The position numbers were made by a program, and so were the translations under genes. DNA of 64,000 nt from Burkholderiales bacterium. Its GTDB lineage: Bacteria; Pseudomonadota; Gammaproteobacteria; Burkholderiales; Casimicrobiaceae. The stretch lies in assembly GCA_025354165.1 (NCBI GenBank), contig JANXNI010000045.1:1-64000 (forward strand), given 5' to 3'. Below are positions 1 through 64,000 of the stretch, piece by piece; within the stretch, counting starts at the first letter, position 1, and each line of letters opens with the position of its first letter. The notes beneath the pieces are model-generated. The model was not told the DNA's origin and did no database searches. It saw only the letters and a list, made by a program, of their open reading frames with translations.

Positions 1-1
1 A

Positions 2-424
2 CTAGCCGCAGCAGTCGTCGACGAATCGACGCCTCAGGATCTGACGGAATACGTCGAGAGCAGCCTAAGCCTAGAGCGCGACTTAGAGGACCAGATCGTC
101 AGCCATCTAGACGTCCTCGAACAAGGGCTTACGCTGGTGTCGCGCCAAGAGTCGTGCAACGTGGGCCGCCTAGACCTGCTGGCTCGCGACCATGAAGGGC
201 GCACCGTTATCATCGAACTAAAGGCTGGCGAAGCGAAGGACTCGTCCATCGGCCAAATTGCGCGCTACGTGGGCTGGTACGCAGACAAGGAAGGCAAGAC
301 GCCACGAGCTATCTTAGTTGCCAGTGGATTCGCTGAGCCGGTGCGGTGGGCTGCGAAGGCTATTCCAGGCTTGAAACTTGTGACTTATCGCGTGCAGTTC
401 GCGTTCGAGGAAGCAAAGGTTTAG
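2..424 (+). CDS. NucS/DUF91-type endonuclease domain protein, 5' end outside window
   Basis: The reading frame is open from the window edge, so this is the C-terminal part (about 140 residues) of a longer protein. The visible part has a PD-(D/E)xK nuclease pattern as in the archaeal NucS C-terminal domain: GRLDLLARD supplies the acidic residue, about ten residues later VIIELKAGEA supplies E-x-K, and GQIARYVGWY follows, a conserved helix of this family. A stretch rich in Glu, Asp and Leu precedes the domain. Known members cut DNA or are uncharacterised island proteins; the role here cannot be told from a fragment. GTG at 137 could be an internal start, but coding continues in frame upstream of it, so the longer reading is preferred. 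Confidence 0.7.
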   Translation, partial: LAAAVVDESTPQDLTEYVESSLSLERDLEDQIVSHLDVLEQGLTLVSRQESCNVGRLDLLARDHEGRTVIIELKAGEAKDSSIGQIARYVGWYADKEGKTPRAILVASGFAEPVRWAAKAIPGLKLVTYRVQFAFEEAKV

Positions 425-427
425 ACC

Positions 428-456
428 GTAGGTCGGAACGCTTGCGGTTCCGACTT
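428..456. repeat. REP-like hairpin, copy 1
   Basis: Palindrome GTCGGAACGC-TT-GCGGTTCCGAC with one bulged G, a few bases after the stop codon of the NucS-like gene. The same core returns at 991-1016. Position and shape fit a REP-type repeat or a transcription end, but no T-run follows. Confidence 0.5.
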
Positions 457-506
457 CTGCATTTGACTACGACCACGAACAATACCCACACAGAAGCAAC
501 TCAAAA

Positions 507-959
507 ATGATCATCCGCAAAAGTGAAGTGCCCGCCGAACGAGCCGAGCGTGAGTCCTTTGGTGTCACCGACACCGTGCGGTTGTCGGAGGTGGGAGGCA
601 TTTCTCAGTTCGGCGCGTACGTACAGACCCTCCACCCCGGCGCACGGACTTCCAACAACCATTGGCACGAGAATGAAGACGAGTTTCTTTATGTGCTGTC
701 CGGTGAGGTAACCGTCACAGAAGGCGGCCAGACTGCGGCCCTGCACGCTGGCGATTCCGCATGCTGGCCGGCTGGCGTAGCGACCGCCCATCACGTGTCA
801 AATCAGTCAAGCGAACTGTGCTCCTTCCTCATCGTTGGCACCCGCGTAAACAAGGACGTTTGTCACTACCCGGATACCCGGCGAACGCTGCATAGAGAAG
901 GCAACGATTGGCGTCTTCTTGAAGCCGATGGGCGGGTCTTTAAAACTGGCTCTTTCTGA
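507..959 (+). CDS. Cupin-domain protein
   Basis: A 150-residue single-domain cupin. Motif 1 is seen as HWHENEDEFLYVLSGEVTV (metal ligands His52, His54, Glu58), followed by a Gly-rich turn, GDSACWPAG and HH at about 95-96 for motif 2. Such small cupins bind a divalent metal and act as isomerases, dioxygenases or sensors; the sequence does not identify the substrate. It has no close operon partner: hairpin repeats flank it on both sides, which fits a gene moved in independently. The ATG at 507 was chosen because cupin beta-strands begin soon after; only a weak ribosome site is seen upstream. Confidence 0.75.
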   Translation: MIIRKSEVPAERAERESFGVTDTVRLSEVGGISQFGAYVQTLHPGARTSNNHWHENEDEFLYVLSGEVTVTEGGQTAALHAGDSACWPAGVATAHHVSNQSSELCSFLIVGTRVNKDVCHYPDTRRTLHREGNDWRLLEADGRVFKTGSF

Positions 960-990
960 GGCACCGCAAAACCTCGCTCAGGCGGAGCGC

Positions 991-1016
991 GTAGGTCGGA
1001 ACGCTCGCGGTTCCGC
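991..1016. repeat. REP-like hairpin, copy 2
   Basis: GTAGGTCGGAACGC followed by TCGCGGTTCCGCG, nearly the same as the hairpin at 428-456 including the GTAGGTCGGAACGC lead. It lies just after the cupin stop codon. Confidence 0.5.
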
Positions 1017-1068
1017 GTTGTGCAAGCGCGAAGCCAATTCGGCGATCATCGCTCTCCACCGTGTGCGG

Positions 1069-1088
1069 CGGAACCTCTTCGAGTTCCG
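1069..1088. repeat. Related short hairpin
   Basis: CGGAACCTC-TTC-GAGTTCCG forms an 8-bp stem with one bulge. It shares the GGAAC/GTTCC arms of the two neighbouring REP-like hairpins and may be a decayed copy. Confidence 0.3.
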
Positions 1089-1195
1089 TCCTGCAAACTG
1101 ACCCGCCACGCGGACTTTAATTTCCGATCATTGGTTTGCTCGCGTTAAGCTTCCGTTCGCGACCGACTCTTCCACATCTTTCACGGAGTAAACCA

Positions 1196-1879
1196 ATGCC
1201 CCTCCTCGGCCAAGCCGCGATGCTTCTTTCGTTTGATGTCGCTCAGGAAGCGATCCCCGAGCATGACGATTGGCACACGCATGAGCACCTGCCGGAGCGG
1301 CTCGCCATCCCCGGCTTCATGCGCGGAACGCGGTGGGTGGCGCGGGGCGACGGGCTGCGATATTTCGTGCTGTATGAGGTGGCTGAACTGGCTACTTTGA
1401 CGTCTGCGGTTTATCTGGAACGGTTGAACAATCCGAGCCCGTGGACTTCGAAAATGATGCCGCATTACCGGGGCATGACGCGCGGCCTTTGTACAGTGTC
1501 GGCGAGCTTTGGTTTAGGGGTTGGATGCGTCGGTCTGCTGATCCGGTTCAAACCGGTTGCGGGGATGGAACCAACGTTCCGTGCGTGGCTTCAGGACGAC
1601 GCGCTTCCGCAGCTACCTTCAAAGGCGGGCGTAGGAAGCGTTCATTGGCTCGAAGGCGCGGCCACTCCCGCGATGACCAACGAACAGCGGATTCGCGGGG
1701 CGGATACTGGTGTCGATTGGGCGCTCCTTGTGACGGGATACGATGCCGACGCACTGACAGCCTTGACGCACGGCGATCTTGGTCAAGAACAATTGGAACA
1801 ACGCGGCGCGGTGGGGGTTGTGAGCGGGCTTTACGGCATGCACTACGCGTTGACTGATCGCGAGGTTAGAACCCGTTAG
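1196..1879 (+). CDS. Dimeric alpha/beta-barrel (EthD/Dabb-like) hypothetical protein
   Basis: 227 residues from ATG 1196, preceded by a GGAG ribosome site (CACGGAG) about nine bases upstream; an upstream GTG at 1136 would add 20 residues without any family match and is rejected. The segment WHTHEHLPERLAIPGFMRGTRWVA is typical of small ferredoxin-like dimeric-barrel proteins in which a conserved His-Glu-His sits before a short helix. The length allows two such domains in tandem; the second half (from about residue 120) repeats the beta-alpha-beta pattern more weakly. Members are often found in gene sets for aromatic or terpenoid breakdown. Here the next gene is a ruined P450, so a lost catabolic set is plausible, but the function is unknown. 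Confidence 0.6.
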   Translation: MPLLGQAAMLLSFDVAQEAIPEHDDWHTHEHLPERLAIPGFMRGTRWVARGDGLRYFVLYEVAELATLTSAVYLERLNNPSPWTSKMMPHYRGMTRGLCTVSASFGLGVGCVGLLIRFKPVAGMEPTFRAWLQDDALPQLPSKAGVGSVHWLEGAATPAMTNEQRIRGADTGVDWALLVTGYDADALTALTHGDLGQEQLEQRGAVGVVSGLYGMHYALTDREVRTR

Positions 1880-2031
1880 AAGCCTTAAGCACTGCGGCGC
1901 AGGCCGGTCAGTTTTAGCTCGTCAAAGGCGAGTGATTCCCTATCCCTCATTGGCTCGTAGGTCTTAGCAATGGCGCTACAAGCGTATCCTTGCCTTCCTT
2001 GCGAGTCACCTTTGAACGCCAAGAATTAACC

Positions 2032-2501
2032 ATGAACACTGAACTCAAACCGGCTTGGGATCCGAGGTCCGAGGAGGTTGCCCGCGACCAGCGCGCGGCC
2101 TACGACGGAATGCGTGAACGCTGCCCCGTCGCTTATAGCGAGCTCCTGCAGTGGTCGCTGTTCCGACATGCCGACGTTACGCGCGCGGTCCACGATCACG
2201 AAACGTTCAGCAACGCGGTGTCGCAGCACCTTCCCGTGCCTAACGGGACGGATCCGCCAGAACACACGGCATATCGCCGTATCATCGAGCCGTATTTGCT
2301 CCGGAACGGATGGGCGCCTTCGAAACCCACGTGCCGGGAAATCGCCGCAGATTTAGTGCGCAATGCGCTTGCGAGCGGCGAGTGTGCATCGAAGAACTGC
2401 TCGAACGCACCCGCCAGATTCAGCCCGTTCCCGACAAGCCGCCTACTATCGCGAGGTACCCTGCAAGCGGTTTCGCCGCCTTGCGCTCGCAGGTTCGATA
2501 A
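2032..2501 (+). pseudogene. Cytochrome P450 remnant with core deleted and frameshift
   Basis: The N-terminal part (from ATG 2032) reads like a class I bacterial P450: AAYDGMRERCPVAYSELLQWSLFRH, then NGTDPPEHTAYRRIIEPYL. It runs into KPTCREIAADLVRNALASGE near 2385. From 2385, in another frame, comes CIEELLERTRQIQPVPDK and then PPTIARYPASGFAALRSQVR, which is how many P450s end. The oxygen-binding I helix, the ExxR of the K helix and the heme-cysteine loop are all absent, about 250 residues lost. The product cannot bind heme. The frame opened from the first half runs on to 2571 as nonsense. Residues around IEPYLLRNGWAPSKPT also look damaged. Confidence 0.8.
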
Positions 2502-2837
2502 GCGCAATGACCGGGGCGGCGGCGGAGCTTGCTCAAGCTCGACGGACATTTGTGCAACTGACTCACCGTGAGTGATGCTTAAACCACGCCGAGCCGCATG
2601 ACAATCCTATGTTTCAGGTCATTGCGCAGCCATGCTTTGAGCACGCCACAAAGGGTTCGGCCTATGATTGAGGGATGGGGCGTCTGGATGCGCGACACGC
2701 ATTCCTGTAGTCCCGCTTTTAGATGGCCTGCACCTGAAGCGGCGTTCGAGAGGGACGCGCCAAATGCGGCGCGCCGCTGAGCCGTTCGTCAGGCGACACT
2801 AAAACCTAACACCATCACGTTATGAGGCAGATTCACG
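2502..2837. other. Intergenic stretch with no recognised gene
   Basis: Between the P450 remnant and rnk. A 60-codon open frame at 2598-2780 has no recognisable domain and no ribosome site. No repeat, terminator or promoter could be supported; it may hold worn remains of the same lost gene set. Confidence 0.4.
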
Positions 2838-3251
2838 ATGAATAAAAGTCCACCCATCACCATATCTTCACTCGATGCCGTGCGACTCGAAAAAATGCTC
2901 GCTTCGCTTGGCAGTAACCAGTTTCCCGACAAGGAAAGCCTTCAAGACGAACTGGATCGGGCGAATGTTGTGGAGCCGCAGCAAATTCCACCCGATGTCG
3001 TCACCATGAACTCAACGGTGACGTTCAAGGTTGCGTCGTCCGAGCGTGAATTTTCCTTGACGCTGGTCTATCCGAATGATGCTGGCGACAATACGAGCAA
3101 GATTTCAATCCTTGCCCCGGTAGGCAGCGCGCTGCTTGGCCTGCGAGAAGGCGACGAAATGTCCTGGCCCAAGCCGGGCGGTGGATTGCTCGTGGTTCGT
3201 ATCCTGAAAGTTGTCTACCAACCGGAACGTTCGGGCGACTTCCAGCGGTAG
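2838..3251 (+). CDS. rnk: Rnk-type nucleoside diphosphate kinase regulator (GreA/GreB family)
   Basis: 137 residues. The C-terminal half matches the GreA/GreB C-terminal FKBP-like domain in the Rnk form: DRANVVEPQQIPPDVVTMNS, then FSLTLVYPNDA, then SILAPVGSALLGLREGDEM and a final VVRILKVVYQPERSGDF. The N-terminus is a short Leu-rich helix pair (LDAVRLEKMLASLG) instead of the long coiled coil of true Gre factors, which is the mark of Rnk. Rnk family proteins bind RNA polymerase and were first described as affecting nucleoside diphosphate kinase levels. A GAGGCAG stretch precedes the ATG. It stands alone between a decayed region and a DUF2863 gene. Confidence 0.88.
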   Translation: MNKSPPITISSLDAVRLEKMLASLGSNQFPDKESLQDELDRANVVEPQQIPPDVVTMNSTVTFKVASSEREFSLTLVYPNDAGDNTSKISILAPVGSALLGLREGDEMSWPKPGGGLLVVRILKVVYQPERSGDFQR

Positions 3252-3440
3252 GCCGCCAGTTGTAGTCGCACAACCCGACCTGCACAACCGTCCGCGCTGC
3301 TCGGCTACTTCGAGGTTGGGCACCACTTTAGTCAGCGCTGACCTGGGTGCGGCGACAAGTGGTTCGCGATCTGGATAGCGCTTCGCGCAACCACCCTGCC
3401 CTGCCCCCCGTAGAATGATCTCCTTACAAAGGATTTCGCT

Positions 3441-4622
3441 ATGTCCCGTGCCCCATTTCGCCGCAAGAGCGGTGCCCGTGAAGCTAACCAGCTAGTTCGT
3501 CTGGCTGAAGGTCTGGCGTCGTCCAAAAGCCGCGCCGAGGATGTGTATTGGGAGCGTGAGCTTGAGGCGGCGGTGACGTTGCAGCTTGAGAACAACGACG
3601 AGGACGCGATCAACCGCGCGCTGGACAAGGCGCATGATGCGCCGGACGCTACGTTTGATGCACTAGCTGACATGGTCGAATCGCTCACCGAATCGATCAT
3701 GCTGGATTCCGAGCACGGGCCGCAACGGGTGACGCTGTTCTGCGCGCCAATTCTGGTCTGGGGCCGCAATCAGATTCCCGCAAAAACAATTCCAAAAGCG
3801 CAGTTGCAAAACATCGCGGTGCAGTTGTCGGCGCATGTGTTTTCGTCGAAGGCAAAGATTGCGCTCGCGGACTTCATGTTTGCACCCGATCAGTTGCCGC
3901 ATAGCTACAGCCAGTCGCGCGAGTTGCTGCAAAACCTGGGCACCGCGATTCGTGAACGTACCCATCTGACGATTGACCCGAAAACGGTGGAAGACGCGCC
4001 GGACGTGGTGTGCGACATGCGCATGATTGTCGGCGCGTTTCAGGTGACTGAGGGCGAGCCGTTTTACGCCTGGCAGGAGACGACGACGCCGGTCGAAGAA
4101 GCGCGGCAAAACACGCTTGGAATCTGGCGTTCTCAGGGCGGCAATGCGATCAAACCCTTGCTGGTAGGCTTTCCGCACGAGCTGACTTTACCGCGCTCAT
4201 TCTTCTCGGCGTGCCGTGATGCTGACATGGCTTCGCGCGCTTATTCGATTGGCGCTTCGGTGTCGTATCTTGAAGCCGTAACGCACACGACGCCGGACAA
4301 ATTGACGGCCGTGATCGGTGGCTGCTGGGGCAACGGGCTGGAGGAATATCGCATTGGTTTCGCCATCGGCGAGGATGACGATGTGGTGCACGGCTGCGTG
4401 TGGCCGCTAGTGTCGGACGAAGGCGACGACACGCCGGTGGTGGAGGAAATCGAGGCGCTGCTGCGCGCGGCGAACGTTGGCACGATCATCCTTTTGGAAG
4501 AGCAATTGCCGCTCGAATTTTGCGACGACTGCGGCGCGCCGCACTTCCCGAATCGCGAAGGCGAAATGCTGCATGCGCATCTGCCCGAGGATGCCGAAAC
4601 TGGGGCGATGCATCTGCATTAG
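3441..4622 (+). CDS. DUF2863 family protein
   Basis: 393 residues, full length for a family found almost only in Betaproteobacteria. It starts with a basic segment (SRAPFRRKSGAREANQLVRLAEGLASSKSR) and has an acidic C-terminal half. A pair of cysteines in FCDDCGAPHFPNREGEMLHAHLP near the end resembles half of a zinc site. There is no signal peptide or membrane segment, so it is expected in the cytoplasm. The molecular role of the family is not established. The start is the ATG at 3441, preceded by AAAGGA. It is a single-gene unit, with 189 bases before it and 144 after. Confidence 0.8.
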   Translation: MSRAPFRRKSGAREANQLVRLAEGLASSKSRAEDVYWERELEAAVTLQLENNDEDAINRALDKAHDAPDATFDALADMVESLTESIMLDSEHGPQRVTLFCAPILVWGRNQIPAKTIPKAQLQNIAVQLSAHVFSSKAKIALADFMFAPDQLPHSYSQSRELLQNLGTAIRERTHLTIDPKTVEDAPDVVCDMRMIVGAFQVTEGEPFYAWQETTTPVEEARQNTLGIWRSQGGNAIKPLLVGFPHELTLPRSFFSACRDADMASRAYSIGASVSYLEAVTHTTPDKLTAVIGGCWGNGLEEYRIGFAIGEDDDVVHGCVWPLVSDEGDDTPVVEEIEALLRAANVGTIILLEEQLPLEFCDDCGAPHFPNREGEMLHAHLPEDAETGAMHLH

Positions 4623-4766
4623 CCGTTTTTTGTCCAATGCAGCTTTTCCGCGAAAGCGCGTCTGCATCGGGGCTGAGGCCAAATTCGCCTCATAGTCGAC
4701 TTTCTCACTTTCGTCACGCTAGCCCCGGTGCAGCGGTCATTTGACGAAAAAGGTAATACTCCGTTC

Positions 4767-5657
4767 ATGCCTGTTATTTCCCGTCGCGAGCTTTGGCTGT
4801 TTGTCGCTGTAGTCATCCTTTGGGGCGTGAATTGGCCGATGATGAAAATGACGTTGGCGGAGCTGGATTTCTGGGTTTTTCGCACCTATTGCCTCGCCGC
4901 CGGGCTGTTCTGGTTCGTCGGGTACAACCTGAAGGCAGGCATTACGCTCAGGTTGCCACGCCAATATTGGGGTCGCATGCTGATTTGCGCGCTGTGCAAT
5001 GTGGCGGGCTGGAATATTTTGTCGGCGGCCGGGCTCAATATGTTGCCCTCGGGCCGCGCGGGAATCCTCGCCTACACCATGCCGCTTTGGGTGGTGCTGC
5101 TATCGCGATTCATGATGAATGAAGCGTTGACCAAACTGCGGTTAACCGCAATCACGCTCGGCATGGCGGGGATTGCGCTGTTGCTGGTTGATGAATTCCA
5201 GACACTGAAAACGGCGCCGGTTGGTGCGTTGCTGATGGTGGGGGCCGGGCTGGTTTGGGCGATTGGGATTGTCTTGTTCAAGGCGTTTCCCAAAGAGATT
5301 CCAACCACTACGCTGATGATCTGGAGCTTCGCATTCGGCGGCTGGCCGATTGTGCTGGGCCTGATCGCGTTCGGCCACGGCCCGTGGCTGCCCGTCGCAT
5401 CGTCGGCGTGGGCGGGACTGTTGTTTAACGTGGTAATTGTGTTTGGATTTTGCTGGTTCGCGTGGAATGAGCTGGTGCGCGCGCTGCCTGCACAAGTGAC
5501 TGGAATCAGCTCGTTGGCCGTGCCCATCGTGGGCTTTGGCAGCGGCATGCTGCTGCTGGGTGAGAAGCCGCGACCGTTTGACTACGTGGCGCTGCTGGCG
5601 ATTGTGGCGGCGGTGTCGCTGGTTTTGAAACCGCAACGAACCCCAAAACCCGCGTAA
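4767..5657 (+). CDS. EamA/DMT family transporter
   Basis: 296 residues with about ten hydrophobic segments, starting with LWLFVAVVILWGVNWPMMKM and ending with LLAIVAAVSLVLKPQ. The pattern is two EamA repeats of five helices each; WGVNWPMMKM in helix 1 is the usual EamA entry motif, and GLVWAIGIVLFKAFP opens the second repeat. Proteins of the drug/metabolite transporter superfamily in the inner membrane export or exchange small metabolites; the substrate cannot be read from sequence. ATG 4767 is preferred over a GTG at 4728 because it places the first helix at the usual distance from the N-terminus. Confidence 0.85.
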   Translation: MPVISRRELWLFVAVVILWGVNWPMMKMTLAELDFWVFRTYCLAAGLFWFVGYNLKAGITLRLPRQYWGRMLICALCNVAGWNILSAAGLNMLPSGRAGILAYTMPLWVVLLSRFMMNEALTKLRLTAITLGMAGIALLLVDEFQTLKTAPVGALLMVGAGLVWAIGIVLFKAFPKEIPTTTLMIWSFAFGGWPIVLGLIAFGHGPWLPVASSAWAGLLFNVVIVFGFCWFAWNELVRALPAQVTGISSLAVPIVGFGSGMLLLGEKPRPFDYVALLAIVAAVSLVLKPQRTPKPA

Positions 5658-5701
5658 AACAGGCGCAAGGAGAACCGTGTCCGCCCTGGCTGTCAGTCGG
5701 G

Positions 5702-6166
5702 TTAACTCAACGGCTGCGCCGTAGTCTCTTCCTCATCAGGCCAATTCTTGATATAGCTCTTGAGCATGCGATTTTCGAAGCTTTGCTCTTCAAACACTGC
5801 CTTGGCCACGTCGTGAAACGAGACGACGCCCATCAGCGTGCTTCCGTCCATCACGGGGATATAGCGTGCGTGCCGCTCCAGCATGCTTTTGCGCAGCATA
5901 TTGACATCCATAGCCGGGTCGGACGTCAGCGGGTCGCGCTCCATGATTTCGCCGACGGTCATCGCCTTAAGTGCATCGCCGCGTTCGTCGAGCACTTTGA
6001 TCAACTCACGAAACGTGAGCATGCCCACGAGCTTGCCTTTTTCCATCACCACGAGCGATCCGATATCGAGCGACGCCATCGAATGCACCGCTTCCGCGAC
6101 GCTTGTATCGGGCGAGGCAGCAAACAGCGTGCTACCTTTGATGCGAAGAATTTCACTGACCAGCAT
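5702..6166 (-). CDS. CBS-domain pair protein
   Basis: 154 residues made of two CBS domains and little else. The first is about residues 8-62 (FAASPDTSVAEAVHSMASLDIGSLVVME..KLVGMLTFREL), the second about 75-128 (DPLTSDPAMDVNMLRKSMLERHARYIPVMDGSTLMGVVSFHDV). A Glu-rich tail follows. Stand-alone CBS pairs bind adenosyl ligands such as AMP or ATP and act as energy sensors for partner proteins. The start at 6166 has a strong GGGAGGA ribosome site on the reverse strand; a longer frame to 6244 lacks one. It is divergent from the sensor kinase gene, with 97 bases between. Confidence 0.88.
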   Translation of the reverse strand: MLVSEILRIKGSTLFAASPDTSVAEAVHSMASLDIGSLVVMEKGKLVGMLTFRELIKVLDERGDALKAMTVGEIMERDPLTSDPAMDVNMLRKSMLERHARYIPVMDGSTLMGVVSFHDVAKAVFEEQSFENRMLKSYIKNWPDEEETTAQPLS

Positions 6167-6263
6167 AGTTGTCCTCCCAATTTTTTTGCGCGTCGCCAAA
6201 GACATACGCGCCCCAACGTCATTCGCGTCATCGATAGCGTACACCCAAACATAAAATCAGGCT

Positions 6264-8309
6264 ATGGCTGATATCCCCGTAGACATAACTCCAAAAGAAC
6301 CGCCTGTCGCCGCCCCTCCGACTGACTTGAAGCCAGAGCGCGACTGGTACGTACATGAATGGATGTTGCTGGCGTTCGCAGCGGGCATGATGCTGCTTAT
6401 TTATTTCGTGGCACAACACGAGACAGAATTCGGGCATGCCGAAATTGTGCGCGATGCCGCCGTGGTCGAGCAATCCATCACTCGCCGTCTGGAGACGGAT
6501 CAGCAGTTTTTTGATCGTTTGGCGCTTGACGTTGGTGCCGAACGTATTTCGTCAGAAGAGTTTGACCGCATCGCGGGCAAACACGCGATTGAGTCGGGCT
6601 ACATCACCGATGTGCTTCGTATCGAGCCCGACCTTGATGTGATGCGACATGCACCGGGTGCCCGCTCGCTGGAGATTGTCAAGCGAGCACGCGCGCCGTT
6701 TGCCGAACAGGTCTGGATGATGGGCTTGACTGAAAAGACCGGGCGCAGCACCTATTCCCGACCATTTCGCAACGATGTCGGGCGCTACTCGATTGAATAT
6801 TCGGCCCCAGTCATCATCAATGACCAGTTTCAGGGCTCGATCAACGCGCTGATCCAGTTCGACGAATTGCTCGACCGCAGCGCCCCGGACTGGGCGGCTC
6901 GAAAATACCGCATCGTCATCAGCGACACCTCCGGGCAGGGCATGACCAACGCGGAGGCGATGCACATCGAATCCGGCGTGGTCAAACACACTGTTCCGTT
7001 GTCGCTGCCGTGGCGAGATCTGCAAATCACTTTGGTGGGCGCGAAGCCGTCCACATTGCTGCCAAATTTGACGTTGTCAACGGCTGTTCTCGCCCTGACC
7101 GGGTTAATGGTGTGGACCCTGATCGGTCTGCGCAAACAGCAACGGATGCGCCTGCAAGCGGAGACCGAACGTGATCGTCTGTATGTGAAATCGATTGGCG
7201 ACTTACGCACCACCAAAGAGCGTTTCGAAAAAGTACTCGACTCGCTCGACGTGTCGGTTTACGTCAGCGATCTGTACAAAAACGAGGTGCTGTATCTCAA
7301 CACCAGCGCGCAGGAAGCGTTTCCCTACCTTGCGGTGGGCAAGAGCGCGAGCGATCTGGAAGACGGCTTCGATACCAGTCCGAGCAGCAAATACCCGCCG
7401 AACGCGCTTTTGACCATCGAAGGCGAGCCAGGCGATGTGTTTAAGGACGAGCTGGAGCACCGTGCCAGCCACCGCTGGTTCGTGCTGCGCACGCGAGCAG
7501 TCCGCTGGGTTGACGGCCGCGTTGCGCGGCTCACCACGCTGGCCGACATTACCGAGCGCATACACGCCGACCGCATCCGGCAAACGCAGCAGGACAAACT
7601 GACGCGAACATCGCGCTTGATGACCGTCGGTGAAATTGCCTCAACGCTGGCGCACGAAATCAACCAGCCTCTGGCCGCGATTGCGAATTACGTCAGTGGT
7701 TGTATTCAGCGCCTCAAAGGCAACGGCTCGCCCGACATGGCGGTTATTGGTGCGATGGAAAAGGCGGACGCGCAGGTCGTGCGTGCCGGTGCCATCATTG
7801 GTCGCGTGCGCGAATTTGTTCGCACCCGCGAGCCACAACGGCAGCCGCTCGATATTAACGCGCTGCTGCGGGACGTTGTACAACTGGTTGAGAGCGACGA
7901 TGAGGAACGAGCCCTTACCTGCATGCTGCAACTCGCGCCAGGCCTCCCGCTGGTGTTCGCCGATCGCATCATGATAGAGCAGGTGATTGTGAATTTCCTT
8001 CGCAATGCGCGTGAAGCAATGCAGCATCTACCGCCCCGGAAACGCATCGCAAAAGTTCGTACACGACGGCTGGACGCGCACCTGTGCGCGGTAGAAGTGC
8101 TCGACAGCGGCACCGGAATCACGCCGGACGCAGTGACACAGTTATTCTCACCTTTTTTCAGCACCAAGGCCGACGGTATGGGCATGGGGCTCAACATCTG
8201 CCGCTCGTTGATTGAATATCACGAGGGCAACCTCACATTCGAGCAAAATACACCGGTTGGCGCGATTTTCCGCTTCACGCTTCCGTTTGACGACGCCGTG
8301 GACGGCTAA
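6264..8309 (+). CDS. Membrane PAS sensor histidine kinase (FixL/DctB-like)
   Basis: 681 residues. One membrane helix at about 33-51, an extracytoplasmic CHASE-like sensor region at about 55-255, a second helix at about 262-282, then a PAS domain (ERFEKVLDSLDVSVYVSD onward). The kinase core has the H-box TLAHEINQPLAAIANY with the phosphorylated His at 464, the N-box VIVNFLRNAREAM, G1 DSGTGI and G2 GMGMGLNICRSLIEYH. The HEINQPL form is shared with FixL, DctB and TtrS type kinases that pair with FixJ-like regulators. The regulator gene follows after 55 bases, so the two form one system. The signal sensed is not visible from sequence. Confidence 0.9.
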   Translation: MADIPVDITPKEPPVAAPPTDLKPERDWYVHEWMLLAFAAGMMLLIYFVAQHETEFGHAEIVRDAAVVEQSITRRLETDQQFFDRLALDVGAERISSEEFDRIAGKHAIESGYITDVLRIEPDLDVMRHAPGARSLEIVKRARAPFAEQVWMMGLTEKTGRSTYSRPFRNDVGRYSIEYSAPVIINDQFQGSINALIQFDELLDRSAPDWAARKYRIVISDTSGQGMTNAEAMHIESGVVKHTVPLSLPWRDLQITLVGAKPSTLLPNLTLSTAVLALTGLMVWTLIGLRKQQRMRLQAETERDRLYVKSIGDLRTTKERFEKVLDSLDVSVYVSDLYKNEVLYLNTSAQEAFPYLAVGKSASDLEDGFDTSPSSKYPPNALLTIEGEPGDVFKDELEHRASHRWFVLRTRAVRWVDGRVARLTTLADITERIHADRIRQTQQDKLTRTSRLMTVGEIASTLAHEINQPLAAIANYVSGCIQRLKGNGSPDMAVIGAMEKADAQVVRAGAIIGRVREFVRTREPQRQPLDINALLRDVVQLVESDDEERALTCMLQLAPGLPLVFADRIMIEQVIVNFLRNAREAMQHLPPRKRIAKVRTRRLDAHLCAVEVLDSGTGITPDAVTQLFSPFFSTKADGMGMGLNICRSLIEYHEGNLTFEQNTPVGAIFRFTLPFDDAVDG

Positions 8310-8364
8310 TTTAGCCACTCCTCTTGCGGTTTCGCCCTATTTTCTGATTTTTTAGACCCATCTC

Positions 8365-8985
8365 ATGAGCATCCACCCTGGCATTGTCTACGTCATCGAT
8401 GACGATGAGGCGTTTCGCGATTCAGTCGCATGGCTACTGCAAACGCACGGCTATCAGGCACGCCTATTCGCCGACGCCGAGAGTTTTCTCGCGGAGGTCA
8501 AACCGGGCGTCGGTGGCCCGCCTCGCTGCGCGATTCTTGACGTGCGCATGCCCGGCATGAGCGGTACGCAAACGCAGGAAGCACTGGTGGCGCGCAACAT
8601 TAATTTGCCCGTGATCTTCGTCACGGCGCATGCGGATGTGCCGATCGCGGTAACGGCGATCAAGCGCGGCGCGTTTGACTTCATTGAAAAACCATTTGCC
8701 GAGAGCGAACTCCTCAAACGCATCGAAGAAGCGCTGTCATTCGCTGTCGAAACGCAGGCGCAGAAACATCATGTCTCGGGTATTGAAACGCGCCTGGCAA
8801 CACTGTCCGAACGCGAACGTCAGGTGCTCGACGCCGTCGTCACCGGCAAGATGAACAAAACCATCGCCTATGACCTCGACATCAGCATCAAAACGGTCGA
8901 AGCTCACCGCGCGCGCGTCATGGAAAAAATGGAAGCCACGTCGCTGGCACATTTGATTCGTATGGTGGCCTTGACCGGCGGTTAG
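8365..8985 (+). CDS. FixJ-family response regulator
   Basis: 206 residues. The N-terminal receiver domain has the acidic pocket IDDDEA (residues 11-16), the phosphorylation site Asp59 in AILDVRMPGMSG, the Thr of VTAHAD and the Lys of FIEKPF. The C-terminal LuxR-type helix-turn-helix starts at LSERERQVLDAVVTGKMNKTIAYDLDISIKTVEAHRARVMEKM. This is the standard FixJ layout. It is expected to be phosphorylated by the kinase encoded just upstream and to activate transcription of unknown targets. GlyGly ends the protein; no terminator is obvious. Confidence 0.92.
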   Translation: MSIHPGIVYVIDDDEAFRDSVAWLLQTHGYQARLFADAESFLAEVKPGVGGPPRCAILDVRMPGMSGTQTQEALVARNINLPVIFVTAHADVPIAVTAIKRGAFDFIEKPFAESELLKRIEEALSFAVETQAQKHHVSGIETRLATLSERERQVLDAVVTGKMNKTIAYDLDISIKTVEAHRARVMEKMEATSLAHLIRMVALTGG

Positions 8986-9038
8986 ACACAACCGGACACC
9001 GCATATAAGTTTGGCCCAGGCCTGCATCACTGTATTAG

Positions 9039-10025
<987 letters not shown>

Positions 10026-10026
10026 G

Positions 10027-10068
10027 TCGCCTTTAGGCGATTCGTAGGATCGGCGAAAAGCGCGATCC
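10027..10068. repeat. Tandem hairpins after trxB
   Basis: Two small palindromes in a row: TCGCC-TTTA-GGCGA at 10027-10040 and GGATCG...CGATCC at 10047-10068. The first could end trxB transcription but lacks a T-run; the second has the look of a REP-type unit. Confidence 0.4.
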
Positions 10069-10159
10069 CACAGCTTTCGAATATCGTCGCGGCTCACGCC
10101 GCTCTTGCAGTTCTTCGCCCGTGGTTACGCGTTCAAGTCTGTTTTGTCATGGAGTTATC

Positions 10160-10897
10160 GTGGCAGTCTCCGGAAAAGACCTCTCTGCACTCGCTGCCCT
10201 GATCAAAACAGAGCGCAAGCTTTCGCGCCACGAGCGGCGTGCAGCGGCCCGCGCCAGCGAGGTGGCCGCAAGCGACGACGTCGCGCCGGCGGCCCCAGAA
10301 CTAAAAATCAGTTTCGCTGATTACTTTCGCCCCTGGAGCGAGTACAAAGCTCCGAGCGACAAGGATCGTGAACTATTCCGAAGCGTCGTCAAAGATGCTG
10401 TTCCGCTTGCAACAGTGGCGACGGCCAACGTCCGCCGCTCGCCGCCGCAACCGAATCCCGTGCACCGCGACGCCGACGAGCAGGCTGCGCTCGCAGCAAG
10501 CCAGCTTGCCCTGTATCCAAGCCCCATGAGCTGGGACATCGGTGCAGATATTGAAGATGAACAGAGCTACTTACGCGCTGGCGTGAGCCCGGACTTGTTG
10601 CGCAAATTGCGACGTGGGCAATGGACGATCAATGCCGAAATTGATTTGCACAATCACAATCAGGACGAAGCGCACGAAGCGCTGATGGAGTTCATGCGCA
10701 AAGCGCGCGCTGCGGACTGGCGTTGCTTGCGCATCATTCACGGCAAGGGTCTGTCCAGCCACCAAAAAATTCCCGTGCTGCGCAACAAGGTTCGGCGTTG
10801 GCTGCAATTGAAAGACGAGGTGCTTGCCTATTGTGAGCCGCGCCCAAACGGTGGCGGCAGCGGCGCGGTGCTGGTGCTGCTCAAAGGCGCACGGTAA
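10160..10897 (+). CDS. Smr-domain protein
   Basis: 245 residues from GTG 10160, chosen because GGAG sits seven bases upstream; a GTG at 10121 would add 13 residues without support. The C-terminal third is a Smr domain: EIDLHNHNQDEAHEALMEFMRKA, then WRCLRIIHGKGLSS, then LRNKVRRWLQL. The conserved D-L-H and H-G-K-G are both present. Stand-alone Smr proteins are RNA or DNA endonucleases; recent work on SmrB shows cleavage of mRNA at collided ribosomes, but it is an inference that this protein does the same. The N-terminal half is charged and poorly conserved (KTERKLSRHERRAAARASE). Confidence 0.88.
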   Translation: MAVSGKDLSALAALIKTERKLSRHERRAAARASEVAASDDVAPAAPELKISFADYFRPWSEYKAPSDKDRELFRSVVKDAVPLATVATANVRRSPPQPNPVHRDADEQAALAASQLALYPSPMSWDIGADIEDEQSYLRAGVSPDLLRKLRRGQWTINAEIDLHNHNQDEAHEALMEFMRKARAADWRCLRIIHGKGLSSHQKIPVLRNKVRRWLQLKDEVLAYCEPRPNGGGSGAVLVLLKGAR

Positions 10898-10975
10898 CGG
10901 TCAAACTGCCCGGCTTTTTGCGCGAGCACCGCGCGACGACACACTGCGCCTCACACATGAACTTTTAGAGGCGCC

Positions 10976-13900
10976 CTAAGGAGCGCGCGACACGGCAGCG
11001 CTGGCCGGCGTATCGCTCGACTGCTTCACGTCCGGGTTTGCCCAAGTTCCCTTGACTTCAATTTCGCGCATCAGGAAACGCTCGATTGGATCCTTGGCAA
11101 GCTTCTGTCCCAGCAGCACCGCTGCGCCAATCGCCGGGTTCGCGGTGGCGAAACCGATGCCAATAGCGGTCGCGGTCGACAAGCTCGGAAAGACGCGCAC
11201 CTGAAGGTCCTGCGTTTCGTGATTCATGTCTGCGCTGCCGCGAATCTGAACGCGCGACGAAGGGCCGTAAATGGTGAAGCTCTCGGTACTGGCGATACCC
11301 TCATTGATCGCGACATCCGCCTTGATTTCATCGAATGCAAGACCTTTGCCGAACAGATCATCAAAATTAAGTGACAACCGACGCGGAATTGCCTGAAGCG
11401 ACAAAACACCGAGCAATTTGCCGATCCCCGGCTCCATCTCGGTGAACCGGCCTTGTGCAGTTTCCAGCGTAAATTTGCCACCTAGTTTGGCGTAAGAAAA
11501 TTGCGCTGGACTCCCCACCCAACTGATGGCTCCGGTGAGCGTGCCCGCACCACGATCCACACCTTTAGGTAACCCATAGCGTGCCATGAACTTCCCGGCA
11601 TCGCTCCATTTCAATGCGACGTCCACGGCGGTGTCACCGACGCCTGCTGAGCCACCTTTCGGACGCCACCGGCCCTTCGCCTCAATCGTGCCATCGACGT
11701 TGGTGAGTTTGACCTGCTCGATGCGCCATTCGTCTACGGCGGGCTGGGCGCGCATTTCGAGTTTTCCCAGTTCACGGCCGTCGCTGACGAAGACGTCGGC
11801 CGTCAAATCAAGCTTCGGCCAACGTTGATTGTCAGCGCTTGTCGACGCCTTTTCAGTCGCATTAACGAGCGCTGAATTGGGCACCGGTGTCGGCCAGGAA
11901 AGACGCTGCAGACGAATCGCCACCGCCTCGACCACGCCAGTATCAGCAGCGGTGTCGAGCGAGATGACGCCGGTGGCCTCCTTGCTGCGCAGAGCAAGTC
12001 GCCAACGCTGTCCGGCAGGCTGCACCCGTAACGTCACATCGTTGAATTTGTGGGCGTAAAGAATGGCTTCTGTCGCGCGCAAATTAACGTTGACAAAATC
12101 AGCGCTGCTGCTCTCGGACGGCAGTCCGCCGACGCTCTGCTTGCCCATCACTGACGGGTGATTCAAAAACGCAATCGCGGCATCGGCGTCAAGCTTAAGC
12201 ACATCGCCGCGTAACGCATATCCACGCGCGGGAAGCGCGGTTTTCTGTGCGCCGATGTCGAGCGTAGCGCGCTCCACGACGCGCGCGTCGGCCGCATTGG
12301 CCGCACTGCGCTCAAGGATCGCGTGCAGCTGCCCCGGAACTTCCACCGTCAGGCGGTCCCGTCCCTTGTCAAGGGTAGTACGCTGAACGCTAATCTGCAT
12401 TGGCTGGGTTCCATCACGCAACGTGGCGTTCACCTGAAATACGCGGTCTAATGGCCACTGCGGCTGCACAGTGGTCACACTCAGATTCATCGTGCTTTCG
12501 GGGGGCGTACTGGCGCCCACACTAGCCTTGGCCAGCTGGGTCGTCTCGAGCTGCCATTGCGCTTGTCCGGCAAGCTGACTGAGCCCCGGATAGGCAAATC
12601 GTTCTCGCACCCGCTCGAACGCTGCCGTGCCAGAAGCCTGCGTTCTGATTCGCCCGGCCTCAGTGCTGATCGCTACTTTAAGCGGCCCGCCCAGCGCCTC
12701 TGCCGTCACATTCTCGCTGTGTAAATCAGCTTCGGAAAAGCGAATGCTGCCGTTGACGTTGTCGAGCGGTGGAATGTCGCCGCCCAGCTCCAGATGATTG
12801 CCTGCGAGCACAAATTCACCATTGACGCGGGTCTTGTCCATCGCTGTTAACGGGAACAATAACGACAGGTTCAGACGTCCATTCCCACTCGCCTTTGCAG
12901 GTTGCAAAAAGCCGTCGAGCCAGGCGTTGACGGGGCTGGCAACGACCCACTGCAGGAAGTCATTCACAGGAGCCGTCGCGTTGCCACGAATTTCGAGTTT
13001 TGGTGAATCACTGGCGGTATCGTCAAGTTTCACATCGGTCGCTGAAATCGGCACACCCGCAATCGTTGCAGCCGCCACTTGAGCGGTGATACTGGTGCCG
13101 CGAAACACAAGCCGGGTATCAATGTTTTCAGCGCGAGGCCAATGATCGGCGTAGTCGAGCACGCCACCTTTGACTTGCCCTGATATCTCAAATATTCCTT
13201 CGCGATCATTGCGAAACGGAAAATGCCAGAGCGGCCCCTTGACCATGAACTGCGCTTCCTGCACCTTGCCGGCCAGTACCGCTTGTTGCAACCATGCGCG
13301 CGTATGCACCGATTGTGAAGCCGGCAGGTAACGGGGTGTGGCAGTGACGTCACCCCGAGAGATCGATCCAGTCAGATTCGCCACGCCTGGCCCCAACGCG
13401 TCACTGTGCCAGGTGCCCTTGATCGTTCCGGCGAGGTCCGCATTTTCGAAGGCGAGCGACGCCACGTCGATATGGGTCACGATCACCCCGGTTAACCCTG
13501 CCGCCTCGATTTTTCGTGCCCACTTGAACGCGCCGCGTAACGTATCAAACGACAGCGGCGCGGTAAAGTGCTTGCCAAAATCGAGCACTGTCGGCGTGGT
13601 CGGCATGCCGGCAGGCTTCGCGACTTTGCCGGAGCTTGCGACCGCGCCAATGGTGACATCACCCTCACGGGTTGAGCCTTTCATGGTTGCGGTCAACCCG
13701 GTTACGCCGGGCACGCCGTCGTGTTCACGCCAAGCAACATTGAACAGCTCCGCCGAACCTTCCACAAAGTAGCGACCCAACGCGATATCGCCTGATTTCG
13801 GGTTTAGCGTCTGGTCACGCCATGTTGCGTCGACAGCGCGAATCATTCCAGTGGGTTGACTGCGAAGCAATTGCGAGCGAAGTGCATCGGTGAGCGGCAA

Positions 13901-15259
13901 CGACCTGGCAACCGCATTAACATGGCCCAGATCAAGTTCAGACAGCCGCGCCGAGCCACCGATCGAATCATCTCCACGGAAATCGACAACCACTTCGCCC
14001 GTTACCGTAGAAGGTTTGACACCTGAGGCCATCACCGCTGACACGTCGCGCACTGACCAGCGTTGCTGCGTTAACAGCGTCTTTGCATCGCTTCCGTCCA
14101 ACGTTTTATTGCGCCAGGACATTCGCCCTTTCAAAGACTCAAGTTCAAGTGGCTCCAGAAACACTGGGGCCGCAGCAACCCTAATCTCCGCGCCAGCCGC
14201 GACCGATGGCGCAACGGATGCGCCCGAAGGCAAGCGAACCGTCGCCTGCCGCACGGCGAGATCAGTGGTTACCGCGACGGGTTGACCGCTTTCGATTTCA
14301 AACCAGGCTTGCAAACCACCGTCCCCTCGCGAAATCTCAAATGGCAGCGGAAAGTAGCGCGTGAGGACACCCAAATTCGCGTAATCGGAGCGCAAATACG
14401 CCAGCCCGTCCCAGTCGCCAATTTTTTTCAGATCATTGCCGGTGAAATTGGCGCGCACATCAATCGGGGAGCCCAGCTCGTGCGGCGGCACCGCAGTCAT
14501 GCCGATTGTGTGCCGCGAACCACTGTTGAGTAATCGAATATTCACGTTGGAGAGCCGAACCGGCGGCAGTTTTCGCCAGTCATCCTGCCATTCGATCTCG
14601 CCGCCCGCGATTTGCACCAGACGCTGCTTGATTAGCCAGTCAATGATGCCCGGATCGCCGTCACTTTGACTCGCCAGATCAATATCAATGCCAGCTACGG
14701 TCAATGAGTTTTGCGCAGTCCTGCGCACCACCAGACGCGGCGCATGAATTGTCAATGCGGACAATCGCGGTTCGAATAAAAATAGTGAGCGCCACGAGAT
14801 CGTGGTTTCAACATTAGGCAGCACGAGCAACGGTTTGCCGCGCGTATCCATGATCTGAAGACGTGTCAATTTAAGTTCCGGAGACCAGCCATTCCAGCCC
14901 GCCTCAAACCCGCCAATCACGACACGTTGGCCCGTGAGTCGCGACAGTTCGGACACCACACGCGGCCGAAAGCTGTCCGCGTTAGGAATTAACCAGAATC
15001 GCGCGGCTGCCACTGCCCCGACAAACAGCAATGTCGCTGTCAGAACACACCAGAACGTCACCCGTACGCCATGTCCGGACCATGTCTGCCATGCTGAAGG
15101 CTGTGGACACGCCTCCGACGGCGAACCTCCGGACTCCGAGCCTCTGGACTCCGATAGCGAACCTCTGGACTCCGATAGCGGAGGGGACGGCAACCGCGAG
15201 GGGTTAGCCGAAGCGTCTCCCCGGCTCGGGGCGTAGTTCGGTTCGGGCTTCTCCTGCAT
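10976..15259 (-). CDS. yhdP: YhdP family (AsmA-like) envelope lipid-transport protein
   Basis: 1427 residues. A cytoplasmic tail of about 60 residues is rich in Ser, Gly, Pro and Glu and contains repeated SESRGS units. One membrane helix follows (VTFWCVLTATLLFVGAVAAARFWL), then a very long beta-rich periplasmic region, as in the YhdP/TamB/AsmA group that forms a groove across the envelope. The C-terminus carries the AsmA-like signature FDDLFGKGLAFDEIKADVAI, then SFTIYGPSSRVQIRGSADMN. In E. coli YhdP helps move phospholipid to the outer membrane. The start is uncertain: it lies 15 bases from the divergent glnE start and the low-complexity tail could be untranslated. Confidence 0.88.
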   Translation of the reverse strand: MQEKPEPNYAPSRGDASANPSRLPSPPLSESRGSLSESRGSESGGSPSEACPQPSAWQTWSGHGVRVTFWCVLTATLLFVGAVAAARFWLIPNADSFRPRVVSELSRLTGQRVVIGGFEAGWNGWSPELKLTRLQIMDTRGKPLLVLPNVETTISWRSLFLFEPRLSALTIHAPRLVVRRTAQNSLTVAGIDIDLASQSDGDPGIIDWLIKQRLVQIAGGEIEWQDDWRKLPPVRLSNVNIRLLNSGSRHTIGMTAVPPHELGSPIDVRANFTGNDLKKIGDWDGLAYLRSDYANLGVLTRYFPLPFEISRGDGGLQAWFEIESGQPVAVTTDLAVRQATVRLPSGASVAPSVAAGAEIRVAAAPVFLEPLELESLKGRMSWRNKTLDGSDAKTLLTQQRWSVRDVSAVMASGVKPSTVTGEVVVDFRGDDSIGGSARLSELDLGHVNAVARSLPLTDALRSQLLRSQPTGMIRAVDATWRDQTLNPKSGDIALGRYFVEGSAELFNVAWREHDGVPGVTGLTATMKGSTREGDVTIGAVASSGKVAKPAGMPTTPTVLDFGKHFTAPLSFDTLRGAFKWARKIEAAGLTGVIVTHIDVASLAFENADLAGTIKGTWHSDALGPGVANLTGSISRGDVTATPRYLPASQSVHTRAWLQQAVLAGKVQEAQFMVKGPLWHFPFRNDREGIFEISGQVKGGVLDYADHWPRAENIDTRLVFRGTSITAQVAAATIAGVPISATDVKLDDTASDSPKLEIRGNATAPVNDFLQWVVASPVNAWLDGFLQPAKASGNGRLNLSLLFPLTAMDKTRVNGEFVLAGNHLELGGDIPPLDNVNGSIRFSEADLHSENVTAEALGGPLKVAISTEAGRIRTQASGTAAFERVRERFAYPGLSQLAGQAQWQLETTQLAKASVGASTPPESTMNLSVTTVQPQWPLDRVFQVNATLRDGTQPMQISVQRTTLDKGRDRLTVEVPGQLHAILERSAANAADARVVERATLDIGAQKTALPARGYALRGDVLKLDADAAIAFLNHPSVMGKQSVGGLPSESSSADFVNVNLRATEAILYAHKFNDVTLRVQPAGQRWRLALRSKEATGVISLDTAADTGVVEAVAIRLQRLSWPTPVPNSALVNATEKASTSADNQRWPKLDLTADVFVSDGRELGKLEMRAQPAVDEWRIEQVKLTNVDGTIEAKGRWRPKGGSAGVGDTAVDVALKWSDAGKFMARYGLPKGVDRGAGTLTGAISWVGSPAQFSYAKLGGKFTLETAQGRFTEMEPGIGKLLGVLSLQAIPRRLSLNFDDLFGKGLAFDEIKADVAINEGIASTESFTIYGPSSRVQIRGSADMNHETQDLQVRVFPSLSTATAIGIGFATANPAIGAAVLLGQKLAKDPIERFLMREIEVKGTWANPDVKQSSDTPASAAVSRAP

Positions 15260-15270
15260 ACTCAGAGTAT
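15258..15270. promoter_or_regulatory. Palindrome between the yhdP and glnE starts
   Basis: ATACTCAGAGTAT is a perfect 6+1+6 inverted repeat centred between the two divergent start codons, which are only 15 bases apart. It could bind a dimeric regulator or be chance. Confidence 0.3.
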
Positions 15271-15274
15271 TTTA

Positions 15275-17923
15275 ATGACGTCGCTCACTATGGATCAGAC
15301 CCACGCGATAGACAAAGCGTTCACCTACAGCCGATTTGCGCAAGGGGTAGCACGACGCGACCCGGAATTGGTCGCACGAGTTCGCACCTCACCGGAAGCG
15401 CGTTTTGACCTGAAGCATTGGCGGGCGGCGCTGTCAGCCTGTTCGGTAGACACGATTGATGGTGAATTGCGGCGCGCCCGCCGCGAACTGATGCTGCGCA
15501 CCGTGGTGCGCGACCTCGGACTTAATGCTCCGTTCGAAGAAATTGTTTCAGATTTGTCGTCCTTTGCCGACATTGCGCTCGATGCGGCGACCGCTGCGCA
15601 CAGCAAGAAACTGTTCGGTACCGCCGAGCCACCATTTGGATTTTCGACAGTTGCGATGGGCAAACTGGGGGCTTGTGAACTGAATGCATCGTCTGACATT
15701 GACGTTGTATTCGTCTGCGATGAGCCAACGAGCGATGCGATGGACAACCTGAACCGGCTGGCACGAGACATTACGCGAACGCTGGCTGGCGATATTGACG
15801 GCGAATTTGTGTTTCGTGTTGACACCCGCCTGCGCCCCTACGGTGACGCGGGGCCGATGGTGCCAACCCTCGATTTCATCGAACAATATTTCGTCGCCCA
15901 AGGGCGCATGTGGGAGCGTCTGGCGTGGCTCAAGGCGCGTGTGGCGACGGGTAGCCTGGGCAATGAATTGGCGGCGCTAACAACGCCGTTTGTTTTCCGC
16001 CGCTATCTCGATTTTGATGCGGTCGCAGGCATGCGAGAGCTACATACACAACTGCGCGCAGAAAAAAATGACGGCAACAATATCAAGCTCGGTCGCGGTG
16101 GCATTCGCGAACTGGAATTTGGTGCCCAGTTGCGCCAACTAGTGCGGGGCGGGCGTGATGTGAGTCTGCGTGCGAAACCGACGATTCCGGCCCTTCGCGC
16201 ATTGGCGGCGGCGGGCAAGATCGGCGACGATCAGGCGGCTCACTTGATGCAGCAATACCGTTGGCTGCGTCGGCTGGAGCATGTATTGCAATATCGCGAT
16301 GATCAGCAAACGCAAACGCTTCCGCGTGACTCCGGCGAATATGCGTTGCTTTCCGAGGTGCTCGGCTACGCCGACGCCGACGCGCTCACGCTTGTGTTGA
16401 TGCAAACGCGCGATGATGTAGCACAGTTTTTTGACGGCACGTTGATGGGGACGTTTGGTGTCAGCGACGCTACAGCGGCGCAAATTTCTACCCACGCAAC
16501 TGGGTCCAATCATTCCACTCTGATACCGGAGGCAACAGCGCTGGCGCAGCTTGGCTTCACCGACGCCGAAGCCACTGCCGCGTACCTGCGCAGCACGATG
16601 GACAGCGCGCGCGTACGCGCCTTGCCCGCCGCTAGCAGCACCCGGATGACGCAGCTGGTGCAAGTCGCGATCAACCGCGCGGCCAGAACGACGACGCCTG
16701 ATACCGCGTTCAAACGAACTCTGGATATGTTGCTCGCCGTCGCCTCGCGCTCCAGCTATCTTGCGTTAATGATCGAGCGGCCACAAGTGCTTGATCGGGT
16801 GGTCGACCTTGCTGCGGCGAGTGATTGGGCGCTGCGCTATGTCACAAAGCATCCGCTTCTGCTCGATGAACTGATGGACGGACGCACACTCAGCTCGCCA
16901 ATTGACTACACACAATGGCGTAGCGAGCTCGCCGAAAGATTCACTGAAGCAGGGGATGACGCCGAGCGCGCCATTGACGCGATTCGCCATTTTCAACAGG
17001 GAGAAACCTTTCGTTTACTGTTGAAGGATATTGCCGGATTGCTGCCGCTGGAAACGCTGTCGGATCACCTGTCGGCGCTTGCCGACGCAGTGGTCGCGGT
17101 CACGCTCGCGCATTTGCTGAAAACGGCGGCTCTGCCCGTCAGCGCAACGCTGGCGGTCATTGCATACGGTCGCTGGGGCGGAAAAGAGCTCGGCTACGCG
17201 AGCGATCTTGACCTGATCTTCCTGATGCCTGACGAAGCCGTGGAGCATCGCGATCAACTCACGCGCGTCGCCCAGCGCCTGCAGAGTTGGCTCATCACGC
17301 TGACCGCTGCGGGCCGCGCTTACGACATTGACGTGCGCTTGCGTCCCGACGGTATTGCCGGACTATTGCTCTCAACCGTCGCAGCATTCGCCGAATATCA
17401 ACACGAAAAAGCGTGGACCTGGGAACATCAGGCACTGACCCGGGCGAGGTATGCAGCGGGCGACGCACAGGTGGGCAATGCATTTGAAAAAATACGCGAA
17501 ACCATCATCGCCCAGCCGCGCGATTGGCCCGCCCTGCGCGACGAAATAATCGCAATGCGAGCGAAAGTCAGCGACGGACATCCGAACCGCAAAGCTGCAG
17601 AAATGTTCGACATCAAACACGACAAAGGTGGCCTTGTCGATCTCGAATTTGCCGTACAAGCGCTGGTGTTGCGCTACGCCGCAACAGAGCCCACCATGCG
17701 CGCCAATCACGGCAACATCGCGCTGTCAATTCGTGCCGGTGAACTCAATTTGGTGGATCGCGAAGTAGGCGCGCATGCAGCCTCCGCCTATCGGATCCTT
17801 CGTTCGCGCCAGCACGCGCTTCGGCTGCAAGGCGCGGAACGGGCGGTGGTTCCAGTAGACCAACTCGAAACTGAACGTGACGCGATCCGGGCGTTTTTTG
17901 AAGCGGTTCTCAACGCCGCGTGA
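15275..17923 (+). CDS. glnE: Bifunctional glutamine synthetase adenylyltransferase/deadenylase
   Basis: 882 residues, slightly short for the family (about 900-950). Two nucleotidyltransferase halves are visible: the N-terminal deadenylase with MGKLGACELNASSDIDVVFV followed by VDTRLRPYGDAGPMV, and the C-terminal adenylylase with YGRWGGKELGYASDLDLIFL followed by IDVRLRPDGIAGLLL and the EHQALTRARYAAGD helix. The enzyme attaches and removes AMP on glutamine synthetase according to the state of PII. ATG 15275 lacks a clear ribosome site; ATG 15290 (five codons later) is an alternative. It is divergent from yhdP and ends with no visible partner gene. Confidence 0.95.
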   Translation: MTSLTMDQTHAIDKAFTYSRFAQGVARRDPELVARVRTSPEARFDLKHWRAALSACSVDTIDGELRRARRELMLRTVVRDLGLNAPFEEIVSDLSSFADIALDAATAAHSKKLFGTAEPPFGFSTVAMGKLGACELNASSDIDVVFVCDEPTSDAMDNLNRLARDITRTLAGDIDGEFVFRVDTRLRPYGDAGPMVPTLDFIEQYFVAQGRMWERLAWLKARVATGSLGNELAALTTPFVFRRYLDFDAVAGMRELHTQLRAEKNDGNNIKLGRGGIRELEFGAQLRQLVRGGRDVSLRAKPTIPALRALAAAGKIGDDQAAHLMQQYRWLRRLEHVLQYRDDQQTQTLPRDSGEYALLSEVLGYADADALTLVLMQTRDDVAQFFDGTLMGTFGVSDATAAQISTHATGSNHSTLIPEATALAQLGFTDAEATAAYLRSTMDSARVRALPAASSTRMTQLVQVAINRAARTTTPDTAFKRTLDMLLAVASRSSYLALMIERPQVLDRVVDLAAASDWALRYVTKHPLLLDELMDGRTLSSPIDYTQWRSELAERFTEAGDDAERAIDAIRHFQQGETFRLLLKDIAGLLPLETLSDHLSALADAVVAVTLAHLLKTAALPVSATLAVIAYGRWGGKELGYASDLDLIFLMPDEAVEHRDQLTRVAQRLQSWLITLTAAGRAYDIDVRLRPDGIAGLLLSTVAAFAEYQHEKAWTWEHQALTRARYAAGDAQVGNAFEKIRETIIAQPRDWPALRDEIIAMRAKVSDGHPNRKAAEMFDIKHDKGGLVDLEFAVQALVLRYAATEPTMRANHGNIALSIRAGELNLVDREVGAHAASAYRILRSRQHALRLQGAERAVVPVDQLETERDAIRAFFEAVLNAA

Positions 17924-18164
17924 TTTAACAGCTTTTTTATGAAACCCCCTTTTCACTTGGGCTAGCAGCTCATAATGGCAAAAGTCGATCAAAAATGTGC
18001 GACTGTTTCGCTGAAAGCAACCATTTCCGGGCAATCAGCAATCAGCCACGCGTACGACAGACCGGAGCACATCAAAGCCAGGGGCATATTGCGAGGCGCT
18101 TTTAAGCACATTTAGTTACAAACCGCTGCGCGACGACACACTTCGCCTTGAATTCGCTCCGTAA

Positions 18165-18186
18165 AATATGTTGTATGCATAATTTG
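18165..18186 (+). promoter_or_regulatory. 22-bp motif shared with the moxR leader
   Basis: AATATGTTGT-A-TGCATAATTTG here matches the block at 57895-57916 in 21 of 22 positions; both lie just upstream of a gene and contain a CATAAT element like a -10 box. If GTG 18214 is the real start of the next gene, the motif is 27 bases before it, similar to 35 bases in the other copy. Confidence 0.35.
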
Positions 18187-20802
18187 AGAGCATACACAGC
18201 GTCGGCACCGGCTGTGACAACGCCGCTAGTCAGCGTCATCGTTCGCAGCATGGGTCGCTCCTTTCTCAACGCCGCGCTGGAATCGTTGTGCATGCAGGAC
18301 CATCCCGCACTCGAGGTGATTGTGGTTGATGCGACGGGTGGCGAGCATCCGCCACTCCCCGATTTGTGCTGGTCTGACGGCCACGAGGTTCGGCTGCTCA
18401 ATCTGGGTCGCCAACTACCGCGACCGCAGGCTGCAAACGCAGGGCTGTTGGCGGCCAAGGGCGAATGGCTCTGTTTCCTTGACGACGATGATCGATATGA
18501 CGCGAATTTTGTCTCGGCGATGCTGGCGCAAGTGCCACTGCATCCCGGCCATTTAGTGCTCTACGGGCTAACCCGTGTGCTGGATGAAAACGGGCAAATT
18601 TTGCATCACTTCGGCGTTCCGTTTAACCGTGCCATCATGGGCGTCGGACCGCTGTTTTACTGGCAAAGCGCGCTCATGCATCGCAGCATCGTTGATTTGG
18701 GTTGCCGCTTCGATGAGACGCTACCGGTGTGTGAGGATCGCGATTTTCTGGCGCAAATTGCTGCTCACTCTGACTTCGCATTTGTCCCCGTTACCGCCAC
18801 CAATTATGGTCTCACAACCGGTACTTCGGGCACGTCCGTAGGGCCAAATCGACACCCCGAAAAGCACATCCCGTACGAGGCTTTGTTGCGCGCAAAATGG
18901 GCAGGGGAAACTGTCTTTCACCTGCGCCGCGCAGTGCAGGGCTGTCGCCGGGCCGTTGCCGCATTTGCCGCTGGCGATATCGCGCAATCGCGCGTCGAGT
19001 TTGCCCATGTACTCGCGGCTTACCCCGACGATCCCAACGCACTACACGGGCTTGCACGGCTCGCACTGGCAGACGATGGCGATCTCGCTATTGCGAAAAG
19101 TAGAGTGCAGCGAGCGCTGGAAATTATGCCTACTGCCTCCGAGTTTCAGCTCACGCTGGCCGCGATTGAAGAAGCCCGGAACGATTGGTCTGCAGCGCGG
19201 AGTGCGGCGCTGATCTCGGCGCAGGATCCCTCTTGGCATGCACCAGCGCGTGAGCTGCTACAGCGTTTGCCTGAAGCAGAGTCGGTGCCGCAAACTTACG
19301 TCAACGTTAGTGCGGCCAATGACCCATCGTCAGCTAGCGCACTACCACGCGTGTCCAGGCTCGCCCCCTGCCCTTGCGGCAGCGGTAAGCGCTTTAAAGA
19401 TTGTCATGGCAACGCGACCGCCGCAACCGTAGCGCCCGCGACCGCCATAAATGCTGCGCCCGCGATGGTCGACCCTTATTTGGCGTCAATACATCAGGCA
19501 AAACGGCAGCTCGAATCGGGCGAGGCTGACGCAGCAGTACGATTGCTTGAGGCAACACCACCTGAGGTTATCCAAGACGCAGAACTGGCCACTTTAGGCG
19601 GTGAGTTGTTGCTGGAATGCGGTTGTCTCGAGCAGGCATGTCAGTGGTATCGCCATGCCCTAAGTCTCAATCCAGACGCCGCTGCCGGCACTGCGCTCAA
19701 TCAGTGCTGCGAGATGCAAACCGCAGCTATCTTTGCCGCCTCAGCCTATCGCAAAGTGGCGCAATTGCGGGCCACGATGCGCTTGTCCCGGCGCGCTGCG
19801 CCGCCTGATCCGACCGTACACATTGTGGCGACCTTTGCCAACATCGGCGGATCAGAGCGGCATGCGCTCAACCTTTACGACGCCTTGCTTCCCCATCTGC
19901 CGGTGCAGCTCTGGTCGACCGAATTGCCGCAACTCGCGCTGAGCAGGAGCCGCGCAGTCACCCAGCTCGATCCCGAACGCGGCGTGTTCCCGCAACGCGG
20001 CACGTTGGTTCTGTTGGGGCAATATTTTGAGTACGGCGACTGGATGGCGGTCAGTGACATTGATCGTGTGGTGATCCGCGTGAACCTTGATCAGCCGCGG
20101 CAACTACTGGAACGGGTGACCGATCTGGCCACGCTCGCTCGTCCGCCGCTCATTGATTTCAACTACCCGTCTCAACTGTTTAAGGACAAAGTCGGACTGC
20201 CAGGCGTGGTTGAATACACGATGCCCGATGCCAGCGAATTCGCGCCACTCAGTGGCGTGCGTAACCGAACGGCAACGGGGTTTGTGGTGGGTCGCCATAG
20301 TCGGGACGAGCGCTTGAAGCATCACCCGAATGACCCGAGCTTTTTCCGGCAACTCACGCGACGCGGCCACCGGGTACGCCTGATGGGCGCGACGACTATC
20401 GCTCGATCCCTGTTGCTCGGCAACGAGGATCCGCGCATTGAAATCCTGCCGATGGCCTCGCAGTCGGCAAGCGATTTTTTGCACAGCCTCGACTGCTTCA
20501 TTTATCGCGCGCATCCGCATTGGTTCGAGACCGGCGGCAATGCCGTGGCTGAAGCCATGCTCGCTGGGTTGCCGGTGATCGCCTTTGAGCATCGTTTAGG
20601 CATGGCGGAGTTGATTCATCACGGTGTGAACGGCTTTCTCGTGCAGAACGAGGTGCAGGCGCTTGAAATTGTCGATGCGCTGGCGACCGATCCGGCACGC
20701 TGCCGCGCCATAGGAGCCGCAGCAAGACAAAGCGTGTTGCAATTGCGGAGCCTGCAACAAGCGCGCGTTGTCGCGTTCTATCGTACAGCGCAGTCTGAGT
20801 GA
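18175..20802 (+). CDS. Two-domain glycosyltransferase with TPR and SEC-C segments
   Basis: About 875 residues. The N-terminal part is a family 2 glycosyltransferase: LVSVIVRSMGRSFLNAALESL, then CFLDDDDRYDANF with the DxD-type acidic run. A TPR-like stretch follows (AAFAAGDIAQSRVEFAHVLAAYPDDPNALHGLARLA). A SEC-C zinc motif, APCPCGSGKRFKDCHG, sits in the middle, then more TPR-like helices. The last third is a GT-B-type domain: HIVATFANIGGSERHALNLYDALL, with GGNAVAEAMLAGLPVIAFEHRLGMAELIHHGVNGFLV near the end. It probably builds a surface glycan. Starts possible at 18148 (TTG), 18175 (ATG) and 18214 (GTG); the domain begins right after 18214. No other glycan genes are adjacent. Confidence 0.85.
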   Translation: MHNLRAYTASAPAVTTPLVSVIVRSMGRSFLNAALESLCMQDHPALEVIVVDATGGEHPPLPDLCWSDGHEVRLLNLGRQLPRPQAANAGLLAAKGEWLCFLDDDDRYDANFVSAMLAQVPLHPGHLVLYGLTRVLDENGQILHHFGVPFNRAIMGVGPLFYWQSALMHRSIVDLGCRFDETLPVCEDRDFLAQIAAHSDFAFVPVTATNYGLTTGTSGTSVGPNRHPEKHIPYEALLRAKWAGETVFHLRRAVQGCRRAVAAFAAGDIAQSRVEFAHVLAAYPDDPNALHGLARLALADDGDLAIAKSRVQRALEIMPTASEFQLTLAAIEEARNDWSAARSAALISAQDPSWHAPARELLQRLPEAESVPQTYVNVSAANDPSSASALPRVSRLAPCPCGSGKRFKDCHGNATAATVAPATAINAAPAMVDPYLASIHQAKRQLESGEADAAVRLLEATPPEVIQDAELATLGGELLLECGCLEQACQWYRHALSLNPDAAAGTALNQCCEMQTAAIFAASAYRKVAQLRATMRLSRRAAPPDPTVHIVATFANIGGSERHALNLYDALLPHLPVQLWSTELPQLALSRSRAVTQLDPERGVFPQRGTLVLLGQYFEYGDWMAVSDIDRVVIRVNLDQPRQLLERVTDLATLARPPLIDFNYPSQLFKDKVGLPGVVEYTMPDASEFAPLSGVRNRTATGFVVGRHSRDERLKHHPNDPSFFRQLTRRGHRVRLMGATTIARSLLLGNEDPRIEILPMASQSASDFLHSLDCFIYRAHPHWFETGGNAVAEAMLAGLPVIAFEHRLGMAELIHHGVNGFLVQNEVQALEIVDALATDPARCRAIGAAARQSVLQLRSLQQARVVAFYRTAQSE

Positions 20803-20843
20803 TGTTTGCGCGGCTCAACCGCAGCGAATCTCGATAAATTCCG

Positions 20844-21086
20844 TCAAGCCTGCCGGGTATTGACTTCCCGATGGCGAGAAACCCCCGGTTTACGCAGCGC
20901 TGCGTGCTTGGTGGTTCGCGCAGCCATACGCTCGCGCCACATCTTGAACGAACTACGCTTCATTTCGCTACGCATCAGGGCAACAACGGCGGATTCGTTG
21001 AGCCCGAATTGGCTCTCGATGGCATCGAACGGTGTGCGGTCTTCCCACGCCATTTCGATAATACGAGAGATGTCGGTGGGGCTCAT
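20844..21086 (-). CDS. TIGR03643 family small protein
   Basis: 80 residues. The whole protein is the family signature: SRIIEMAWEDRTPFDAIESQFGLNESAVVALMRSEMKRSSFKMWRERM, then RTTKHAALRKPG. The helical pattern resembles a helix-turn-helix, but no function is established. The start overlaps the stop of the MarR gene as ATGA, so the two are translationally coupled and likely under the same control. Confidence 0.85.
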   Translation of the reverse strand: MSPTDISRIIEMAWEDRTPFDAIESQFGLNESAVVALMRSEMKRSSFKMWRERMAARTTKHAALRKPGVSRHREVNTRQA

Positions 21087-21574
21087 TTCATGCCCGCATG
21101 CTGCGCCAACTCGTGCATCACAGCGCGCCATCCCTCGTGCGCTTTCTCGCCTGCTTTGGCAAACGCGTCGGCGAACAGCTTTTCCTGTTCACCGGTCAGT
21201 TTGGCTTCGAGTGCGACACCGTCCACGGTCAGTCGAATTTCGCGCACCCGCGCGTCGTGGTCGGCTTTGGCAAGTTCAATAAGGCCTTGCATTTGCAGTT
21301 GCCGCAGCGGGGCGTTTAGGGCCTGTTTGGTGACATCCAGCGTGGTTTGCAACTCGCCGACGCTCATGCCCGGCGTGTGTGCGACGAAAAACAGGATGCG
21401 GTGATGCATGCGCGTCAGGCCACGCGCGGCGAGGATTCGGTCCGGCTCGGCGATGACGGCGCGCAGCGCGAAGTGCATGACGCGCCAGGCTTCATTTAAT
21501 GCGGCCTGCGCAATTTCCGGATTTTTAGTCTTTACAGGTTTCACGCGTTGCGCAGGGTTCTTTTCAATGGACAT
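21083..21574 (-). CDS. MarR family transcriptional regulator
   Basis: 163 residues. The winged helix is seen in LTRMHHRILFFVAHTPGMSVGELQTTLDVTKQALNAPLRQLQMQGLIELAKADHDARVREIRLTVDGVALEAKL; D-x-R in the wing (DHDARVREIRLT) is the classical MarR contact. A Lys-rich N-terminal extension of about 20 residues precedes it. It lies upstream of, and coupled to, the TIGR03643 gene, and divergent from ilvE. Two inverted repeats, one touching its own start codon, make self-regulation likely. The ligand is unknown. Confidence 0.9.
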   Translation of the reverse strand: MSIEKNPAQRVKPVKTKNPEIAQAALNEAWRVMHFALRAVIAEPDRILAARGLTRMHHRILFFVAHTPGMSVGELQTTLDVTKQALNAPLRQLQMQGLIELAKADHDARVREIRLTVDGVALEAKLTGEQEKLFADAFAKAGEKAHEGWRAVMHELAQHAGMK

Positions 21575-21593
21575 AGGTCAATGTACTTGACAT
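21575..21593. promoter_or_regulatory. Candidate MarR operator 1
   Basis: AGGTCAATGTACTTGACAT, an inverted repeat of 7+5+7 with one mismatch. It begins directly next to the marR start codon and contains TTGACA, a perfect -35 box reading towards ilvE. Confidence 0.7.
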
Positions 21594-21615
21594 TTATTTT
21601 TCCTCGTTTCAGAAT
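21587..21615 (+). promoter_or_regulatory. Candidate sigma-70 promoter towards ilvE
   Basis: TTGACA (21587-21592), a 17-base spacer and CAGAAT (21610-21615). The -35 box is inside operator 1 and the predicted start of transcription falls in operator 2, so a repressor on both sites would block it. Confidence 0.5.
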
Positions 21616-21634
21616 AGGTCAATGTAGTTGACCT
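21616..21634. promoter_or_regulatory. Candidate MarR operator 2
   Basis: AGGTCAATGTAGTTGACCT, a perfect 7+5+7 inverted repeat, 41 bases centre to centre from operator 1, i.e. about four helical turns, so both lie on the same face of DNA. Confidence 0.72.
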
Positions 21635-21776
21635 AACCGCGCAATCCAGCGTTCGGCTTGACTACAAAAAAGCGGGAAATTCACGCCCGCACAGCAACGC
21701 GATCATCCGTCGCCTAAAATCCTTATCAATCAACGACGCGACCTTGAAGTGGCGTCGACAATTTTGGAGCATACCT

Positions 21777-22700
21777 ATGTCAATGGCAGACCGCGACGGA
21801 AAAATCTGGATGGATGGCACTATGGTGGATTGGCGTGATGCCAAGATTCACGTGCTGTCCCACACGCTGCACTACGGTTGCGGCGCGTTCGAGGGCGTCC
21901 GCGCTTACAAAACCGACAAGGGCACGGCGATTTTTCGCCTGCAGGAACACACGCAGCGGCTGTTCAACAGCGCGAAGATTTTGCGCATGACCATTCCGTT
22001 CACGATGGACGTGGTGATGGAGGCGCAGCGCGCTGTCGTTCGCGAGAACAAGCTGGAGAGTGGCTATCTGCGCCCGCTGACGTGGATAGGCTCGGAGAAA
22101 CTAGGCGTTTCGCCCAAGGGCAACACGATTCACCTGATGGTGGCGGCGTGGCTGTGGGGCGCGTATCTGGGTGAAGAAGGCATGAAGCGCGGCATCCGCG
22201 TGAAGACTTCGAGTTACACGCGCCATCATGTGAACATCACGATGACGCAGGCGAAGGCGGTATCGAATTACACCAACTCGATTCTTGCCAACATGGAAGT
22301 GACCGAAGAAGGCTATGACGAGGCGGTGCTCCTCGACGCGTCGGGCTTCGTATCCGAAGGCGCGGGCGAGAATATTTTTGTGGTGAAAGACGGCACGATC
22401 TACACGCCGGATTTGTCGGCAGGTGCGCTGAACGGAATCACGCGCAATACGGTGTTCCACATCGCGGCGGACCTCGGCTTGACGATCAAGGAAAAACGTT
22501 TAACCCGCGACGAGCTCTACATCGCCGATGAGCTTTTCTTCACGGGAACAGCAGCGGAAGTGACGCCAATCCGAGAGTACGACCGCATTCAGATCGGCTC
22601 CGGTTCACGTGGACCGATCACCGAGAAAATTCAGACGGCGTTCTTTGACATCGTCAACGGACGTAATCCGAAGTACGCGCATTGGCTGACCACGGTTTAG
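21777..22700 (+). CDS. ilvE: Branched-chain amino acid aminotransferase
   Basis: 307 residues, class IV PLP aminotransferase. Recognisable parts: GKIWMDGTMVDWRDAKIHVLSHTLHYGCGAFEGVRAY at the N-terminus, the PLP lysine in TQAKAVSNYTNS, and EAVLLDASGFVSEGAGENIFVV then LNGITRNTVFHIA. It moves the amino group between glutamate and the keto acids of leucine, isoleucine and valine. ATG 21777 is chosen because TTGGAG lies eight bases upstream; the longer frame from 21744 lacks a site. The promoter region is shared with the divergent marR gene, which could link regulation. A CHCC zinc-finger gene follows after 19 bases. Confidence 0.95.
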   Translation: MSMADRDGKIWMDGTMVDWRDAKIHVLSHTLHYGCGAFEGVRAYKTDKGTAIFRLQEHTQRLFNSAKILRMTIPFTMDVVMEAQRAVVRENKLESGYLRPLTWIGSEKLGVSPKGNTIHLMVAAWLWGAYLGEEGMKRGIRVKTSSYTRHHVNITMTQAKAVSNYTNSILANMEVTEEGYDEAVLLDASGFVSEGAGENIFVVKDGTIYTPDLSAGALNGITRNTVFHIAADLGLTIKEKRLTRDELYIADELFFTGTAAEVTPIREYDRIQIGSGSRGPITEKIQTAFFDIVNGRNPKYAHWLTTV

Positions 22701-22719
22701 ATCAGATCAGGATCCAGAG

Positions 22720-22926
22720 ATGAATGCCGTCAAAGACGAAACCGCAGTTCACGTCACCGCAGCTGACCTTCAGGGTCCGGGTGTAGTGCACTGCCCGAAC
22801 CCGAAGATGGCGTTGTGGTCAACGCACCCCAAGGTATATCTGGATGTCGTAACCACGGGTGAGGCAACTTGCCCGTATTGCGGCACGAAGTACGTGCTGG
22901 ATGGGCCGGCACCGCACGGGCATTAA
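22720..22926 (+). CDS. CHCC-type zinc-finger protein
   Basis: 68 residues. The zf-CHCC pattern is complete: HCPNPKMALWSTHPKVYLDVV and ATCPYCGTKYVL give Cys, His, Cys, Cys ligands. The family is related to the NDUFS6 subunit of mitochondrial complex I, but the bacterial small forms have no proven role. It lies 19 bases after ilvE and probably shares its transcript. Confidence 0.88.
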   Translation: MNAVKDETAVHVTAADLQGPGVVHCPNPKMALWSTHPKVYLDVVTTGEATCPYCGTKYVLDGPAPHGH

Positions 22927-22950
22927 CCGCCATCCGCGAGGCAGTGGCGG
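22927..22950. terminator. Hairpin between convergent genes
   Basis: CCGCCA and TGGCGG arms with a 12-base loop right after the zinc-finger stop codon and before the convergent reductase stop. It could serve both strands, but no clear T-run is present. Confidence 0.3.
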
Positions 22951-22953
22951 CGG

Positions 22954-23541
22954 TTACAGAACCGTCGCTACCTGCTCGAAAGTCAAGCGCGGATTGCGCG
23001 CAAATTCCAGGCTGTGATCGGCGTATCCGAGGTTGCATAAAAAGTCGACCTGATAGCGCCCATCCGGGAAGAATTCAGCGTTGACCTTTGCCGCGTCAAA
23101 CCCACTCATTGGGCCGCAATGCAGGCCGAGCGCGCGGGCTGCGATCATGAAATACGCGCCACTCAAGGTCGTGCCTCGCGTTGCGGTGGCAGCAGCCATC
23201 GGCGGCGCGTTTTCAAACATTTCTTTAGCGCCTTTGCCGTGCCACACGTCCGGCATATGTTCGAAAAACTTTGTGTCTTTGGCGATGATGACGCACACCG
23301 GTGCGAGCATCGTTTTGTCGAGGTTACCCGCCATCAGCGCGGGTTTCAACCGCTCTTTCGCGGCCATCGTCGTCAAAAAGACATAGCGCGCAGGCTGTGT
23401 GTTCATTGAGGTTGCGCCAAATTTGGCGATGTCGTAAACCTGCTTCAACAGTTCAACTGAAACAGGTTTGTCCACAAAGCCGTTGGCCGTGCGTGCGGTT
23501 AAAAAGAGTTGATTGAGGGCGGCGGTATCGATACTACTCAC
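22954..23541 (-). CDS. RutE/HadB-like malonic semialdehyde reductase (nitroreductase fold)
   Basis: 195 residues, the usual length. Features of the RutE branch of the nitroreductase family: LFLTARTANGFVDKPVSVELL at the N-terminus, AKFGATSMNTQPARYVFL for FMN binding, SGAYFMIAARALGLHCGPMSGFD, and LCNLGYADHSLEFARNPRLTFEQV at the end. RutE reduces malonic semialdehyde to 3-hydroxypropionate in pyrimidine breakdown. No other rut gene is near, so a general semialdehyde-detoxifying role is as likely. It is convergent with the zinc-finger gene. Confidence 0.85.
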   Translation of the reverse strand: MSSIDTAALNQLFLTARTANGFVDKPVSVELLKQVYDIAKFGATSMNTQPARYVFLTTMAAKERLKPALMAGNLDKTMLAPVCVIIAKDTKFFEHMPDVWHGKGAKEMFENAPPMAAATATRGTTLSGAYFMIAARALGLHCGPMSGFDAAKVNAEFFPDGRYQVDFLCNLGYADHSLEFARNPRLTFEQVATVL

Positions 23542-23803
23542 TGGTAAGTTTCCCTGATGACTGGAGATGGTTGAAGTTTATGCTGAGTGCCTCGGCATCC
23601 GCTCACGATGGACAGCGCACTTGGGAGCGATGCGCGTGCAACCACTGCGGATTTGCGGAAGCTGTAGTGATGGTCATGGCTCGCCGTTGCAACGCAGTTA
23701 ATATGACCAGCAACTGGCGGACAGGCTTACATTTCCCTTTGTGACCCAGTTTGTCGATAATCTACGGGTGCACGTACCAATCTTTGTTTAGGCCAAGGTC
23801 ATC

Positions 23804-24289
23804 ATGGAAAACGTTTCAACCGTCGTTCGCATGCCGCTAAATCGGGAAGGTCGCACCGCGCAGCCCACGCCCCCGCAGACGCAAGCCAGCGTAAAAGACG
23901 CGGCAAGCCTCTTGCTGCGAACCTCGGTGTCATGCAACACGGCCATCGCCAGTTCGCTCGGCACGTATGGTTTGACCTACCTTGAATGGCGGATTCTTAC
24001 CAAGATTGGGGCGAGCGACGGCATCACGATTGGCGCGCTGGCGCAGGCGATTGGGCGCTCGGCACCACAAACCAATAACGCGGTGTATCGACTCGAAGGC
24101 AAGGGCTGGTTGTCGTATCAGGCTGACGTGCGCCCAGGCGTTTGCTACATCACAGAAAAAGCGTGGGACGTGCTGCCGTATCCGGACGTGCTGATTGATC
24201 GGCTGGCTCAGCGCATTGAGGCTACGTTGCCGACCCCTTTCCATGTAACTCAGCTTCACGCGCTGCTTGAGCAGTTGATTCAGCCTTAA
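23804..24289 (+). CDS. MarR-like winged-helix regulator
   Basis: 161 residues. The region LTYLEWRILTKIGASDGITIGALAQAIGRSAPQTNNAVYRLEGKGWLSYQADVRPGVCYITEKAWDVL is a MarR-type winged helix; the N-terminal 40 residues are Thr/Gln/Pro-rich. It is alone, preceded by 262 bases without a gene. Its last 68 bases overlap the convergent rbgA gene. Confidence 0.75.
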   Translation: MENVSTVVRMPLNREGRTAQPTPPQTQASVKDAASLLLRTSVSCNTAIASSLGTYGLTYLEWRILTKIGASDGITIGALAQAIGRSAPQTNNAVYRLEGKGWLSYQADVRPGVCYITEKAWDVLPYPDVLIDRLAQRIEATLPTPFHVTQLHALLEQLIQP

Positions 24290-25211
24290 GCGCCGCGTCA
24301 AGCGCTGCCTTTTCGGCCAGCGCTTTGGTGCGCTCTGCTAGCGCTGCGAGTTGCGCCGCGCGTGTCGATGGCGTCTCCAGTGTGATGCGCCCGAGCAAGC
24401 CGCTTCGGTAATCATTGAGTAAGGTGACTGCCGCTTTTTCGTAATCCGGACTGCCGCCTTTGATCCGAAAGCCGCGTCGTTTGGCAATCGCCTCGATCAC
24501 TCCGGGACCGTCGGTTTCATCGGAGTCCACGCCGTAGCGTGTAGTTAACGCCTCGGGGTAACGCTCCAGCAAAACCTCGCCAAGATAGTTCGCGACCTCT
24601 TCGTCAATGTACGCGTTGACGCCGACCAGATGACTCGCCGCGAGCAACAAGCCGTCAGTCTCCAGTGCGATCTTGGGCCACATCAAACCGGGCGTATCGT
24701 GAAGCCAGGTTCCATCGGCCAACTCGTATCGTTTGATGAGTTTGGTTACGGCGGGTTCGTCACCGACGCCGGCAATGCGACGGTTCAACAGCGCGTTGAT
24801 CAGCGTGGATTTGCCGACGTTAGGCACGCCCATCATCATGACGCGGAAACGTGGCGTCAGGCCGTCGCTCTGCGGAACGCCACGGTGCGGTGCGAGCAGT
24901 TTTGCTGCGGGTAAAACGCGGCCCGACTCGCCTGCTTTTTTGCAGGACAAACCGATGGCGGTGACGCCTTCTTGCGCGTTGAAATAATCGAGCCATTGCT
25001 GGGTGACCGCTGGGTCGGCAAGATCAATTTTGTTGATGACCTTGAGCGCGGGGCGTTGCCGCGCGATGCGCATGGCGTCTATCACCGGATTGCAGGTTGC
25101 GGCCGGGCAGCGCGCGTCGAGCACTTCGATCACCACGTCTACGCTGCCGAGCGCTTCTTCGGCCTTCCTCTGCGCGACCACCATGTGGCCGGGATACCAG
25201 TTAATTGCCAT
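24222..25211 (-). CDS. rbgA: Ribosome-biogenesis GTPase RbgA (YlqF)
   Basis: 329 residues with circularly permuted GTPase order: NKIDLAD (G4) at about 60, then GVPNVGKSTLINALL (G1) at about 128-142, and the G3 motif DTPGLMWPK. The N-terminus WYPGHMVVAQRK is typical of YlqF/RbgA. The protein helps late assembly of the large ribosomal subunit. The C-terminal tail is Ala/Glu-rich and coiled-coil-like (ALAERTKALAEKAALDAALKAES). Its 3' end overlaps the convergent MarR-like gene by 68 bases. Confidence 0.93.
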   Translation of the reverse strand: MAINWYPGHMVVAQRKAEEALGSVDVVIEVLDARCPAATCNPVIDAMRIARQRPALKVINKIDLADPAVTQQWLDYFNAQEGVTAIGLSCKKAGESGRVLPAAKLLAPHRGVPQSDGLTPRFRVMMMGVPNVGKSTLINALLNRRIAGVGDEPAVTKLIKRYELADGTWLHDTPGLMWPKIALETDGLLLAASHLVGVNAYIDEEVANYLGEVLLERYPEALTTRYGVDSDETDGPGVIEAIAKRRGFRIKGGSPDYEKAAVTLLNDYRSGLLGRITLETPSTRAAQLAALAERTKALAEKAALDAALKAESTAQAAREAELHGKGSAT

Positions 25212-25369
25212 AGTTCAGACCTTCAATAGCACATCAGCTTACTTATGAAAGCCAGCCTGCACAGGGACTACAACGTTAAATCAGTTGAAATCGACTTCAG
25301 CCGATAATTAGATTCAGCCCCAATGCAGTAGGCGTTTCAGCCAAAAGCTGATGCCCACCGAATCGTCGA

Positions 25370-27946
<2,577 letters not shown>

Positions 27947-28287
27947 GCGTCGGGTGTGAACCTTCTAATTAGCAACGAGCGAACGAGCGGTGGGCAGTGC
28001 TAAACAACAAAAACAGCAAAGGCGTCTCGGGCAACCTATCATTTTAATCTGTATCGCCTGTAGGCCGAAAGCCCGACAGTCGGGTCAAGTTGCGTATCTG
28101 CCACAGAAGACGACCGGAATCATGTGCGAACCCCGTCCCGATGACAGTTGCGCGTTGCAACCCTGAAATACCCAGTGTTATATTGCGTCAGGAGGGAACT
28201 TTGTGTCGCACGCTCGGGTAAGTTTGAGTGCGTTCATTGCAAAGTCGCCCGTGACATCGTCTCAAGCCTTCAAGGGGTACAAAATCA
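27947..28287. other. Intergenic region between gyrA and ompA
   Basis: 341 bases between divergent genes. It should hold promoters for both. A promoter-like pair for ompA is listed at 28155-28184; about 100 bases of leader with a GGAGGG run (28190-28195) far from the ATG follow. No gene or repeat is seen. Confidence 0.5.
28155..28184 (+). promoter_or_regulatory. Candidate promoter for the OmpA-family gene
   Basis: TTGCAA (28155-28160), 18-base spacer, TATATT (28179-28184). It predicts an untranslated leader of about 100 bases, as common for abundant outer-membrane protein messages. Confidence 0.45.
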
Positions 28288-29046
28288 ATGAAACTTCGCT
28301 TAATCGCTAGCGCTGTCTCTAGTGCAGTGGTTGCGCTTACCGCGGGTGTAGTCTTCGCGCAAGCCAATCCGGCCAACAGCGCCTATCTACTGTCCGCCAC
28401 CGGCGCCGCAGACAACAACGTCGTTCGCAGTGGCGCTTACGGCGCAACCAACGGCTCGGACAAACTATGCTGGCGCACAGGGTTCTGGACACCGGCGATG
28501 GCGATTGCCGAATGCGATCCGGATCTCGTGAAAAAGGTAGCTGCGGCTCCTGTCGCTCCGTCGGCTCCTACAATGCCCGCCCAACCGTCTGCTCCGTCCG
28601 CGCCTAGCGCAGCAGCAGTACCAGCAGCGCCGGTTGCACCTCCAGCGCCGTCTGTCCAGAAGATCACGCTTGCTTCCAAAGCACTGTTCGACTTCGACAA
28701 GGCAATCCTGAAGGCCGACGGTAAAGCTGTTCTTGACCGCGAAATCGTTTCGCGCATCAAAGAAGTGCAAAAACTTGAGCTCGTACTCGTCACCGGTCAC
28801 ACTGACCGCCTGGGTTCGCAGCAGTACAACCAGAAGCTTTCTGAGCGTCGTGCGGCTGCTGTTGCCGCGTACCTCTCGGGCGCTGGCGTACCAAAAGACA
28901 AGATCGAAACCCTCGGTATGGGCAAAACCCAGCCAGTTCCGGGCGTCGTCTGCAACCAGAAGAACCGTAAGGCTCTGATCGCTTGCCTCCAACCGCATCG
29001 TCGCGTTGAAGTCGAAGTCAAAGGCGAAATCGTTATCCGTAAGTAA
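28288..29046 (+). CDS. ompA: OmpA-family outer-membrane/peptidoglycan-binding protein
   Basis: 252 residues. A signal peptide covers about 1-26 (KLRLIASAVSSAVVALTAGVVFAQA). A short N-terminal segment (about 27-85) holds a single Cys and is not a full beta-barrel. A Pro/Ala linker (APVAPSAPTMPAQPSAPSAP...) of about 40 residues follows. The C-terminal OmpA domain starts at ALFDFDKAILKADGKAVL, with LVTGHTDRLGSQQYNQKLSERRAAAVAAYL binding peptidoglycan. This short form without a large barrel is typical of Burkholderiales OmpA next to ubiG. Expression is likely high; a strong terminator follows. Confidence 0.93.
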   Translation: MKLRLIASAVSSAVVALTAGVVFAQANPANSAYLLSATGAADNNVVRSGAYGATNGSDKLCWRTGFWTPAMAIAECDPDLVKKVAAAPVAPSAPTMPAQPSAPSAPSAAAVPAAPVAPPAPSVQKITLASKALFDFDKAILKADGKAVLDREIVSRIKEVQKLELVLVTGHTDRLGSQQYNQKLSERRAAAVAAYLSGAGVPKDKIETLGMGKTQPVPGVVCNQKNRKALIACLQPHRRVEVEVKGEIVIRK

Positions 29047-29093
29047 TTACGTAACGGTGATTCGATCCGGCTTCGGCTGGGTCGATGCTGCTG

Positions 29094-29116
29094 AAACCCC
29101 GCTACGGCGGGGTTTT
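29094..29116 (+). terminator. Intrinsic terminator after ompA
   Basis: AAACCCCGC-TACG-GCGGGGTTTT: a 9-bp GC-rich stem, four-base loop and T-run, 48 bases after the stop codon. Confidence 0.85.
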
Positions 29117-29201
29117 GTGTTTCTGGCGCAAACAAAATAAGCTCGTACCGTGCTCATAATGAACGCAGAATGCTCGCAACCGCAACAATAGGCACGCCTT
29201 C

Positions 29202-30542
29202 ATGAGTCCCATCGGAAACACTCTCATTTCTGCTCGGTGGTTAATCACCGCCTCAGCCAACGGCGTCCGCGCGATTGAGCATGCAGCGGTCATTTTCGAT
29301 GAAGCGGGGACCATTACCGCCGTTGGCACTGCTGCCGATCTGGTGGGTGACGAAAACATCGCGAACCGAATCGATCTGCCGAATCACCTGCTGGCACCCG
29401 GCCTTATCAACGCCCATTGCCATGCCGCGATGAGCTTGTTGCGCGGGGCTGCTGACGATTTGCCGCTGCATCGCTGGCTGCAAGAGCGCATCTGGCCGAT
29501 GGAAGGCGAACTGGTCGACGAAGCATTCGTGCAGACAGGAACCCAGCTGGCAGCCGTCGAGATGCTGCTGGGCGGAACGACGACCTGTGTGGACATGTAT
29601 TTCTACTCGCGTGCCGCGGGTCGCGCCTTTTTGTCGGTCGGCATGCGTGGCGTGCTGGCCTTACCTGTCATTGACGTTCCGTCGCGCTACGCATCCGACG
29701 CCGATGCGTACATAACGACAGGGCTTCTGGTTCGCGACGAATTTGCAGACGAACCGCTACTCTCGTTCGCGCTCGCACCGCATGCGCCGTACACGATCAG
29801 CGATGCCACCTTCACCCGCGTGCTGGCGTTCGCCAACGAACTCGGCCTGCCGGTCCATACCCACTTGCAGGAAACTGCGCAGGAGGTAACGGACGCAATT
29901 GCCCAAACCGGTGAACGGCCGACCGCCCGCCTCGCCCGCCTCGGCGCGTTAGGTCCCGATTTTTTCGCCGCACACGGCGTGCATTTGAACGATGAAGACA
30001 TCGCAACGTTAGCGCGCTACGGCTCATCCGTTGTCCATTGCCCTTCGTCCAATTTAAAGCTCGCCAGCGGCCTCGCACCGGTTGCACAACTGCTCGCGGC
30101 AGGCATCAATGTTGGCCTCGGCACCGACGGCGCGGCCAGCAACAACCGCCTGGACATGTTCGAAGAAATGCGCCTGGCCGCACTGATAGGTAAAGTGCAA
30201 GCCAACGACGCCTCCGTTGTCAACGCCGCGCAAGCCTTCACGATGGCCACGCAGGGCGGCGCACGCGCAACGGGCCTAGCCAATGTCACCGGGTCGCTGG
30301 AAGCTGGAAAAGCCGCTGACATGATCGCCGTCTCGCTCAATTCGCCCGGCATGACGCCCCTCTTCGACCCCGTTTCACACTTCGTCTATGCCGCATCGCG
30401 CGCCGATGTCAGCGATGTTTGGGTAGCGGGCGTCCAACGCGTAAAGGACAGCGCTCTAACCGGCGCAGCGGCACACTCGATGTCAGAATTGGCACCGAGC
30501 ATCCGAAGCATCAGCGAACGCGTCGCAACCCTTCGCAAGTAA
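29202..30542 (+). CDS. TRZ/ATZ family amidohydrolase (MTA/S-adenosylhomocysteine deaminase-like)
   Basis: 446 residues. Metal ligands of the amidohydrolase superfamily are all present: NAHCHAAM (HxH), HLQETAQEV (His after the fourth strand), FFAAHGVHL (His) and GTDGAASNN (Asp). The N-terminal ISARWLITA and the Asn-rich end of the barrel fit the branch of 5'-methylthioadenosine/S-adenosylhomocysteine deaminases, which also includes triazine hydrolases. Substrate is inferred by family only. The gene ends 12 bases before ubiG; this pairing could serve to remove S-adenosylhomocysteine made by the methyltransferase. Confidence 0.88.
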   Translation: MSPIGNTLISARWLITASANGVRAIEHAAVIFDEAGTITAVGTAADLVGDENIANRIDLPNHLLAPGLINAHCHAAMSLLRGAADDLPLHRWLQERIWPMEGELVDEAFVQTGTQLAAVEMLLGGTTTCVDMYFYSRAAGRAFLSVGMRGVLALPVIDVPSRYASDADAYITTGLLVRDEFADEPLLSFALAPHAPYTISDATFTRVLAFANELGLPVHTHLQETAQEVTDAIAQTGERPTARLARLGALGPDFFAAHGVHLNDEDIATLARYGSSVVHCPSSNLKLASGLAPVAQLLAAGINVGLGTDGAASNNRLDMFEEMRLAALIGKVQANDASVVNAAQAFTMATQGGARATGLANVTGSLEAGKAADMIAVSLNSPGMTPLFDPVSHFVYAASRADVSDVWVAGVQRVKDSALTGAAAHSMSELAPSIRSISERVATLRK

Positions 30543-30554
30543 AGAGCAGTAGCC

Positions 30555-31277
30555 ATGACCACAGTTCACGACAACGCAAACCACAACGCCGATCCGGCGG
30601 AACTCGCTAAATTCTCCGCCCTCGCCAGCCAATGGTGGGACGAAAACGGCAAATTCCGACCGTTGCACGACATCAACCCACTGCGTCTGGCGTTAGTCGA
30701 CGAGCATTCGGGCGGCGTCAAAGGCAAAAAAGCGATCGACATCGGCTGCGGCGGCGGCCTCGTCTCGGAAGGCCTCGCCCGCATGGGCGCACAGGTCACC
30801 GGCATCGACATGGCAACCAAAGCGCTGGCGGTGGCCAAACTGCACGCGCTGGAATCAAACGTCGTCGTCAATTACCGCGAAATCACGGCGGAGGCGATGG
30901 CGAAGGAAGCCGAAGGCCAATTCGACATCGTCACTTGCCTAGAAATGCTCGAACATGTCCCCGATCCCGCGTCCGTCGTCGCCGCCTGCGCCAAACTTGC
31001 GAAACCCGGCGCACACCTCTTCTTCAGCACCATTTCCCGCACGCCGAAAGCATATGCCTTAACCGTCCTCGGCGCGGAATATGTGCTCGGTCTGCTACCT
31101 AAAGGCACCCACGAATACGCGAAATTCCTGAAACCCTCTGAGCTAATCGGTTTCGCGCGCACCGCAGGCCTCGAACTCGTCACGATGCACGGAATGTCGT
31201 ACAACCCGCTCTCCCACATCGCCAAATGGTGCGACGACACCAATGTGAACTACATCGTTGTCATGCGAAAGCCGTAA
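30555..31277 (+). CDS. ubiG: Ubiquinone biosynthesis O-methyltransferase
   Basis: 240 residues. SAM-binding motif I is IDIGCGGGLVSEGLARMGAQVTGID; other UbiG parts are DPAELAKFSALASQWWDENGKFRPLHDINPLRL at the N-terminus and EMLEHVPDPASVV, then LFFSTISRTPKAYAL. UbiG carries out both O-methylations in ubiquinone synthesis. It lies 12 bases after the amidohydrolase gene, so co-transcription is expected. Confidence 0.96.
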   Translation: MTTVHDNANHNADPAELAKFSALASQWWDENGKFRPLHDINPLRLALVDEHSGGVKGKKAIDIGCGGGLVSEGLARMGAQVTGIDMATKALAVAKLHALESNVVVNYREITAEAMAKEAEGQFDIVTCLEMLEHVPDPASVVAACAKLAKPGAHLFFSTISRTPKAYALTVLGAEYVLGLLPKGTHEYAKFLKPSELIGFARTAGLELVTMHGMSYNPLSHIAKWCDDTNVNYIVVMRKP

Positions 31278-31484
31278 CAGCTTTTTCTTAAAATGACGGC
31301 TGCGTAAGGGCTGATGCGCGTTTTATTAACTTCTCGATAAGTCCATTAATGGCCATTTAGCCCAGATGCACTAGTCATTTCGCCGAAAAGCTATAGTCTG
31401 ACTGACAAACCATTTCGGCCATAACTACGCATGCAAAATCCCCAAGCTACCGCTCCCAGCAGCTTGCTAGAATTAAGTCTCATT

Positions 31485-31559
31485 GGGCGGTTAGCTCAGC
31501 GGTAGAGCACTGCCTTCACACGGCAGGGGTCACTGGTTCGATCCCAGTACCGCCCACCA
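31485..31559 (+). tRNA. tRNA-Val (anticodon CAC)
   Basis: A full cloverleaf: acceptor GGGCGGT paired with ACCGCCC, D arm TAGCTCAGCGGTAGAGC, anticodon stem CTGCC/GGCAG around loop TTCACAC (anticodon CAC), T arm CTGGTTCGATCCCAG, and encoded CCA. Its 3' half is the attachment site of the island that follows: it is repeated at 40546. Confidence 0.95.
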
Positions 31560-31598
31560 ATGAAATCAAGGACTTACGGGAAATCGTCGGTCCTTTTT
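31511..31598 (+). repeat. Attachment site attL (88-bp direct repeat)
   Basis: Runs from the anticodon stem of tRNA-Val through its CCA end and the terminator hairpin. Matches 40546-40633 at 86 of 88 positions; the differences are A/T in the anticodon loop and T/A in the T loop. Confidence 0.9.
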
Positions 31599-31599
31599 T
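31568..31599 (+). terminator. Terminator of tRNA-Val, inside attL
   Basis: AAGGAC/GTCCTT stem with inner ACG/CGT pairs and a T-run. The same hairpin is in the right repeat (40603-40633). Confidence 0.65.
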
Positions 31600-31606
31600 A
31601 GTGGCA

Positions 31607-31627
31607 GTATGACAAAAGTATGACTTT
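31607..31627. promoter_or_regulatory. Candidate integrase arm site, left
   Basis: Two direct GTATGAC copies separated by AAAA and followed by TTT, starting eight bases inside the left repeat. The right end has the same arrangement. Confidence 0.55.
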
Positions 31628-31860
31628 GATGACTTTTGGCATGTCGTCGAAAGCGGTCGATTCAGCAATTGGACTGATGCAAACGACACTCTCTGCCGAC
31701 TGAGCGACCTGTTCCGAGGTCAGCGCCCTACGGACTTGATTCCGCCGAACCAACGACGCAAAACAGGTATTCCCTTTCAGGGTGCGAATGCATCGAGTCG
31801 ACTCGTGGTGCGCAAAAACATCCTTTGCGACGGTTCGCGCATCATGCCGTGTGCTGCGAC

Positions 31861-32190
31861 CTAGACTTTCAAGTGCTCGCAAAGTAGATTGAACTGCGAC
31901 ACTGACTCCTCGAGCGAATGAAGTTCCCGTTCAAGTTCATTTAGCGTGAATCGTGTTTCGCGCTGCGGCGAAGAACTCGGCATTCCGGGCGCGACGCTGA
32001 CAACCACGTTTGCATATTGAAGGACGGCCCATCGACCGTAAACAAACGAATTCCGCTTGCCGTGGAGCGAGTCCATGGTCCGGTGCCAAGCGCGGAACTC
32101 GGATACGTAGGCAGGCTCAGCCGCGAACTTCAACTCGATGACGTCCTTCAGCGCATCCAGTTTGTTTTTGAAGGAGAGCCGTTCGACCAA
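31861..32190 (-). pseudogene. Truncated hypothetical gene
   Basis: 109 residues from a TTG codon, rich in charged helices (LSFKNKLDALKDVIELKFAAEP, then SLHGKRNSFVYGRWAVLQY, then LNELERELHSLEESVSQFNLLCEHL). The His-Gly-Lys-Arg-Asn run resembles uncharacterised helical proteins of phages and islands. In-frame coding (YPYAPITWALVERL) continues upstream of the TTG to a stop at 32218-32220 and no ATG exists, so the 5' end appears cut off where the intron relic starts. Function unknown. Confidence 0.45.
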
Positions 32191-32194
32191 TGCC

Positions 32195-32392
32195 CAAGTG
32201 ATTGGGGCATACGGGTATCACGTTCTCGATCTCTGGCGGCGCTCGCTACGGCGACGCAGTCAGAAGGACCGGACGACTTGGGCGCGCATGGATCGCCTGG
32301 CCGCCGAGTGGTTGCCGCCGCCCTATGCGCTTCATCCTTGGCCCGAAGATCGCCTGAACGTCACGGCCCGAGGTAAGCGCCGTTTGCCTTGA
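32195..32392 (+). pseudogene. C-terminal remnant of a group II intron reverse transcriptase/maturase
   Basis: The frame GYHVLDLWRRSLRRRSQKDR, then TTWARMDRLAAEWLPPPYAL, then HPWPEDRLNVTARGKRRLP to a stop is the end of an LtrA-like protein: in that family the last residues are of the type LRRRSQ...W.RM...WLP...I.HPWP..R. Only about 65 residues of more than 400 are left. The left edge abuts the truncated gene on the other strand, so both were cut by one rearrangement. Confidence 0.75.
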
Positions 32393-32410
32393 TTGGGCAA
32401 GTGCGGATCT

Positions 32411-32448
32411 GTGCGCGAGGTGCCGAGCAATCGGCACCCTACCGCGAT
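32411..32448 (+). other. Domain V-like hairpin of a group II intron relic
   Basis: GGTGCCGA-GCAA-TCGGCACC is a perfect 8-bp stem with a GNRA tetraloop, with a weaker GCG/CGC lower stem and a bulge on the 3' side. It starts 18 bases after the maturase stop, where domain V of a group II intron is expected. The catalytic triad cannot be confirmed by eye. Confidence 0.4.
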
Positions 32449-32575
32449 CTTCACACAGGCGCTGCATACCTGCCCACTGCGAGCGGCATCAACTGGCCGA
32501 GGGCTGCCACTCCGGCATTACGATGTAGCCGCTCACGAGGTCACGGGCTCCATGCTGGTCCACAAAGGGAGCCTT

Positions 32576-35500
32576 CTATGGCTTCAGCGCGTCGATCGCG
32601 CGAAGCACATTGTCGTTACTCCTACCGGAATTTTTCGCGTTTGCGGTGATCGTTGCGGCGACGACCGGATCGTTGGCGTTGGCCGCAGGATTGAGCAGGC
32701 GCCGCAGGATCATCAAACCGTCGGTCATCGCCAGCGTTTGCCCATCCCCGTCAACATCGAACAACCCAAGATTTGTTGCTATATGCGTAGCAATTTGTGC
32801 CGCGTCGCGCACCGATGCGCCGTTGCCCAGGGCATTTGCGACGAGAGCGGATCCCCGGTAGCCAAGCAGGTAGCGCAACAGCAACACGCCATCGGTCGCA
32901 GCGTCGTAGGTCGTGGTAGTGTCGCTGTTATCAATGTTAAGGATGGGGCCATATGATGCGGTGAGCTTTGCGGAAGTTGTCGTGGCGCTCCCCGCCCCAT
33001 TGGTGAAGGTTGCCCGATACAGTTTGTTGGTGTCGAGTGCCTGGGCGGTGAAGCTCAACGTGGTCGAGGTTGCGCCTACCACCAGCGAAAAACTAACGCC
33101 GCCGTCCGCGCTTACGAACCACTGAACTGTTGGCGCAGGGATACCAGAGGCACCAGCAGTGAAGCTGGCCGTTGCACCCACAGACACCGAGGTATTCGCC
33201 GGATTTAGCGTGATGCTAGGGATGGATCGGTTAGTTAGCAAAAAGTTGGCTGCGGGGAGGCTCGCCGCGCTAGCGGTAACCATGTACGCCCCCCCCGACG
33301 TTGCATTGGCGGTGAACGGCGCCGAGGCAACGCCCAAGGCATTTGTCGCAAGCGAGATCGTGGCAGTGTTGTTGCTGAATGTTCCGGAGGCGCCGGAGGC
33401 AGGGGCTGTGAACGCAACAATAACGCCCGACACAGGGTTGTTGGCTGCATCCGTGACCGTCACAGCGAGAGCGTTTGGAAATGCCGTATTGACGTCAGTT
33501 TGCTGAGGCGTTGTACCTGCGTTGGCCACGACCTGCGACGGAGGTCCCGCCACGTTACTCAGCGAAAAGTTCACCGGGATGAGGCCCGTGGCGGCTGCGG
33601 TTACGTTATAGGACCCGCCAGCGATTGAGTTGGCGGTAAACGGTGCCGATGCCACCCCGAAACCGTCTGTCGGCACCGTAATGGCTGTCCCATTGTTACT
33701 GAATGTGCCGGAGGCGCCAGAGCTCGGAGCGGTGAAGGTGACGCTGACTCCGGGCACTGCAGTGTTCGCACCGTCCTTGACGGTCACCGTCAGTGGCGCC
33801 GCGAAGGCCGTGTTGATCGTGGCAGATTGCGGCGTGCTGCCGGCATTGGTTGTTAGCGTGTCTTGCTCAACCGCAAAATCGTCGATAAACCAACCGCTGC
33901 TGTTAACACCGCCGTCTGAGCCGAACACGAAGCGAAATTGCACCGTCTTGCCGGCGTACGCGGACAAATCCATGCGAATACGGCGCCACGCATTGAACCC
34001 TGTGGTGTCGCCTGTCCAGCCGGGCTGGCCTAACAATCCGTCCAAGCCTCCCGGCGAGTTGTACGGTGACGAAAGTGACGTACCGGGCACCACAGCGAAC
34101 GGGCCACCATCGATTGAGGCCTCAAGGTTGCCCCCGTCAAAGTTTGTCTCGGTCGAGAGCCACATCCAGAAGCGGAGCTTGTAGCTGCGAGCCGGACTGG
34201 CGGGAATCGTCACCGGTTGGGCCGTCAGGATCGCATACGCTCCGTCTGGATAGTTTGCCGCCGTCAGTCCGGTGGCAAAGAGGGAGCCGCCGCCGCCCGT
34301 GTGGTCACTCAATGGACCCTTGGCAGGGACACCCCTTGCCCATACTCCCCCCGTCGAGCGCCAAGCCGGTGGCGCGGACGCTCCGTCAAAGCCGGTTGAG
34401 TACAGGTAAGGTGATGTAGGGTCCCACGTAACCGTCGCTGTCGCGCCAACTGCGAGCGCGTTGTTTGAGTTGTCCACTACCGCGCCCGGCGCAACCGCGA
34501 CGGTCACGGGTGTGTTTGCGAGAGTCGGCGTGATCGGAAGGAAATAGATGGGGCCCGTTCCTGTCAACGCGCCCGCGGTTCCGCCGGTAACGGTGACGCT
34601 AGCGGCAGTGAAACCAGTCACGGCTTCCGAGAATTCGAACCGGAACGCGATTGGCGAGACATTCGTCACTGTTGTCGCAGGGGTGATCGACAGCGTGGGC
34701 GGGGTGACGTCCGGCGGCGGTGGGAGTACCGGCACCTGGAATACCCCGCGACCGTGCGTCGCGACAACCAGGTATCGCTCAACAAAGAAAATCTCTGCGG
34801 TGGACACGTTGGACGGACCGACGTTGGTCGCACTCCATGTTGCTCCGGCGTCCTCCGAGCCAAAGACGCCGAGATCAGTCGCAGCATAGATTACGTTGGA
34901 ATTGTCGGGCCTGATGGCCAAGCCGTAAATTGGCGCTAGCGGCAAATTGCTGGTTACGCTAGCCCACGTCGCAGCGCCGTCATTGCTCCGCCAAAGATTC
35001 GTCGCGCCGAAATTGGCCGCGTCAGAATAGCCCCCAAAAGCAACATAGACGCGGTTGTTGTTGTTTGGATCAAAAACTATACGTCCAACGCGACGGTTGG
35101 GAAGGCCCACGCCGTTAGTGTCTACCTGCGTCCATGTCGGAGCGACAGCAGTGCCGTTGGTCGTCTTGTAAACGTTGCCGTTCCGATGCCCGACATAAAT
35201 CAAGTCGGCATTGCCGGGGGCAACTGCGATTGCTGTGATGTTGTCGGCCGAGGTCGCGCCGGTCGCGGACTTGATGGCAGTCCACGCCGGCGAGGGCGCT
35301 TTGACATCATTTGACCGCCAGAGACTTTTGCCGCCCACGAGCATCCTGCTTTGGTTGTTGGGATCGAGAATGAACGGCGCAATAAACTCTGCACCGGTTG
35401 ACGAATTTGCGTCTGTAATGCCCGAATAAATGTTGCTTGAGGACAATCCTGCGTTATTAGAGCGGGCCACGGTCGCGTACACATATTCGCCGTAAAAATA

Positions 35501-37066
35501 ATTGGGATCCGTCTGATCAGCGGCGCAAAAGCCGCCGTCGCCGCCGTTCATTACAGTCCAGCCTTCGGTGTTGCCTGAGGGACCGCGCAATGTGCCGTTA
35601 TCCTGTGCGCCCGCAACAATTGTGAGTGAAGTTGGATTACCCGCGGCGCCGTAAAACTCGGTAATGCCCAGGGTATTGTTCAGCTCTGTCCAACCCGTTG
35701 TGCCCGCCGCGGTCAGAGCGTTTTCGGCCTTGTAGAGTCCGCCATCGTTAGCGAAATAGACGCGCGTATTGGTCGTCCCGTTATAGCCGGGATCAGACAC
35801 GATGCCGTGATGATCTGCGTGCGCGGAGGCCGGCGCTGATTGCCACGTTGATATCTTGGTTAGATTAGCGCCACCGTTGGTTGATCGATAAAGGTCAAGA
35901 CCGCCCACGATCAGCGTGTTCGCGTTGGTGGGGTCAACCCAGATCGCGTTCGAATACCAACCTTGACTGCTCATCCAGTTGGTGCTACCCGCCACGGTTA
36001 CCTGGGCATAGGTTTGCCCGCCGTCTACGCTCTTGTACAGCGACGAAGTACCGTTGTTCCAGAAGCCGGCGAACACGGTTCCAGCAGCGCTGTTCGCATA
36101 CGCAAACTCCGTGCGACCCGGCAGAGAGCCGGTCCCTGGAGCAGGTAACCCGGTCGCAGCCGTCCAGGTGAGCCCACCATTGTTTGAATAAAACGCGAGG
36201 GAGCTGTAGCCCGTTGCGATGGCATTGAGGGAGTTGTTGGGATCAAACGCTACCTGAGTCATGCGGGACAGCGTGACCTGGACCTGTGACCACGACGTTC
36301 CGCCATCATTGCTGCGAAAGATGCCGGTTGAGGTGGCGGCAAGAAGCGTCGCGCCGTTCGGTGAAATGGCGAGCCGGTTGACGTAGTAGAAGTTAGGCGT
36401 GTTCGTCGCGGCGAGCTGGGACCAGGTGACGCCGCCATCCGTCGATTTAAAAACGCCCGCGCCGCGCACGCTGTCAGCGTTGAAGAAGCCCTCCCCCGTG
36501 CCCACGTACATGATGTTGCTATTCGTGGGATCCATGATTACCGTGCTAATCGCAAGGTTTGCCATGAAGTCGTCCACTGGCGCCCAAGACGTACCGGAGT
36601 TCGAGCTGTACCAGAGCCCGCCGACCACCGAGCCCAGCCACAAGCGGTTGGTCTGCGTAGGATGAATAACAAGAGACCGTGTGCGTCCTCCGACGTTACC
36701 CGGTCCACGCCAAGTCCAGCCCGCTGGCGTCACCAGTGCATTGGTGACCGGATCGACGTAGTTCATCGGCGTGCTGTTGCCATTCGCATCCTTTACCGCC
36801 GCCGGAAGTACACGCGGGTTCAAGGGTATCCGCTGTGCCGCCTCTCTCGCGGCCTGCATGCGCGCGGGATCAATAACGCCGTTATCGTCCGCGTAAAAGC
36901 TGGCACGCCACTTTTGCCGTTCCTCGAGCAAGTCCGAGCGGGTCATCTGACGTCCGTCGATTTGAGGTAGCGGTTCCGGAACGCCAACCGGCGCTGCTGT
37001 AGTTAGAGTTGCGAACAATGCCAGCCAGACGGCGACAAAGGCTGGAACGACAGAACGAAATTTCAT
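32576..37066 (-). CDS. Giant secreted beta-propeller protein with Ig-like modules and dockerin-like C-terminus
   Basis: 1496 residues. Signal peptide about 1-25 (FVAVWLALFATLTTAAP). Residues about 110-780 hold many BNR/sortilin-type propeller repeats (GGTSW, STDGGVTWSQL, RSNDGGTSWSQV, SNNGGLTWTAA, GSEDAGATWSA). Then an Ig-like domain about 785-885 (PPTLSITPATTVTN...), a MAM/jelly-roll-like domain about 885-1070 (YSTGFDGASAPPAW ... GWFIDDFAVEQ), two Big_1-like repeats about 1070-1280 (NAGSTPQSATIN / NAGTTPQQTDVN), an Ig-like domain about 1282-1370, and a C-terminal pair of dockerin-like Ca-binding segments (TDGVLLLRYLLGYRG, DVDGDGQTLAMTDGLMILRRLLN). Likely exported and surface bound or free; partner unknown. 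No secretion genes are near. Confidence 0.85.
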   Translation of the reverse strand: MKFRSVVPAFVAVWLALFATLTTAAPVGVPEPLPQIDGRQMTRSDLLEERQKWRASFYADDNGVIDPARMQAAREAAQRIPLNPRVLPAAVKDANGNSTPMNYVDPVTNALVTPAGWTWRGPGNVGGRTRSLVIHPTQTNRLWLGSVVGGLWYSSNSGTSWAPVDDFMANLAISTVIMDPTNSNIMYVGTGEGFFNADSVRGAGVFKSTDGGVTWSQLAATNTPNFYYVNRLAISPNGATLLAATSTGIFRSNDGGTSWSQVQVTLSRMTQVAFDPNNSLNAIATGYSSLAFYSNNGGLTWTAATGLPAPGTGSLPGRTEFAYANSAAGTVFAGFWNNGTSSLYKSVDGGQTYAQVTVAGSTNWMSSQGWYSNAIWVDPTNANTLIVGGLDLYRSTNGGANLTKISTWQSAPASAHADHHGIVSDPGYNGTTNTRVYFANDGGLYKAENALTAAGTTGWTELNNTLGITEFYGAAGNPTSLTIVAGAQDNGTLRGPSGNTEGWTVMNGGDGGFCAADQTDPNYFYGEYVYATVARSNNAGLSSSNIYSGITDANSSTGAEFIAPFILDPNNQSRMLVGGKSLWRSNDVKAPSPAWTAIKSATGATSADNITAIAVAPGNADLIYVGHRNGNVYKTTNGTAVAPTWTQVDTNGVGLPNRRVGRIVFDPNNNNRVYVAFGGYSDAANFGATNLWRSNDGAATWASVTSNLPLAPIYGLAIRPDNSNVIYAATDLGVFGSEDAGATWSATNVGPSNVSTAEIFFVERYLVVATHGRGVFQVPVLPPPPDVTPPTLSITPATTVTNVSPIAFRFEFSEAVTGFTAASVTVTGGTAGALTGTGPIYFLPITPTLANTPVTVAVAPGAVVDNSNNALAVGATATVTWDPTSPYLYSTGFDGASAPPAWRSTGGVWARGVPAKGPLSDHTGGGGSLFATGLTAANYPDGAYAILTAQPVTIPASPARSYKLRFWMWLSTETNFDGGNLEASIDGGPFAVVPGTSLSSPYNSPGGLDGLLGQPGWTGDTTGFNAWRRIRMDLSAYAGKTVQFRFVFGSDGGVNSSGWFIDDFAVEQDTLTTNAGSTPQSATINTAFAAPLTVTVKDGANTAVPGVSVTFTAPSSGASGTFSNNGTAITVPTDGFGVASAPFTANSIAGGSYNVTAAATGLIPVNFSLSNVAGPPSQVVANAGTTPQQTDVNTAFPNALAVTVTDAANNPVSGVIVAFTAPASGASGTFSNNTATISLATNALGVASAPFTANATSGGAYMVTASAASLPAANFLLTNRSIPSITLNPANTSVSVGATASFTAGASGIPAPTVQWFVSADGGVSFSLVVGATSTTLSFTAQALDTNKLYRATFTNGAGSATTTSAKLTASYGPILNIDNSDTTTTYDAATDGVLLLRYLLGYRGSALVANALGNGASVRDAAQIATHIATNLGLFDVDGDGQTLAMTDGLMILRRLLNPAANANDPVVAATITANAKNSGRSNDNVLRAIDALKP

Positions 37067-37499
37067 GTGTTTGCCATGGTGTTATGGGACCGAAAAGTTC
37101 GGCCTCGATCGGCCGTTGAAATGCAGGGCCAAATGCGCGTTTGCGACAAGCCGCCAAGCTGTTCAGGAAAAAGTGTAGCGCAGAACTGGCCTGCCGACCG
37201 GCGGCCCACCGCTGCTTTTTGGGGATATCCCACAACACGGCGACGGCAGGCGTAGAGAGATCGCGTCGGGGTCCGAAACGACATTTCACGTGCGTCTCGT
37301 TCATTCCTTGCATCACGGAGCGATTGGAACAAGCAGAGCGCGAAGCGAGCATTGACCTATTGTCGGTTTCTCTTCAATCTGTCACTTTCGCACTTTCAAT
37401 TGTCACCAACGCCTTCAATATGTCACTGACTGCGCCCGAGTTTCCGGATACCTTCTGCAAACACCCACCCATCGTCCGCTCAAGAACTCCTAAGTACAG
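37067..37499. other. Island intergenic region with periodic TGTCAC repeats
   Basis: 433 bases with no gene. At 37361, 37380, 37401 and 37421 a TGTC(A/G)(C/G) motif recurs every 19-21 bases, with CTTCAAT or CTTTCAAT before three of the repeats. Repeats of this kind are found at ends of IS21-family elements; no transposase is present. It also contains the 5' leader of the propeller gene. Confidence 0.4.
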
Positions 37500-38425
37500 T
37501 TGTCACGCCTACGCATAGCCACATGGAACTTGGCACGCCCGACCAGAAACGGACATCAAAAAAATGCCCGCCGACTGGCGCAGATTCGGCAAATCGATGC
37601 CGACGTTTGGGTGCTGACGGAAACTATATCGTCGCTGGCTATCGACAGCTATTCATCGGTGTTCGCGCCGAGCCTTGCGAACTATCACAGGGAAGGCGAA
37701 AGTTTCACAGCCGTATCTTCACGCTGGCCGATTCGGCAGACGCTTCCGACGTTTGATCCGCACTTTGCAGTTTGCGCTGAAATAGATTCTCCTTTCGGCC
37801 TAATGCTGGTCTACGGAACCATCATTACTTATGCGAACGATCGAGGTCCCGACGGAGCATCACAGAGGTGGGAGGAACACCGAAAATCACGCTCAGCACA
37901 AGCGTTGGACTGGCAGCATCTACGGCTTAAGTTTCCCAATCACTCTTTTTGCATTGCTGGCGATTTCAATCAGAGTCGCGACGGGACGGGGCGGTACGCA
38001 GACCAGCAGTCTGTCGAATCCTTGTCGCGCGGTCTTGAGGAATCGTCGATGCATTACATCACGGAGATGACATGGGGAAGGAGGGACTGTCTCGCGCGTC
38101 CGTGGACCACATCTGCGTTAGCCACAACCTTGGCGCGAACGTCAGAAGGGTCGGTGCTTGGGAGGGCAGAACGCCCGACAACTGCGTCATAAGCGATCAC
38201 AACGGGCTGGACGCTGACATTGATACTGAATTCACGGCCACCTCCATTCGTGACGTCCGCTTCAGCGTGCTTACCCAGACGAATCGCTTTAGTGCGGTCG
38301 TGCACCAGTCGTGGGGGCATCTCCAGAGTACTTGTAGAAAGCACGCTGCCAATCTGCACCTGAGTACGTGCACGAGTATTTGCCTCGCATTTCGCCACTA
38401 CAGCAAGAGGCTAGGCCAATACTGA
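37500..38425 (+). pseudogene. Endonuclease/exonuclease/phosphatase family gene with frameshift
   Basis: From TTG 37500: LRIATWNLARP at the N-terminus with the Asn metal contact, DVWVLTET with the catalytic Glu, and SFCIAGDFNQSRDG with the Asp-x-Asn motif. After MHYITEMTWG near 38075 the family sequence continues in another frame as GLSRASVDHICVSHNLGANV, then VGAWEGRTPDNCVISDHNGL, which contains the final Ser-Asp-His motif. So one base change in a G-rich run (about 38070-38090) splits the gene. It is either a recent pseudogene or a sequencing slip. Family members are metal-dependent phosphodiesterases or nucleases. The second frame runs beyond the domain into the convergent sir2 gene. Confidence 0.7.
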
Positions 38426-39244
38426 TTCGATTGCCTGCAACCCTGCCAGAGCGCTCATTGGCAATCCCACGTCCAAGTCACGCGGAACACTTAGCTCGCG
38501 CGGATTGATACGAATGAGCCTCGCGTCGAATTCGTGAATCATGCGTTGGCTGAAGTGACGCACCGACGGGATAGCGGTTCCTGCGCCCAGTTCGATGACC
38601 ACTGGATTGCTGATCTCACGCAACCACGCTTCCTGACGATAGTCCTGCGCCACTGCCCGTTTGTCGCTCCAGTCGCGATCTCCAAACATCAGCACGTTCG
38701 GGCGAGCTAACCCGCCGCACTTGGGACATAGCGGCAGTTCTGACAACAACTCGCACGCCTCGACCTCAATCACCGGATCAAAGTCATCTGCCGACCATGT
38801 GTCGCGTGAGCAGGGTTTGAGACACTGCAAATGATGAATTGACCCGTGATACTCCCGAACATCGCGAGCGTCGAATCCTGCTTTCTGAAACTGACCGTCA
38901 ACATTGCTCGCGAAGACAGAACAGCCGTGCAGCATAGGCTCCGCCCAGCGCTTGAGAATGTCGAAGCCCTCGTGTGGGACGGTATTTCGGTAAAGATTCA
39001 GGCGATGGCCATAGAAGCCCCAAGCACGACGCGGATTGCGATGAAACTCATCCGGGCATGCAATCGAATAGAACTCGATGTTGGCCTTTGCCAGCGCGGG
39101 ATACGCTTTCCAGAATCCTTCGTTTCCACGAAAATCTGGCAAGCCAGAATCAACGCCCATACCTGCCCCGGCGGCGATGACTAGGGCGTCCGCTGATTCG
39201 ATCAAGCGGGCGGCGCGTTCAATTTCATTGCTGACGTCAATCAT
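38411..39244 (-). CDS. Sir2-family NAD-dependent protein (sirtuin)
   Basis: 277 residues. The NAD-binding motif is IAAGAGMGVDSGLPDFRGNEGFW. The family TQNID motif appears as SNVDGQFQKAG. The catalytic His is in EYHGSIHHLQC, and cysteine pairs LQCLKPC and CPKCGG form a zinc site. ELGAGTAIPSVRHFS and IRINPRE complete the Rossmann fold. Sirtuins deacylate lysine or transfer ADP-ribose; some stand-alone or fused Sir2 proteins in islands destroy NAD during phage attack, but this one keeps a zinc module typical of deacylases. Its ATG overlaps the integrase stop (TAATG), so it is translated with int. Confidence 0.88.
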   Translation of the reverse strand: MIDVSNEIERAARLIESADALVIAAGAGMGVDSGLPDFRGNEGFWKAYPALAKANIEFYSIACPDEFHRNPRRAWGFYGHRLNLYRNTVPHEGFDILKRWAEPMLHGCSVFASNVDGQFQKAGFDARDVREYHGSIHHLQCLKPCSRDTWSADDFDPVIEVEACELLSELPLCPKCGGLARPNVLMFGDRDWSDKRAVAQDYRQEAWLREISNPVVIELGAGTAIPSVRHFSQRMIHEFDARLIRINPRELSVPRDLDVGLPMSALAGLQAIESVLA

Positions 39245-40419
39245 TAGACCGCCAGGCGAGCAAGCGCCTTTGTAGCGTGACTTTGCGTCAAGTGTCCATA
39301 GTGCTTTTCGATCATCGCCAGGCTCGTTCCCGAAAGCTGCGCGACCGTCAACGTATCCAGGCCATCGTGAATCAAGTCGGTGATGACGGAATGACGCAAC
39401 GTGTAGGCGGTAGTGGAATCTGGCAAACCCGCTGCGCGGGCTGCTTCCTTAACCGGCCCCTTCCAGGCATCCTTCCCCCATTTCTCGCCACCATCGCGGG
39501 TGAACAGAAAAGCAGTTGGCAGCTTGCTTTCTACCTGATTTGCGAAGAGTGCAGCCGTCGCCTCCGGAAGAATGATTTTGCGATCACGGCCCGATTTGTC
39601 TTTGCCAATTGCCAGCGCATTCAGGCGCTTGTCAAAGCTCCCAACTTTGAGTGCGGCCAGAGCACCGGGGCGCACCGGTAACAGCGCCAAACCAGTAAGA
39701 AAGTTAGCGACAGCACCCACCGAAGCACCGATAAGAGCCTTGCGCTGTTCAACGTCAAGGTAGCCTGCACGCGCCTTGTCAGCATTTTTGATTGGTTTGA
39801 GACCCGATTTCCATGCAAAGTCACTGGTCACAAAACCCTCTTCCAGCGCATGATTCAAAGCCGCCCGAAAGCTGGTCATGTCGCGATTCAGTGCGCTTGC
39901 ACTTCGCGGTCGCTCCCTTGCATTGACACCATAGCCAACAACTACCGGCAACGTGGCTAACGCGGCGCGCCACGCTTTGATCTGAGCGGGCTTCAGTTTC
40001 GTCAAATCGGTTGAAGCCAGGCGACCGTCCGAAATCACGCGGCGAGTGAATCGCGACTGCGCGTCATCGGCCGCCGGGTCGCCCTTAGTTTCGCGAAGGT
40101 GCGCCACGTAGCGCTCGCACGCCAGCCTGACCGTTACCTCTTCCGTACTGCCGCCCTTCCCCAAATGGACGAACCAGTCCACAGCCGCTTTCCGCGCTGC
40201 GTCAAAACGCTGACTTTGGGGAAGACTTTCGAACTCGCCCAAAGCCTTGAAGATGCGTTTGCCCGTGGTTTCGTCAACCGAGCGGGCCAACCAAGAGCCC
40301 TCGCTACCAGGCTTCATCTTGCGGAGACCCAACGAACAACCCTGTTCAAGGCGAGCCCAGTAAGGATCTCGCCGCGCCTTTAGGTTTTCGCGGTCACCTA
40401 CTTTTTGAAGATTTGCCAT
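39244..40419 (-). CDS. Tyrosine recombinase (island integrase)
   Basis: 391 residues. N-terminal arm-binding domain about 1-90, core-binding domain about 95-215, catalytic domain after about 220. Catalytic residues visible: Arg in LLPVRPGALAALKVGSF, Arg-His in YTLRHSVITDLI (the usual first His is Tyr here) and the nucleophile Tyr in MIEKHYGHLTQ. It faces inward from attR and is the likely enzyme for integration at tRNA-Val. Its start is 12 bases from the right GTATGAC pair, so integrase bound there could also repress its own gene. The stop overlaps sir2 by one base. Confidence 0.93.
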   Translation of the reverse strand: MANLQKVGDRENLKARRDPYWARLEQGCSLGLRKMKPGSEGSWLARSVDETTGKRIFKALGEFESLPQSQRFDAARKAAVDWFVHLGKGGSTEEVTVRLACERYVAHLRETKGDPAADDAQSRFTRRVISDGRLASTDLTKLKPAQIKAWRAALATLPVVVGYGVNARERPRSASALNRDMTSFRAALNHALEEGFVTSDFAWKSGLKPIKNADKARAGYLDVEQRKALIGASVGAVANFLTGLALLPVRPGALAALKVGSFDKRLNALAIGKDKSGRDRKIILPEATAALFANQVESKLPTAFLFTRDGGEKWGKDAWKGPVKEAARAAGLPDSTTAYTLRHSVITDLIHDGLDTLTVAQLSGTSLAMIEKHYGHLTQSHATKALARLAV

Positions 40420-40430
40420 CGCCCGCCTTA

Positions 40431-40451
40431 GTATGACGAAAGTATGACTTT
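40431..40451. promoter_or_regulatory. Candidate integrase arm site, right
   Basis: Two direct GTATGAC copies separated by GAAA and followed by TTT, between the int start codon and attR; the spacing and orientation equal those at 31607-31627. Confidence 0.55.
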
Positions 40452-40545
40452 ATTCTATAGATTTCTCTGGACAACCGTGAACTCTAAACCATTGTTTCTG
40501 CTATGAAATAGCGTCCAAAAAAAATTCTAAAACATCCCGATTCCC

Positions 40546-40633
40546 TGCCTTCACTCGGCAGGGGTCACTGGTTCGAACCCAGTACCGCCCACCAATGAAA
40601 TCAAGGACTTACGGGAAATCGTCGGTCCTTTTT
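40546..40633 (+). repeat. Attachment site attR (88-bp direct repeat)
   Basis: A second copy of the tRNA-Val 3' part plus terminator, without the 5' half. The anticodon loop reads TTCACTC and the T loop TTCGAAC, each with one change from the intact tRNA. Confidence 0.9.
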
Positions 40634-40714
40634 CTTTTTTGGTTCGAACAGCAGGTAACGCGGCGTACGGCATCAATGATCGGTGCCACAACTGTCATTT
40701 CATTCGCTAACCGA

Positions 40715-42235
40715 CTACTTCGCTGTCGGCATCACAAACTCTGCTCCTTTGCCAATGCTTTCTGGCCAGCGCTGCATGATGCTTTTTTGTTTGGTGTAGA
40801 AGCGCACGCCTTCTTCGCCGTACGCGTGCATATCGCCGAACAGGCTCCGCTTCCAGCCGCCAAAACCGTGCCAGGCCATCGGGACAGGAATCGGAACGTT
40901 GATTCCCACCATTCCCACCTGAATACGTCGCGAAAATTCGCGCGCTACGTTGCCGTCACTGGTGAAGCAGGCAACGCCGTTGCCGAACTCGTGTGCGTTG
41001 ACCAGGTCGATGGCTGCGGCAAGATCATCGACACGCACGCAAGCGAGTACTGGGCCAAAAATTTCCTCTTTGTAGATGCGCATTTCCTGCGTGACGCGAT
41101 CAAACAGACTGCCACCGGTGAAGAATCCGCCCTCGTGACCTTCGATCTTTGTGCCGCGCCCATCGACCACCAGTTCTGCACCCTCGGTCACGCCGACGTC
41201 GATATAGCCCTCGATGCGCTCAAGTGCCTGCCTGGTCACAATCGGGCCCATCTCAGCATCCAGCTCCATGCCGTTTTTGATCTTCAGTGCGCGAGCACGC
41301 TCGGCCAGTTTCGGCACAATCTTGTCGGCCACGTCGCCCACCAGCACCGCGACGCTGATGGCCATGCAGCGCTCACCGGCTGAACCGTACGCCGCGCCAA
41401 TTAACGCATCAACGGCCTGCTCAAGATTGGCATCCGGCATGACGACCATGTGATTTTTTGCACCGCCGAGCGCTTGCACACGCTTGCCGTGATGCGCGCC
41501 GGTTTCGTAGATGTAATGCGCGATGGGCGTCGAGCCAACGAATGACAGCGCCTTAACGTCTTGATGCGCGAGCAGTGCGTCCACCGCGACTTTGTCGCCC
41601 TGAACAACGCTAAAAACGCCATCCGGCAAACCTGACTGAGTAAGCAGCTCCGCCATGAAAATACTCGCCGAGGGGTCGCGTTCGCTCGGTTTAAGAATGA
41701 AGCAATTACCGCACGCAATCGCCACCGGAAACATCCACATCGGCACCATGACAGGGAAATTAAACGGCGTGACGCCAGCGACAACGCCCAACGGTTGGCG
41801 CAGCGTCCAGTTGTCGATTCCGGTCGATACTTGATCGGTGTAATCGCCCTTCAGCAGTTGTGGGATGCCACAGGCGAATTCGACGATATCAATGCCGCGC
41901 GAGACTTCGCCCTGCGCATCCGTGAACACTTTGCCGTGCTCCGCAGTAATCATCGCAGCAAGCGTGTCCTTGTGTTCATTAAGCAACGCAAGAAATTTGT
42001 TCAGCACGCGAGCTCGGCGAATCGGCGGGGTATCGGCCCAAGCGGGGAAGGCTTTTTTTGCTGCGGCAACCGCTGTATTTACGTCTTCGACGGCAGCGAG
42101 TAGAACCTTGCGCGGAACCTCGCCAGTGGCGGGGTTGAACACAGACTGCGATCGGGCACCGATGCCGGAAGCTGCGCGTCCGTCGATGTAATGAGTGATG
42201 TCGGAGGTTGATGTGAAGGGTACGGGAGCGGTCAT
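40715..42235 (-). CDS. mmsA: CoA-acylating methylmalonate-semialdehyde dehydrogenase
   Basis: 506 residues, usual length. Aldehyde dehydrogenase superfamily in the MmsA branch: [34 protein letters not shown], then [14 protein letters not shown] and the catalytic Cys in [17 protein letters not shown]; the end [20 protein letters not shown]-type sequence is seen as [21 protein letters not shown]. It turns malonic or methylmalonic semialdehyde into acetyl- or propionyl-CoA with loss of CO2 and NADH formation. It is the last gene of the leftward operon and the expected final step after the IolC-aldolase fusion. The island sits directly downstream. Confidence 0.95.
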
Positions 42236-42301
42236 GATGTGATGCTTTGCGATTTCGTGATTGGGAAAGTGTGTATCACGATTCTTGCACTACGCGATTG
42301 A

Positions 42302-43114
42302 CTATTGGGTGGCAGTGAGACCACCATCGATGTACAGCACCTGTCCGGTCACGAAATTTGCGCCCGGCCCGCAGAAAAATACCGCCGCACTCGCCAAATC
42401 GCTGGCTTCGGCGACGCGGCCTAGCGGAATACGCTGCAGAATGTGTTGCCGAGTTTCTGGGTTAGTCAGCCAGTGGCTTCCCATGTCGCCTTGAACTACG
42501 GTTGGCGCAATACCATTTACGGTAATTCCGTGCGCGGATAATTCCACCGCGTGCTGCTTGATGAGCATGGCCAGCGCGCCTTTGGTCGCACAGTACGCCG
42601 AGTAGCCACGATCCCTCATGCCAAGCTGGGCGCGGACGGAGAGCACGTGAAGTTGGCGGCCCGGTGCACGCCCGGTCTTTACTGCCGCAACCTGATGCGC
42701 CGCCACCGCTTGCGCCAGAAACATGGCTGCTTTCAAGTTAACCTGCACCACTTCATCGAAAGCAAGCTCGCTGACCTCCGCCAGACGCTCCTCACGCTGA
42801 ATCCCGATGCAGTTAACCAGAATATCCAGAGCGCCAAAATGCTGGGCAACGTGATCCACAGCGCTGCGGATACTGTCGGTCGAATGCGCATCCATCGCGA
42901 TCCCCAAAGCATCATGCCCGGCAGCGCGAAGGCGAACCGCAAGCGCGTTGGCTTTGTCTGTATTGCGCCCTGAAACTGCAACGGTGGCGCCCGCAGCCGC
43001 CAGCGCCCACGTCAATGCCTCACCAATGCCACCGTAGCCACCTGGGATGTAGGCCACGCGGCCGTGCAGACCGAACAACGCGGGTAAATCGGTAGTTATT
43101 GTGTTTGTGGTCAC
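42302..43114 (-). CDS. Short-chain dehydrogenase/reductase 1
   Basis: 270 residues from a GTG start. Nucleotide-binding glycine motif in YIPGGYGGIGEALTWALAAAG, NAG-like motif replaced by NCIGIQ, and the catalytic Tyr-x-x-x-Lys in YSAYCATKGALAML. The end VTGQVLYIDGGLTATQ is typical of classical SDRs. The substrate is unknown; it is four bases from the second SDR gene, and in the context of a polyol/sugar-acid locus an oxidation of a hydroxyl is likely. Confidence 0.87.
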   Translation of the reverse strand: MTTNTITTDLPALFGLHGRVAYIPGGYGGIGEALTWALAAAGATVAVSGRNTDKANALAVRLRAAGHDALGIAMDAHSTDSIRSAVDHVAQHFGALDILVNCIGIQREERLAEVSELAFDEVVQVNLKAAMFLAQAVAAHQVAAVKTGRAPGRQLHVLSVRAQLGMRDRGYSAYCATKGALAMLIKQHAVELSAHGITVNGIAPTVVQGDMGSHWLTNPETRQHILQRIPLGRVAEASDLASAAVFFCGPGANFVTGQVLYIDGGLTATQ

Positions 43115-43118
43115 GACA

Positions 43119-43871
43119 TCAATCCATCACAAGGCCGCCGTTGAGATCAAGCACCTCACCGGTGATGAAACCCGAAAGCGGCGATGCCAGGAAGCGTACT
43201 GCGTGCGCAAACTCTTCGGGCTCACAGAAGCGACCCACCGGAATTTGTCGAATCAATTCCTGACGCTGTGCCTCGTTTAGCTGCTCAGTAATCATTGGGG
43301 TTTTGACATAGGCTGGCGCTATCGCGTTGGCCGTTACGCCATAGGCGGCGAGCTCGCGCGCCAGCGAAAATGTCAGCGCGCTCATTGCGCCCTTTGACAC
43401 AGAATACGCCGTACCCGCCGTCAGTCCACCGGTTTTGGCCGCGAGAGAGCTGGTATTAATAATTCGCCCCCAGCGATTGGCCTTCATTGCGGGCACCACG
43501 CATTGCGCCCAAAACAATGCGCCGTCCAGATTCGCTGACATCACACGCCGCCACTCGGCAACCGTCGTTGCTTCGATTTTGTTGTTCGACAAAATGCCAG
43601 CATTGTTGACCAGAATTTCGACGACACCGAACTGGTGGACGACCTGTTCGTGCGCAACCTTGACCGCTTCCGGGTCACCGATGTCACAAGCAATCGCCAC
43701 CACCGTATGGCCATACTGCGCCGCCAACGCAGCCATTGAAGTCAAGTTCAAGTCGATCATCGCCACGCGACAACCGTCAGCGCGAAGCGCATGCACCACC
43801 GCGCCGCCCATCGTTCCACCTGCACCCGTCACCAGCGCAACCTTGCCATCAAGAGACGGGAAATTGTTCAT
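43119..43871 (-). CDS. Short-chain dehydrogenase/reductase 2
   Basis: 250 residues. GAGGTMGGAVVHALRADG binds the cofactor, NNAGILSNN is the NNAG motif, NTSSLAAKTGG holds the catalytic Ser and YSVSKGAM the Tyr and Lys. It ends ITGEVLDLNGGLVMD. ATG 43871 overlaps the LivH stop codon (ATGA), so translation is coupled. A longer frame up to 44030 lies inside livH and is rejected. Confidence 0.88.
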   Translation of the reverse strand: MNNFPSLDGKVALVTGAGGTMGGAVVHALRADGCRVAMIDLNLTSMAALAAQYGHTVVAIACDIGDPEAVKVAHEQVVHQFGVVEILVNNAGILSNNKIEATTVAEWRRVMSANLDGALFWAQCVVPAMKANRWGRIINTSSLAAKTGGLTAGTAYSVSKGAMSALTFSLARELAAYGVTANAIAPAYVKTPMITEQLNEAQRQELIRQIPVGRFCEPEEFAHAVRFLASPLSGFITGEVLDLNGGLVMD

Positions 43872-44797
43872 ACTTCGAGCACACTCTTCTTGCCAAACAA
43901 ACCGCGTGAACGAAACGTCACCACTGCAATAAACAATATGTACATCGACATCAGCGACCACTCCGACGCGTAAGCCCCCGTAAGCCCTACCACCAGACCT
44001 ACCATGAGGCCAGCAATCACCGCCCCCCAAAGCGAGCCGACACCGCCGAGTACGATGATCAGAAAGGCCGGTACGACGGCGTCTACGCCCACCTGCGGAC
44101 GGATCCCCCAGATGGGAGCCAGCACGATGCCAGCCAACGCCGCAAGCGCAACCCCGAGCGCAAACACCGCCGCACGTAAACGACTCAGGTTGATGCCAAG
44201 CGCTCGTACCATCTCGCTATCGTGCGCGCCAGCCTTGATGATGGCACCGTAGGGCGTGCGCTGCAGAAAAAGCCACAGCGCGAGGATCGCAATGACGGCA
44301 AATGCACTGGCGAACACGCGATACTTTGAGTAGATCAGGTCTCCCACCATGAATGCCCCTGAGATCGACGCTGGCAGCAGTAGTTGCTGCTCGTTCGAGC
44401 CCCAGGTCAAACGGATGAGCTCTTCGATCACCAGCGACGCACCAAAGGTCAACAGCAATCCATACAACGGATCACGACCATAAGTGCGGCGCAGGCACAG
44501 CTCAATCAGCAAGCCAAACATGCCCACCAACACCGGTGCAAAGAAGATAGCCAGTGCGTAGCGCGTTGCAATCGGCAGCGCCATGTAAGCGGCCTGCAAT
44601 TCAGGGAACCAGCCGAGCTTGGGAGCGATTAAAAACAGCGCGACATACATGCCCAACGCGAACAGCGAGCCATGTGCGAGATTGATCGTCTCCATCACGC
44701 CCACGATCAGCATGAAGCCGAGCGCTATCAGCGCAAAGAGCAGACCGAGGGTGATGCCGTTAGCGATATGCGGCAGAAGCGACAACAGGGAATCCAT
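43868..44797 (-). CDS. livH: Branched-chain amino acid-type ABC transporter permease (LivH)
   Basis: 309 residues with about eight membrane helices. The N-terminal GITLGLLFALIALGFMLIVGVMETINLAHGSLFALGMY is the LivH hallmark; ALGINLSRLRAAVFALGVALAALAGIVLAP is the EAA-like loop that contacts the ATPases. It should pair with LivM encoded in the divergent operon. The substrate family of this transporter class also includes amides, urea and aromatic acids, so branched-chain amino acids are not assumed. Confidence 0.9.
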   Translation of the reverse strand: MDSLLSLLPHIANGITLGLLFALIALGFMLIVGVMETINLAHGSLFALGMYVALFLIAPKLGWFPELQAAYMALPIATRYALAIFFAPVLVGMFGLLIELCLRRTYGRDPLYGLLLTFGASLVIEELIRLTWGSNEQQLLLPASISGAFMVGDLIYSKYRVFASAFAVIAILALWLFLQRTPYGAIIKAGAHDSEMVRALGINLSRLRAAVFALGVALAALAGIVLAPIWGIRPQVGVDAVVPAFLIIVLGGVGSLWGAVIAGLMVGLVVGLTGAYASEWSLMSMYILFIAVVTFRSRGLFGKKSVLEV

Positions 44798-44821
44798 AGA
44801 ATTTCTCGTTAGTGCTCCGAG

Positions 44822-46153
44822 TCAAGGCTCGTAAGTCGGCAGGGCCGCTAGTGATTCAAGCTGACACAACGGGGCACTGGCTCTGTCTTGTACGTCCTCT
44901 GGTCGTTGCCGATCGAGAATACGATACAGGTCGTCTTTGTGCGTCGGTCGTGAGTTGTAGGACGCGATGTAAATCGTTTGTTGCAACTGGTGCGTTTTTG
45001 GATTCATGTACGCATCAAAGTGCTGCATCCGGTCACGCGCGGGTATGCGCAAATTCTCAAGTTCGCGGATGAGTTTGATGTTGTTGGTGCTACCGGTGCG
45101 CTCAATGGCTCGGAGCAGTTCACGGGTGGCCATGTAGCCGTTAAAGAAAACGTTACCTGGCGTCTGGATGCGGTAGTCCGGGTTCGCTTTTTGGTAGCGC
45201 GCCACAAAGTCGTTCACGCCTGGAAGTTTGAGCCCCCAATACCAGGTAGTCCCAAACACACCAAACATGGATTCGCGCCCGAGCCCATACACATCGGGCC
45301 AGTCCTGTTGGTTGTTAATCCAGCCAACGGATCGATCAAGGCCCGCCGCTTGCACTTGCGCGCGCAGAAGAGCAAGGCCTTCCCCACCCACGGCAGTGGC
45401 AACCACCCGTGGGCTCAATTTTTTGATCGTCTCGAGCTGCGGGCGGAAGTCGCGCGTATTCTGCGCAACGATCAACTCTTCGACGATGCGTCCGCCGTTC
45501 GCTGAAATCATCTCACGAAGGCCTTTTGCCGTGCTGTGCCCCCAGCCGTAATCACTCGTAACCAGCACCCAGTCGCGACCATAACCCGACATCGCACCGT
45601 TTACGACCGACGTCGAAAAATTGGTGCTATTGCCGTCCCATACGAACTTGGTACGGTGACAGTCCTTGCCCGCTTCGGTCGGTGAGCTGGAGTTACTGTT
45701 GAAGTAAATACAGCCGTACTTCTGGGCAACGGTCGACATGGCGCTGGCCACACCGGAGTGCACGCCACCGATAAGAAAACCCACCTCTTGCCTGGTGATC
45801 ATTTGCTCGGCGACTGACGCTCCAGCGTCGGCATTGCCTTGTGTATCTGCATGCGTGATCTCCAGCCTGCGACCGAGCACACCACCTCGTTCGTTCGCCT
45901 CGTTGATCGCCATGACCATGCCGCGCCGTTCATCGCGGCCACTGGCAGCGTACTGGCCGGTGTCGTCGGTCGCGAGGCCGATTAACAGTGGTTTCCGGTT
46001 GCGCACGACCAGCGCTTGAGATCGCTGAACCGCTCCAGCACCGGATAACGCGAGAACAGCAGTGGCACCCGCCGCACCAAGTAATTTACGCCGCTGCGGA
46101 AGCATAGATTGCTCAGTTAGCGGGGACAGTATTTTCGGCATGATGGGATTCAT
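44822..46153 (-). CDS. Periplasmic solute-binding protein 1 (LivJ-type, Tat signal)
   Basis: 443 residues. The signal region has a twin-arginine segment, QRRKLLGAAGATAVLALSGAGAV, so export in folded form via Tat is likely. The mature part is a type I periplasmic binding protein: LLIGLATDDTGQYAASGRDERRGMVMAINEANERGGVLGRRLEI, then YFNSNSSSPTEAGKDCHRTKFVWDGN and VGWINNQQDWPDVYGLG. It is clearly paralogous to the next gene upstream. It should deliver substrate to LivHM. Start at ATG 46153; ATG 46141 is also possible. Confidence 0.9.
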   Translation of the reverse strand: MNPIMPKILSPLTEQSMLPQRRKLLGAAGATAVLALSGAGAVQRSQALVVRNRKPLLIGLATDDTGQYAASGRDERRGMVMAINEANERGGVLGRRLEITHADTQGNADAGASVAEQMITRQEVGFLIGGVHSGVASAMSTVAQKYGCIYFNSNSSSPTEAGKDCHRTKFVWDGNSTNFSTSVVNGAMSGYGRDWVLVTSDYGWGHSTAKGLREMISANGGRIVEELIVAQNTRDFRPQLETIKKLSPRVVATAVGGEGLALLRAQVQAAGLDRSVGWINNQQDWPDVYGLGRESMFGVFGTTWYWGLKLPGVNDFVARYQKANPDYRIQTPGNVFFNGYMATRELLRAIERTGSTNNIKLIRELENLRIPARDRMQHFDAYMNPKTHQLQQTIYIASYNSRPTHKDDLYRILDRQRPEDVQDRASAPLCQLESLAALPTYEP

Positions 46154-46165
46154 GGCGACAGCGAA

Positions 46166-47572
46166 TTATTGTTGGTAGCTAGGCGTCGCGTCGTACGATT
46201 CCAGCTTGCACGTCTTTGACGCGTCGGTATCGACCACATCTTTCGGCTCCGAACGCGCGAGTATTTTGTATATGTCGTCCTTCTCGGCTGGCTGGTCGTT
46301 ATAGCTCGCCATATAGATCGTTTGTTGGCACTGGTGCGTGACCGGATCCATCCATGCGTCAAAGTGCTGCAAACGATCGCGCGCACTCATCTTGCGACCT
46401 TCAAGCTTTTTGATCACAGCGATGTTGTTGGTCGTGCCTGCTTCCTCAACGCAGCGCAGCAGCTCACGGGTGCACATGTAAGAGTTGTGATAAACGTTGC
46501 CCGGCACTTTAATCGCCATCCCGGGGAAAAGCTTCTGGTAGCTGGCTACAAATTCTTTGACGCCCGGCAGGTCAAGGCGGTAATACCATGTTGTTCCGAA
46601 CACGCCGAAAATCGCCTCCGGCCCAAGGCCATAAACATCCGGCCAGTCCTGCTGGTTGTTGATCCACGCCATTGACTTTTGCAGGTTCAACTGCACCACC
46701 TGCTGCCGTAGTGCCTTGATATCGTCGCCGCCAACTGCAGTGGCGACTGCGTTGGGTTTCAGCTGTTGCAACTTAAGCAAATACGATGAAAAGTCGCGCG
46801 TGTTTTGCGGCACCATCAGCTCGTCAATAATCTTTCCGCCATTCGCTTCGACGATGGCGCGCGTGGCTTTAGAGGTGTTGTGGCCCCAGACATAGTCGTT
46901 GGTTAGCAGTACCCAGTTTTTGCCGTTGACGGCCATGGCGCTCTTGACAATGGCGTGTGCAAAGTTAGTTCCATTGCCGTCCCAAACGAACTTCGTGCGA
47001 TGGCAGTCCTTGCCCGCTTCAGTCGGCGAACTGGAGTTCGTGTTTAGAAAAATGCAGCCGTATTTCTGGGCCACTTGAGAAATGGCGTTGGCCACACCCG
47101 AATGCAGCGCACCGACCATAAACGCGACTTCGTTCCTTGTGATCATGCGCTCGGCAACACGGGAGCCTGTGGCCGGTGTGGTCTCGGTGTCCATATGAAT
47201 TGCCTCAATGCGACGACCCAGAACGCCGCCCTTGTCATTGAACTCCTTGATCGCCATCATCGCGCCGAGCCGCTCCATGCCACCGCTGGCTGCGTACTGC
47301 CCCGAAGCATCCATAGTCAGACCAATCACCAGGGGTTTCGGCTGCGCAGCTTGCGCCCAGACCCTGTTGTGCGCCCACGGGCCGAAGAACGGCGTCGTTC
47401 CGGCGACTGCGAGGCCCGCTGCCTTGAGCAAACTGCGACGCGTTGGTTCAGCCACCTGTGTGTCCTGAACAACTCGGGGGCCGGCATACGCGCTCGCAGC
47501 CGCTTGCGCTGTCGTATCCGTATCCGTGTCCGTGTCCGCCGTGGACACTGTGTCGTGGCTCAACTGGGTCAT
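46166..47572 (-). CDS. Periplasmic solute-binding protein 2 (LivJ-type, Tat signal)
   Basis: 468 residues. Tat-type signal TRRSLLKAAGLAVAGTTPFFG, preceded by a 35-residue lead with TDTDTDTDTT encoded by a short DNA repeat. Mature part: LVIGLTMDASGQYAASGGMERLGAMMAIKEFNDKGGVLGRRIEAIH, FLNTNSSSPTEAGKDCHRTKFVWDGNGTNFAHAIV and MAWINNQQDWPDVYGLGPEAIFGVFGTTWYYRLDLPGV. Very similar along its whole length to binding protein 1, which follows after 12 bases. ATG 47572 has a strong AAGGAG site; a longer frame to 47608 is rejected. Confidence 0.9.
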   Translation of the reverse strand: MTQLSHDTVSTADTDTDTDTTAQAAASAYAGPRVVQDTQVAEPTRRSLLKAAGLAVAGTTPFFGPWAHNRVWAQAAQPKPLVIGLTMDASGQYAASGGMERLGAMMAIKEFNDKGGVLGRRIEAIHMDTETTPATGSRVAERMITRNEVAFMVGALHSGVANAISQVAQKYGCIFLNTNSSSPTEAGKDCHRTKFVWDGNGTNFAHAIVKSAMAVNGKNWVLLTNDYVWGHNTSKATRAIVEANGGKIIDELMVPQNTRDFSSYLLKLQQLKPNAVATAVGGDDIKALRQQVVQLNLQKSMAWINNQQDWPDVYGLGPEAIFGVFGTTWYYRLDLPGVKEFVASYQKLFPGMAIKVPGNVYHNSYMCTRELLRCVEEAGTTNNIAVIKKLEGRKMSARDRLQHFDAWMDPVTHQCQQTIYMASYNDQPAEKDDIYKILARSEPKDVVDTDASKTCKLESYDATPSYQQ

Positions 47573-47674
47573 GATGTTTCTCCTTGATTGAAAGCGGCGA
47601 GAGAGCATCTCGCTCTAATGTGGTTTGTGTCAGTTAAATGCAGTGACGTGATCGTGCAAAAAAATGGAAGGTAG

Positions 47675-48568
47675 CTACAGAATCTTTACGTTGTTGAGCT
47701 TCGCCTGAACCTCAAACAACGAAGGGATGAACTTATCGGCGAAACCCAGATTGGCTGCCTGAACGAAGCTCTGATGCGCGGCCTCCGCGACGTAGCTGGT
47801 GGTCGGCAACATTTCAGTCAGATGCGTGAAATATCGGAGGTCTTTTTGTGCATTGCCGATGGCAAATTTCAAACCCGACAAATCCCCCTGTAACGCGCGC
47901 CCCAGCATCATTTGAAAGATCCCCGAGTTAACGCCACCGACGGAGATCACGTCGAACAGCTTTTGCAGTGACAATCCGCTCTTGGCTGCAGCCGCAACGG
48001 CCTCGGCAATGGCGGCAGCAGTAGTCATCGCAAGCATGTTGTTGATCAGCTTCAACACATGGCCATGACCGGGTGGTCCGACGTGAACGATGTTTTCGCA
48101 GAACGCTGCGAGCACGGGCCGCACCCGATCAAAGTCCGCCGATTCAGCACCGACCATCGTATTGAGCCGACCTTCTTCCGCCTCTTTCGGTGTCCTCGCT
48201 AGCGGCGCGTCGATGAAAGTCACCCCCTTCGCCGCGAAGTCGATACGGATGCGCGTGCTCGATGCGGGTTCAGCGGTAGACGTATCGATTACGACTAACC
48301 CTCTGCCAGATGCGGTGAGCAGGCCATCTGTCCCGTAAACAATTTCTTCCACCTGCGGTGTGCCGGTCACACAAACGATGACGACGTCAGCACCTTTAAC
48401 GAGTGCTTCGCGGGTATTCACTTCGACAGCCCCTGCGTCGATCAGATCCTGCAAATTGGTTCGATTACGGTGCGCCACAAAGCGCAAACCAAAGCCTTTG
48501 GTCAGCAGGTTTTTTGCTATGCCGTGGCCCATCATTCCGAGGCCAATAAATCCAACAGTTTGCGTCAT
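47675..48568 (-). CDS. 3-hydroxyisobutyrate dehydrogenase-like oxidoreductase
   Basis: 297 residues of the beta-hydroxyacid dehydrogenase family. GFIGLGMMGHGIAKNLLTKG binds NAD(P), FIDAPLARTPKEAEEGRLNTMVGA is the substrate-binding signature (family DAPVSGG-type), and GPPGHGHVLKLINNMLAM holds the catalytic Lys. Relatives reduce tartronate semialdehyde or oxidise 3-hydroxyisobutyrate. With MmsA in the operon it could handle a semialdehyde/hydroxyacid pair. The start overlaps the stop of the upstream iolC fusion gene (ATGA). Confidence 0.88.
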   Translation of the reverse strand: MTQTVGFIGLGMMGHGIAKNLLTKGFGLRFVAHRNRTNLQDLIDAGAVEVNTREALVKGADVVIVCVTGTPQVEEIVYGTDGLLTASGRGLVVIDTSTAEPASSTRIRIDFAAKGVTFIDAPLARTPKEAEEGRLNTMVGAESADFDRVRPVLAAFCENIVHVGPPGHGHVLKLINNMLAMTTAAAIAEAVAAAAKSGLSLQKLFDVISVGGVNSGIFQMMLGRALQGDLSGLKFAIGNAQKDLRYFTHLTEMLPTTSYVAEAAHQSFVQAANLGFADKFIPSLFEVQAKLNNVKIL

Positions 48569-50601
48569 AGTGTGATCTCTTTATGAACCAGTTCCCTGGC
48601 CGTTACATGAATATCTTTAGACGAAAGCGCGGACGGTGCGGCACGCGCGTCGCACCACAAATCAATCAAGCGCTCGTAGTTCGCAGCGATCATGTCAATC
48701 ACGCCGCTGTCGTCCACTTCATTGGCGAACCAGGCTGTTGCTGCATCGGCAAAGAGCGAGCGACCCACCGCGAAGCCCTTGCACAAAGGCTGCGCTGCGG
48801 CTATCGCAAAGCTCTGTTTCAACGCCTCTTCGCTTGCCTCCAGCCCCAGCAGCAGCACGCCACGGCATCGGGGATCGTTTTTGGCAATCACCTCGTTGAT
48901 GGTTTGCCACTCAGCTTGATCAGACGGCGGCGGCAATTTCCACCAGTCCGGACAGACGCCTGCCGAATAGAACTGTTGCATCGCGCGTGCCAGTGTGTCG
49001 GCGGTATGCGCGAGGCTGCGCGGTGGGATCACTTCAAGCAAAAGCTCGTGCCCGGTCTTCTGGCAAGCATCAGCAAGTGCTTGGACGGACCCGATTTGAG
49101 CAATCGCCAGCTGCGAATCATCGTCCGGGTGATATGAAACCAGGCACTTCACCACATGCTCGTGTGGCCAGGTGCGCAAGACCAATCCAGTGTTCATGCC
49201 ATCTTCGAATTGAAGCGGACGTGAGCCCGGCAGTTCCACGGGACGTGCGACCCATTTGCCGACGCCAGTTACGGTTGGCAATACGTCTTCGCCGTAACGC
49301 CCGTCGACAATCACACCCGCATCCGGAAATGCCTGATTGGGCCGCAAGTCGGCGTGCTTCTTTTTAGCGATTGAATAGCCACGTTCTGCGGCGCAAGCAA
49401 CAAGCTGCTTGAACGCGTAAACGCGATCCAGCGACACGCCCTGACGCGATGCTATTCCTTCAAACTGCGCACGATGATCAAACGCCAGTACGGCAAGCTC
49501 CGGCCAATGCTGGTGGCGCGTCGAGGCACGATGCAAGTTTTCCAGCGCCTCGTCGTCGCGCAAGCGCAAATACTTTGAGCCATGCTGAAGAAAATGTGTC
49601 AACTCATCCCAGCTCGCCATTGCCGGTGCGCAGCCGTGACGAGACACCACAATGGCACCGCAGGCATTGGCGTAGCGAAGTGCATCCGGCAACGGCTCGC
49701 GACGCACCCACCCCCGCAAGAGCCCGGCCATAAAAGCGTCCCCCGCGCCAAGGACATTGAAAACTTCAACCGGAAATCCAGGCCCGGTAATGCCGCCCTC
49801 AACGGTGGCGGGAATATGTCCCTCGAACGCGACGCAACCCATCGGTCCACGCTTCATCACGATGAGCGCTGTGGATAGGGAGCGAATCGTCCGCAGAGCT
49901 TCCAGATCGACGGAGCTGCCCCCGGCAATGTGAATCTCCTCGTCCGTACCCACGATCAGATCACATAACTGAAGAACAGCCTGAAGCTCTTCGCTAACCT
50001 GAGTCGACGGCACAAAGCGCTTTTCACCGAGTCCGGGCGAAGTCAGCCCCCACAGCACCGGGCGATAGTCAATGTCCAGCACCACACGTGTACCGACCGC
50101 TTTCGCCGCCTGCATCGCACGCAGACAAGCGGCGCGTGTGCCCGGCTGCGACAGATGCGTACCGGAAATCAATAACGCCTTCGCGGTTGCGATGAAAGCA
50201 ACATCGACGTCGTCTGCACAAAGCCCCATATCCGCGCATTGCGTGCGGTAGAACACGAGTGGAAATGTTTCACGGTCGCGAATACCAAGCATGACCAATG
50301 CCGTGAGGCGCGTTGGATCAGTCCTCAGATGCGATACATCAACGCCTTCAGCGGCGAGCGTTTCGCGAACGAAGCGACCATTATGTTCGTCGCCCACGCG
50401 ACTGAGCATTGCACAGCGCAAGCCCAACCGGGATGCACCGACGGACGTGTTGGCGGGCGATCCACCGAGATACTTGGCAAACGACTGCATGTCTTCCAGT
50501 CGTCCCCCAATCTGCTCGCCATAGAGATCTACTGCAGCGCGACCGACACAGATCAAATCGAGCGTCCGGACATCATCATCTATTGTTGTTGCGAGCGTCA
50601 T
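48565..50601 (-). CDS. iolC: Fused 5-dehydro-2-deoxygluconokinase / DUF2090 aldolase (IolC-IolJ-like)
   Basis: 678 residues. The N-terminal part (about 1-335) is a PfkB sugar kinase: LDLICVGRAAVDLYGEQIG, KYLGGSPANTSVGASRLGL and the anion-hole motif FNVLGAGDAFMAGLLRGW. The C-terminal part (about 360-650) is a DUF2090 domain, VLAFDHRAQFEGIASRQG, FPDAGVIVDGRYGEDVL and GFAVGRSLFADAATAWF, the class I aldolase-like unit fused to IolC in many Proteobacteria. The kinase makes 5-dehydro-2-deoxygluconate 6-phosphate and the aldolase cleaves it to dihydroxyacetone phosphate and malonic semialdehyde. ATGA overlaps join it to both neighbours. Confidence 0.93.
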   Translation of the reverse strand: MTLATTIDDDVRTLDLICVGRAAVDLYGEQIGGRLEDMQSFAKYLGGSPANTSVGASRLGLRCAMLSRVGDEHNGRFVRETLAAEGVDVSHLRTDPTRLTALVMLGIRDRETFPLVFYRTQCADMGLCADDVDVAFIATAKALLISGTHLSQPGTRAACLRAMQAAKAVGTRVVLDIDYRPVLWGLTSPGLGEKRFVPSTQVSEELQAVLQLCDLIVGTDEEIHIAGGSSVDLEALRTIRSLSTALIVMKRGPMGCVAFEGHIPATVEGGITGPGFPVEVFNVLGAGDAFMAGLLRGWVRREPLPDALRYANACGAIVVSRHGCAPAMASWDELTHFLQHGSKYLRLRDDEALENLHRASTRHQHWPELAVLAFDHRAQFEGIASRQGVSLDRVYAFKQLVACAAERGYSIAKKKHADLRPNQAFPDAGVIVDGRYGEDVLPTVTGVGKWVARPVELPGSRPLQFEDGMNTGLVLRTWPHEHVVKCLVSYHPDDDSQLAIAQIGSVQALADACQKTGHELLLEVIPPRSLAHTADTLARAMQQFYSAGVCPDWWKLPPPSDQAEWQTINEVIAKNDPRCRGVLLLGLEASEEALKQSFAIAAAQPLCKGFAVGRSLFADAATAWFANEVDDSGVIDMIAANYERLIDLWCDARAAPSALSSKDIHVTARELVHKEITL

Positions 50602-51500
50602 GGAGCAACTCCGTTGCGTGCACTTGTCGTTTTTTTTGGTTTGGTTCGTGATTTAGATTGGCTTGTGGACGCGGACTTGATGGACGCTTCAGCCAGATGA
50701 TGTCCGGCGGTTACCACCAGCGCTTGCGCCAGACACAGCGGCGCGACCAGCGAACGAAACGGCTGATCGACCGTGGAGCCAACTTCAAAACTGACTCGGG
50801 CAAATGGTTTGAGTGGCGACAGCGCACTGTCCGTTATCGCAATCACCGAAACGCCCTGCTCGTGAGCCAGGCCCGCTGCGTCGATCACAGGCTGCGAGTA
50901 ACTGCGAAAACTGGTGACGATCAACGCGTCGCGCGCCGTAATGTTCTTGAGCGCTTCGCTCAACATGCCACCCGCACCATCCAGCAGATAGGCCTTAATA
51001 TCCAGGTGACTTAATGCATACGACAAATAGCAAGCGACCGGAAATGCGCGGCGCTGCGCCAGCACATAAACACGATCTGCTCCGCACATTAATTTCACGG
51101 CTGTCATGACATCGACCGCACGCACGGTCTCTTCGAGATTTCCTAGCTCGGCTATGGCTTCGCCTACAAATTGATGCAGAGAGCCGCCTTTGCTGCCGGG
51201 CCGATCCTGACGGCGCAGCTGATCAATTCGCTCGCGGTAGCTAGTGGAACGCTCCACCAGATTGCCGCGAAACACTTGCTGCATTTCGGAGAAACCTTTG
51301 TACTCGAGCGCATTGGCGAACCGGATCAGCGAAGATGGCTGCACTTGCACGGCCTCCGCGATGACCGCCACCGTCCCGAGCGCAAACTCATTGGGTCTTT
51401 CAAGGGCAAAGCGTGCTATGCGTTGCAACTGCCCCGATAGGTCGGGGTAAGCCTGCGAGATAGCGCCCTTAAGCTTGTCGTAGCTGGTAGCTTGGGTCAT
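50598..51500 (-). CDS. RpiR/MurR family transcriptional regulator
   Basis: 300 residues. The N-terminal HTH is seen in GTVAVIAEAVQVQPSSLIRFANALEYKGFSEMQQVFRG. The SIS domain about 120-260 has VYVLAQRRAFPVACYLSYALSHL and DALIVTSFRSYSQPVIDAAGLAHEQGVSVIAITDSALSPL, which binds a phosphosugar. A Lys/Ser-rich tail follows. It is the first gene of the leftward operon and faces the livM operon, so it is the likely local regulator, responding to a sugar phosphate made by IolC. Confidence 0.9.
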   Translation of the reverse strand: MTQATSYDKLKGAISQAYPDLSGQLQRIARFALERPNEFALGTVAVIAEAVQVQPSSLIRFANALEYKGFSEMQQVFRGNLVERSTSYRERIDQLRRQDRPGSKGGSLHQFVGEAIAELGNLEETVRAVDVMTAVKLMCGADRVYVLAQRRAFPVACYLSYALSHLDIKAYLLDGAGGMLSEALKNITARDALIVTSFRSYSQPVIDAAGLAHEQGVSVIAITDSALSPLKPFARVSFEVGSTVDQPFRSLVAPLCLAQALVVTAGHHLAEASIKSASTSQSKSRTKPKKTTSARNGVAP

Positions 51501-51544
51501 AGTTCAGATAACTCGGTCTGGTCGGTTTGAAAGAAAATAAACGA

Positions 51545-51574
51545 ATGTTCTTGCATTTATAAATAATAGAACAT
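51545..51574. promoter_or_regulatory. Inverted repeat in the divergent rpiR-livM region
   Basis: ATGTTCT (51545-51551) and AGAACAT (51568-51574), 16 bases apart in a very AT-rich region of 118 bases between divergent starts. Candidate operator for the RpiR regulator, about two helical turns between half-sites. Confidence 0.5.
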
Positions 51575-51618
51575 ACATTTCATTTTGTCGAGTGTTTTAA
51601 AAAATATTTCTAATCATC

Positions 51619-52650
51619 ATGCTTGGACCGTCCCGTTACGTACCGCTTGTCACTGCCCCGATGCTGATCACTGTTGCCGTGCTCGCCACGACCCCACTGT
51701 GGCTCAAGCAACTTGGGCTCTACCAATATCTGGCGCTCGAAATCATGATCTGGATGCTCTTCGCACTCGGTCACAATTTGCTATTGGGTTATGGCGGGTT
51801 ACCGTCTTTTGGCCACGGCGCTTACTTCGGGATCGGCGCTTATGCATTTGGTCTGTTGCAGCTCAAAGCGGGGACTGGACTGATCACGGGCCTGCTCGGT
51901 ACGATCCTGATATCAGCCCTGCTTGGCGGGCTGGTCGCCGCGTTCATCTCGCATCGGCGAGGCATCTATTACGCGCTGCTGACGATCGCGTTCGGACAGG
52001 TGTTCTGGTTCGTAGCAATGAAATGGCACTCGGTCACAGGTGGCGAGGACGGCCTGCTCAACATCAAGCGACCCGACCTGTCGCTGGGCTTCGCGGACAT
52101 TTCTCTGCGCAGCAACGAGGCCTTTTTCTACTTCTGCTTGACCGTTTTCGCCGTAGCGTTGATCGCGCTTTGGCGGCTCGTGCATTCGCCATTCGGCCGT
52201 GTGTTGCGAGCGATCAAGCAAAATGAAATGCGCGCTTCATTTGTTGGCTACAACGTGTGGCTCTACAAGTGGCTCGCATTCACCCTTTCGGCTTCTGTCG
52301 CCGGACTGGCGGGCGCGCTGTTTGCCATGGCGCAACAATCGGCCTACCCCAACGTGATGAGCCTCCATAACTCCGGATTCGTCGTGATGATGGTGCTCAT
52401 TGGCGGTGGATTGGTGAGCTTCTGGGGGCCTGTGATTGGCGCGCTGGTGTTTATTCTTAGCCGCGATTTGCTTGGTGCCTACACGGAGACATGGCTACTG
52501 TGGTTCGGGTTGGTATTTATTGGGATGGTGCTGTTTCAACCCGACGGCGTTGCTGGCATCTGGCAGGTGTGGTGCGCGAAACGTCGTACTCCACCCGCCG
52601 CAAAAAACACCTTGGCTTCACTGCCCGTTGTAGCCGCGAAAGAAGCCTGA
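51619..52650 (+). CDS. livM: Branched-chain amino acid-type ABC transporter permease (LivM)
   Basis: 343 residues, about ten membrane helices. LLGYGGLPSFGHGAYFGIGAYAFG is the LivM motif; AIKQNEMRASFVGYNVWLYKWLAFTLSASVAGLAGALFA is the coupling loop. It should form the channel with LivH of the opposite operon. First gene of the rightward operon; the LivG gene starts two bases after its stop. A Lys-poor hydrophilic tail ends the protein. Confidence 0.92.
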   Translation: MLGPSRYVPLVTAPMLITVAVLATTPLWLKQLGLYQYLALEIMIWMLFALGHNLLLGYGGLPSFGHGAYFGIGAYAFGLLQLKAGTGLITGLLGTILISALLGGLVAAFISHRRGIYYALLTIAFGQVFWFVAMKWHSVTGGEDGLLNIKRPDLSLGFADISLRSNEAFFYFCLTVFAVALIALWRLVHSPFGRVLRAIKQNEMRASFVGYNVWLYKWLAFTLSASVAGLAGALFAMAQQSAYPNVMSLHNSGFVVMMVLIGGGLVSFWGPVIGALVFILSRDLLGAYTETWLLWFGLVFIGMVLFQPDGVAGIWQVWCAKRRTPPAAKNTLASLPVVAAKEA

Positions 52651-52652
52651 GC

Positions 52653-53396
52653 ATGGCACTCTTCGAAGCAAAACAACTGCACAAGCGCTTTGGCGATCAA
52701 GTCGTTCTGGAAAACATTTCCCTCACCTTTGAGGAAGGTCAGCTAACTGGCATCATGGGGCCAAACGGAGCCGGGAAATCAACCTGTTTTAACGTCCTCA
52801 CCGGACGATTCCGGCCGGATCGTGGCAGCGTTCGTTTTGCGGGTGAAGACATCACAGGCCTGTCATCGCGTGAGATTGCATCGAAAGGCATTTCCCGTTC
52901 TTTTCAGATCATGAATTTGTTCAACGAAGAAACCGCGCTCGACAACGTTCTCCTTTCGTCCCCTGCGGTGCGAAAGAAGGGTTTCTCCATGTTGCGCGAC
53001 CTTGGACGCAACAACACGGCTCGCGACTCGGCATTTGCAGTGCTTTCGCGTGTGGGTTTAGCCGACAAAGCCGACGTATCTGCTGGATCACTTTCCTACG
53101 GCGAACGCCGGGCGCTGGAGATTGGCGTCGCGCTTGCCGCCGAGCCACGTCTGCTGTTTCTCGACGAACCCACGGCGGGCCTTGGCGCGGAAGGCACGGC
53201 TCGTCTGGCCCAGCTAATCGCTCAACTCAAACGCCAACTCACCATTGTGATCATCGAACACGACATGCGATTTCTGTTCAATCTGGCCGACCGCATTTCA
53301 GTCATTCATTGGGGGCAAGTCATCGCCGAAGGCACACCCAACGAGCTACGCGAAAACCCCTGGGTTCAGCGCTCGAATCTGGGAGCGCTGGCATGA
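52653..53396 (+). CDS. livG: ABC transporter ATP-binding protein (LivG)
   Basis: 247 residues. Walker A GPNGAGKST, Q loop at SFQIMNLF, signature replaced in the common LivG way by LSYGERRALEIGVALA, Walker B LLFLDEPTAGLG, and H loop in IIEHDMRFLF. ATG 52653 is chosen; a longer frame inside livM is rejected. Overlaps livF by ATGA. Confidence 0.93.
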   Translation: MALFEAKQLHKRFGDQVVLENISLTFEEGQLTGIMGPNGAGKSTCFNVLTGRFRPDRGSVRFAGEDITGLSSREIASKGISRSFQIMNLFNEETALDNVLLSSPAVRKKGFSMLRDLGRNNTARDSAFAVLSRVGLADKADVSAGSLSYGERRALEIGVALAAEPRLLFLDEPTAGLGAEGTARLAQLIAQLKRQLTIVIIEHDMRFLFNLADRISVIHWGQVIAEGTPNELRENPWVQRSNLGALA

Positions 53397-54094
53397 GCAT
53401 GCTGGACATCAAAAGCGTCGACTCCTCTTACGGCGAAACGCAAGTGCTGTTCAATCTGTCCCTCAACATCGCACCGGGTGAAGTCGTGTCATTGCTCGGC
53501 CCAAATGGCGCAGGCAAAACAACTGCGCTGCGGTCTATCCTCGGATTGACTCCACCAACTCGTGGCAGCATTTACTTTGATGGCGTTGATGTAACCCGGC
53601 TACCCACTCACAAGATTGCCGGTATGGGCATTGGTTGGGTACCGGATGACAGGCGGATTTTCCCGACGCTTACCGTGGCTCGCAATCTGCGTATTGCTGT
53701 GAAAAAAACACGTTTTCGTGCATGGAGCGACAAGGAGTGTTTCGAGATTTTCTCGGCGATGGAATACCTGATGGATCGCGAATGCGAGAACCTCTCCGGC
53801 GGCGAAATGCAGATGGTCGCGATTTCTCGCGCGCTGATGGGTGCACCGGGTTTGGTGCTGTTCGACGAACCCAGTCAGGGTCTGGCTCCTAAGGTCGTAC
53901 AGGACGTTATGAAGACCATCAAGCGCCTAAAGGACGAAGGCGTTGCGGTACTACTAGTTGAGCAAAACGTAGCAAGTGCGCTTGCTGTATCAGACCGTGC
54001 CTACATCATGAAGCGGGGCCGCATCGTTCACGAAAGTAGCGCTGCGGCGCTGCGATCAGATGCCTCATTGCAACGCAAATTGCTAGGAATTTGA
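53393..54094 (+). CDS. livF: ABC transporter ATP-binding protein (LivF)
   Basis: 233 residues. Walker A GPNGAGKTT, IGWVPDDRRIFPTLTVARNL around the Q loop, signature LSGGEMQMVAISRALM, Walker B LVLFDEPSQGL, and LLVEQNV at the H-loop region, as in LivF. With LivG it forms the ATPase pair for LivHM. The next gene starts two bases after the stop. Confidence 0.93.
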   Translation: MSMLDIKSVDSSYGETQVLFNLSLNIAPGEVVSLLGPNGAGKTTALRSILGLTPPTRGSIYFDGVDVTRLPTHKIAGMGIGWVPDDRRIFPTLTVARNLRIAVKKTRFRAWSDKECFEIFSAMEYLMDRECENLSGGEMQMVAISRALMGAPGLVLFDEPSQGLAPKVVQDVMKTIKRLKDEGVAVLLVEQNVASALAVSDRAYIMKRGRIVHESSAAALRSDASLQRKLLGI

Positions 54095-54095
54095 G

Positions 54096-54731
54096 ATGAG
54101 TACATCGTTACTGCGCGTTGAACGTCTGACAAAGCTTTATCAGCGCGGCATGATTCAGAAGCAGACCACTTTCTCGCTGGAAGCCGACTTCGAAATCGCT
54201 GGCCCCTCCATCGTTGGCGTGATGGGAGCCAACGGTGCAGGAAAGACCACGATGTTTGAACTCATCACCGGTGGCAACCTACCCAGTTCGGGCCGCGTGC
54301 TGGTCGCGGGGCAAGACATCCACCGTGTCCGCTACGGGGAACGTGATCGCCTTGCGCTGCACTACCATCAGTCATATCAACTGCGATCATTCACGCGAAA
54401 CCGCCCTAACTTCATGCTCGAGCATGCAGCAAAAGATCGTGCGAAGGTGCACCTCTTCGACGAACCACAGTTCAACACTCAGGATGGATACATCGGCTTC
54501 ATGCTCGATTTTTTTCGCAAGCTACGCGCGGACGGCAAGCTCGTTTTTCTGTGTCTGCATCCGAACGAACCCGTGCATATCGACATCATGAACGAGATCT
54601 GTGAGCGCTTTATTTTTGTCAATAAAGACGAAAACCGTGTGAGCCGATTGATGTACGCGGACTCGTTGTCAGAACTCAGCCGGGATGCGCGAGTGCGAAC
54701 CTATCTGGGGAAATTGGCACCGCCGCTTTAG
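54096..54731 (+). CDS. Signature-less ABC-type ATP-binding protein
   Basis: 211 residues. The N-terminal half is a normal ABC fold: Walker A MGANGAGKTTMFELITG and a Q-loop-like HYHQSYQLRSF. Directly after come KVHLFDEPQ (Walker B with the catalytic Glu) and VFLCLHPNEP with a His at the H-loop place. The helical subdomain with LSGGQ is missing altogether, about 50 residues short, yet the frame is intact and the gene is packed tightly behind livF. It may pair with another ATPase, act as a regulator of LivGF, or be an early pseudogene. No membrane helix or extra domain. I do not recognise a named family. Confidence 0.7.
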   Translation: MSTSLLRVERLTKLYQRGMIQKQTTFSLEADFEIAGPSIVGVMGANGAGKTTMFELITGGNLPSSGRVLVAGQDIHRVRYGERDRLALHYHQSYQLRSFTRNRPNFMLEHAAKDRAKVHLFDEPQFNTQDGYIGFMLDFFRKLRADGKLVFLCLHPNEPVHIDIMNEICERFIFVNKDENRVSRLMYADSLSELSRDARVRTYLGKLAPPL

Positions 54732-54759
54732 CAGCGAAATCGAGGCTCAAGCGGGCAGG

Positions 54760-55503
54760 TTACGGGTCTAGGCTGGCACTCTGCCATAGGCCATCGATCA
54801 GCAATTCGTTCGGGCCAAAATTCGCCTTGTAGGCCATCTTGTCGCTACCGCCAATCCAGTAGCCGAGATAGACGTACTTAAGCCCGAGCGATTTCGCCTG
54901 CTCTATTTGCCACATGACGCCGAACGTGCCGAGGCTGCCTTTGATCGAGGGTTCGTAGAACGTGTAGACCGCCGAGAGACCGTCACTAAGAACGTCAACG
55001 AGGCTAACCATCACGAGTTGCCGCCCTTCGTCACGGAACTCTACCAGCAATGTTTCGACGTGGCTTTGCAGTAAAAAATGTTGGTACTGCTCGCGGCTGT
55101 CGCTGTCCATGCCGCCACCGTGATGGCGCAGGCGTTGGTATTTAAGATAGAGCTCATAGTGCTCCGGGCGATATTCGAGCGGCACAAAACTGACTGTGAA
55201 CTGCTTACGATGCCGCTCCCATGCGCGCTTCTGGCTGCGCGTGGGCGCGAACGTGGCGAGCGGAACGCGCAGCGGCGTGCACGCGTTGCAGCCATCGCAA
55301 TGCGGTCGATAAATGAACGTGCCGCTGCGGCGAAAGCCGACGCGCAGCAATTCGCCGTAAACGTTTGAGTTGATGAGATGACTCGGGGTAGCGACCTGCG
55401 AACGCGCGGTGCGTCCATCGAGATAGCTGCATGGATACGGCGCAGTTGAGTAAAACTGAAGCGCCTGCCACGGTACTTGCGCCAGGTCGTTGAGCTTACT
55501 CAT
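54760..55503 (-). CDS. bpt: Aspartate/glutamate leucyltransferase
   Basis: 247 residues. Family pattern: [13 protein letters not shown]-type N-terminus seen as [47 protein letters not shown] with a Cys cluster, then [14 protein letters not shown] and [26 protein letters not shown]. The enzyme moves leucine from tRNA to proteins that begin with Asp or Glu, marking them for ClpAP. It is joined to aat by an ATGA overlap, so both branches of the bacterial N-degron pathway form one operon. Confidence 0.93.
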
Positions 55504-56228
55504 GCTGTTGTGCCAAGCAAATCATCCAACAAGTCCCGATCAAACTGCCATGCACCGGAACGCGGTGCATTAGCGTCTGAGTGTACCAATCGCGAAAGCC
55601 GCTGAAGGAAGTCTGCACGCGAAATCGGTGCAGCGCCCAGCGAGGCGAGGTGATCAGTTTTTTGCTGGCAATCGATCAGCTCAAACTGCCAACGTTTTAG
55701 CTGCGTAACCAGATGCGCAAAGGAGATCTTGGACGCATCGGTGCGTCGCATGAACATGCTCTCACCGAAGAACACGCGACCGAGCGCGATTCCGTAAAGT
55801 CCACCGACCAGCTCGTCATCAACCCACGTCTCAACCGAATGCGCAAAACCGGCGCGATGCAGCGCACCGTAGGCGTCAATAATCGCCTCGCTTATCCATG
55901 TACCGCCCTGCTCTAATCGCGGCTCGGCGCAGGCACGCATGACCGCGTCAAAGCTCGTGTCAGTTCGAACCTCGAAACTCGCGTGTCTTAACGTTTTGCG
56001 CAAGCTGCGATGCAGATTGAAGTTCTGCGGCGTCAGCGCCATGCGCGGGTCGGGGCTCCACCATAGCACAGGCTGACCGTCGCTGTACCATGGGAAAATG
56101 CCGCGCTCGTAGGCCGCTAAAACAAGCTCAGGTGTTAGCTCCAGCCCGGCACATAACAATCCGTTTGGGTCAACCAGCGCGGTTTCCGCAGAGGGAAACG
56201 GATCACCGGGATTGAGCCATCCGATCAT
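55500..56228 (-). CDS. aat: Leucyl/phenylalanyl-tRNA-protein transferase
   Basis: 242 residues. Motifs: [71 protein letters not shown] and [16 protein letters not shown]. It adds Leu or Phe to N-terminal Lys or Arg. First gene of the pair with bpt; it starts two bases from the stop of the ABC-2 permease gene, so all may be transcribed together. Confidence 0.95.
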
Positions 56229-56230
56229 AG

Positions 56231-57058
56231 CTATTCGCCCATTTGCAGCAGCAAACCGCGCTCACGCCCCGACTCAACAAAGCGCCAGAACAGGAATGCG
56301 CAGCCAGCGAAATAAACGATGTTAAGCAGCATCGAAATACCCAAAAGATTCCATGCGATTCGACCTTCGATCAACGCCGCGCGCATCGCCTCAAACGCCC
56401 ATGCCGTGGGCAGCGCATAGGCAACCGTCTGCAGCCAATGCGGCAACACCGAAATCGGGTAGTACGCACCGGACAGCGGCCCGATCAGGAACACCACCGC
56501 CCAGCCGATTTCTTCTGCACCCAAACCGAAACGCAACACCAATCCGTTCGCCAGCAAACCAACGGCCCAGCCGAACATCAATAGGCAGCCGAGGCATAGC
56601 GAAAGCCCCAACGCCAGATGGGCAACTTTGAGATCAAAAAACGCTAGCGCCACTAACAAAGCAACACCAGAGCCGATCACCACCCGCACGATACTCATTA
56701 GCATCTGCGCAATCACAAACTCGTGCAGCCGCAATGGACTTACAAACAAATTGCCGAGGTTGCGCGAATACATCTCTTCCAGAAACGAGAGAAATAGCCC
56801 CAGCTCACCGCGCACCAGCACATCCCACAACAAAACACCGGTCAGCAATATCCCCGGCACCGCTTGCAACACGCCCTGACTGGCGCTTTGCGAGCCAAGG
56901 TACTGTGTGACAAAGCCCCAGACCAGAAGCTGCATGACTGGGTAATACGCAAACGATAACAGGCGGGGCCACGACTTGCGGATCAGGAAAAAGTGACGCG
57001 ACAGCATCGCTCCGATGCGGCGTGCAGAACTGCCCTGCAAACGCGCTGTTGTAGTCAT
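56231..57058 (-). CDS. ABC-2 type transporter permease
   Basis: 275 residues with six hydrophobic segments. FAYYPVMQLLVWGFVTQYL, NLGNLFVSPLRLHEFVIAQMLMSIVRVVIG and LIGPLSGAYYPISVLPHWLQTVAYALPTAWAFEAMRA are classic ABC-2 membrane features (NodJ/DrrB type). Start ATG 57058 overlaps the ATPase stop (ATGA). Function: export of a lipid, glycan or drug; substrate not defined by sequence. Confidence 0.88.
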   Translation of the reverse strand: MTTTARLQGSSARRIGAMLSRHFFLIRKSWPRLLSFAYYPVMQLLVWGFVTQYLGSQSASQGVLQAVPGILLTGVLLWDVLVRGELGLFLSFLEEMYSRNLGNLFVSPLRLHEFVIAQMLMSIVRVVIGSGVALLVALAFFDLKVAHLALGLSLCLGCLLMFGWAVGLLANGLVLRFGLGAEEIGWAVVFLIGPLSGAYYPISVLPHWLQTVAYALPTAWAFEAMRAALIEGRIAWNLLGISMLLNIVYFAGCAFLFWRFVESGRERGLLLQMGE

Positions 57059-57834
57059 GCCGTCTCCGCCCGAGAAATATCGAGAAACACTTCGTCCAAT
57101 GTGCCTCGTCCATACTTCGCTAGTAGCGCGGAAGGCGAGCCCTGATCGACGATCTCGCCGCGTTTCAACATGATCACGTTGTCGCACAAACGCTCCACCT
57201 CGGCCATATTGTGCGAGGCCAACAACATCGCGCAGCCAGACTGTTTACGATAGTTTTCAAGCAGCGTACGCATTCGATCTCCGACATCGGGATCGAGCGA
57301 CGCCGTAGGTTCATCGAGTAATAAAAGCTCCGGCGAATTGAGTAGTGACTTTGCGAGGCTCACGCGTGTGCGCTGGCCTGCCGATAGATTGGCATAAGGC
57401 CGATCGGCAACCTCGATCAGATCAAGCTCTGACAGCAATTCGGCAATGCGCTTGCGACCCTCGCGAACGCCATATAAACCGGCGAACACGCGAAGGTTTT
57501 CAGTGACCGATAGGCGTTTCGGTAGATCGACGTAGGGTGACGTGAAATTGATGCGTGGCAGGATGTCATAGCGCTTTGTGGCGAGCGGCAAGCCAAGTAT
57601 TTCGATACTGCCAGCCGACGGTGTGAGCACCCCGAGCAGCATTGATATCGTGGTGGTTTTGCCCGCCCCATTGCCGCCGAGCAGCCCCACAGTTTGGCCT
57701 AGCGCGACGGTGAACGATATGCCGCGGACAGCGTCTACCGCTCCGTAGGATTTTTTTAGGTCACGTACCGCAATGGCGGCGCTACCAGAGGAACTGGAGC
57801 TTTCGGACTGAGGTAAAGGGGGCGTGAACATCAT
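57055..57834 (-). CDS. ABC transporter ATP-binding protein (ABC-2 exporter)
   Basis: About 259 residues from ATG 57834; a GTG at 57864 would add ten residues and neither start has a clear ribosome site. Walker A LLGGNGAGKTTTIS, signature LSAGQRTRVSLAKSLL, Walker B LLLLDEPTASLDPDV, H loop LASHNMAEVERL. It drives the permease encoded next, with which it overlaps by ATGA. A Ser-rich N-terminal stretch precedes the domain. Confidence 0.9.
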   Translation of the reverse strand: MMFTPPLPQSESSSSSGSAAIAVRDLKKSYGAVDAVRGISFTVALGQTVGLLGGNGAGKTTTISMLLGVLTPSAGSIEILGLPLATKRYDILPRINFTSPYVDLPKRLSVTENLRVFAGLYGVREGRKRIAELLSELDLIEVADRPYANLSAGQRTRVSLAKSLLNSPELLLLDEPTASLDPDVGDRMRTLLENYRKQSGCAMLLASHNMAEVERLCDNVIMLKRGEIVDQGSPSALLAKYGRGTLDEVFLDISRAETA

Positions 57835-57894
57835 AAATTCGCTACGTTCGAAGTCAGGTTGCACGTGACCGCGCTTGGTTGGCCTGCATCCGCT

Positions 57895-57916
57895 AATATG
57901 TTGTTTGCATAATTTG
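57895..57916 (+). promoter_or_regulatory. 22-bp motif shared with the glycosyltransferase leader
   Basis: AATATGTTGT-T-TGCATAATTTG, one base different from 18165-18186. It includes CATAAT, a possible -10 box, and lies 35 bases before the moxR start. Confidence 0.35.
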
Positions 57917-57951
57917 CACTATTCGTGTCGTAGCCGTACAGGAAATCTTCC

Positions 57952-58887
57952 GTGTCCCCATCGCCCCACATTACCACCGCCAGCAAACTTCTTGGCGAGA
58001 TTCATCAACAACTCGATTCGATTGTACTGGGCAAATCCGGGGTCACTCGCCTTGCCGTAACCTGCTTACTTGCGCAGGGGCATTTGCTGATTGAAGATGC
58101 GCCGGGACTCGGTAAATCGACGCTTGCACTCGCACTCGCGAAGACATTCGGGCTGGACTACAACAAAGTTCCCTGCACCAACGACTTGCTGCCTTCGGAT
58201 CTGCTCGGCTTGTCGATCTGGGATGGCACAGCACAAGCGATGCGCTTCACGCCGGGCCCCATCTTCGCGCAACTTTTGTTGGCGGACGAACTAAACCGTG
58301 CCCCCTCCAAAACGCAAAGCGCACTGCTTGAAGCGATGGAAGAACGACAGGTCAGCGTCGATGGCGTAAGTCGAAATCTGCCGTCGCCATTCTTTGTGAT
58401 CGCCACACAAAATCCACTGGATCAAGTCGGCGTGTCGCCGTTGCCGGAATCGCAGATGGATCGCTTCATGATGCGGCTCTCGCTGGGATTTCCTAGTGCG
58501 GCGGCGGAAATAGAACTCTTGCGCGGCGGTGACCGACGCGTTAGCGCTTTGGCGCTAACACCCATATTGTTAGGCGATGCGTTGCAGAAATTGCAGAAAC
58601 TCATTGAGCAGATTCGCGTATCTGAGCCAATATTGGTTTACGTGCAGCAATTGCTCGCCGCGAGCCGCACCGGTGCGACTCGTCCTCTCTCGCCGCGAGC
58701 CGGTCTGGCGCTGCTGCGCGCGAGTCGCGCCGAGGCTTTACAGTCTGGACGCGATCACGTGTTGCCCGATGACGTGCAAGCCGTGTGGAGCGCTGTGGTC
58801 AGCCACCGCGTCGGCGCGAGTCACGACAGCTTGACCAAAGGCGTGCAACTCGCGCAGGCCGTGCTGATCGGCGTGCCCGCGCCGTGA
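57952..58887 (+). CDS. MoxR family AAA+ ATPase
   Basis: 311 residues from GTG 57952, with AGGAA a few bases upstream. Walker A EDAPGLGKSTLALALAK, Walker B LLLADELNRAPSKTQSALLEAMEERQVSVDG, sensor FFVIATQNPLDQVGVSPLPESQMDRFMMRL. MoxR proteins act as chaperones for metal insertion or assembly and are typically next to DUF58 and transglutaminase genes, as here. Its stop overlaps the DUF58 start. Confidence 0.92.
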   Translation: MSPSPHITTASKLLGEIHQQLDSIVLGKSGVTRLAVTCLLAQGHLLIEDAPGLGKSTLALALAKTFGLDYNKVPCTNDLLPSDLLGLSIWDGTAQAMRFTPGPIFAQLLLADELNRAPSKTQSALLEAMEERQVSVDGVSRNLPSPFFVIATQNPLDQVGVSPLPESQMDRFMMRLSLGFPSAAAEIELLRGGDRRVSALALTPILLGDALQKLQKLIEQIRVSEPILVYVQQLLAASRTGATRPLSPRAGLALLRASRAEALQSGRDHVLPDDVQAVWSAVVSHRVGASHDSLTKGVQLAQAVLIGVPAP

Positions 58888-59939
58888 CGGGCAACACGGC
58901 AGCTAATGCAGCGGCGGACGCACGGTCAAGTGCGAAAAGACCACCATCAGACTGGTGGGGGAATCGCCTAGCGCACTGGAACTCAAGTTTTGGTCGCACG
59001 CCCACTACGGCGACCGAAGTTGAGCTTGAGCAACGGCGCATTTATCTACTGCCGACAGGGCGCGGATTCTTTTTGATCATCACAGCGGTCGTCCTTCTTT
59101 TGGTCGGTGTCAATTATCAATTGTCACTCGCCTACGTCGTCGCGTTTTTGCTCGCCGGGTTGATGCAGGCGGCGCTGCTGACTAGCTACCGAAATTTGCG
59201 CGGACTGGTGGTTGCGTCGGGGCGCTCGCCGCATTGCCGTGTCGGTGAAGACGTTGCTTTCCCGATCACACTGGCGTCGCCAGAGCGCGCTCGTGAAGGC
59301 ATTACTTTGACCTCACAGAATAGCGCCAAGCAATGGGCGCACAGTGGGCCGAGCCGACTCAATGCCGACGAGCGGCAAGCTGCGCCACTAAGCTTTGTTG
59401 CCGGAAAGCGGGGCCCGCTAGCGCTAGCGCGAATCACCGTTGAAAGCCGTGCGCCGTACGGTCTCATTCGCGCCTGGAGCTACGTGCATTTCGAGTGGGT
59501 GGCGCTGATCGAGCCGATCCCGGAGACACCGCCGCCTGCGTTGCCCAAAGCTTCAGGCGCAGACGGCGCGAACACCGGGCGAACGCAAGTGGCGCACGAT
59601 CCTGACAGCCTGCGCGAATTTGTTCATGGAGATTCGCTGCGCCGCGTCGCATGGAAACAGGTCGCGAAATCGGGCGAGTGGTACACGCGAACTGGCGACA
59701 CGGGGACGCGTCACGAGATCGATTTGTCGTGGCAGATGGTGCAACTCACGGAAACTGAAGCGCGGCTTTCGCGCATGGCGGCGTGGCTACTCAGAGCGCA
59801 TAACGAGAACTGCGCTTATTCACTGTCGATGCCAAACGCGCAATTGCCGCTAGCGGACGGGTCGCCGCAGTTTGCCGATGCCTCTATCGTGCTTGCGGTG
59901 TATCCGTTGCGACCTGAAGACGTGCGGGGACTGCGATGA
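58884..59939 (+). CDS. DUF58 domain protein
   Basis: 351 residues from GTG 58884, which overlaps the moxR stop (GTGA). Two membrane helices at about 55-95 (FFLIITAVVLLLVGVNYQLSLAYVVAFLLAGLMQAALL). The DUF58 signature is HGDSLRRVAWKQVAKSGEWYTRTGD. DUF58 proteins lie in MoxR operons and probably present a MIDAS-like domain on the cytoplasmic or periplasmic side. The upstream frame to 58785 lies inside moxR and is rejected. Confidence 0.88.
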   Translation: MTGNTAANAAADARSSAKRPPSDWWGNRLAHWNSSFGRTPTTATEVELEQRRIYLLPTGRGFFLIITAVVLLLVGVNYQLSLAYVVAFLLAGLMQAALLTSYRNLRGLVVASGRSPHCRVGEDVAFPITLASPERAREGITLTSQNSAKQWAHSGPSRLNADERQAAPLSFVAGKRGPLALARITVESRAPYGLIRAWSYVHFEWVALIEPIPETPPPALPKASGADGANTGRTQVAHDPDSLREFVHGDSLRRVAWKQVAKSGEWYTRTGDTGTRHEIDLSWQMVQLTETEARLSRMAAWLLRAHNENCAYSLSMPNAQLPLADGSPQFADASIVLAVYPLRPEDVRGLR

Positions 59940-62035
59940 GCACAACCACCGTGGCGACCGGGCGCGCACTCCGTTGGCGATTAGGCAAGGGTCGCGGCAC
60001 GGGAGCAGCTTCAAAACGCGTTCTGGTCGCCGACCCTGACCTGCGTGCACGTCGCTTCATGGCGTTTGCGGTTGCGGTTGCGCAGGGCGCAAACGTGCTC
60101 GCGATGAAGCCGCTGATCATCTTCGCAGGATTGGCGGCACTATTGCTGTCCGTACTGGTTCGCGAGGCACCGCGGCAATGGGTTTGGCGCGCGGGTCTCA
60201 TCCTCTTGACGTTGGCCACCGGCGGTCTGGTCTTCGTCGAATACGGCAAATTATTCGCGCGCGATTCGGGCATTGCGCTCCTGTTCATTCTTGGCCCGCT
60301 CAAATTGGTCGAAACAAAAACCACACGTGATTTCATGGTGGTCTGGGGCATGGCGATGGTGCTTTTCGTTGCCAGTTTTTTTGAGAATCTCGGGCTTGTC
60401 GCGGCGCTTTCGGTAGCCCCCATCATCATCGTTTACGTCGCAGCCTTGCGCATGTTTGATGCTCCCGCATCGGCACCGGGCGCACCGTCCGTTTTGCAAC
60501 ACATCAAAGGCGCGGCCGCACATACCCTTCTCGGCATCCCTCTGGCAGCCATGCTGTTTGTGCTGTTCCCGCGCGCCACTGCGCCGCTGTGGGGGATGAA
60601 TGATCCGACGACGGGAACCAGCGGCCTGTCCGACGAAATGCGCCCCGGTCAGATCGCGAAGCTGATCCTCTCCAAAGAGACTGCTTTTCGCGTGGAGTTT
60701 GAAGACCGGAAACCGCCGCAGCAGGCTCTCTACTGGCGCGGCCCGGTGCTCCGCGAGTTTGACGGCTTGACCTGGAGTGTTGGACAGTCAAACACACCGT
60801 CACGAATGCGTGGCGATTTCCTGAGCTTCACGCCCGAGGAGCATGCGCGCGAGGCGATCAATTACACCGTCACTGTGGATCGGCAGGAGTCGCGCTGGTT
60901 GCCGATCCTTGAATTGCCCGTCGCGTATCCCTCTGGTCCAGCGGTTGAGCGCGCTGTGTTTCTTTCAGATGCTCAACAAATCGGGGTACGCCGTGCCGCC
61001 AATGGTGCGACGCAGTACCGTGCGCAATCCTTCGCTCGCGCATCGTACGCGGCCGCCGAGCCCGACGCTCAGAGCCCAGAACTAGGCACCGGCCCACGCA
61101 GCTGGAACCCACGCGCTCGCGCCTTCGCGGCCGAACTCGCTACGCGCTACCCAAACCCGACCGAACGGGTGAGAGCATTACTCGTCCATTTCAATCAAGA
61201 AAAGTTTTTCTACACCTTAAATCCTCCGCTGTACGGCGGCCAGCGCGGCAACAGTTCGATTGATGAATTTCTATTCGATGGCCGCAAAGGATTTTGCGAA
61301 CATTACGCTGGAGCAACCGTATTTCTGCTACGTGCGAGCGGCGTTCCCGCACGCGTCGTCACCGGCTATCAGGGCGGCGAATTTCAGCCAGCCGGGCACA
61401 TGATTGTGCGACAGAGCGATGCGCATGCGTGGGTCGAAGTGTGGATTGACGGTCGCTGGTCACGCGTCGATCCGACCGGTGCGGTCGCGCCTGATCGGAT
61501 TGAACGTGGAATTCAGGAATCGTTGCCCGAAACGGAGCGCATGCTGGTCAGCACGCGCAACTGGATCTCGTTCACCGGTCTCTCAAACCTGTGGGAAGAC
61601 GCGAGTTTTTCATACACCAAATGGGTGATCGGCTTTGATCGCGATCGTCAAAAAGAACTGCTGAAAGACCTGGGTTTGGACGGAATCAATCCCCTCGCGG
61701 CGCTTGGCTGGATGATGATCGCGATCACCGCAAGCGGCGCGCTGATGGGACTCGTGTGGTGGTTGTGGCTCAAGCGAAACGAGCGCCGGATCGACCCGAT
61801 GCTCAGAGCCTGGCGCAGCCTTCGCAAGCGTTTGATCAAAGCGGGATTCGCGATTGCACCGCACGAAACGGTGACGTCGGTCTTGGCACGAGCCGCCATT
61901 CGCTGGCCGATGTATGCAGCAACGTTCGCTGAGTTTTCGAAACGATACAACGCTGCAAGATTTGCCGAGGCCGACGCCGATCAAGGCTCGTCGACTATCA
62001 AGCTGCCTACGCATTTTCAGTTGCGGCGGCATTGA
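59936..62035 (+). CDS. TgpA-type membrane transglutaminase-like protein
   Basis: 699 residues. N-terminal DUF3488 region with about six membrane helices to about 200, a periplasmic transglutaminase core with catalytic Cys in GFCEHYAGATVFLLRASGVPARVVTGY, His in DAHAWVEVWIDGRW and Asp in VDPTGAVAPDRI, then one membrane helix near 595-615 (LGWMMIAITASGALMGLVWWLW) and a DUF4129-like tail. TgpA of Pseudomonas is needed for viability; the substrate is unknown. ATGA overlap with the DUF58 gene makes a three-gene coupled operon. Confidence 0.92.
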   Translation: MSTTTVATGRALRWRLGKGRGTGAASKRVLVADPDLRARRFMAFAVAVAQGANVLAMKPLIIFAGLAALLLSVLVREAPRQWVWRAGLILLTLATGGLVFVEYGKLFARDSGIALLFILGPLKLVETKTTRDFMVVWGMAMVLFVASFFENLGLVAALSVAPIIIVYVAALRMFDAPASAPGAPSVLQHIKGAAAHTLLGIPLAAMLFVLFPRATAPLWGMNDPTTGTSGLSDEMRPGQIAKLILSKETAFRVEFEDRKPPQQALYWRGPVLREFDGLTWSVGQSNTPSRMRGDFLSFTPEEHAREAINYTVTVDRQESRWLPILELPVAYPSGPAVERAVFLSDAQQIGVRRAANGATQYRAQSFARASYAAAEPDAQSPELGTGPRSWNPRARAFAAELATRYPNPTERVRALLVHFNQEKFFYTLNPPLYGGQRGNSSIDEFLFDGRKGFCEHYAGATVFLLRASGVPARVVTGYQGGEFQPAGHMIVRQSDAHAWVEVWIDGRWSRVDPTGAVAPDRIERGIQESLPETERMLVSTRNWISFTGLSNLWEDASFSYTKWVIGFDRDRQKELLKDLGLDGINPLAALGWMMIAITASGALMGLVWWLWLKRNERRIDPMLRAWRSLRKRLIKAGFAIAPHETVTSVLARAAIRWPMYAATFAEFSKRYNAARFAEADADQGSSTIKLPTHFQLRRH

Positions 62036-62553
62036 TTTTGTGTGGTAACTAACGCGACCTATGAATCTATCAGCTTTTTCGTAAAAGTACCGCTACATTG
62101 GGGCTATACCGCCATATCGTTTAAAGTCAACTTCTGTACTTTTGTGGATGTAGCCCTTGTTCGGTCGTCTTTCTATCGAAAAGCCGTATCGAAGCGACGA
62201 CGAAATTTAGTTCGCAGCCGTGCCCGCAAGCATCGCACTCCTCTTCGCGGCACGATCATGCTGGCGCGCGATTGCCGCAGACCAGATAACACGTCGAATC
62301 CACGGCCGTATCTGCGATGCCTTATTAGGCGCTGATGGCTCCGCTCACTTCGTGCGGATCAGAAGATCTATTTTGGTCTTATGTCAGACGCAGCGTCGTC
62401 TGCACAAGGCGCAGAATGTTATGTCCGAATCCATCGGTATACGATCCCATCCCTAAATCATCTGATGTCGAATAGCCTGATGTGGACGGTATGTAGTCAG
62501 CCGACGACGGCTTTCGCGGTCGGACAACGGGTAACAGACCAAGGAGAAATACT
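62036..62553. other. 518-base intergenic region, nothing recognised
   Basis: Short open frames at 62042-62335 and 62381-62629 have no domain or ribosome site. The last bases before the OsmC gene contain AAGGAG as its ribosome site. No terminator for the transglutaminase operon is clear. It could hold decayed sequence or a regulatory RNA; neither can be supported. Confidence 0.4.
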
Positions 62554-63012
62554 ATGGACAATCCGGTTCAAATCAAACTCGAACAACAGCACGACTTTCA
62601 GTTTGCGGTTAATTTCGACAATCCGCTGATTCCAGTACTACTGACCGACGAGCCTGCTCCGCTGGGCGGCGGTCATGGCCCAAACCCAGAGCAAATGCTC
62701 GCGGTCGCAGTAGCAAACTGCCTGTCTGCGAGCCTTCTGTTCGCAATGCGCAAATTTAAGAATGACCCGACGCCGATTCGCACTTTGGCGACGATTGGAA
62801 CTGCACGAAATGCGCAAAACCGGATGCGCATAAGCGCCATCTCGGTCGACGTCACGCTTGGTGTTCCAGCATCGAGCATCACCATGCTCGAGCGCATCCT
62901 TGGACAATTCGAAGATTTCTGCGTCGTCACGCAGAGCGTCCGCACTGCGATCCCGGTGACCGTCCGAGTTCTCGACGCGGATGGCAGTTTGCTGCGCACG
63001 TCAGGCGCTTGA
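62554..63012 (+). CDS. OsmC-family protein
   Basis: 152 residues. Fold markers: DEPAPLGGGHGPNPEQMLAVAVANCLSASLLFAMRKFKND (catalytic Cys in NCLSAS) and FCVVTQSVRTAIPVTVRV (second Cys, VVTQSV). OsmC/Ohr enzymes reduce organic hydroperoxides by these two Cys. This is the longer, less characterised OsmC branch. AAGGAG precedes the start. ahpC follows 463 bases later; a shared peroxide response is possible. Confidence 0.88.
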   Translation: MDNPVQIKLEQQHDFQFAVNFDNPLIPVLLTDEPAPLGGGHGPNPEQMLAVAVANCLSASLLFAMRKFKNDPTPIRTLATIGTARNAQNRMRISAISVDVTLGVPASSITMLERILGQFEDFCVVTQSVRTAIPVTVRVLDADGSLLRTSGA

Positions 63013-63475
63013 CGGCCGCATCCAAAACGCGAAGTACACATTGCCTGGCGCGTTCCCGCGCCTCGCAGCGAAGACTTTACGTTTCATTGCTGCCCAGGCG
63101 ATACCAGCCTCTCCGTTGGCGCTTGTCATAAGAGATACCGGTGTCGCGCATCGATGCATATAGCCGCCTCTCTGCACTTGGGCGCGCAGCTTGTTCGAGG
63201 CGAATTGAATCTCTTATCGGGGTGAACGATACGGCCCTTCGCCCCCTCCTTTGGATGAATCCGACACGATACTCCACCAACTTCGGTACGCCCAACGCGA
63301 CGCGCTGCTGGCATAGCGCGTGGTCAACATTGTTAATGTGATGGCGCGTTATAAGTGCCTTTTCCACTTAAACTATGTAATTTAACTAGTTTGACTAATC
63401 ACAGTTGCGCCGCAACAATTAGGGCATCGACTCCTCCTCCGCTTGATGAGCAAACCACAAAACAAAGGATATTTC
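63013..63475. other. Intergenic region upstream of ahpC
   Basis: 463 bases. No gene is recognised; short open frames have no ribosome site. The last 90 bases are AT-rich and hold a promoter-like pair for ahpC. The ACTATGTAATTTAACTAGTTTGA run (63372 onward) is AT-rich and may include an OxyR-type site, which cannot be confirmed by eye. Confidence 0.4.
63391..63419 (+). promoter_or_regulatory. Candidate ahpC promoter
   Basis: TTGACT (63391-63396), 17-base spacer, AACAAT (63414-63419); about 50 bases of leader before the ahpC start. Confidence 0.4.
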
Positions 63476-64000
63476 ATGTCACTTATCAACACTACCATCA
63501 AGCCATTCAAGGCTACCGCCTACCAAAACGGCAAATTTATTGATGTTTCTGACGCCACGATGAAGGGCAAATGGTCAGTTGTCGTGTTCTACCCGGCCGA
63601 CTTCACTTTCGTCTGCCCGACTGAGCTGGAAGACCTCGCAGACAACTACGCTGAATTCCAGAAATTGGGCGTAGAGGTGTATGGCGTTTCAACCGACAGT
63701 CACTTCGCACACAAAGCGTGGCACGACACTTCGGAAGCCATCAAGAAAGTGCAATATGCACTGGTCGGCGACCCGACCGCGACACTCGCACGCAACTTCG
63801 ATGTGCTGATCGAAGAAGAAGGTATGGCGCTTCGTGGCACCTTCGTGATCAATCCAGAAGGTCAGATCAAACTCTGCGAAATTCACGACAACGGCATTGG
63901 TCGCGATGCGTCGGAACTGCTGCGCAAGGTTCGTGCGGCCAAATACGTCGCTGAGCATCCGGGTCAAGTGTGTCCAGCGAAATGGACCGAAGGTGCAGCA
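63476..64000 (+). CDS. ahpC: Alkyl hydroperoxide reductase subunit C (peroxiredoxin), 3' end outside window
   Basis: 175 residues in view of about 188. Typical Ahp[21 protein letters not shown], peroxidatic Cys in [34 protein letters not shown], and resolving Cys in [15 protein letters not shown]. It reduces hydrogen peroxide and organic peroxides in the cytoplasm and is recharged by AhpF, or a thioredoxin system such as TrxB. AAAGGAT precedes the ATG. The last residues are cut by the window edge. Confidence 0.96.

Follow-up and report, generated by a model that had tools for sequence, protein, structure and literature searches.

The window, a stretch of 64,000 nucleotides, contains a single tRNA gene according to ARAGORN, an intact tRNA-Val(CAC) at 31485..31559 (+). 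A repeat search of the window returned a pair of 89-nt direct repeats with 98% identity (two mismatches) and a spacing of 9,035. Both the left copy (31510..31598, +) and the right copy (40545..40633, +) begin at the 5' strand of the anticodon stem and span the tRNA 3' half, which is displaced in the right copy, and a terminator, a stem-loop with a T-run folding at -13.2 and -14.2 kcal/mol (z -2.25 and -3.21). The two mismatches affect the anticodon loop and the T loop of the tRNA part, at one position each, and the last 56 nt are identical. Identity at 87 of 89 nucleotides is far beyond chance. The initial annotation had described repeats of 88 bp with two mismatches that carry the tRNA-Val 3' part and terminator; the length is corrected to 89 nt and the rest of that description holds. 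A search of the organism's own genome with 31485-31720 recovered both repeat positions and two further matches of 76-77%, which cover the tRNA part only, and the bases 3' of the right repeat resemble those after the terminator in genome G003.

Between the repeats, near the right end, lies a gene for a 391-aa tyrosine integrase (39244..40419, -) that reads inward, with its start 125 bp from the right repeat. The protein matches Phage_integrase (E 1.3e-9) and the PHROG integrase family (E 3.2e-33), and residues R250, R342, H343 and Y374 are invariant in 97 of 97 aligned integrases. An integrase between the repeats on the far right, with the intact tRNA on the left, had also been annotated before and was found again here. 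In a phage collection the integrase gave three weak partial matches (23-25% identity), and 16 contigs of IMG/VR hold relatives at 40-58%.

A tandem pair, AGTATGAC twice with an 11-bp period, is located at the tRNA-side end (31606..31627, +) and returns at the integrase-side end (40430..40451, +) with one mismatch in 22. The second pair abuts a predicted sigma-70-like int promoter (40452..40481, -; 9/12 matches); one promoter was found versus a shuffle mean of 0.3, which is weak evidence taken alone. The paired repeats at both ends would be arm-type binding sites of the integrase. In the closed circle, the pairs would lie 93 and 96 bp either side of the anticodon-stem start, from where they could position the integrase for both integration and excision. 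The location of one pair beside the predicted int promoter suggests autoregulation, the integrase probably repressing its own gene.

Two repeats could also arise with no mobile element involved, if the tRNA region had been duplicated in tandem and genes had later been inserted between the copies; this would account for the host-like terminator in the repeat. Such a terminator is unusual, since 9 of 10 other complete elements have a repeat that ends with the tRNA or a few nucleotides from it, yet the two copies at locus L087 likewise contain near-identical terminators. A duplication is nevertheless highly improbable. The right copy lacks the tRNA 5' half, an integrase is present at one end and arm-like pairs at both, and other elements at tRNA-Val and tRNA-Arg show the same layout. 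Two tRNA copies without an integrase were seen in none of the loci examined.

The cargo starts on the tRNA side with a 109-aa ORF (31861..32190, -) that is of low confidence as a gene: it has no match in Pfam, PADLOC, NCBIfam or PHROGs and, its own genome aside, one weak relative (28%, in G186) among 200 genomes of the order. A 1496-aa secreted-type protein (32576..37066, -) has Sortilin/VPS10-like, BNR-repeat, MAM-like and Ig-like domains in Pfam. Its C-terminal part of about 130 aa is common to many proteins of the genus, and its N-terminal part is 42-47% identical to proteins of G003, G004, G006 and G008. The endonuclease/exonuclease/phosphatase-like gene (37500..38425, +) is broken into two overlapping frames, 37500-38192 with a match to Exo_endo_phos (E 3.2e-9) and 38072-38425 with no Pfam match, in which a C-terminal motif was read by eye. 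An error in the assembly, a draft of 97 contigs, may be responsible for the frame break.

The gene next to the integrase encodes a 277-aa Sir2-type NAD-dependent deacylase (38411..39244, -) with matches to Pfam SIR2 (E 3.7e-19) and PHROG 2162 (E 1.3e-43) and with relatives in the PDB. Its start codon shares one base with the int stop (TAATG). Among plasmids, 73 records match this sirtuin, 30 of them over at least 80% of the query and the best at 62%, and viral matches comprise 5 viral contigs as well as 26 phage records, the latter all below 60% identity. A role as part of a fixed system was rejected, as the neighbors vary among the six plasmid records examined. A sirtuin-like match was present in one of 82 loci with related integrases (the 80 sampled loci described below plus L123 and L124), namely L113, at 25% identity and outside the element of that locus. 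By this distribution, the sirtuin behaves as a mobile stand-alone gene. In a search for cargo common to the family, no protein except the integrase was shared by the island and the 82 loci. A reading as a defense island was also discarded: PADLOC at E 0.01 gave no match for the six island ORFs, including the sirtuin. In ten other complete elements with 77 ORFs in total, each of 17 families matches one member; 11 of these families are restriction-modification models, and defense is no general theme of the elements.

Of 16 same-genus genomes, 8 have tRNA-Val after ubiG. G001 and G008, which are other species of the genus, have an empty single-copy site: tRNA-Val and terminator occur once after ubiG, directly followed by bpt. 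Island genes were not found in the fetched DNA of the eight genomes with a ubiG-tRNA-Val arrangement, which in three of them ends within 2 kb on the downstream side of the tRNA. The neighbors in the window are as annotated initially, ubiG on the left and an mmsA-like aldehyde dehydrogenase gene on the right. The empty site is bordered by ubiG, as suggested for comparison, but not by mmsA, which is located elsewhere in relatives; bpt lies at 54760 of the window, 14 kb further right. Because bpt rather than mmsA adjoins the tRNA in G001 and G008, a second block of 14 kb has been gained or moved in the window as well.

Tetranucleotide usage sets the island apart from the host, which speaks for an island: its value is 0.156, versus 0.080-0.105 in 22 overlapping host windows, which also contribute to the reference. 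GC content is alike (0.578 in the island and 0.574 in the host), which speaks against. With direct repeats of the tRNA 3' part and an intact tRNA at one end, an intact tyrosine integrase inside the repeats, and an empty site in relatives, the island is a further case of a known kind, a textbook tRNA-associated island. By its sequence features it appears to be an ordinary integrase-borne genomic island at a bacterial tRNA-Val gene with ends that look intact. The single-copy site in G001 and G008 and the independent elements with similar ends support the initial annotation on this point.

According to the mechanism that we propose, the tyrosine integrase would recombine an attP, composed of the tRNA-Val 3' half and terminator, with the tRNA-Val gene as integration target. 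This would restore the tRNA on the left, its 3' half re-supplied by the element, and leave the displaced 3' half on the right. In the island ORFs tested, neither Pfam nor NCBIfam revealed relaxase or mating-pair genes as expected for an integrative conjugative element, no phage structural gene was recognized in the island, and the plasmid collection held no near match of the island DNA. Since no transfer or packaging gene was recognized in the island, the element would need help to move between cells, and a phage or conjugative element may supply this movement. Excision, arm binding, autoregulation and transfer are properties that we infer for the island. We consider it very probable that this explanation as a whole, i.e., the 9,035-bp segment as an integrated island with arm sites, int autoregulation and helper-dependent transfer, is correct.

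This explanation needs no present mobility, and it therefore overlaps with that of a fossil island that integrated once, is now fixed and has lost excision, which we regard as a real possibility but as somewhat unlikely. The frame-broken cargo gene indicates that the island may be ageing, none of the 20 related tRNA-Val genes listed has the anticodon-loop base of the right copy, and an excisionase-like gene was not recognized, ten further small island ORFs (at least 60 aa) being without a Pfam match at E 0.1. On the other hand, the integrase ORF is intact and keeps the family-invariant residues, the terminal 56 nt of the repeats are identical, the arm pairs differ at one position in 22, and the broken frame may be due to the draft assembly.

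For the integrase family, 80 loci were kept from 132 relatives. The tRNA 3' half is usually found 110-160 bp upstream of int. Tandem short-repeat pairs, mostly with an 11-bp period, occur in 72 of 81 int-upstream regions, where 0.4 are expected from mononucleotide shuffles, and in 0 of 76 control flanks. They are best read as putative arm sites of the integrase. The gap of 96 bp between arm pair and tRNA in the window falls between the gap clusters of the family. Helical phasing was not retained as an explanation: the gaps cluster, yet the phase statistic is 0.66 for 10-10.5 bp versus 0.53-0.58 for 9, 11 and 12 bp, which is suggestive only.

Nine further complete elements of 2.8-10.9 kb were found by an exact repeat of the tRNA 3' end (41-50 nt). 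The same-genus genome G010 contains another, with a perfect 50-nt tRNA-Val repeat, a right-end integrase that is 36-37% identical, and at each end an arm pair of its own. When the window island is included, a stretch of 21-30 nt with 0-2 mismatches is present inside both ends in 11 of 11 elements, counted without a shuffle control. When a second arm copy was sought without regard to tRNA positions, matches were obtained in 11 of 71 arm-pair loci and none on the opposite strand. Ten of these 11 copies follow an intact tRNA at a distance of no more than 130 bp on its 3' side; 8 were known before, and L040 and L061 are new. No second copy was found in the other 60 loci, 37 of which were searched over at least 9.5 kb; we read these as longer elements or decayed ends. 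The resulting anatomical rule is that a tandem arm-like pair lies beside int and that its second copy, in loci where one was found, nearly always marks the far end at the tRNA. The rule is an aid in delimiting small islands and satellites by sequence alone, and both integrase autoregulation and the conversion of satellites to islands become testable.

Integrase relatives sit in capsid-bearing elements and in elements without phage hallmarks. Of 98 loci, 19 have relatives of capsid, portal or large-terminase proteins no further than 10 kb inward of int; 5 of them are among the 80 genome loci and 14 among the 16 viral contigs. With primase/helicase relatives added, the number of loci rises to 25 (9 of 80 and 16 of 16). 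The latter count is without two of ten hallmark seeds that were dropped, one being a restriction-modification enzyme and the other having no PHROG or Pfam match, and it leaves out L072, in which one protein matches an internal virion protein PHROG and has no Pfam match. The three integrases nearest to that of the window in a tree (L207, L035 and L208) come from hallmark-bearing loci, and the 9-kb size of the island fits a satellite. The island might accordingly stem from a satellite-like element of about 10 kb in which capsid, terminase and primase genes were replaced by cellular cargo, and maybe it is still packaged by a helper. We judge this origin as a decayed phage satellite to be unlikely. 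The node that joins the window to these three integrases has a support of 0.03, the viral contigs are phage-like by selection, and no hallmark is present in 71 of the 80 genome loci, of which 43 were covered over the whole 10 kb. The six island ORFs have no PHROG match besides the integrase and sirtuin and no hallmark match, so that neither search revealed packaging, capsid, terminase or replication genes, and the cargo proteins of other loci meet the island only at the integrase or sirtuin gene. Integrase and site are common to the island and capsid-bearing elements, as for PICI/cf-PICI-like satellites, though not exclusive to these.

A wider proposal, which is tentative and on balance rather doubtful, is that of an unnamed class of 3-11-kb elements, mostly at tRNA-Val, with one integrase family and an 11-bp-period tandem arm pair mirrored at both ends, at tRNA distances stepping by some 10-11 bp. 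Such a class would span capsid-encoding satellites to pure cargo islands, with the arm pair as end tag, and cargo islands, that of the window included, might be former satellites still carried by helpers. Among the titles and abstract openings that we covered, which are part of the literature, no published description of an integrase family with mirrored tandem arm pairs or name for the class was found.

Among known systems, the capsid-carrying satellite-like elements at L053, L059 and L069, presumably cf-PICI, resemble the island in their homologous integrase, tRNA-Val target, arm-pair layout and size, whereas their capsid, portal, terminase and primase genes are absent from the window element. 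When compared with tyrosine recombinases that have an arm-binding domain (PMC8138268), the Pfam match of the window integrase covers the catalytic domain only, but it is likewise a mobile-element integrase, its size leaves room for an N-terminal arm-binding part, and arm-like sites are present near the attachment site. KplE1 with IntS (PMC2951348) differs in that int in the window is at the opposite end from the intact tRNA and points inward, that a recombination directionality factor was not found in the window island, and that promoter and arm sites are predictions here. Both elements are integrated at a tRNA gene of which the 3' part is duplicated. In KplE1, the int promoter overlaps with the attachment region and has an arm-type site located at its -10 box, and intS is negatively autoregulated (PMC2951348), an arrangement to which the predicted overlap of attachment region and int promoter in the window is similar.

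The 9,035-bp element at tRNA-Val is a genuine, well-preserved tRNA-Val island, read here against the general mechanism of tRNA islands. The sole tRNA gene of the window, tRNA-Val(CAC) at 31485-31559, overlaps the left copy of a direct repeat (31510-31598) that recurs 9,035 bp away (40545-40633). The repeats are 89 nt long with two mismatches and run from the anticodon stem through the tRNA 3' end into a stem-loop with a T-run. The initial annotation was borne out in placing the tRNA-Val 3' part and terminator within the repeats, the intact tRNA on the left and the integrase on the far right. A search of the source genome (4.72 Mb, 97 contigs) with the repeat region returned both copies and two matches of 76-77% covering the tRNA part only.

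The differences between the copies are confined to the anticodon loop and the T loop. Because the left copy's anticodon-loop base is present in 20 of 20 related tRNA-Val genes, the right copy is the one altered there, a change to be expected in a displaced fragment; at the T-loop position these 20 differ from one another. The terminator stretch is identical in both copies, which is not so in nine of the ten other complete elements compared, and cycling of the window element within its own lineage may be the cause. A terminator-like stretch after the element's tRNA 3' half was also recognized by eye at four other loci (L053, L059, L069 and L087). Present mobility of the island is plausible. Just past ubiG lies a short dispersed repeat (31275-31392), matched at 72-86% on four further contigs of the source genome.

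The integrase gene (int) occupies 39244-40419 on the minus strand; its start lies 125 bp inward of the right repeat, and it points into the island. It matches the phage integrase family; the catalytic roles of its residues are assumed. Its stop codon and the start codon of a sirtuin gene share one base (TAATG), so that the two may be co-translated. The sirtuin aligned with 1ici across the conserved Sir2 blocks, and a search of 300 genomes of the order found relatives above 200 bits in 20 other genomes. Among the island ORFs, no PHROG matches were found besides the integrase and a sirtuin family. A nuclease-like gene is frame-broken. Some of the cargo may have a local source, given that a 1496-aa protein is similar to others from the genus. 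Its C-terminal domain of about 130 aa (residues about 1368-1496; 32576-32965), with an EF-hand-like motif, is found in many proteins of the genus, with many matches per genome among the matches listed, and may have a sorting or attachment role. Elsewhere in the source genome, locus L244 (G000:C87) carries a truncated sirtuin remnant (6470-6835), 87% identical to the island gene over 366 bp and about 200 bp 3' of tRNA-Arg(ACG), perhaps a trace of another tRNA-targeting island. A 59-bp stretch of this locus (2010-2068) is 90% identical, in inverse orientation, to window 10919-10977.

With the ubiG-tRNA stretch as query, some match was obtained in 39 of 40 related genomes, and tRNA-Val follows ubiG in eight of 16 same-genus genomes. 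No island genes were found in the DNA around the tRNA of these eight, which extends less than 2 kb downstream in G003, G006 and G008. Directly after the tRNA and terminator comes bpt in G001 and G008; the next genes differ in the other six. In the window, bpt (54760-55503) lies 23 kb from the tRNA. The island accounts for 9 kb of this distance and a further block, which runs from the right repeat to bpt (40640-54750), for 14 kb; the match to G001 ends at about 40636 and restarts at 54781. An empty site between ubiG and mmsA, as initially expected, does not fit the relatives, because bpt adjoins the tRNA in G001 and G008 and mmsA lies elsewhere: in G005, a genome on a single contig, mmsA, bpt and the tRNA are mutually distant. 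The block encodes mmsA-like and other dehydrogenases, an ABC transporter, a fused PfkB-DUF2090 protein and an RpiR-type regulator. Of the 14 same-genus genomes searched, 13 have mmsA (71-78% DNA identity); the rest of the block gave short matches only, with no full-length match to the fused gene in any of them. The source-genome search found no tRNA repeat at the block's right end. The block arrived separately from the island, being either gained or moved.

For the integrase family, the best 80 of 132 relatives from a scan of genome contigs were kept. A tRNA-Val-like 3' half scoring at least 22 lies within 450 bp upstream of int at 61 of these 80 loci (control maximum 14, one shuffle per locus), and several of the remaining 19 have halves resembling other tRNAs. 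Whole elements with an exact repeat of the tRNA 3' end were delimited at nine loci (eight tRNA-Val, one tRNA-Arg; 2.8-10.9 kb), giving 11 complete elements with those of G010 and the window. The G010 element (L123, 1459-7076), likewise located at tRNA-Val in a genome of the same genus, is 5.5 kb long and carries RelE-like and HTH (MqsA-like) genes.

Relatives of capsid, portal or large terminase occur within 10 kb inward of int, a span that may extend past an element, at 19 of 98 loci (5/80 genome loci, 14/16 viral contigs, 0/2 for G010 and the window). Adding primase/helicase relatives raises this to 25 of 98 (9/80, 16/16 and 0/2, respectively); among the 71 genome loci lacking these hallmark genes, the full 10 kb was covered in 43 and less than 3 kb in 14. 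The integrase family is therefore used by satellite-like elements and by others. The capsid-carrying ones are presumably those labelled cf-PICI. The nearest integrases in the tree (L207, L035 and L208) all have hallmark genes, the joining node having a support of 0.03.

The most useful by-product of the analysis is the layout of arm pairs, tandem short repeats inside the element ends that we read as putative integrase arm-type sites. All 11 complete elements have a stretch of 21-30 nt that recurs inside both ends with 0-2 mismatches and is built from a short word repeated twice in tandem (imperfectly in L113). The word is the same at both ends of one element and differs between many elements. 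Of the 81 regions of 115 bp directly before int (the 80 and the window), 72 contain an exact 8-nt tandem repeat with a period of 10-12 (period 11 in 66, 10 in six), compared with 0.4 expected from mononucleotide shuffles and 0 of 76 control flanks. A second copy was sought at 71 loci up to 11 kb inward, with tRNA positions unused. It was found at 11. At ten of these it lies no more than 130 bp 3' of an intact tRNA, L035 being the exception, and none was on the opposite strand; it was absent at 60 loci, at least 9.5 kb being searched in 37 of these.

The gap between arm pair and tRNA fragment was measurable at 62 of 81 loci, leaving out 14 without a scored tRNA-Val half and five without a pair. 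Gaps of 80-84 bp occur in 28 loci, of 90-94 in 22 and of 102-107 in five; the window has 96, one other locus 86, and five further loci 11, 13, 52, 176 or 270. Because the gaps step by about 10-11 bp, helical phasing is suggested, with a statistic that is not sharply peaked and comes from related loci (0.66 at 10 and 10.5 bp versus 0.53-0.58 at 9, 11 and 12). The predicted -10 box of int adjoins the putative arm pair in the window. In KplE1 a comparable overlap accompanies negative autoregulation (PMC2951348).
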